From IMG/VR virus record IMGVR_UViG_3300043466_003509, positions 1 to 27,231 of that record: a DNA stretch of 27,231 nt; one strand, 5' to 3'. Origin of the DNA: a virus. The position numbers were made by a program, and so were the translations under genes. Below, piece after piece: positions 1 to 27,231 of the stretch. A model generated the notes under the pieces. The model worked only from the letters and a program-made list of their open reading frames with translations. It was not told the origin of the DNA and did not search any database. The number at the start of each line of letters is the position of its first letter. The stretch's first letter is position 1.

Positions 1-6
1 AAATAT

Positions 7-381
7 TCATGCTTTACAGAAATCTCCTTGCTCGTTGGTATAGTATATTTCTTTGAACTCAACATCTTTCAATAGCTTTTGGCAGTGTTTGCAAGGTTTC
101 CCCATTGCCAAATTGTCGTTCCTGTCGATTCGAAAAGTGACCAAAGTATTTCTGGTGTGATCGACTTTGCCAGACTTAATAATTGCACAAGCTTCTGCGT
201 GTAGTCCACTGCCATCAAAATAACCATACTTTTGGTTAATTGGATGCGACTTCTTGGAGTTCTTCCCAATCGAGACTATTTTGTTTTTATTTAAGATAAA
301 AGCAAAGTGACGGCAGCGAAGATCAATGCCGTCATAGATGATTAGGTTTCTGGCTAGTTGAACCAGTCTCTCAAACTTCAT
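7..381 (-). CDS. Cytidine/dCMP deaminase-fold protein
   Basis: A 124-residue protein with the zinc signature of the cytidine deaminase superfamily: His61-Ala-Glu63 (HAEACAI) and Pro96-Cys97-x-x-Cys100 (PCKHCQ). Known members use His and two Cys to hold Zn and the Glu as proton shuttle, deaminating cytidine, dCMP or other bases. The protein is about the minimal length for the fold. The spacing and the downstream 'EIYYTNEQG' resemble small phage and bacterial deaminases more than the longer T4-type dCMP deaminase, so the substrate is not settled. The likely role is pyrimidine nucleotide supply, which fits a genome that also encodes ribonucleotide reductase. A purine-rich AGGGA lies directly before the ATG but is too close to be a good ribosome-binding site. 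It is transcribed away from the tail operon. Fold confidence is high, substrate confidence low. Confidence 0.8.
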   Translation of the reverse strand: MKFERLVQLARNLIIYDGIDLRCRHFAFILNKNKIVSIGKNSKKSHPINQKYGYFDGSGLHAEACAIIKSGKVDHTRNTLVTFRIDRNDNLAMGKPCKHCQKLLKDVEFKEIYYTNEQGDFCKA

Positions 382-402
382 TCCCTATGGGAATACGGTT
401 TC

Positions 403-894
403 TCAAAAGTTGTCAAGCTTTTTGAACTGCAATTTTAGAAAAGAGTCGTTATCCTCCACGACATCACTAAATCCGTAAGTTTTTAATAGTTTTAAAAATG
501 AGCCCAGTCTTTTTCTTTTTTTAAATACATTTACGTAAACCTCTTTGAATCCGCAATTAGCAAATACCTGATATGCAGATTTTTTAATATTATCAGTCTG
601 AGCTACATTAGGATCATGAAACACATAATTTAATTCAATTGATATGCTTGTTAATAGCCTAAAAACAAAAACAGAAATTATTCTGCCATTTGGGGCAACA
701 AAAACAACGGAAGTTTTTGATGAGCCTTGAATATTTAAAGCCATCTCTTTCAAAAACATCGAAGGAGAAACTGTGGAGCTTATCCCAAATGCCCCTTGAG
801 CTTTAACTGCAAGCCTCAAAACTTCTGGGATATCGTTAGTTCTTAATGGGCGAACTTCAAAGGATTCTATTTTTATTTGGTTTTTGGCACCCAT
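403..894 (-). CDS. GNAT-like acetyltransferase (putative)
   Basis: A 163-residue protein. The N-terminus (about residues 13-30, 'EVRPLRTNDIPEVLRLA') looks like the first strand and helix of GNAT N-acetyltransferases. The C-terminal part, with a helix followed by 'LKTYGFSDVVEDNDSFLKL', looks like the closing strands that follow the acetyl-CoA region. No clear Q/RxxGxG/A acetyl-CoA motif is visible, so activity is uncertain and it may bind without catalysing. It lies 21 bp upstream (in minus-strand terms) of the deaminase-fold gene and starts only 29 bp from the divergently transcribed tail gene. There is no Shine-Dalgarno sequence before its ATG. It is a different protein from the second GNAT at 16053-16526. 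The substrate is unknown. Confidence 0.55.
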   Translation of the reverse strand: MGAKNQIKIESFEVRPLRTNDIPEVLRLAVKAQGAFGISSTVSPSMFLKEMALNIQGSSKTSVVFVAPNGRIISVFVFRLLTSISIELNYVFHDPNVAQTDNIKKSAYQVFANCGFKEVYVNVFKKRKRLGSFLKLLKTYGFSDVVEDNDSFLKLQFKKLDNF

Positions 895-895
895 A

Positions 896-910
896 AGTGT
901 AATATATTAA
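896..910 (+). promoter_or_regulatory. Candidate late promoter for the tail-tip operon
   Basis: AGTGTAATATATTAA sits in the 29-bp divergent gap, ending 13 bp before the ATG of the gpL-like gene. It resembles the three GTGTAAATA motifs upstream of minus-strand genes (21086, 24097, 24750) and, more distantly, the T4 late promoter TATAAATA. It differs from the others by one base in the core. It is the only place upstream of the operon where a promoter could sit without lying inside another gene. Confidence 0.4.
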
Positions 911-923
911 AAGGTAAAAGGAA

Positions 924-2495
924 ATGTCAAGGGCGTCAAATCAAAAAGTCAATGCGGAGCTTTTCTCGCTAGAGCCAACAGCTTTGTTGGAGTTCTTCAT
1001 TATTTACTATGATTACATAAACCGCCCAGACGATAAACTTTACATCCACGGCGGAACGAATGGAATTAATGGCTCTGTTTATTGGCAGGGTCAAGAGTAC
1101 CTTCCTTTCCCCATTCAAAGCTCTGGATTTGAATCTAGAGGAGATGGGACGCTTCCAAGGCCAAAGTTGATGGTATCTAACCAAGATTTTTTTGTTTCTA
1201 ACTTAATCAGAAGATACAATAATCTTGTCGGGGCCAAGGTCGTAAGAAAAAGAGTCTTTTTAAAATTCTTGGATGCTGTCAATTTTTCAGATGGCATAAA
1301 CCCTTATGGCTCCGCTGATTCGACAGCGGGATTAGAAGATCAAGTATTTTTCATTTTAAGAAGATCCGCCGAAAATAGGGCAATTGTTGAATTTGAGTTG
1401 GCTTCTCCATTAGAAATAGAAAATGTAACTTTCCCAAGAAGAACTGTAATGGCTAGATATTGCAGTTTTCATTATCGCGGAAATGGCTGTCGGTACATGG
1501 GTCCGCCAATAGCGGATGAAAACGATCAACAGTTAACGGCAAAAGAAATAAAATTCACTTCTGGCTTAATAAGAAGAAGATACAATACTTCGGACAATGT
1601 AGAGCCAAGCAATAGCGCGCAATTTACTAGTAAAATTGCCGCTGCCCCATTTCAAACCCCAGACGGAGAAGATGTAGTTACTTCTATTACAGAGACAGTT
1701 ACCTATAATGGATCTAGCTATAATGTAATTGGATTTCCCGTTTATGCAGCAGATAATTATTACCTTGAGTACCTTGGTTATTTTAAGGTTGATTACTCAG
1801 AAGGTGGAGAATATTATTTTGGGGTTGATCCAGATGATGCTGCGGAAATATTTATTGATGGTAGATTAATTGCTGGAGACTATGGCAAAGGCCCAAGACA
1901 AGGATCAGGGCCGCAAGGAACAACGGGATCTATAGTATTAAAAGAAGGCCACCATAGAGTTTTGGTTCGTTTTTACGAAAACGGCGGCACTCAGAACCCA
2001 AATCCACAAGGATTAACAGTTTTTTATAAAACGCCTGGTTCTTCAACTTGGACTTCGGTTCCAGCGGCGAGATGGTATTACAACCCTTCAGAAAGAAATC
2101 TTTTAACATCGTCTCAAAGATTCTTTTCGTCTTCTCCATTGGATGTTTGGGTTAGTATAGAAATCGCAGCGCTAAGGAATGCGGCAAACAAAGGTTTATG
2201 GAAAATGGACACTAATTATAAAACTGGAGACTATGTTTACATAGAAAATCCACATGTAAAAGTTGCTAAAAAAAATATAAACGAAATTCCAAATTGGACT
2301 CCTCTTTTGAAATTTTACATGTGCGTCAAAACGCATACGGCAACAGGATCAAAACACCCATCGTTCAGTAGAGAATTTTGGGTTTCAGACCAATGCTCAA
2401 AATCCATAAATGGATGCAAGCTCAGATTCGGAGACGATGGAATTTTGCCGTTTGGAGGCTTCCCTGGTACAGAAGAATACGCAATAAACCAATAA
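924..2495 (+). CDS. Minor tail protein, lambda gpL-like, with inserted PA14 and CBM-like domains
   Basis: A 523-residue distal tail-tip protein. Residues 1-195 match the lambda gpL type ('FELASPLEIENVTFPRR' followed by 'ARYCSFHYRGNGC'). The extreme C-terminus also matches ('DQCSKSINGCKLRFG', 'LPFGGFPG'). The four family cysteines, here Cys180, Cys189, Cys491 and Cys498, are those that hold an iron-sulfur cluster in lambda gpL. Between the two pairs lie about 300 extra residues. Residues 270-385 look like a PA14 beta-domain ('YYFGVDPDDAAEIFIDG', then 'EGHHRVLVRFYENGG'). Residues 424-488 resemble a CBM5/12-type carbohydrate module ('TNYKTGDYVYIEN', 'FYMCVKTHTATGS', 'FWV'). The usual gpL is about 230 residues. 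AAAAGG lies just before the ATG, and the stop overlaps the next start (TAATG). The tail role is firm; the sugar-binding role is inferred. Confidence 0.85.
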   Translation: MSRASNQKVNAELFSLEPTALLEFFIIYYDYINRPDDKLYIHGGTNGINGSVYWQGQEYLPFPIQSSGFESRGDGTLPRPKLMVSNQDFFVSNLIRRYNNLVGAKVVRKRVFLKFLDAVNFSDGINPYGSADSTAGLEDQVFFILRRSAENRAIVEFELASPLEIENVTFPRRTVMARYCSFHYRGNGCRYMGPPIADENDQQLTAKEIKFTSGLIRRRYNTSDNVEPSNSAQFTSKIAAAPFQTPDGEDVVTSITETVTYNGSSYNVIGFPVYAADNYYLEYLGYFKVDYSEGGEYYFGVDPDDAAEIFIDGRLIAGDYGKGPRQGSGPQGTTGSIVLKEGHHRVLVRFYENGGTQNPNPQGLTVFYKTPGSSTWTSVPAARWYYNPSERNLLTSSQRFFSSSPLDVWVSIEIAALRNAANKGLWKMDTNYKTGDYVYIENPHVKVAKKNINEIPNWTPLLKFYMCVKTHTATGSKHPSFSREFWVSDQCSKSINGCKLRFGDDGILPFGGFPGTEEYAINQ

Positions 2496-2857
2496 TGAAA
2501 TCTATTATAGATCACGCAAATACATCTGAAATTGAGGTTTGTGGGTTCGTGTTAGTTGAAGACGGCGAATTGAAAAGCGAACCAGCCAAAAACATAGCTT
2601 CGTATCAAAATGATATATTTGAAATACACCCATTGGAAGTAGTTCGTAAAATTAGAAGCGGTAAACTTGCGGCTATCTATCATACTCACCCAAGCTGCGG
2701 AGAACAGGAGTCGAAATTCGACAGATTTAATTGTGAAAATTCTTGCGTTCCTTATTTGATCTATAGCAAGGAAACAAATAAATTTAATTTAATTTTGCCG
2801 AGAAAACCTCATGTAAATAAAGAGTATATTGAAATATTAAGGAAAAACTATGACTAA
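2495..2857 (+). CDS. JAMM/Mov34 metallopeptidase, gpK-like tail assembly protein
   Basis: A 120-residue protein whose start is taken at ATG 2495. That ATG overlaps the gpL-like stop (TAATG), and an upstream in-frame ATG at 2378 would add 39 residues that only shadow the previous gene. It has the complete JAMM signature: a Glu in 'EVCGFVL' and His-x-His-x7-Ser-x-x-Asp in 'YHTHPSCGEQESKFDRF', a Zn-dependent isopeptidase/endopeptidase site. Position between L-like and I-like genes is that of lambda K. Lambda gpK also has a C-terminal NlpC/P60 peptidoglycan hydrolase; that half is absent here, so any cell-wall role would have to come from the JAMM domain or another gene. It overlaps the next gene by 8 bp. 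Confidence 0.85.
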   Translation: MKSIIDHANTSEIEVCGFVLVEDGELKSEPAKNIASYQNDIFEIHPLEVVRKIRSGKLAAIYHTHPSCGEQESKFDRFNCENSCVPYLIYSKETNKFNLILPRKPHVNKEYIEILRKNYD

Positions 2858-5489
2858 TGTATTTTTGTACGGAGAGTTAAGAAATAAATTTGGAGGAGAG
2901 TTTGCATTCAACATCAATTCTGCTAGAGAAGCGTTTTTGGCTGTCAATGCTAATAGAAAAGGGTTTTTAGATGAGATAAAAAAGCTAGCGGCAAAAGGAA
3001 TTTTTTATAGAGTTATAGTTGACGACGAAGTAATAGAGAAAGAAAAACAGCTTCTTATCGCTAAACCTCCTAAAGAGATTCACATTGTTCCAGTTGTGTG
3101 GGGAGCAGGAAGAAATGGGGCGGCAATTGGAATGCTTGTAGTTGGAATAGCTCTTGTAGCTATGACTGGTGGTCTTGCAGCGATTGGAATTCAAGGCATG
3201 TCCGCTTTTGCTGGCGCCACAGCAACTGCCGCTGCTGGCTCATTGGCTGGAGCCGCAGGATTTGTCGGTTCTCTTGGTATGGCGTTAGCCGTGCAAGGCG
3301 CAATGACCCTTCTTTTCCCGCCTCCAAAACCTGACTTTAATCAAGAAGTTCAAGCTGGCGGTAAGTCTTATTTGTTTGGCAATAAACCGTCTAACGCTTC
3401 TCAAGGTCAAGCTGTACCAGTCGGCTATGGAAGACTAAAAATAGGATCTTCTCAAATAAGTTCAAGCGTTGATCATTACGGAATAAACGCAGACGTAAAG
3501 CAGCTAATGGCTCCTGTAGATAAGCCAATTGATGATTACACTCAGTTAGAGTTTGCTGATGAGCAAGAGCTTACCCAGCAAGATTCATTTTCGACCAATC
3601 AGTCTGCTATCTTTGAAGAGCCATTAAACATTTACTACATAAATGTATTAAACTCTTACATAGACATTCTGACAAAAAGTGCAGAAAAAGTAGTTTCTAG
3701 ACCTGTTGAAGTTGTTGTAAGAAAAAATACAGAAATAATTTCTAATCCAGATCTTCCAACTTATGATGCGGATATAAAATATCAGTGGGAAGAGGTAAGC
3801 ACAGACGCTTCCAAAGGACAAGTTAGAATAGAAAATCCATATTCTTTTAAAACAGGAATAATTTTAAGATCGTATCACTCCCCTGATTTCACTGTCACGA
3901 ATGATTATGACAATATAACAAACATTGATCCAAGCTATTTTACTTCTTATGAAGTTGGAGATTTAGTAAGATTTGGGCCTCAGCAATTTTATAAATCAAA
4001 ATTTCTTTCTTACGACGCTAGCTATGAATATAGAAGTGGAGAATTAGTTAATTATCCGACAGGAGCAGACACGGAGACATTTTTTCAAGCCAAAGAAAAT
4101 GACAGAACTGGTTTCTCTGGTCTTACCCCAACTGGTAGTAACGGCTTAGTGAGGACAGATTATTGGAGAAAAATTCTCCCGCCTCCTTTAGAGTATTTGT
4201 ATAAATGCACTGCCACAGTAACTGGACATTTGCCAACCACTGGTGCATTAGACGCAAACGGAGCCCCAATTGCAGAAACTAATTTTTGGACAAGGGTAGA
4301 ATCGCCCTCTAACACAGAGCAGATGAACACTTTGTTTAAAGATTACCCATCTTACACTGATAATAAACAATTCGTTCATGTTGGAAACTTTGATGGCTTA
4401 AACGAACCAGGGATCCAAGGTGTAAGCTCTAATTTAGATAATTATGGAATGGAGTTTCTTGGATATTTTTATGTCTCGGTCGCTGGCAGAATAAAGAGTG
4501 TTTATGAGCTGGGGACTGCCCAAGGCGCTTATGAAATAATTAAAGTTGGTAATACTGGTCAATGGAGCGGCCTTGGTTTAACTGGTCAAGGAGGAGTCGC
4601 ATTAACTCCAAGAATAGGCGCGACATTCAATAAAACTGCGACACAAGGAGCCAGCGATGGCAAAGTAGCGCAAGTTGCCGAGTTTCAATTCAAACTGGAT
4701 TCTGACGATGCTGCGGATTTATTTATAGATCAAAGTGGAGTTTCTACATATTATGGTGGGCATGGAATGTATTCTGGATTTGCAAATCCACTAAACCCAA
4801 CAACGGGAGAGATACATGCTCTCCATTCAACAGTCAATCCAATTTATTTAACCGCTGGCTATCATCGTTTATACGCTAGAGTTCAAGATTCTAGAGGGGC
4901 AGAAGGAATAACTATCTACCATAGATACGATACAGATAGAAATGGATCATATTCAGATTGGGCAGTACTTCCAAAAGAAAAGATTTTTTATTCAAATGAT
5001 GACTTGCAGTTCCCAAGAGATGAAAAATTCTTGGAGCAAGGAATTTCTGGATATATAACCCCAGCAGATGGACAGGGAGAAAGAATGGTGAGCGGGCAAA
5101 GTTATAAAATAATAGTTCCAAGCTCAACTTCTTGGACTCAATTAGGAGCAGCTTCTTCAGCCGCTGGGACTGTATTTTATTACAATGGAGGTGATGCTGG
5201 AACTTCGGACGCCAACGCAAGAGTAACAAAAGATTTTGTAAATTATGCCCAACAAAATTCGGCAGAATCAAATAGGCTTGTCAGATTTGTAGCTAACAGA
5301 AGAGAAGTTAACGGTTCTGTAGACAATGGTTATGCAACTTATAAAGCGAGATATGTTTGTAAGGCAACCATAGGTGATAGAACTACAATTTCTGCATCTC
5401 CTGTAAGAATGAATGTTAGATTTATTCCAATGGAGCTTTCGAGAGGAACTTCTAGAGACGCATTCTTGCCGCCTCAATCTCAAGTTTAA
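2850..5489 (+). CDS. Tail assembly protein, gpI-like core with long carbohydrate-binding extension
   Basis: An 879-residue protein. Residues 1-210 match the lambda gpI family: an N-terminal ubiquitin-like segment ('LYGELRNKFGGEF'), 'IHIVPVVWGAGRNG', a glycine/alanine-rich hydrophobic stretch (about 92-156), and the closing 'QAVPVGYGRLKIGSS'. Lambda gpI is about 220 residues, so some 670 residues are added. The extension contains CBM5/12-like pieces around 365-450 ('YEVGDLVRF', 'YLYKCTATVTG'), a second PA14-like domain around 600-715 ('FQFKLDSDDAADLFIDQ', 'AGYHRLYARVQDSRG'), and a module around 747-793 ('SWTQLGAASSAAGTVF') common in phage structural proteins. AAGGA seven bases before the ATG is one of the few good Shine-Dalgarno sites here. 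The extension turns an assembly factor into a likely virion surface component; that is inference. Confidence 0.8.
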   Translation: MTNVFLYGELRNKFGGEFAFNINSAREAFLAVNANRKGFLDEIKKLAAKGIFYRVIVDDEVIEKEKQLLIAKPPKEIHIVPVVWGAGRNGAAIGMLVVGIALVAMTGGLAAIGIQGMSAFAGATATAAAGSLAGAAGFVGSLGMALAVQGAMTLLFPPPKPDFNQEVQAGGKSYLFGNKPSNASQGQAVPVGYGRLKIGSSQISSSVDHYGINADVKQLMAPVDKPIDDYTQLEFADEQELTQQDSFSTNQSAIFEEPLNIYYINVLNSYIDILTKSAEKVVSRPVEVVVRKNTEIISNPDLPTYDADIKYQWEEVSTDASKGQVRIENPYSFKTGIILRSYHSPDFTVTNDYDNITNIDPSYFTSYEVGDLVRFGPQQFYKSKFLSYDASYEYRSGELVNYPTGADTETFFQAKENDRTGFSGLTPTGSNGLVRTDYWRKILPPPLEYLYKCTATVTGHLPTTGALDANGAPIAETNFWTRVESPSNTEQMNTLFKDYPSYTDNKQFVHVGNFDGLNEPGIQGVSSNLDNYGMEFLGYFYVSVAGRIKSVYELGTAQGAYEIIKVGNTGQWSGLGLTGQGGVALTPRIGATFNKTATQGASDGKVAQVAEFQFKLDSDDAADLFIDQSGVSTYYGGHGMYSGFANPLNPTTGEIHALHSTVNPIYLTAGYHRLYARVQDSRGAEGITIYHRYDTDRNGSYSDWAVLPKEKIFYSNDDLQFPRDEKFLEQGISGYITPADGQGERMVSGQSYKIIVPSSTSWTQLGAASSAAGTVFYYNGGDAGTSDANARVTKDFVNYAQQNSAESNRLVRFVANRREVNGSVDNGYATYKARYVCKATIGDRTTISASPVRMNVRFIPMELSRGTSRDAFLPPQSQV

Positions 5490-5490
5490 C

Positions 5491-6393
5491 GTGAAAATTT
5501 TAAATCCATATAGATTTTACAGAGGAGGCAAAGGAGAAACGGATACTCCTGCGCTGGAACCACCAAGAAGGCAAGATCTCAGAAGGTCTATTTCGATTTC
5601 AGAAAGCGTTGATGTTCTTTGTGAAGGGCCGATTTATGGCCTTGTTGATAAATTTGGCAAAAAAGTATATGGGTTGGATATGTTAAAAGGCATTTATCTG
5701 AATAAAACTCCAGTTATGAACGCAAATGGAGAATATAATTTCAGAAATGTTTCAATGGAAATTAATCTTGGAACTGAAAACCAAAAGCCTTTGGCAAACT
5801 TTAGAAATGTATACATAATGAAGCCCGCTTCATTTAAGCTTTTAGGTCCAATAAATAATCAACTTACTCCAGATGGCTCAATTGATAAAAGATATAGCAA
5901 TGGAGAAAAGGGCGTTCCAGCAGTAAGAAACTTTTCTGATTGGGCTGCTGGTTGGCCTACGCAGCCTCAAGACCCATTTGTTTTTGTTCATCAAATACGA
6001 AACAAAGATGTTAAAAAAATAAGAATAAGTCTTCTTGTTGAAGCTTTATTCGATACCGTAGATATTGGACAAGGCGGAAAAGGAAAAGATATTGGTCTTA
6101 GTAAGCCAGCTACTGTTAAAATTTTAGTAAAAACGGGCGTCGATGGGGCGGCTCCATTTCAAGTTAAAGAATTTCCAATAACAGGAACAGCGCAAGCTCC
6201 TTTCGCGCTAACCCTTGGAGAACAAATTTCTCAGCCATTTGGACAAGGAACCTACAGATCAATTGGAGGAGGTGGCGCGGGAGGTATGATACTAACAGGG
6301 CCAACTGGAGGCTCATTCTCTGGCTTTAGAGACTTTTACGGAAGCATTTTTTATAAAGAAAAACTGCCAGTAACACCGTTTGTTTCATCATAA
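5491..6393 (+). CDS. gpJ-like tail tip protein, N-terminal part (split gene)
   Basis: A 300-residue protein matching only the N-terminal domain of lambda gpJ-type host-specificity proteins: 'RRSISISESVDVLCEGPI', 'KGIYLNKTPVMNANGEYNF', then 'EINLGTENQKPL', followed by the region of 'KIRISLLVEALFDT' and the IxGT stretch. It stops where canonical gpJ would run on into the hub domain. The remainder is found 590 bp downstream in a separate gene (6984-12623). The start is chosen at GTG 5491, one base after the gpI-like stop. An in-frame ATG at 5413 would add 26 residues that look like an out-of-frame shadow of the previous gene. No Shine-Dalgarno sequence is seen, so translation is probably coupled. 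It ends in a Gly-rich tail (GGGGAGGM). Very likely a structural tail-tip subunit. Confidence 0.8.
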   Translation: MKILNPYRFYRGGKGETDTPALEPPRRQDLRRSISISESVDVLCEGPIYGLVDKFGKKVYGLDMLKGIYLNKTPVMNANGEYNFRNVSMEINLGTENQKPLANFRNVYIMKPASFKLLGPINNQLTPDGSIDKRYSNGEKGVPAVRNFSDWAAGWPTQPQDPFVFVHQIRNKDVKKIRISLLVEALFDTVDIGQGGKGKDIGLSKPATVKILVKTGVDGAAPFQVKEFPITGTAQAPFALTLGEQISQPFGQGTYRSIGGGGAGGMILTGPTGGSFSGFRDFYGSIFYKEKLPVTPFVSS

Positions 6394-6394
6394 A

Positions 6395-6967
6395 ATGCAA
6401 AATCAAAAAACAATAGAAGAGATTATCGCATCTAGCATAAAGCCTAGAAATTATTCTGATATTTTGGCGATTATTTATAATTTGAGAAAAAGAGAGAAAA
6501 AGGACTATTTCCCGCAGGCTTTTCAGAAAAATATCATTAGCTCTACAGCCATTGGTGACAGCGGGACTTACAGTGTATTTGACGCAATCAACTCTTCGTA
6601 TTCAAGAAGCTCCACAATGACTTTGGCAGGAAGAGCCAGCTATGCGGAAACAAATGGGGCGACAGTTGTAGAAAAAAAAGCAATAGGCATTTTTGCATGG
6701 ATAGACGTAAATCGCCAAGGATCTCCATTTTATTTGCCAGAGGCTAAGTCCATTCAGTGCCCAGGCTCTCAAATTCAAAGCAATGGGCAATTTTCTTTTG
6801 ATGTCCCAGCCTCGATTATGCAAAGTTTAAGCTTAGGAACTCATTACATATATATTGACGCATCTTCTCCAGATAATCCAGCAGTAAGGTTGACTGCTTC
6901 TGGAACAGGCACAGACCCAACAAACTTGTATACTTACAATGTAAGAAGCTTTACAATAACTGCTTAA
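6395..6967 (+). CDS. Small beta-rich protein inserted between the two gpJ parts
   Basis: A 190-residue protein that I do not recognise as a whole. The start is taken at ATG 6395, one base after the previous stop (TAAAATG). Residues 1-45 are predicted helical and basic ('IIYNLRKREKKDYF'). The rest is beta-rich with Gly and Ser. The C-terminal half ('NGQFSFDVPASIMQSLSLG' then 'THYIYIDASSPDNP') resembles an Ig-like beta-sandwich found in surface proteins. It has no signal peptide. It sits exactly in the gap of the split gpJ and in a third reading frame, so it was probably inserted as a free-standing gene, and its product may sit at the junction of the two J pieces in the tail tip. No homing-endonuclease motif (HNH, GIY-YIG, LAGLIDADG) is visible. 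Confidence 0.65.
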   Translation: MQNQKTIEEIIASSIKPRNYSDILAIIYNLRKREKKDYFPQAFQKNIISSTAIGDSGTYSVFDAINSSYSRSSTMTLAGRASYAETNGATVVEKKAIGIFAWIDVNRQGSPFYLPEAKSIQCPGSQIQSNGQFSFDVPASIMQSLSLGTHYIYIDASSPDNPAVRLTASGTGTDPTNLYTYNVRSFTITA

Positions 6968-6983
6968 AACTTATAATATATAA

Positions 6984-9900
6984 ATGAGTGATCCGAACGA
7001 AGGTGGAAACGGTGGAGAAGATGGCGATGTAGTAGATCAATATCTACAAATATCGTCCAACGAAATAGTTTTGCCAGAATCAGTAAATGGAAAAGATAGG
7101 TATGTAACTATAGAAAAAATCTCTGCGGAAACAGTTTCTCCTTTGATAAAAAAGGATGTTTCCGTTGACTCTATCTATGAAATCATAGATAGAAACTTTT
7201 CGTACCCATTAACAGCCCACGTTGGATTAAAATTTGACTCAAGAAGCTTTTCTCAAGTTCCAGCAAAAGAGTTTGATGTCAAAATGAAAAAAATTAAAGT
7301 CCCTTCCAATTACTTTCCAATTGGAGGAGATGGATTGGATAGGCGATATGTATTTTCTAATCCAGACTATCCAGCAAATCCAACGACTTTAGATGCGGTA
7401 TTTATTGTGGATCAAAACATGAATTCTGCAACTCGCGCTCTTTTGAGAAGAAATTTGCAGTCGTTTTTAACAAAATTAATTGCTGGATATACAAATGTAA
7501 GATTCTCAATTTGGCAAACGGCTGCATCTGGGATTAATACAATAATTAATGAAAAGACAGGTGATACTATAAATGGATTCACCTATTATGATTCTTACTT
7601 CTTTAAAGAGGTAGAAACTCCAGATTCGACTGGAGCTAATCAAACAAATCTTTATAAATTATTAGATTCCGCACTTGGAGCAGCGCAATTAAGCCCAGCA
7701 ACGAATCCAGATGAAACAATAATCACAAATTTCTTCCTTAGAAAGAGTCAATTTTCAATTACTGATGAAGTCGGCAAAGCTTCAGAAGCGTCTTTGCTGC
7801 AATCAATTTGGAAAAATACCGTAAGAAAAATAATTTATTTTTCTGGTTCTACTCCAGAAGTAATGCAGCCGACAACATATAACTTGTTGCTAAATCAAGC
7901 TGCTGAAAACGGAATTCAAATATACTATTTAAATACAGATCCAGATTTTTCTGGAACAAGAACTTTAAGAGAGTTGGCAATAGAAACTGGAGGTGCCAAA
8001 TTTAATCTTGGGCATGATTCAGACATTAAGCTTCAGCAATTCTGTGACACTAATTTTTATGATAGCAATAAGATTTATTACGGAGATTGGGACGGAACGT
8101 TCAAAATGGCTTGGACTGACAACCCTGCTTGGATTTTGTATGACATAATTACAGATTTTAATTATGGTCTTGGAAATTTTATAGATTTAGGATCTGTTGA
8201 CAAATGGAGCTTATATGATATTGGGCGTTATTGTGATGCAGTAGATGATGATGGTAGATTTAAAGGAGTGCCAGATGGTAAAGGCGGGCTTGAACCAAGA
8301 TATACGTGTAACATAATTTTTTATAATAAAGATGAAGCTTACAATATATTAAAAGACGTAGCTGCTATCTTTAAGGGCATAGTCTATTGGAATACAGAAG
8401 GGTTTTCTTTTTTTGCTGATAGGCCAAAAGACCCTATTATGTATTTCGCAAATGCGAATATTAAAGATGGGGCTTTTCAATATACTGAAACGGCAAGAAA
8501 CAAACGATATACCGCAGTTGAAGTTGTATACAACGATAGATACGATGACTACAAAACAAAAATGGAGTTTGTGGAGGATGTCGATGGCATAAGAAAATAT
8601 GGATTAAATCCATTTAAAGTTAATGCCGCTGGCTGCACTTCAAGATCAGAAGCAAAAAGAATTGGTCGATACATATTATATAGTTCAATATTTGAAGCTG
8701 ACAATGTAAGTTTTACAGCAGGAATCGAGGCCGCATATCTACAACCAGGAGATATTTTTGGCGTTAGCGATGAAGTCAGAAATATTGGCAGAACTTTCGG
8801 AAGAATATTAGCAGTTGACCAGTCTTCAAATTCAATCAAGATTGATGGAGAATTTAAGGCTCCAACAGCGCAAGATCCTTATGGTCTAGATTCGGGCGTA
8901 TACATTCACATTCCGTCTGGAAATTTTGCTGTTTCAGATTTAAACGCTCTTACTGGCAGCGATGGAGATTTTACTGGAACTCTCGCTCAAATTAGATCAA
9001 GAAGACAGACGCAAACAAGAAAATTTAATATACATACGGTAAGCGATGATCCATACGGAGCAACATTAACATTAACAGGGGATTTTTGCCTTCAGAACGT
9101 CGTAACTGACGTATACCCTATAGAGGGAAGAATTTCTGGCGCAAATTATACTGGTCAGACGCTTTTAACTGGATCTGTATACAATTTCCCGAATCATGTC
9201 GTTGCTGGAGGTAATCCAAGATGGGATTCTTTAAGCTTCTCTGATGTCTCTGGTGTTCTTTCTGATTTTGAAATAGACATCGATTTTCTTGGAACCGCTG
9301 GAACTGGACAAGTGATTGGAAATGAAACGAATTGGACTGGCAATATCGCTTATTCAATTTCTTCAAATTCAGTTTTTAATATTAATGGTTCAACAGCTTT
9401 ATCTATAGGAACAAGTCAGACTTATGCGGCAAGAATAAGTGCCGCTGGGACGGTGACTGCATCTGGAGCAATATCTGATTTAAATGCAATATTTGCTAAT
9501 GCTATATATGATAGCGCAAGTAATGGAGATGTGGTTATTGTGTTTACAAGAGGAACACAGGTAAGCAATCAATTCGTGCCAAATTCAACTTGGGCATCTC
9601 TTGCAGCGACAGAAATATTTAAAATTGGGAAAGACAACACTAGTTCTGCAACAGCTAATTATGGCTATGCCTGTGCATTAATCAAAGGTGGGTATAGAGT
9701 TTTAGAAAGGGCTTCCAAAACCATTGGAGAATATGGCAACATATTATTTACTTATAGAGACCTTTTAGCTTTTTCTAGATTAAGACCATACTACACTTTT
9801 GTTCAAGCTGATTTTGGAAACAGAAATGAATCTAGCCATTTAGAATGGGTGAAGGGTGTTGGTTATTCTGTAGGAGATGTAGTAAAGGTAAGTTCAGTTC

Positions 9901-12623
9901 CATACATATGTACAAAAGCGCATACTTCTAGTAACACATTCGCAGAAGATTATGACGCAGGAAGCGCATCAAAATCAAAATGGAGCTTAGGAAATAATCT
10001 AGGTTTTTATACAGTTGGATTGCCAAAAAATTTTTACGGCACAGAAAAAATTTATCTAGACACTTCTTTAACTTCTACTCATGTCTCTAATGCTTTTAAA
10101 TCTTTAGGATTAGATGTTTATGTTGGAGCGGGGACTCTAGGCCAAACAGATTTAAGAACGTTGGCGGAATCAAATGGAATTGGCTACAGCGGCCTTATTT
10201 ACGGAACTGGGTATCCGAGAGGCTTTTATAATTTATCAGTTGACACAAACCCAAGAAATCTTGATTTAATCAAAGAAGGTTCTCTTTATGTATTAAGCGG
10301 TTCTGGCGTCGAACCAAAATTGTATAAAACTATTGCTATAAAAGAAGAAGAAGCCAATCAATACGGAGTAGTTGGAATTGAATATATTGCAGATAAGGAG
10401 GAATTCATAGAAAAAGATATTATTGATACATCCCCAAGTTATTATGTCAGGGGTCCATATGACGTTGTAATTAAACCAGAAAAGCCAAGTGCGATAACTT
10501 CTACTGGCGTATATCAAGAAACAGGCTTATATTTTACTTGGAATGCTAGCGTGAGCCCAATTACAGGGTATAAAGTATATGTAAGTAGGCCAGATTACTC
10601 TACGACAAACGAATATGATTCTATTACCGAATCTTATTCTGTTCCATCTGGAACAACAACTTTAACTATTCCAATTAATGGAATATACGGAGCTTACGAT
10701 ATAGATGTTTATTCGCAAGGAGTTCAATACAAATTGCTTTCAACCGATCCAGCATCAACAGGAGTGGTGCTTTTGCCAACTCCAACGTTATCAATTGAGG
10801 GAGCGACATTAACTTCTACAATACCAAGCGGATTAACTATTGATACAGCAGATGTAGACAGCGTATATTATCGATTAACATATAGCGCCACACATTCTGG
10901 ATTGGGCGCTGGTAATTTTACATCTTCGGACGTAACATTCCGCTGGAAGTATATTGACCCAACTGGAGGGGTGATCGGCACAATAGAACAAATGCTCGAA
11001 AATCCATTCATAGATCTACCACCAAAAGTAACGCTTCATGTTTTAGATCAAGCTGGCAATATAGTTGACGAGATAAAAGAATACCAAGGATTTTCTTATA
11101 CTATAACTAAGAAACAAAATGCAAAACTATTTAGTAGAGAAAAAGACAATCCAAGAGATGTCGATGCCTCTAGATATTTGGGCTTGAGATTAACCGTAAC
11201 AGACAACACAAATCAAACAAAAACTGGTACTTTATACGCTTATAATATTTTACCACAATACACAAATATCGAAGTAATTGATTCTTATCAAAACTCCCCT
11301 TACTACATACTTTCTGGATATTATGGGCACAGTACGTTTACTGGAATAGCGCTTTGGAACCCACAGAACAATACGACCACAGGAATAATCTCAGGATCTG
11401 GCGTAAGAAATTGGACTGGCGGAGCGAATTATTTGTTAAGAAGCGAAGATGAATCAAGAGAGATTTATTTTCAAGATATTTCTGGAGCTTTTCTAAGTGC
11501 AACAGGCTACAACGGAACTGGCATAACAGCGACAGCCACAAGAAAAGGAGTTGGAATAAATTTCAGAGGAACGGGAGAGCCAGATTATGAAGCATACGCT
11601 TACGCTTACGATGACTTAATAACTCATTACAATACATACATAAACAAAAGTATGCCACTTGCGGTATGGGCTAAAGATCACTACGAAAAAAATGTCATAG
11701 GAGGTAATAACGAACCAAGAGTTCTACCTAGGACAAAAAATAATCCACTAGGAATTGCAAATTTAAGTGAAATTACTGCTCCAAACGCCACTGGCTTTTC
11801 TGGGATCGCCTTCACCACTTTAACAGAAAATATATCAAAGGGTGAAATTATATTTAATTGTTATGCTGTAACATCAAATAAAGATGTGTATGGCGTTGAT
11901 ATTTATACTGGAAGTTCGCCAAATTTCCAACCAGACACTTCTGAGGCATCATCTAATATGTTTATGTATATGCCTCTTGAAAAAACAAGAGCTTATTCTA
12001 ATACTATAGCTTTGGGAGCGGGGCTTGAAACTGGTATTTGGTATTATTTTAAATTTAGACCTTGGGATGATTTTGGCGAAGGAGAGATGTCTAATGCGGT
12101 AAGCGGATATTTAGAAGTTGAACCAGGTGAGCCTGTTATAACAAAACCAAATACTTTGTCATTAGATGGCGGTAGAGGAGAAGTTAATCTAATAGATATT
12201 CATAAGCAAGCCTCTTTAATTAGGGGAAGAAAGTATCAAATTAGACTTTTGGGAAGCACTGTTAATTGGACGCAAATAGGAGCAGAATCTGCTATCGTTG
12301 GAACAGAATTTATTTATAATGGAGGGACAATAAGTGGTAGTGGAGGCTTTGTAAAAAGAGTAGAAGTTAAAACTACGCTTTTGCCCAGTTATCTTAATTC
12401 AATTATTTTAGTTTCCCTGCAAAGTGATTCCACGTTGATTCTACCATCTGATGTGCCAGAGGGTTCAAAAGTTATAATTATCAACAGAAGGAACCAAAAC
12501 AATCTCTACGTAGAAGATGCAAATAGAAATCTTATTTCCATTGTCCGTAAAAACGATAGGGCCGAGCTAATCAGAGATGAATCTGAGTGGCTCGACCCTA
12601 GAGGAGACCCGATTTACGTATAA
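6984..12623 (+). CDS. gpJ-like tail tip hub and receptor-binding protein, C-terminal part, with VWA-like insertion
   Basis: An 1879-residue protein. Residues 40-112 and 362-620 match the lambda gpJ hub ('NFSYPLTAHVGLKFDSRSF', 'KVPSNYFP', 'YYGDWDGTFKMAWTDNPAW', 'TDFNYGLG', 'GCTSRSEAKRIGRYILY', 'YLQPGDIFGVSDE'). The hub is interrupted at 135-358 by a von Willebrand A-like domain: Asp143-x-Asn-x-Asn in place of DxSxS, Thr221, 'RKIIYFSGSTPEV', 'AAENGIQIYYLNT', 'LRELAIETGGAKF'. Further modules are an ILEI/PANDER-like segment (about 740-912), a CBM5/12-like module (952-1003), at least one FN3-like domain (about 1165-1280), a 'NWTQIGAESAIVGTEF' module (about 1755-1775) and a C-terminal beta cap. It starts with an acidic Gly-rich stretch and lacks the usual J N-terminal domain, which lies in 5491-6393. 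No Shine-Dalgarno sequence. Its stop directly abuts the nrdB stop on the other strand. Confidence 0.9.
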   Translation: MSDPNEGGNGGEDGDVVDQYLQISSNEIVLPESVNGKDRYVTIEKISAETVSPLIKKDVSVDSIYEIIDRNFSYPLTAHVGLKFDSRSFSQVPAKEFDVKMKKIKVPSNYFPIGGDGLDRRYVFSNPDYPANPTTLDAVFIVDQNMNSATRALLRRNLQSFLTKLIAGYTNVRFSIWQTAASGINTIINEKTGDTINGFTYYDSYFFKEVETPDSTGANQTNLYKLLDSALGAAQLSPATNPDETIITNFFLRKSQFSITDEVGKASEASLLQSIWKNTVRKIIYFSGSTPEVMQPTTYNLLLNQAAENGIQIYYLNTDPDFSGTRTLRELAIETGGAKFNLGHDSDIKLQQFCDTNFYDSNKIYYGDWDGTFKMAWTDNPAWILYDIITDFNYGLGNFIDLGSVDKWSLYDIGRYCDAVDDDGRFKGVPDGKGGLEPRYTCNIIFYNKDEAYNILKDVAAIFKGIVYWNTEGFSFFADRPKDPIMYFANANIKDGAFQYTETARNKRYTAVEVVYNDRYDDYKTKMEFVEDVDGIRKYGLNPFKVNAAGCTSRSEAKRIGRYILYSSIFEADNVSFTAGIEAAYLQPGDIFGVSDEVRNIGRTFGRILAVDQSSNSIKIDGEFKAPTAQDPYGLDSGVYIHIPSGNFAVSDLNALTGSDGDFTGTLAQIRSRRQTQTRKFNIHTVSDDPYGATLTLTGDFCLQNVVTDVYPIEGRISGANYTGQTLLTGSVYNFPNHVVAGGNPRWDSLSFSDVSGVLSDFEIDIDFLGTAGTGQVIGNETNWTGNIAYSISSNSVFNINGSTALSIGTSQTYAARISAAGTVTASGAISDLNAIFANAIYDSASNGDVVIVFTRGTQVSNQFVPNSTWASLAATEIFKIGKDNTSSATANYGYACALIKGGYRVLERASKTIGEYGNILFTYRDLLAFSRLRPYYTFVQADFGNRNESSHLEWVKGVGYSVGDVVKVSSVPYICTKAHTSSNTFAEDYDAGSASKSKWSLGNNLGFYTVGLPKNFYGTEKIYLDTSLTSTHVSNAFKSLGLDVYVGAGTLGQTDLRTLAESNGIGYSGLIYGTGYPRGFYNLSVDTNPRNLDLIKEGSLYVLSGSGVEPKLYKTIAIKEEEANQYGVVGIEYIADKEEFIEKDIIDTSPSYYVRGPYDVVIKPEKPSAITSTGVYQETGLYFTWNASVSPITGYKVYVSRPDYSTTNEYDSITESYSVPSGTTTLTIPINGIYGAYDIDVYSQGVQYKLLSTDPASTGVVLLPTPTLSIEGATLTSTIPSGLTIDTADVDSVYYRLTYSATHSGLGAGNFTSSDVTFRWKYIDPTGGVIGTIEQMLENPFIDLPPKVTLHVLDQAGNIVDEIKEYQGFSYTITKKQNAKLFSREKDNPRDVDASRYLGLRLTVTDNTNQTKTGTLYAYNILPQYTNIEVIDSYQNSPYYILSGYYGHSTFTGIALWNPQNNTTTGIISGSGVRNWTGGANYLLRSEDESREIYFQDISGAFLSATGYNGTGITATATRKGVGINFRGTGEPDYEAYAYAYDDLITHYNTYINKSMPLAVWAKDHYEKNVIGGNNEPRVLPRTKNNPLGIANLSEITAPNATGFSGIAFTTLTENISKGEIIFNCYAVTSNKDVYGVDIYTGSSPNFQPDTSEASSNMFMYMPLEKTRAYSNTIALGAGLETGIWYYFKFRPWDDFGEGEMSNAVSGYLEVEPGEPVITKPNTLSLDGGRGEVNLIDIHKQASLIRGRKYQIRLLGSTVNWTQIGAESAIVGTEFIYNGGTISGSGGFVKRVEVKTTLLPSYLNSIILVSLQSDSTLILPSDVPEGSKVIIINRRNQNNLYVEDANRNLISIVRKNDRAELIRDESEWLDPRGDPIYV

Positions 12624-13679
12624 TTAAAACTTCATATCAAACACAGATTCATCGATCTTATTGTCAACGCCTTTGACATAAGATGAGATTTCTGTCTCTT
12701 GAGGGGCTACTTGGATCTTTTTGCTGTCATAGAAGCTGTCTAGCCAGCCAGCAAGGGGATTGCCCTTGACATTATAAATCTTTTTATAACCCATCGAAGT
12801 AAGTCTATTGTCAGCGAGCCATTCAACATAACGCTTTAAAGAATCAGCAGTGAGGCCAATTAGACTACCCTTTGAGAAAAGATAGTCGGCCCATTCCTTT
12901 TCAGACTCAACGGCCATTCTATAGGCTTCATAGATCTTATCTTCGTTCTTTTTAATGATATCTTGGAACCCTTCCTTTGGCTGATCACGAAGGGCTTTTA
13001 AGATATTTTGAGTGATAGCAACGTGAAGATTTTCGTCACGGGAAATAAGATTAATAATCTTAGCGTTGCCTTCCATCTTTCCACGATAGCCAAAGTAGAA
13101 AGAGCAGGCAAAGGAAACGTAAAAGGTTACGCCCTCAGTGATCTGGGTTGCAAGAAGAGCCTCAAATATCTGCTGCTTTGGATCGTCGCTCTTTGTATTA
13201 AGCAAGGCGTCATAACGACTGGAGATGGCTTGAGCCCTCTTTACAATCTCCTTATCTTCCAAGATTGAATCAAAGAATTTAGTAGCATCTGGGTGAACAT
13301 TCTGGAGAATATATGTATAACTATTGCTGTGGACAGTCTCAAAGAAAGACCAAACGTTCATGCAGATCTCAAGCTCTGGGTTGCTTACGTAATCTGAGAG
13401 CGAATTAATGCTGCGGGACAGCATAGAATCTGTCATTGTTTGGAACCGCAGATTACTATCGAATACGAACTTCTCTTCTGGAGAAAGCATTTTATAATCA
13501 GCGGCATCCTTTGTAAGATTTACCTCCTGTGGACGCCAGAAAAAATTAATCTGCTGATCGTACAGTTCGTAAAACTTAGGATACTTGAGGCGATCATATC
13601 GCTGGATAGCCAAATCTTCTCCGAGAAAAAGCGGCTGCTTGAGCGAATCTAGATTAACGGTGTTAAGGACAGTTTTCAT
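12624..13679 (-). CDS. nrdB: Class Ia ribonucleotide reductase, small subunit
   Basis: A 351-residue R2 subunit that generates the tyrosyl radical used by NrdA to reduce ribonucleotides. Diiron ligands match E. coli R2: Asp84, Glu114, His117, Glu182, Glu216 and His219 ('FQTMTDS', 'FFETVHSNSY', 'ITEGVTFYVSFACSF', 'RDENLH'). The radical tyrosine is Tyr121. The C-terminal tail 'DNKIDESVFDMKF' is the kind of peptide that docks R2 into R1. The start is taken at ATG 13679, two bases after the nrdA stop; an upstream in-frame ATG at 13709 would add ten residues inside nrdA. No ribosome-binding site is seen, so translation is probably coupled to nrdA and gives balanced subunits. The gene is complete and convergent with the tail operon, with no bases between the two stop codons. 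Confidence 0.96.
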   Translation of the reverse strand: MKTVLNTVNLDSLKQPLFLGEDLAIQRYDRLKYPKFYELYDQQINFFWRPQEVNLTKDAADYKMLSPEEKFVFDSNLRFQTMTDSMLSRSINSLSDYVSNPELEICMNVWSFFETVHSNSYTYILQNVHPDATKFFDSILEDKEIVKRAQAISSRYDALLNTKSDDPKQQIFEALLATQITEGVTFYVSFACSFYFGYRGKMEGNAKIINLISRDENLHVAITQNILKALRDQPKEGFQDIIKKNEDKIYEAYRMAVESEKEWADYLFSKGSLIGLTADSLKRYVEWLADNRLTSMGYKKIYNVKGNPLAGWLDSFYDSKKIQVAPQETEISSYVKGVDNKIDESVFDMKF

Positions 13680-13681
13680 TG

Positions 13682-15982
13682 TTATAGGGTGCAAGCTCCA
13701 CCGGCACATCCTTCGGTTTCTTCTTGCGGTTCTGGTTGTGGTTGTGGTTGTTGTACTTCTTTTTTGGTGTGCAGAACTGTCTGAGTATCTCCATCAAATG
13801 TATTTGTGTAATAGAGATTCTTGATTCCGTATTTATAAGCAAGCAGAATATCCTTTACAAGCTCAGTTTGAGGAGGAATTTTGTTTGGATATCTGGTAGT
13901 ATTGTAATAAAGATTCGTTGAGATACTCATATCAACGAACTTCTGAAGAGCAGCAACTACCTTGAGATACCCTTCGTTGGTTGGCATTTCAAATGCCAAA
14001 GTGTAGTCTTCCTTATGCTTGTCAATAGCAGGCACAACAACGGGCATTACGCCAGCCTTTGATCTCTTGAACGAGATAAGGGACCGTGGAGGCTCAATAC
14101 CGTTAGTGGACGATTGAATTACAGAGCTTGACTCTACAGGCATCAAAGCGGTGAGAGTGCTATGGCGCATTCCGTATTGCTTGATATCTTGACGAAGAGC
14201 CTCCCAATCACAATGAAGCTTTTCCTTTACAAACTCATCGACGCTCTTGCAATAGTTGTCAATAGGGAGGATGCCCTTTGAATATTTAGTTAGATTAAAT
14301 TTGGCGCAAGTGCCTTTTTCTTTTGCCAAACCAACGGAAGCCTTGATAAGATTATAGCTGACAAGCTCCATTATGGCAGCAGCCTTATTTGGCGCTTGCT
14401 TATCAAAATATTTAATCTTATTTTTGGCAAAGTAAGCAGCGAGGTTTGTTACGCCAACGCCAAGACTGCGACGATTCTTTGCAAAGTTTGCTGCGGCAGG
14501 AACGAAATAATCTTGGTGATCAATAAGTTCATCAAGCATTCTTACGATGACATCGCAGACTGATTCCATTTCGTTTTCAGAAACTTCTACCAGATTAACG
14601 GCAGAAAGAATGCAGACGCCGATTTCACCATTTGGATCATTAACATCATTGATTGCCTTCAAGGGATGATTTACTTCAAGGCAAAGATTGGATGTATCGA
14701 CTTGTTCTAGCCAAGCGCCATGAGAATTTGCATGGTCTACATTCATCGCGTAAATACGCCCAGTCTCTACACGCTCCTTTGAGAAAAGGAACAGAAGCTC
14801 TCTGGCGTTTACAGTCTTTTTGAACTTGATCTTGGGATTGTTCTCTGCGGCTTCGTAAAGCTCCTTGAACTCTGGCATTCCGAAATTATTCCAAAGCTCA
14901 GGAACTTCATGATATGAAAACAGAGTGACATTCTTATTCGACATTGCACGATCATAGAACAGGCGATCAAAGCCAATGCAGTAATCGAGCTTGCGAACGC
15001 GATTGTCGTCTGTGCCAGCATTGTTCTTTAGAACAAGAATATCTTCAATATCATGATGGAACCAAGCTACGTTAACTGTTGCAGACCCGCCTCGGATTCC
15101 ATTTTGATGACAGCTTTTTACCGTGGACTCAAACATCTTCAAGAATGGTACTGGTCCGGTATGACTGACCATGCCGCCCTTTACTGGGCTATTGACGGCA
15201 CGAATACGGCTAGCATTAATGCCAATACCATAGCGACTTCCAGTAGCGAAGCCAATTGCGCTATTGTTTGCAAAGATTGAACCAAGAGCATCATCTACGG
15301 TAAACAGGGCACAAGACGCATATGACTTCAGCGTTGTGCGGACGCCTGCCATGATTGGAGTTGGCAAATTGATCTTGTGCTGGCTGAAGTAGTTATAAGC
15401 CTTTTTAATATAATTGATTCTGTCGTTCTTATAGCTCTTGAAGAACGTCATAGCAATAAGCATATAAGCGAACTGCGGGGTCTCGTAGATTTTCTTTGTG
15501 GTTCTGTTCTGAACCAGATATTTCTCACAAAGCTGCTTGATGCCAGCATATGTGAAATTAAAATCATTATTATGGCGCAAGAACTCATCGAGCTTGTGAA
15601 ACTCGCGCTCGTCATACCAATTTAAAATATCTGGATCGTAAACCTTTAGCTTGATATTCTCCTTGACAAAATCAATAAGCTTTGGCGCATTCTTGCCTCC
15701 CCAGACTTCCTTTCTAAGCTGAAAGTTAAGAAGTTTAGAAGCAACGTATTGATACTGAGGCTTTTCTTCAGATATCAAACCTGCGGCAGCTTCAATAAGC
15801 GTATTGTGGATATCCTTTGAGGATATGCCATCAAAGAATGAAAGATTGGCGTTCATCGCAACTTCCTCAAATGAGGTATCTGGAACATCTTCGCAAGCCC
15901 AAGCCAAGACTTTGTTAATCTTGTCAGCATCGAACTTTACGACTTCTCCGCTTCTCTTCTTAACAGACATTGTTTTTTTCAT
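13682..15982 (-). CDS. nrdA: Class Ia ribonucleotide reductase, large subunit
   Basis: A 766-residue catalytic subunit that converts NDPs to dNDPs. An N-terminal ATP-cone (about 5-95, 'VKKRSGEVVKFDADKIN') suggests allosteric activity control by ATP/dATP, which many phage enzymes lack. Active-site residues are present: Cys224 ('SYASCALF') and Cys457 ('GEIGVCILS') as the disulfide pair, Asn432-x-Cys434-x-Glu436 ('TSNLCLEV') for the thiyl radical, and a Tyr-Tyr pair in 'KNLYYTNTFDG' for radical transfer. The C-terminal Cys759-x4-Cys764 ('GCAGGACTL') is the usual relay to thioredoxin or glutaredoxin, reached through a Pro-Gln-rich flexible linker. Two ATGs are possible (15982 or four codons later); neither has a Shine-Dalgarno sequence. 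It forms an operon with nrdB. Confidence 0.96.
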   Translation of the reverse strand: MKKTMSVKKRSGEVVKFDADKINKVLAWACEDVPDTSFEEVAMNANLSFFDGISSKDIHNTLIEAAAGLISEEKPQYQYVASKLLNFQLRKEVWGGKNAPKLIDFVKENIKLKVYDPDILNWYDEREFHKLDEFLRHNNDFNFTYAGIKQLCEKYLVQNRTTKKIYETPQFAYMLIAMTFFKSYKNDRINYIKKAYNYFSQHKINLPTPIMAGVRTTLKSYASCALFTVDDALGSIFANNSAIGFATGSRYGIGINASRIRAVNSPVKGGMVSHTGPVPFLKMFESTVKSCHQNGIRGGSATVNVAWFHHDIEDILVLKNNAGTDDNRVRKLDYCIGFDRLFYDRAMSNKNVTLFSYHEVPELWNNFGMPEFKELYEAAENNPKIKFKKTVNARELLFLFSKERVETGRIYAMNVDHANSHGAWLEQVDTSNLCLEVNHPLKAINDVNDPNGEIGVCILSAVNLVEVSENEMESVCDVIVRMLDELIDHQDYFVPAAANFAKNRRSLGVGVTNLAAYFAKNKIKYFDKQAPNKAAAIMELVSYNLIKASVGLAKEKGTCAKFNLTKYSKGILPIDNYCKSVDEFVKEKLHCDWEALRQDIKQYGMRHSTLTALMPVESSSVIQSSTNGIEPPRSLISFKRSKAGVMPVVVPAIDKHKEDYTLAFEMPTNEGYLKVVAALQKFVDMSISTNLYYNTTRYPNKIPPQTELVKDILLAYKYGIKNLYYTNTFDGDTQTVLHTKKEVQQPQPQPEPQEETEGCAGGACTL

Positions 15983-16001
15983 AAAAGTAAAATAAGGTAA
16001 A

Positions 16002-16026
16002 AGGCTTTACAGTTTTAGTAGAGCCT
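16002..16026 (-). terminator. Possible intrinsic terminator upstream of nrdA
   Basis: On the minus strand, AGGCTCTAC and GTAAAGCCT pair over nine positions with one mismatch and a 7-base loop, followed by TTTTACCTTATTTTACTTTT. This lies in the 70-bp gap between the GNAT gene (16053-16526) and nrdA. It could end the GNAT transcript or act as a leader element for nrdA. The stem is modest and the T-run is interrupted, so confidence is limited. Confidence 0.4.
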
Positions 16027-16052
16027 AAAAAGGAAAAAAAATGGGTTAGGAA

Positions 16053-16526
16053 TTATTTGTAATTCTTTACAAAAGTAAGTGTATCCAGTCTGAACCCATT
16101 ATTTAAATAAAAACCTTGAACTCTTGGATCTCCTCCATTGCACATATAATTGCAAGATAGAAAATCTATATTTAATTCTTTAATCAGGTTCTCTACTGCT
16201 TGAAGGACTTTTACGCCACCAAGCTGAGACTTGTCAACAGTAATCCACACAATTTCATTAAGGCCAAGCTTTCCACAAGCCCAGTCCTCTGTGATCATTC
16301 CAGCAAAAAGAGAGACTGGCTGCTTGTCTTTTTCGTAATTAATAAAAATTACCGCATTCTGTTTAAATACCAAAAGAAGCTGAATTAGCTGATCTCGCAG
16401 ATGGTCGAGATTCCAGTCTCCTGCGATATGTTTTTGATGACTGATGACTTTAGCCAGCCTTTCGCCTTTTTTCATTATTTCTAATGCTTGGCGAAGTTCT
16501 GTAGCGCTGGTAATTCTTTTGGTCAT
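16053..16526 (-). CDS. GNAT-family N-acetyltransferase
   Basis: A 157-residue protein of usual GNAT length. The central part 'LGLNEIVWITVDKSQLGG' followed by 'KVLQAVENLIKEL' looks like strand 4, the pyrophosphate-binding loop (degenerate Q/RxxGxG) and the helix after it. The end 'VQGFYLNNGFRLDTLTFVK' is the typical GNAT closing 'FYxxxGF'. The family moves an acetyl group from acetyl-CoA to an amine; the substrate here is unknown. It has many Cys residues (CNYMCNGG) near the would-be active site. It sits upstream of nrdA on the same strand and four bases after the stop of the preceding gene (16531-17304). The ATG is preceded by AAAATT rather than a Shine-Dalgarno sequence. Confidence 0.7.
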   Translation of the reverse strand: MTKRITSATELRQALEIMKKGERLAKVISHQKHIAGDWNLDHLRDQLIQLLLVFKQNAVIFINYEKDKQPVSLFAGMITEDWACGKLGLNEIVWITVDKSQLGGVKVLQAVENLIKELNIDFLSCNYMCNGGDPRVQGFYLNNGFRLDTLTFVKNYK

Positions 16527-16530
16527 AATT

Positions 16531-17304
16531 TTATTTTACAAACTTTAGCAGAGTGCGCGCATCTTTTGCAGGAATATCGCTCCAAGATTTCCAATTCTTA
16601 GCTTCTTCATTTCTATAGGTCTCTGACTTCCAAAGCTCTCTAAGCCATTCCTTGAAGTCGGGCCATTCTGCTCCAGAGTGGCAATGGGAAGAGTCAGCAA
16701 ACTTCTTGGAAAGAATGCCTTGAGGCGAAACATCCGCAGAACCTTCGCTAGCAGCAGACATCTTAGCTCCGTTTCCCTTGGCGATCTCATCTTCGCCAAC
16801 GATGTGAATCCCAAGATAGTTACGAACTGTACGAACAAAAGCTCGATTGGCAGCAATGGTCTCTAAAAACTTTTGACCAAATCCATCCGTATTTTCAAAC
16901 GTAGCATTTGCTACGTCCATTGAAGCGATTACATTGAATGCATTTGCGTCAAACGATGTTTCGAAATTCTCAATCCAATCAACTTGGCAAGTTGCGACAA
17001 CATAATCATTGTCGAGCTTCGGAAAGTTAAAGCTTACTCTATTGAACCCACGAAGCTTTGCAACCTCTTTGATTCCAGCCAGCTTAATCAGAAGCTGATC
17101 ATCACGGAGACCGTCAGAAGTTTCCGGTACTGCCATATTTCTACGGGCAAACCAATCCTTGTTTGGGTAAAGGTGGGCTGGATTGACCATTGCGCGCCAA
17201 TCCACAGTCCCATCCTTTTTAAAAATATAATTAACGTTCTTGATTAAACCCTTCTCGTCACGGAGAGAGTGTGGCTTTTGTGCTGTTCCAGTTTGGTCGT
17301 TCAT
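16531..17304 (-). CDS. Phage protein of unknown function (possible recombination/annealing factor)
   Basis: A 257-residue protein I do not recognise with confidence. It is soluble with no signal peptide or membrane segment. The middle ('FLETIAANRAFVRTVRNYLG' followed by 'IHIVGEDEI') recalls the stretch in Rad52/ERF/Sak-type single-strand annealing proteins where a conserved helix with 'A-x-x-R-A-x-x-R-x-x-R' occurs; this is a weak resemblance only. The C-terminal third is Trp-rich and charged ('WPDFKEWLRELWKSE', 'NWKSWSDIPAKDARTL'). The chosen start overlaps the upstream glycosyltransferase gene by 47 bp; the next in-frame Met (residue 39) would remove that overlap but would also cut into what looks like an ordered domain. 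Proximity to RNR and a putative ssDNA-binding-like gene would fit DNA metabolism. Confidence 0.5.
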   Translation of the reverse strand: MNDQTGTAQKPHSLRDEKGLIKNVNYIFKKDGTVDWRAMVNPAHLYPNKDWFARRNMAVPETSDGLRDDQLLIKLAGIKEVAKLRGFNRVSFNFPKLDNDYVVATCQVDWIENFETSFDANAFNVIASMDVANATFENTDGFGQKFLETIAANRAFVRTVRNYLGIHIVGEDEIAKGNGAKMSAASEGSADVSPQGILSKKFADSSHCHSGAEWPDFKEWLRELWKSETYRNEEAKNWKSWSDIPAKDARTLLKFVK

Positions 17305-18460
17305 CTTTTAATATGTGAAAGTGTTCTGATTCTTCCCAGAAGTCAGGAGTGTCTACGACTTTTGAGAACTTGTCAAGCTTTGGTTGGTTATTTTTCCAAC
17401 TTGCTTTGCTGGCAAAGATTTTCCCATTTGAAATTATAATTTTTTCAGATGAAAAAATCCACTGTTCATCCAATTTATCTGAACCTTTCACGCTTTCTTT
17501 TGTAACGACCTCTTCCTTTTCCAGACCAAAGTCAAAGAATCTTTCGGCCAAACTGCTCCAGTTGGCGTCATTTGGAGCCGTCAAAGTTAATTTAACTCCA
17601 ATATCTCTTAGGGATTTAAGATAAATTAAATCAAACGATTGATCTACTATCAAAGTAATCCCAGAAATTTTTGATTTAATTGTGCTTAAAACATTCAAAT
17701 CGATCATTTTATTTGAAATGATATTCAAAAAACAAACTGAAGCTAGCTGCAAAAGCTTCTTCTCGTTAAATAGATAATCAAGTCTTACATTGCAAATTTT
17801 TTCTTTTACAAGAGTGGGAACTGGTCCGTCATCTGGAATAATTTCAATTGTTGGATTATGAAACGATTTGCCAATGTGGATCGTATGGATCTTGTCAAGA
17901 TCATTTGGGATTTCTAATTTGTCCAAGACTTCTTTGGCAATGATCTCTGGATTGATTTTGTTGATTTTTTTATCAGTTTCGTTTAGCGAAAACGAAGGCT
18001 TGCCATACTTAGCCCAGTCAACCTCCAAAAGTGAATGATCTTTTTTATCTCCCCAAACTGGACTACAATTTTGAGCGTAGCAATAAGAGTACAGCGCAAC
18101 AATTTTTTTGTTACATGCGCTAGCCAAATGAACAGAAAGACTATCTACACCAAGATAGATAGATGAATTTTTAATAATATACGCTAATTGATTAATTGAA
18201 GTTTTGCCCCTCAAATCAAGATCAACCCCATAAACTGATTGATCGCTAGGCACTCCAAGATGAACAATTTTATATTCTGGGGCATACTCTTTTATGAAAG
18301 AAAATACCTTGTGCCAGTAATCATACTGGCGAGAGTTGCCTTTGCCGCTGGTTTGAAATGCTACGTATTTGTCCAAAGTTATTGGATAATACTGCAAATT
18401 TATAAACGGCTTATCGATTTTAACCCCACAGGACAAAGCGTATCTATCTAAAATATGCAT
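17258..18460 (-). CDS. GT9 (heptosyltransferase-like) C-terminal half fused to an unknown domain
   Basis: A 400-residue protein if started at ATG 18460; an upstream ATG at 18514 would add 18 residues overlapping the previous gene. Residues 1-140 match the second Rossmann half of GT-B family 9 glycosyltransferases: 'YYPITLDKYVAFQTSGKG', then 'YLGVDSLSVHLASACNKK', 'IVALYS', 'NCSPVWG', with the nucleotide-sugar-site Asp106 and His111. The first Rossmann half is missing here and is found at the C-terminus of the adjacent gene (18462-20363), one base away. Residues 140-400 are an unrecognised alpha/beta domain ('ISGITLIVDQSFDLIYLKSL'). Together with its neighbour it could form one active sugar transferase. 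The sugar and acceptor are unknown. Confidence 0.75.
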   Translation of the reverse strand: MHILDRYALSCGVKIDKPFINLQYYPITLDKYVAFQTSGKGNSRQYDYWHKVFSFIKEYAPEYKIVHLGVPSDQSVYGVDLDLRGKTSINQLAYIIKNSSIYLGVDSLSVHLASACNKKIVALYSYCYAQNCSPVWGDKKDHSLLEVDWAKYGKPSFSLNETDKKINKINPEIIAKEVLDKLEIPNDLDKIHTIHIGKSFHNPTIEIIPDDGPVPTLVKEKICNVRLDYLFNEKKLLQLASVCFLNIISNKMIDLNVLSTIKSKISGITLIVDQSFDLIYLKSLRDIGVKLTLTAPNDANWSSLAERFFDFGLEKEEVVTKESVKGSDKLDEQWIFSSEKIIISNGKIFASKASWKNNQPKLDKFSKVVDTPDFWEESEHFHILKDERPNWNSTKATLSP

Positions 18461-18461
18461 A

Positions 18462-20363
18462 TTAAGCTTTTGTATCGAATTGTATAATGTCTTTGCCGTT
18501 ATGTTGATAATCAAAAACTTTTTGAGTTCCTACGTGCGGAAGGAAAGCGATGTCAAAATACCCCTCTCCCCCAGCATGGCCCTCCATAGTCAAAAGATTT
18601 TCCATAAACGGACTGAAGACTATCTTTTTGTGAATATATGGATTGCAATCAAGGATTTCAAAAAATTCTGGCTTTGTAGAAAAGTATATGTTATAATTTG
18701 GATAGATTTTTTTAATTGATGGAAGCAGGGAGGTGCAGAGAAAAACATCTCCTGCGCTTTGTGGAATAGCGAATAAAATTCTTCTTCCTTTGTCATCTTT
18801 ATCCAAGAGATCTGAAAGCTCAACTCTAGTATTTTCTTGATTCTCTTTGATGGCTGTCTGCTTAAAATAATTTAAAATATTTTCTTTAGAGATGCCATTT
18901 TTTATTTGGTTGAGCCAGCTTTTGACGCCGCTGTCTTCGGAGTCAACATTTGTTTTGAGAATATTCTTATACAAATCAATTATCCAACTAGTGTCATCGT
19001 TTGATTGCGGGGGCTCATAGTTAGGGTTTCGAAGCTCAAAAGATGAAGAATAATTCCACGAAATAGGCGGCGCTTCGTCTATAATTTTTTCTATTTGCTT
19101 GCCAATGACTTCAGCAGAAAGATTGTCCAAGACGAACTGTCTTCCCCTTTTGCCAATTTCATTGCGCTTAGAAACTGGCATGAAAGCGACTCTTTCTAAC
19201 TTATCTGCGATAGACTCTGGAAGAGTAGTCGCTTTAATAAAGTTCGTGCCAGGTTCATAATACGGCTTCCAAGAAAGAGGCATGCCCCCGCTTTCATCAG
19301 TGCAAAAATCTTCTCCACAAGAATAGTTGGTAACGAGAGTAATTAATTCTGTAAGTTTTGCTTCTGTTACTGGAATTTCCTGCCCACCACTAGTAAATGG
19401 GTGGCAATAAACGTCCATCAGATTATAAACTTCGTTAAGTTGTTCTTCGCTTACGCCATTGTGGATATTTGTGGTTTCCACCGTATCTTTCCCATCGCAA
19501 AGTCTGCATGCAATTTTTTGACCGCAAAAAGGTTTAATGTCATACTGCCTGCATTTTTTGCAGAAGTAAGTAGTTAGGACATCAGAGTTCTCAATCCCGT
19601 TGTCTTTAATTAGTCTTTGAATATCCCAACCTTCTGACCAGTGAGTGTGCAGAAGAAGTTTAGGTTTGAGCTTTGGATTTTTATCTTTAAAAATCTTAAA
19701 GCCCTGCATTAAATTTGGAACGCTTTTTCTTAATTGGTTCCTAAAAACAAAACCAATAATAAACTCATCCGTCAATCCAAACTCTTTTCTTAAAAGTTTT
19801 CTTTGTTCATCTTTGTGTCGAAAAAAGCATGACGTTTCTGTTGCTCCTCTCAATGTTTTAATTGATCCTTCTGGGAGCCCAAGTCTTTTGACCTCTTTTT
19901 CGACAAATGCGCTCCAAGCATAATAATGCTTTACTTTTGGAATGATTTTAAGCGCATCTGGGTAGATTGGCAAAGAATCAAGAGTTGTCCATACCATACA
20001 ATTTTCATTCCACCATTTCTTCTCGACCAATGGGGACAACGCCCAAATATCCTCTACTCCAATATAAAAATCAGGCTTCGCTTCTTTAATTAATTCGTCT
20101 ATTTCAATTACTCCATAGCTAGCCATTCTGATCTTTGTTTGATCAGAAGAAAGTGCCTGTAGTTTCCCCTGTTCTGGAAGAGTGCCAAAAGCCTTCCAAG
20201 GAAGGGTCTTTAGGTCTTCGGCATTCTTAGTCTTTGAATTGGCAAACTCGATGATGTTGTATTTGCCAGTTCGATAAAGATATCTCAAAACATTTTTAGC
20301 GTTCTTGCCGAATCCTGTAAACATTCGGCTATGATTGCTATGGAAAACTACAGTCTTTTTCAT
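18462..20363 (-). CDS. Multidomain glycosyltransferase: GT4-like, zinc ribbon, DUF4214, GT9 N-terminal half
   Basis: A 633-residue protein. Residues 1-430 look like a GT-B retaining glycosyltransferase of the GT4 type ('HSNHSRMFTGFGKNAKNVL', 'IIGFVFRNQLRKSVPNLMQG', 'YCHPFTSGGQEIPVTEAK'). A cysteine cluster lies inside it (Cys268, 271, 280, 286, 289) that looks like a zinc ribbon. Residues 458-506 fit DUF4214 ('IIDLYKNILKTNVDSEDSG' then 'VKSWLNQIKNGISKENIL'), often found in surface glycan proteins. Residues 526-633 match the N-terminal Rossmann half of GT9 heptosyltransferases ('RRILFAIPQSAGDVFLCTSL', 'LPSIKKIYPNYNIYF'). The stop falls at the inter-domain linker of that fold. It overlaps the upstream gene by four bases (ATGA). 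It probably transfers sugars to a phage or host component. Confidence 0.75.
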   Translation of the reverse strand: MKKTVVFHSNHSRMFTGFGKNAKNVLRYLYRTGKYNIIEFANSKTKNAEDLKTLPWKAFGTLPEQGKLQALSSDQTKIRMASYGVIEIDELIKEAKPDFYIGVEDIWALSPLVEKKWWNENCMVWTTLDSLPIYPDALKIIPKVKHYYAWSAFVEKEVKRLGLPEGSIKTLRGATETSCFFRHKDEQRKLLRKEFGLTDEFIIGFVFRNQLRKSVPNLMQGFKIFKDKNPKLKPKLLLHTHWSEGWDIQRLIKDNGIENSDVLTTYFCKKCRQYDIKPFCGQKIACRLCDGKDTVETTNIHNGVSEEQLNEVYNLMDVYCHPFTSGGQEIPVTEAKLTELITLVTNYSCGEDFCTDESGGMPLSWKPYYEPGTNFIKATTLPESIADKLERVAFMPVSKRNEIGKRGRQFVLDNLSAEVIGKQIEKIIDEAPPISWNYSSSFELRNPNYEPPQSNDDTSWIIDLYKNILKTNVDSEDSGVKSWLNQIKNGISKENILNYFKQTAIKENQENTRVELSDLLDKDDKGRRILFAIPQSAGDVFLCTSLLPSIKKIYPNYNIYFSTKPEFFEILDCNPYIHKKIVFSPFMENLLTMEGHAGGEGYFDIAFLPHVGTQKVFDYQHNGKDIIQFDTKA

Positions 20364-20812
20364 TCAGAAAGATCGAATGACTTACGGAGATAGTTCTCTA
20401 AGTATTGGGCAATAAGCTCGCCTTCTCCAAGCTCAAAACCAATAAGAAATGATTGTTCGCCTTTCTTGATGGAAAAAGAAAGAGCAGCGTCGCCATTCTT
20501 CTTTTGATAAGGCCCAAACATAATAGATGTAGTAGAGCCTTGAAAGGCGTGAACCGTCGAGAACTTTGATCCAAGACGGACTGCTCGGATAATGGACGCA
20601 GCCTCGGCTTCATTAAACTTTAGAGAAGCGGTCTTCTCTGGGTTCTTTGCATTTTCGCTAAAAGAACCTTTCTTTGTCTGATCGTTCCAGCCAGCTTGCT
20701 TAATAAAGCTGACATAAAGATCTACACCCTTTTCTTCCTTCTTGTCTACCGTATTAAAGGATACGGCTGTACCTGTATTCGATCTATTTGGTTTATAAAA
20801 ATTAAGGCGCAT
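20360..20812 (-). CDS. Putative ssDNA-binding (PC4/Whirly-like) protein
   Basis: A 150-residue soluble protein. The layout of strands, 'ASLKFNEAEAASIIRAVRLG', 'STVHAFQGSTTSIMFGPYQK', 'LSFSIKKGEQSFLIGF' and a final helix 'GELIAQYLENYLRK', resembles small nucleic-acid-binding proteins of the PC4/Whirly/PUR type: beta strands followed by a C-terminal helix. I recognise this as a pattern, not as a firm family match. Position next to possible recombination and nucleotide genes fits. The ATG lies within the 3' arm of a strong hairpin (20806-20842), which suggests translational control. It overlaps the downstream glycosyltransferase gene by four bases (ATGA). Function confidence is low; gene confidence is high. 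Confidence 0.6.
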   Translation of the reverse strand: MRLNFYKPNRSNTGTAVSFNTVDKKEEKGVDLYVSFIKQAGWNDQTKKGSFSENAKNPEKTASLKFNEAEAASIIRAVRLGSKFSTVHAFQGSTTSIMFGPYQKKNGDAALSFSIKKGEQSFLIGFELGEGELIAQYLENYLRKSFDLSE

Positions 20813-20842
20813 AAATCATCGTTTTAAGATGATAAATGCGCC
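20806..20842 (-). promoter_or_regulatory. Hairpin covering the start codon of the 150-residue gene; terminator-like
   Basis: On the minus strand, GGCGCAT pairs with ATGCGCC and ATCATC with GATGAT across a small A/T internal loop, closed by a 7-base loop (TTAAAAC). It is followed by TTAATTTTTAT. The ATG of 20360-20812 is the ATG of the 3' arm, so the folded form would hide the start codon. It could also terminate transcription from 20864-21079. Both roles can coexist. Confidence 0.6.
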
Positions 20843-20863
20843 CTTTGTCTTTTAAACTATTTA

Positions 20864-21079
20864 TTACTCTATGATTACTCTGGAAACATCCTCTTCTTTC
20901 CACTCTGTTTTCTCGTCCATTGAGCCTTCTGACTTCTTCTTCTTTCTTTTGTATTGAGAATAACAAATTGCGGCTCTTTGCTTTTGGTTTGGATACTCTT
21001 TATTCATTGTCTCTGAGCCCATGCAAGAGGCAATGAAATCATCCTCTTCTTGATTCTTTTTTGGTGTTGGTAGTGGCAT
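20864..21079 (-). CDS. Small conserved phage protein (MPLPxP / CMGSExMNKEYP motif)
   Basis: A 71-residue, highly charged protein. The N-terminus 'MPLPTPKKNQEEDDFIASCM' then 'MNKEYPNQKQRAAICYSQYK' is a pattern I associate with a small free-standing phage protein that also occurs as the leading segment of phage head-maturation proteins; the function is unknown to me. The two cysteines (Cys19 and the 'ICY' Cys) recur in that pattern. The C-terminal third is a Lys/Glu-rich low-complexity tail. The start at 21079 has no Shine-Dalgarno sequence and lies only a few bases downstream of a GTGTAAATA motif, so its transcript may be nearly leaderless. Confidence 0.65.
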   Translation of the reverse strand: MPLPTPKKNQEEDDFIASCMGSETMNKEYPNQKQRAAICYSQYKRKKKKSEGSMDEKTEWKEEDVSRVIIE

Positions 21080-21085
21080 ATAATA

Positions 21086-21094
21086 TATTTACAC
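21086..21094 (-). promoter_or_regulatory. Candidate late promoter motif GTGTAAATA
   Basis: GTGTAAATA on the minus strand, 6 bases before the ATG of 20864-21079 and within an intergenic gap of only 19 bp. It is identical to the motifs at 24097 and 24750. If it works like the T4 late element (centred near -10), transcription would start at or next to the ATG. Confidence 0.45.
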
Positions 21095-21098
21095 TGAA

Positions 21099-21581
21099 TT
21101 AAAGGTAAGGATCGGGTGCCAAGATAACCTCTGGGTCCAGCCCGATCTGAGTGGCCATACCGCGAACTGTTTGGTTATTGTTCCAAAACCAAGAAAAGCC
21201 CTCCCAAAGAAACTTTTGCTCTGCTGGGAGCGAGGCTATCAGCGCCATCAAGTCGGGTAGTTTGTTGGCTTCTAAAACTCTGCTGGTGATAGTATCCTTA
21301 GTAACTCTATAAGGTAAGACAGTGTCACGCTCCGCGATCTCTTCTGGCGTCAAAGCTTGAACCGTTACTGTATAAACCCAACCGTTCTCAATGTAAGGCT
21401 CACAGCCAACAAGCTTTTCGGTGGCTGGGTTATACTCTTTCCAGAGGTTAACCTTCATTGCGTTATTTTCGGAAAGAAAAGAGTCGTTAGGGCCGCTAGG
21501 CGGAAAGCTAGTGTTGGGAAATAAAGCTCTGTAGTCACCAACTTGAGTGACTTGACCATTGTTGATGATGGCGATATTCAT
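21099..21581 (-). CDS. Phage tail-associated protein of unknown function
   Basis: A 160-residue protein. The start 'MNIAIINNGQVTQVGDYRAL' followed by 'FPNTSFPPSGP' is a pattern I associate with small proteins encoded next to phage tail fibre genes; their role may be fibre folding or attachment, but this is not established here. The body is mixed alpha/beta with 'ALTPEEIAERDTVLPYRVT' and a helical C-terminus ('LMALIASLPAEQKFLWEGF'). It has no signal peptide. It lies two bases after the LamG-repeat fibre gene (TAATTATG) and has no Shine-Dalgarno sequence, so it is probably co-transcribed and co-translated with that fibre. A fibre chaperone is one option. Confidence 0.6.
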   Translation of the reverse strand: MNIAIINNGQVTQVGDYRALFPNTSFPPSGPNDSFLSENNAMKVNLWKEYNPATEKLVGCEPYIENGWVYTVTVQALTPEEIAERDTVLPYRVTKDTITSRVLEANKLPDLMALIASLPAEQKFLWEGFSWFWNNNQTVRGMATQIGLDPEVILAPDPYL

Positions 21582-21583
21582 AA

Positions 21584-23665
21584 TTAAAAGTCAGGGAAAG
21601 GAGCAGTGGGAGGAGTAAAATTCGAAGTATAACGAGCGACGCCTTTAGTAAGTCTAAAATCATCTATGTAACCGTTCAGTGGCCAATATACTGATGCGCC
21701 GACAAGGTTTGCTCCAACATAAACAAAGTTGGTTGAATTTGCTGGAGATGCTGTTGTGGTTCCGACAGACACTCCATTTAGGTAAAGTGTTGTAGTTGTG
21801 CCGCTCCTGCAAACTGCAACATGGTTCCAAGTGTTAAGACTAAATAAGTCTCCAGCAGTAGAAATTTGCTCAACTGATGCCACAGCATATCTTAGCACCA
21901 ATTGTCCAGACAGGCGCCGATACATTAGTCGCCAATCATGTTCCCCCTGCTGAAAAAGCGAAGATTCAGTATCAGCCAAACTATTGTTCATGCCGTAAAA
22001 CCAGCATTCGACAGTGAAATCGCCAGAACTTAAATTGGCTGATTGACCAAGTCCAGCTTTGATATAGCCATTCGTCGCAAGGTTGGTGGTGCCATTAAAA
22101 TACAATGATCCCGTCCCGTACTTTTTGACGCTAGTGCTAATCTGCGCGTTACCCACCGTCCCCAAACTACTCATCATTGCATTGTCCACAATAGAGCCAT
22201 TAGTGAATCTGCCCAAAAATGTTGTTTCTGGGATAGCTGTTAGAGGTTCAGTTGGCGGGGTAAAATTGGCAGTATATAAACATTTACCATTGATGACTCT
22301 CAAGTCAGATATAGTTCCAGTAAAGGGATAATTATAAACTCCTCCAAATACAATATCACTTGCGTTTATTCCGATTCTGCTTTGCCAAGCGCTTTGAGCG
22401 CTTCCGCTGTTTAGATTTAATTCTTTTCTAGCGACGGGGGTTGTTGTTGAAATTCCATTTATGTATATGTTAATTAAATCATTAGCCCCCCTAACTATTG
22501 CAACGTGATTCCATTGGTTGAGAATTACAGAATTGCTTGAAGTTATAAATGTGCCGCCCCAATTGTTCCAGTTTCCATTAGAGGCTTGCATAACAACTCG
22601 TCCGAGAGAATCAATAAAAACCCTCCACCCTCCATTATGCCCGCCTTGCCAATACCAATCATCAAATAGAGCGTAAAAATTACCTGAATATGCAGAAATA
22701 TAAACCCAGCACTCTGCCGTAAAAAAGCCGGCAGTTAGTTTCAAGCCTCTATTTGCCACTTGAAGCCAATCTCCGCTATTAAAATATGCACTGCCTCCAA
22801 TTCTATCTGTTCTGTATAAAGTATCTGGACCAAATGGAGAAAATCGCTGAACAGATGGGGTTCCATTTCGATTTAAAGTCAAAGATGTTGGACTTTTGTC
22901 TTCAAATCTATTTGAAGCGCAAGCTAGTATTTTAGTATTTGTGATAGCCGTAAGTGGAGTCGAAGATGGTGTAAAATTTGAAGTATAAAGCGCTGTTCCT
23001 ATAACAAGTCGCAAATTAGAAATGTGACCAGTGAATGGGTGATATATTGTGGATGCATCAAGAACTCCACCAATCACTTGCTGACCATTAGAGTTAAAGA
23101 TTGTCACATTATCTGATGTTTCTGAGCCGATTTGAACTCCATCAAGAAATGCTCTAGTAGTGCCACCAGAACGACAAAAGGCTACGTGATGCCATTTGCC
23201 AACTGTCATTGTTCCGCCATAAACCCTGACTACGTTTCCAGCAGCTAAACCAGTTGTGGAGTAAATAAAAGTAAGTCCTCCATCGGTGTCGTAGCTAAAA
23301 AAATAACCATAATTTCCATTGGTATTCCAGCGGGCAAAAAATGTAGCCCAATCAGTAGAAAAAGAAGATCCATTTGCCCAGCACTCGAATGTAAAATCTG
23401 AAGCGCCAATGTTAAGATTTGCATTGTTAGCGCTTCTTAAGTGCGCCGAACTTCCTGCAAGCGCTACACTCCATCTATCTCCATAAGGACTAAATGATCC
23501 CTGTGCTACATTTCCAGTTCTAGTGATGGCGTTATTACTTGCGCTACTGTCTAAAAACGTATTATTCTGTGCCCCGTTTGTTCCATCTCCGTGCAACAAC
23601 AGGGTTACATTTTTAAAATTCGGGTCTCTTAGCCCCGCAGAACTTCTTACGAAGTGGTGCCTCAT
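21584..23665 (-). CDS. Tail fibre/adhesin with three LamG (concanavalin A-like) domains
   Basis: A 693-residue protein built from three copies of a laminin-G/concanavalin-type lectin domain, at about residues 18-240, 250-478 and 482-690. Each copy has the strand 'FT(F/V)ECW' or 'FFTAECWVY', a central 'WHHVAFCRSGG' or 'WNHVAICRSGT', 'YLNG' or 'YING', and closes with a variant of 'LYTSNFTPSSTPLTAI' (second copy 'LYTANFTPPTEPLTAI', third 'RYTSNFTPPTAPFPDF'). Such domains bind sugars or proteins, so this is most likely a receptor-binding fibre or tail decoration. There is no signal peptide. It overlaps the upstream gene by four bases (ATGA) and is followed two bases later by a small gene. Base composition is more GC-rich than the tail-tip operon. 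Confidence 0.8.
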   Translation of the reverse strand: MRHHFVRSSAGLRDPNFKNVTLLLHGDGTNGAQNNTFLDSSASNNAITRTGNVAQGSFSPYGDRWSVALAGSSAHLRSANNANLNIGASDFTFECWANGSSFSTDWATFFARWNTNGNYGYFFSYDTDGGLTFIYSTTGLAAGNVVRVYGGTMTVGKWHHVAFCRSGGTTRAFLDGVQIGSETSDNVTIFNSNGQQVIGGVLDASTIYHPFTGHISNLRLVIGTALYTSNFTPSSTPLTAITNTKILACASNRFEDKSPTSLTLNRNGTPSVQRFSPFGPDTLYRTDRIGGSAYFNSGDWLQVANRGLKLTAGFFTAECWVYISAYSGNFYALFDDWYWQGGHNGGWRVFIDSLGRVVMQASNGNWNNWGGTFITSSNSVILNQWNHVAIVRGANDLINIYINGISTTTPVARKELNLNSGSAQSAWQSRIGINASDIVFGGVYNYPFTGTISDLRVINGKCLYTANFTPPTEPLTAIPETTFLGRFTNGSIVDNAMMSSLGTVGNAQISTSVKKYGTGSLYFNGTTNLATNGYIKAGLGQSANLSSGDFTVECWFYGMNNSLADTESSLFQQGEHDWRLMYRRLSGQLVLRYAVASVEQISTAGDLFSLNTWNHVAVCRSGTTTTLYLNGVSVGTTTASPANSTNFVYVGANLVGASVYWPLNGYIDDFRLTKGVARYTSNFTPPTAPFPDF

Positions 23666-24066
23666 AAAACGTTGCCAACTAAAGCGCCGTAAATTCTAGT
23701 GTCGATCTTCCAGAATTGCAATACAGTATACCCAGTCGCCGCCAAAACTGGCGCGTTGCCGCCAACCCAACTAACACCGCTAATTGAGCCTGTGCCCCAA
23801 GTTGCTCCTGTCCAAGTCAAAGCGTAGCCGCTACCGTCATCCACCATCAAAGTAACGCTTTCGCCTGCAAGAAAGTTAGTAGCTTGCGGACTGCGGTTTG
23901 CGGCAAGAGCAACCAATTGAATCGACCCATTGCCCGGATCAACTTCAAACCCAACACCGTCATTGATTGTGTAGATATCTTCCTTTATTGTCCCAACGAT
24001 AACTGGGTCTGTAAGTGGGCTTTGAGCGCTTACCAATCCTGCGGGTGCTAATGAGGTCAGGTTCAT
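23662..24066 (-). CDS. Beta-rich phage tail/fibre protein
   Basis: A 134-residue protein. The sequence 'DGVGFEVDPGNGSIQLVALA' followed by 'FLAGESVTLMVDDGSGYALT' and 'GYTVLQFWKIDTRIYGALVG' matches a beta-rich module that I know from the distal ends of phage tail fibres and collar-type proteins, here as a free-standing gene. It probably forms trimeric beta-structure and attaches to, or caps, the neighbouring LamG fibre. It overlaps that gene by four bases (ATGA), indicating coupled translation. The ATG follows AATT with no Shine-Dalgarno sequence, and a GTGTAAATA motif lies 30 bases upstream. It looks more GC-rich than the tail-tip genes. Confidence 0.7.
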   Translation of the reverse strand: MNLTSLAPAGLVSAQSPLTDPVIVGTIKEDIYTINDGVGFEVDPGNGSIQLVALAANRSPQATNFLAGESVTLMVDDGSGYALTWTGATWGTGSISGVSWVGGNAPVLAATGYTVLQFWKIDTRIYGALVGNVL

Positions 24067-24096
24067 AATTAAATGGCAGAGAGGTTCATGCCTTAG

Positions 24097-24105
24097 TATT
24101 TACAC
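24097..24105 (-). promoter_or_regulatory. Candidate late promoter motif GTGTAAATA for the fibre cluster
   Basis: On the minus strand the motif sits in the palindrome TTAGTGTAAATACTAA, 30 bases before the ATG of 23662-24066, in a 54-bp gap that is otherwise non-coding. It would drive the beta-rich protein, the LamG fibre and the 160-residue gene as one operon. Confidence 0.5.
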
Positions 24106-24120
24106 TAAAATAGACTGCAA

Positions 24121-24729
24121 TCAACGAACGATAAGCTGCATACCTTCACTAGATACAACCCCAGCAGAATTTGAAACAGTAACGGTATATATCGCAGCGT
24201 CTGATAACTTGAGGCTTTCAAGCTTTAAAGTTGGGCCTTTTGCACCCTGTATGATAGTTTGGTTCTTTCGCCAAACAAATGTAAACGGTCCTGTGGCTTG
24301 CGAATCAACTCTGGCTCTAAGCGTGATATCTTGGTTCAGATAAGCGTCTACTTCCAAGCTGTATAAATCACCAGAGGCCAGCCATATATTTTTGCCTAAA
24401 TGCAATAACTGCCATTGAGACCCATAGCCTGCGACAGTAAATGAATTATCTGGGCTAATTAATGTGGCTCCTCTTATCGCAGATATTTTTATTGTCTTGT
24501 CTGTTAAAGCAGAAAAATAGATTTTATCGCCAACCTGAAATTGATTTTTGCCAGTTGCGGGAGCTACATAAACTGTAACGCTCTTCGATTTTACATCACT
24601 AAACGCGATCATAACATCTTCATCTGCAACTGAAATTGTGTGATCAGTTTGTTTGTAAACAACTTTATCTTGAGCTAAAACTGATAGCGACAAAGCCACC
24701 CAAAAAAATAAATAAGATAAAAACTTCAT
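24121..24729 (-). CDS. Secreted Ig-like domain protein
   Basis: A 202-residue protein with a clear Sec signal peptide: 'MKFLSYLFFWVALSLSVLAQ', with basic start, hydrophobic core and likely cleavage after Ala19. Residues 40-120 are beta-rich and echo phage fibre caps ('FTVAGYGSQWQLLHLG' then 'KNIWLASGDL'), comparable to the C-terminal cap of the gpJ-like protein. Residues 125-202 form an I-set/Ig-like domain ('FTFVWRKNQTIIQGAKGP', 'TLKLESLKLSDAAIYTVTVS', 'NSAGVVSS'). This Ig style is frequent in Verrucomicrobiota surface proteins, which may point to the host. A signal peptide on a phage tail-like protein is unusual: it may be exported to the host envelope, perhaps to block superinfection. It has its own candidate promoter and sits after a terminator. 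Confidence 0.75.
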   Translation of the reverse strand: MKFLSYLFFWVALSLSVLAQDKVVYKQTDHTISVADEDVMIAFSDVKSKSVTVYVAPATGKNQFQVGDKIYFSALTDKTIKISAIRGATLISPDNSFTVAGYGSQWQLLHLGKNIWLASGDLYSLEVDAYLNQDITLRARVDSQATGPFTFVWRKNQTIIQGAKGPTLKLESLKLSDAAIYTVTVSNSAGVVSSEGMQLIVR

Positions 24730-24749
24730 AAATTTTGTGCGGTATTATG

Positions 24750-24758
24750 TATTTACAC
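24750..24758 (-). promoter_or_regulatory. Candidate late promoter motif GTGTAAATA for the Ig-like gene
   Basis: TTGTGTAAATACATAA on the minus strand, 20 bases before the ATG of 24121-24729. It lies directly downstream of the terminator at 24767-24788, a terminator-then-promoter arrangement typical of compact phage genomes. Confidence 0.5.
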
Positions 24759-24788
24759 AAAAATAAAACCCACAGTTTCCTGTGGGTT
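24757..24788 (-). terminator. Intrinsic terminator after the 73-residue gene
   Basis: On the minus strand a perfect 9-bp stem AACCCACAG / CTGTGGGTT encloses a GAAA tetraloop (stem and loop at 24767-24788) and is followed by TTATTTTTGT. This is a textbook Rho-independent terminator for the gene at 24811-25032, 22 bp beyond its stop codon. Confidence 0.85.
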
Positions 24789-24810
24789 GAAGTCTTTATT
24801 CTACAAGCAG

Positions 24811-25032
24811 TTAGCGCTTTGTAGTATAAGTGCGACCCTTGAACGAAACAGAGGTAATGCTAGACTTTGCGATTCGTCGAACCTCGCCAGCATTACGATC
24901 TTCTACAACAATAGTTGCAATTGATTCGCCAATGTAGCGGGCATTGATAGTTTCATTCTTGGTTTCAAGACCAAAGTAGCGACCAGCGCTATTTCGGATT
25001 ACGTTGAGTGCGGTATTATTTGTTTTTGCCAT
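24811..25032 (-). CDS. Small basic phage protein of unknown function
   Basis: A 73-residue basic protein beginning 'MAKTNNTALNVIRNSAGRYF' and ending 'ITSVSFKGRTYTTKR'. I know this general pattern (NVIRNSxGRYFxL, then ARxIxES, then KSSI) from small phage genes of unknown function. It is predicted mostly beta, with no signal peptide or membrane segment; nucleic-acid binding is possible because of its charge. It is one of the few genes here with a good Shine-Dalgarno site (AAGGAAAC, seven bases before the ATG), and it is closed by a strong terminator, so it may be highly expressed as a short transcript. It begins 8 bp after the kinase-like gene stop. Confidence 0.65.
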   Translation of the reverse strand: MAKTNNTALNVIRNSAGRYFGLETKNETINARYIGESIATIVVEDRNAGEVRRIAKSSITSVSFKGRTYTTKR

Positions 25033-25040
25033 AAGTTTCC

Positions 25041-26030
25041 TTATTTCCAGAGATAGTAAAAGTCTCTTATTGATTTGTCAATATTTTTTTCTAGATAAAG
25101 TTTATCTGAAATTTTTGAATAAAATATGGAAGATTGTCCAATCCAATATTTTAATTTTACAGGGTCTCTAAGGCCAAATGTCATGTATTCAGAAATTATT
25201 TTTGAATTGAAATAGGCAAAAATAAAATAATTTGACAATTCTTCGTAATTATATATCAAGTCTAATTCATCTTTATTATAAGTTTCAACGAATCTATTGA
25301 ATGTGTCATCAGAACAATTCAAAAGAGTTTTTGTTAACCAGATATCTAAGTATCTATTGCCATTGCACGAATACTCAAAGTTAATAAATTTAAATTCAGA
25401 ACCAGTGTATATAATATTTTCTAAGCAAAGATCGAAATGGCAAAAATTGCAATGTGTTGGATTTTTTTTGTAAGTTTCAGCAAAAAGTATTTTTAAAATT
25501 GAGAATACATCAACTATTGGATATTTTCTATAAATTCTCATCGCTTCTATTGGAAGAAGAGAATTGTACATGGTGACAGTTTCGTCTTCAGAAGAAAAGC
25601 TGCAAGAATGAATTTTTTTATAATCTCTCGTAAAGGCGTCCGTCAAATTAAGCTTGTGGCTTAAAATATAATTTGAAATATCGTTTGCAAACATGCCTTT
25701 TGGCAATTCAAAAAAAATATATTTAAACTCCTCTTCTGGGGAGGAAGAGTCGATTACTAAAGGATGAAAAGAAGGTTTTTCTTTAGATAAAAGATCCCAA
25801 GAATTAGGCGTGTCTGGAGACACGTTAACTTTTAAAAAAAATGGTCGATTATCTGCAATTAGAGCAAAGCAATCATAAAGAGGACTTGAGTTTTCTTTTA
25901 AGATGTTCGATATCTTAAATTTAAATTTACATTCAAGCTTTTTGCATATAGACGATAAAAATTCTTCTTCTATAGGAAGAAGCTTTTTATTGTTTACCGT
26001 GTACTGCAAGAAGTTTTTTTGTTTTTCCAT
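25041..26030 (-). CDS. Choline kinase/APH-like protein with altered DFG-type motif
   Basis: A 329-residue protein with the aminoglycoside phosphotransferase/choline kinase fold. Visible are a likely beta-3 lysine (Lys67, 'PFFLKVN') and the catalytic loop His198-x-Asp200-x4-Asn205 ('CHFDLCLENIIY'). The metal-binding motif that follows reads 'FKFINFEYS' and then 'GNRYLDIW': choline kinases have Asp in I-D-F/Y-E-Y, but here Asn217 replaces it. The enzyme may therefore be inactive or use an altered metal site. True choline kinases phosphorylate choline or ethanolamine; relatives act on sugars or antibiotics. The start at 26030 overlaps the Clp gene end by 44 bp and is preceded by GGAG about ten bases upstream. 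The substrate and role are unknown; it may belong with the glycosylation genes. Confidence 0.7.
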   Translation of the reverse strand: MEKQKNFLQYTVNNKKLLPIEEEFLSSICKKLECKFKFKISNILKENSSPLYDCFALIADNRPFFLKVNVSPDTPNSWDLLSKEKPSFHPLVIDSSSPEEEFKYIFFELPKGMFANDISNYILSHKLNLTDAFTRDYKKIHSCSFSSEDETVTMYNSLLPIEAMRIYRKYPIVDVFSILKILFAETYKKNPTHCNFCHFDLCLENIIYTGSEFKFINFEYSCNGNRYLDIWLTKTLLNCSDDTFNRFVETYNKDELDLIYNYEELSNYFIFAYFNSKIISEYMTFGLRDPVKLKYWIGQSSIFYSKISDKLYLEKNIDKSIRDFYYLWK

Positions 26031-27231
26031 CTACTTGTATTTCTCCATTTTTAACAGAGACCTTAATTTGATTATACTTAGCGATGGATAAAACATCAAC
26101 TATTTTAGTCTTCAGTTCGTTCTCTATAAAAAACACTACTTTTCTAGCGCCAGAATTAGAGTCTTTTGTTTTATCTATAACATAATCAACGATTTCCGAA
26201 GAGAAGGAAATTGTTGTTCCATTATTAGCCAAAGATGTTTTAATAAAGTCTAACTCCGTTTCGATAACCTTAATCAAGCTTTCTGTGGAAAGCTCTTGAA
26301 AAATAACAACTTCGTTTAGCCTAGCTAAAAACTCTGGCCTAAAGAATTTCTTTAGGCTGTCCATAATACTATCCTTCGTTGGCTTTGGATTTGATATTGC
26401 TCCAAAACCCATTCTTTTATTGTCGTTAATCTGAAAACCAACATTCCCAGTCATAATGACAATAGAGTTTTTAAAGTTTAGCTTATTGCCTACTGAATCA
26501 GTAAGCTCTCCACGGTCCATAATTTGAAGCAAAATATTTACTACATCTGGGTGAGCCTTTTCTATTTCATCGAAAAGGAAGACAGTAGATGGGTGTTTTT
26601 GTAGCTGTGTAAAAAATATACTAGGTTCTTTGTGCCCGACATAACCTGGAGGTGCACCAATCAATTTAGAGACCGCATGGCTTTCCATAAACTCTGACAT
26701 GTCAACTATGCAGAGATTAGAGTCTGAGCCGAACGCTTCTTTTGCTAGAGTTTTGGCTAAGTGTGTTTTGCCAGAACCTGTTGGCCCGATAAACATGAAG
26801 TTTCCAAGCGGGCGTGAGTTCTTTGCCAGACCAAAAGAGCTACGAAGAATACAGTCTGATATCTTTTTTACTACATCATCCTGACCAAAGACATGCTTTT
26901 TAAGATTAGAGTAAATATTTTTGATCCCAGAATTCTCGGATTCCATATCAATAACTTTACCAATCTTGTCGGACAATGCTTGGTAAACATCTTTTGTTCT
27001 GGCCTTTTCTTTTTTATTCTTTATTATCTCTGCCCAAGCATCGTATTTCTTTTGATAGTCTTCAATGATGTCATCGAGATGCTCTTCCTTGATATCATCT
27101 GGAGCGATCTTCTCAAACTCTAAGATTAGCTTTTCCATGTTTTTGATCTCTTGAGGACGGGCAAAAGCTTTAATTTTAACTTTTGCGCCAACCTGATCCA
27201 TTAGATCAATAGCCTTATCTGGAAAATATTT
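25987..27231 (-). CDS. ClpA/ClpC-type AAA+ unfoldase, C-terminal part (runs off the window)
   Basis: The visible 414 residues are open at the right edge; the ATG at 27201 is internal because the frame continues with 'KYFPDKAIDLMDQVGA', the end of the first AAA+ domain. A helical linker of about 100 residues follows, then a full second AAA+ domain. It carries Walker A 'GPTGSGKT', the pore loop 'GAPPGYVGHKE', Walker B 'VFLFDEIEKAH', sensor 1 'IVIMTGN', the arginine finger in 'FRPEFLARLNE' and sensor 2 'SGARKV'. 'NKRMGFG' aligns exactly with the ClpA loop bearing Ile-Gly-Leu, which docks ClpP; ClpB lacks this. So it likely unfolds proteins for host ClpP. It overlaps the kinase-like gene by 44 bp. 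Confidence 0.93.
   Translation of the reverse strand, partial: KYFPDKAIDLMDQVGAKVKIKAFARPQEIKNMEKLILEFEKIAPDDIKEEHLDDIIEDYQKKYDAWAEIIKNKKEKARTKDVYQALSDKIGKVIDMESENSGIKNIYSNLKKHVFGQDDVVKKISDCILRSSFGLAKNSRPLGNFMFIGPTGSGKTHLAKTLAKEAFGSDSNLCIVDMSEFMESHAVSKLIGAPPGYVGHKEPSIFFTQLQKHPSTVFLFDEIEKAHPDVVNILLQIMDRGELTDSVGNKLNFKNSIVIMTGNVGFQINDNKRMGFGAISNPKPTKDSIMDSLKKFFRPEFLARLNEVVIFQELSTESLIKVIETELDFIKTSLANNGTTISFSSEIVDYVIDKTKDSNSGARKVVFFIENELKTKIVDVLSIAKYNQIKVSVKNGEIQVDGKTKKLLAVHGKQ

Follow-up and report, generated by a model that had tools for sequence, protein, structure and literature searches.

At a turn of its conserved hub, the gpJ-type central tail-tip protein encoded in the window (here meaning the whole stretch of viral DNA analysed, 27,231 nucleotides of IMG/VR record IMGVR_UViG_3300043466_003509) carries an insert whose predicted structure almost certainly represents a von Willebrand A (VWA) fold. 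The protein in question, gpJ-C (6984..12623, + strand, 1879 aa), is without the N-terminal part of gpJ, which is found as a separate gene (5491-6393), and belongs to the gpJ-type tail hubs, whose profile its HDII-HDIV core matches significantly. In fact, the PHROG 31 profile ('central tail fiber J') matches gpJ-C with an E-value of 4.6e-114, and a PDB search returned lambda gpJ (E 2.3e-58). A weaker front match covers the end of the HDII-insertion region (residues 25-112; 7056..7319, +; aligned to residues 178-266 of the J-like gp24, chain 23gd_D, and to residues 188-251 of lambda gpJ) and stops at residue 112 with the letters KVPSNYFP, after which gpJ homology resumes at residues 362-363 and continues through the Phage-tail_3 or gpJ HDII-HDIV region (residues 363-629; 8070..8870, +; lambda gpJ 254-516; PF13550 E 3.2e-21 on residues 450-609). 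As the alignment leaves only residues 252-253 of lambda gpJ between these two matches, the insert comprises residues 113-362 of gpJ-C (7320..8069, +; about 250 aa) in place of a two-residue turn, and it is in frame within the open reading frame. Within it, the VWA-fold domain delineated by the AlphaFold2 models and fold searches spans residues ~133-358 (7380..8057, +), a close fit to the 7387-8060 proposed in an earlier note on this DNA, whose quoted peptides are all present.

Certain other features of the gene were also noticed. Just 5' of the gpJ-C start (6964-6984) lies an AT-rich leader, TTATAATATATAA, that has no Shine-Dalgarno sequence; most relatives have a comparable AT-rich leader. 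A weak CBM_5_12 match, under the cut-off, occurs at residues 954-984 (9843-9935; E 0.00055), and a repeat-like segment with 46% identity is common to gpI (residues ~746-781) and the gpJ-C C-terminus (residues ~1745-1781), these being WTQLGAASSAAGTVFYYNGG and WTQIGAESAIVGTEFIYNGG, respectively.

To describe the predicted fold, the domain modelled alone with AlphaFold2 (pTM 0.81, pLDDT 76) shows strands and helices alternating in VWA order. In gpJ-C numbering, the first half of the model consists of a strand (135-142), helices (148-166), two strands (171-179 and 185-201), and helices at 221, 244, and 268, with the second half being made up of a strand (280-286), helix (296-309), strand (311-317), helix (328-334), strand (338-341), and helix (347-357). 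When the hub segment was modelled, the insert was the only confident part, with the pLDDT elsewhere mostly < 50. A search of the PDB with Foldseek gave a best E-value of 3.7e-7 at a probability of 1.00 and moderate TM-scores (~0.5), with TFIIH p34/p44, Sec23/24, vWF A1/A3, integrin beta headpieces, and inter-alpha-inhibitor as the top matches. Using VIA-align 2, the domain model gave a Z-score of 14.5 (181 residues, 3.6 Å) and the in-context model of the insert one of 15.4. The matches listed in these PDB searches are VWA-containing structures, and the top matches in BFVD are predicted viral proteins annotated as VWFA. Thus, the VWA-like domain that the earlier note had placed inside the gpJ hub recurs in two separate predictions, both of which lead in fold searches to VWA-containing structures, and the alternating alpha/beta arrangement is accordingly present as a prediction.

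Sequence comparison by itself offers weak evidence for VWA membership, and points the same way as the fold. The curated Pfam cut-off was not reached: PF00092 found no match in the window record, and the best homologue, from locus L026, matched it at E 0.0011 along the first strand and helix, its score of 19.7 bits falling short of the 23.8 required. Searched alone against Pfam, PHROGs, and PDB sequences, the insert gave only chance matches (Condensin2nSMC 0.032; influenza haemagglutinin 0.03). Weak alignments were likewise obtained when the insert profile was compared using hhalign with two single VWA proteins from E. coli, and one of these, too weak to be relied upon, would pair DTSGSM with DQN--M, making the MIDAS loop two residues shorter. 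A predicted fold of another kind or a profile match to another family, which the earlier note had named as the outcomes that would tell against its reading, did not turn up, and PF00092 was the only sensible hint of a curated family.

A single IMG/VR search with the insert as query found 64 loci that carry all or a portion of it at this very site, and where the upstream part of the locus is complete, the spacing between the gpJ-C start and the start of the insert is similar. In the profile search, 110 stretches were confirmed and 80 kept, and 58 distinct insert sequences entered the alignment. Identity to the window ranges from 100% down to ~46-49% for the insert, and the VWA-domain alignment is a shallow one (46-97%), with the PSNY-to-WDG length nearly constant throughout (261-271 residues). 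An assembly artefact or chance origin was ruled out, as the insert is in frame and recurs at this same place in so many contigs. No insert homologue was found among 50,697 records of cultured phages at the sensitivity used, and two scans of bacterial and archaeal genomes at their sensitivity likewise found no relative and therefore provide no prophage or host lead. The VWA insert is a feature of an uncultivated group of tailed phages.

Looking at the residues that would form the metal site of a VWA domain, the first MIDAS-like motif is D143-Q-N145-M-N147 (7410..7424, +), in which D143 and N145 are invariant (58/58 each) and the fifth position varies (N in 39, D in 8, G in 6, T in 3, and S in 2 of the 58 inserts). 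The canonical DxSxS of the first loop is thus replaced by an invariant DxN. The second-loop Thr of the canonical site seems to be supplied by T221, as assigned from its position in the model; it belongs to the Q220-T221-N222 loop (7641..7649, +), where T occurs in 54/58 (Q in the other 4) and N222 in 58/58. At the site of the canonical VWA Asp-Gly, the loop after strand 4 reads S287-G-S-T-P291-E292 (7842..7859, +), and an Asp is found in 0/58, the position being occupied by Ser (54/58) or Gly (4/58). Further residues invariant across the 58 inserts, besides N222, are P213, D214, G217, P291, T327, R329, E330, and D347. The degenerate MIDAS described previously (Asp143-x-Asn-x-Asn, with Ser/Gly for the usual Asp) is therefore real and conserved, and the residue pattern indicates a metal site that is altered, not randomly eroded. 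With the usual MIDAS Asp missing after strand 4, a metal ion may or may not take part.

How the insert evolves was compared with the rest of the protein. Averaged across 17 full-length relatives, identity to the window is 72% for the preceding hub, 71% for the insert, 79% for the hub core, 61-67% for the next parts, and 49% for the C-terminus. Pairwise dN/dS for the insert is 0.04 (L005) and 0.07 (L007 and L008, for which synonymous changes are near saturation), as against 0.03 for the hub core and 0.12-0.16 for the C-terminal 239 residues. The VWA domain is under purifying selection, unlike a changing receptor-binding tip. Since it evolves like the hub and not like a fast-changing fibre, we favour a role as a structural clamp, or in holding on to a conserved partner, over variable receptor binding.

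A survey of gpJ homologues at this site, as suggested earlier, recovered the same-site insert in the VWA clade and short and extended loops elsewhere. It covered 228 distinct gpJ sequences gathered in several kinds of search, some aimed at relatives, and so is a non-random sample in which the PSNY-to-WTxNPAW distance is 22-32 in 107, 36-50 in 66, 67-70 in 2, 264-280 in 47, and 404 in 1, with 5 unassigned. The hub loop hence has a short (22-32 aa), an extended (36-50), and an insert (264-280) form. Two of the 47 sequences in the longest class contain a different, unrelated insert in the same loop. They come from two phages that each have a tandem pair of gpJ paralogues (L358, orf 3-6482 and 6876-10427; L382, orf 1972-7497 and 7896-12401), the first copy with a mid-length loop and the second with this unclassified insert of ~220 aa. 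An hhalign comparison of the L358 insert with the VWA profile found no similarity except in the shared flank. The 404-residue case (L238:2643-3854, -) has a LamG domain (Laminin_G_3, PF13385 E 5.8e-12) directly after the WNG motif and before WTDNPAW, adjoining the VWA site. Other phages therefore carry different domains at or beside the VWA loop, and this one gpJ turn is a natural and recurrent insertion site.

In a quick tree built from the part of the hub that follows the insert, a single clade (SH-aLRT 99) unites the 11 true VWA representatives and is nested in a group of 40 rows with mid-length loops (SH-aLRT 98); L358 and L382 are placed in another part of that group. The long-loop relatives L205 and L237 have flanks (...DKRYY...IYxGDWDG) in common with the VWA form, and so the VWA domain looks to have been added to a loop that was already lengthened.

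In these phages, gpJ itself is split. The separate gpJ-N gene (5491..6393, +), found in 20/20 relatives compared, matches PHROG 31 at positions 268-381 (E 2.7e-13) and, weakly, FNIII-A_GpJ (E 0.0035). Between it and gpJ-C lies a middle ORF (6395..6967, +) that is conserved in the clade and has no assigned function, aside from a weak GEVED hint (E 0.011), and this order of the three genes is kept in 20/20 relatives compared. Residues preceding PSNY number 104-118 in 10/10 stop-closed VWA-clade representatives with a complete upstream part, and at least 240 in every other closed representative surveyed. Thus, the split gpJ and the VWA insert mark the same clade. The insertion and the split were probably each a single event in one clade, and for this reason their association is not independent evidence. 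In a deep branch (L061:7575, L087:5301, and L089:5887), gpJ-C begins with MKxLNPFRF, which resembles the gpJ-N start MKILNPYRF in L008:6126, L030:6097, and L040:6144, a likeness hinting that the split may have come from a duplicated gpJ.

Upstream of these genes are a gpL-like minor tail protein (924..2495, +; PF05100 E 3.8e-58), in which residues 251-359 form a PA14 domain (1674-2000, +; PF07691 E 6.8e-7), and a gpI-like tail assembly protein (2850..5489, +; PHROG 32 E 6.1e-32 on residues 1-208) that is enlarged to 879 aa and whose residues 611-715 match a stretch related to the gpL PA14 protein. Immediately after gpJ and in the reverse orientation (12624-15982, -) are genes for the large and small subunits of ribonucleotide reductase, the large one being ~51% identical to that of marine cyanophages. 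Farther along (21584-23665, -), a protein with three Laminin_G_3 stretches (E 4.1e-48) matches phage structural and baseplate families.

The VWA fold is best known for gripping proteins, and animal cells hold proteins together with von Willebrand A domains; TFIIH p34 and Sec23/24 are examples of scaffolding VWA domains. As prediction and alignment show for its fold and site, a VWA-fold protein-interaction domain has been grafted into a permissive and probably exposed gpJ turn, at the junction of the HDII-insertion region and HDII, where by analogy with lambda three copies would surround the tail tip. It would most likely act as a structural or docking module, gripping a constant partner with its top face, where the conserved D143-x-N145 and T221 loops lie. 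The likeliest such partner would be another protein of the split-hub tip, namely gpJ-N, the middle-ORF product, the PA14-bearing gpL, or the enlarged gpI. That the VWA domain is the phage's variable receptor-binding tip is improbable. We rank clamping or docking first on three grounds: the domain is conserved, the hub is split, and the best matches include scaffolding VWA domains. This explanation as a whole we hold only tentatively, at somewhat under an even chance. The narrower suggestion, that the VWA domain with its altered and conserved metal site is a non-covalent clamp (or an integrin-like grip) by which the split hub can function, is more doubtful and, if anything, unlikely.

Ranked a close second is an auxiliary adhesin, for the reason that a lectin-type domain is among the insertions that other phages have beside this site or at its equivalent. 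Here, the VWA domain would bind a host-envelope protein or glycan that is conserved, helping to hold the tip to the cell until the central fibre has engaged the receptor, which we consider a real, if lesser, possibility. Agreeing with this are the recurrent use of the loop for insertions (the adjoining LamG in L238 and the other inserts in L358 and L382), the PA14 domain at the same tip, and the retention of D143, N145, and T221 under purifying selection, and the LamG domain at the neighbouring loop hints away from a clamp and toward adhesion. However, the low dN/dS and near-constant length give no sign of diversifying selection, and with the strand-4 Asp lost, classic metal-dependent adhesion is not to be expected unchanged.

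A part in tip assembly, or in keeping the tip shut until HDII and its insertions shift on receptor binding, is ranked third after the clamp and adhesin and seems improbable. Two things speak for such a role. One is the position of the insert at the HDII-insertion/HDII junction, given that these domains of lambda move by rotation on tail opening (PMC11101478). The other is that VWA proteins serve in virion assembly elsewhere, as in Acidianus two-tailed virus, whose tail reportedly depends on a MoxR-VWA pair (PMC7824862). Yet no MoxR-type partner was identified in the 27 kb fragment, and the AAA protein at its end is of the ClpB/AAA_2 type. Least of all do we expect the insert to be an alpha/beta domain of another superfamily that merely resembles VWA, or a functionless and decaying passenger. 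The weak sequence-only evidence would allow for this, but the VWA-containing structures among the listed fold-search matches, the dN/dS of 0.04-0.07, and the invariant residues across 58 inserts make it very improbable. A VWA domain fixed clade-wide inside a conserved hub widens the range of modules that phages use at the tip. Moreover, as the insert accompanies a hub split into separate genes, how the broken hub holds together becomes a directly testable question, and the movement of the lambda HDII-insertion (PMC11101478) makes clamp, adhesin, and gating all testable in one structure.

No description of a VWA domain in a gpJ hub, tail tip, or central tail fibre was found in the open-access literature, in keeping with the earlier remark that the arrangement was not known as a described one, and the same literature yielded no account of a VWA clamp with a split hub for any phage tail. 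Phage VWA proteins are described in other roles (CobT, MoxR-VWA, and Ter; PMC8651126, PMC7824862), and the additions to lambda-type hubs described in that literature are Ig, FNIII, and OB domains (PMC10721106, PMC11101478, PMC13243795).

With the VWA superfamily (TFIIH p34, Sec23/24, vWF A1, integrin beta-I, and Rpn10; PF00092), the insert shares the predicted fold, strand-helix order, first-motif Asp, and Thr loop, but differs in its non-canonical MIDAS (DxN, variable fifth position, and Ser/Gly for the strand-4 Asp) and in a Pfam score below the cut-off. With lambda gpJ and relatives (PHROG 31, PF13550), it shares the same hub on both sides, and lambda gpJ too has inserted domains, namely an Ig-like FNIII-A in the HDII-insertion part and a beta-sandwich/OB in HDIV (PMC10721106, PMC11101478). 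In contrast, lambda gpJ has the two-residue turn at the site, whereas here gpJ is divided between genes, with an insert of the alpha/beta rather than the beta-sandwich kind. The HDII-ins3 of gp32 from Salmonella phage Jersey (PMC13243795) is likewise an extra domain on a gpJ hub and is proposed to be host-facing, though it is Ig-like and located in an N-terminal extension, as opposed to a VWA fold at the hub turn. Finally, the evolved Dit and Tal proteins of siphophages (PMC10688798, PMC6669499) follow the same principle of an adhesion-type domain on a conserved tip scaffold, with carbohydrate-binding modules and another scaffold (that of Gram-positive phages) in place of the VWA domain on gpJ seen here.
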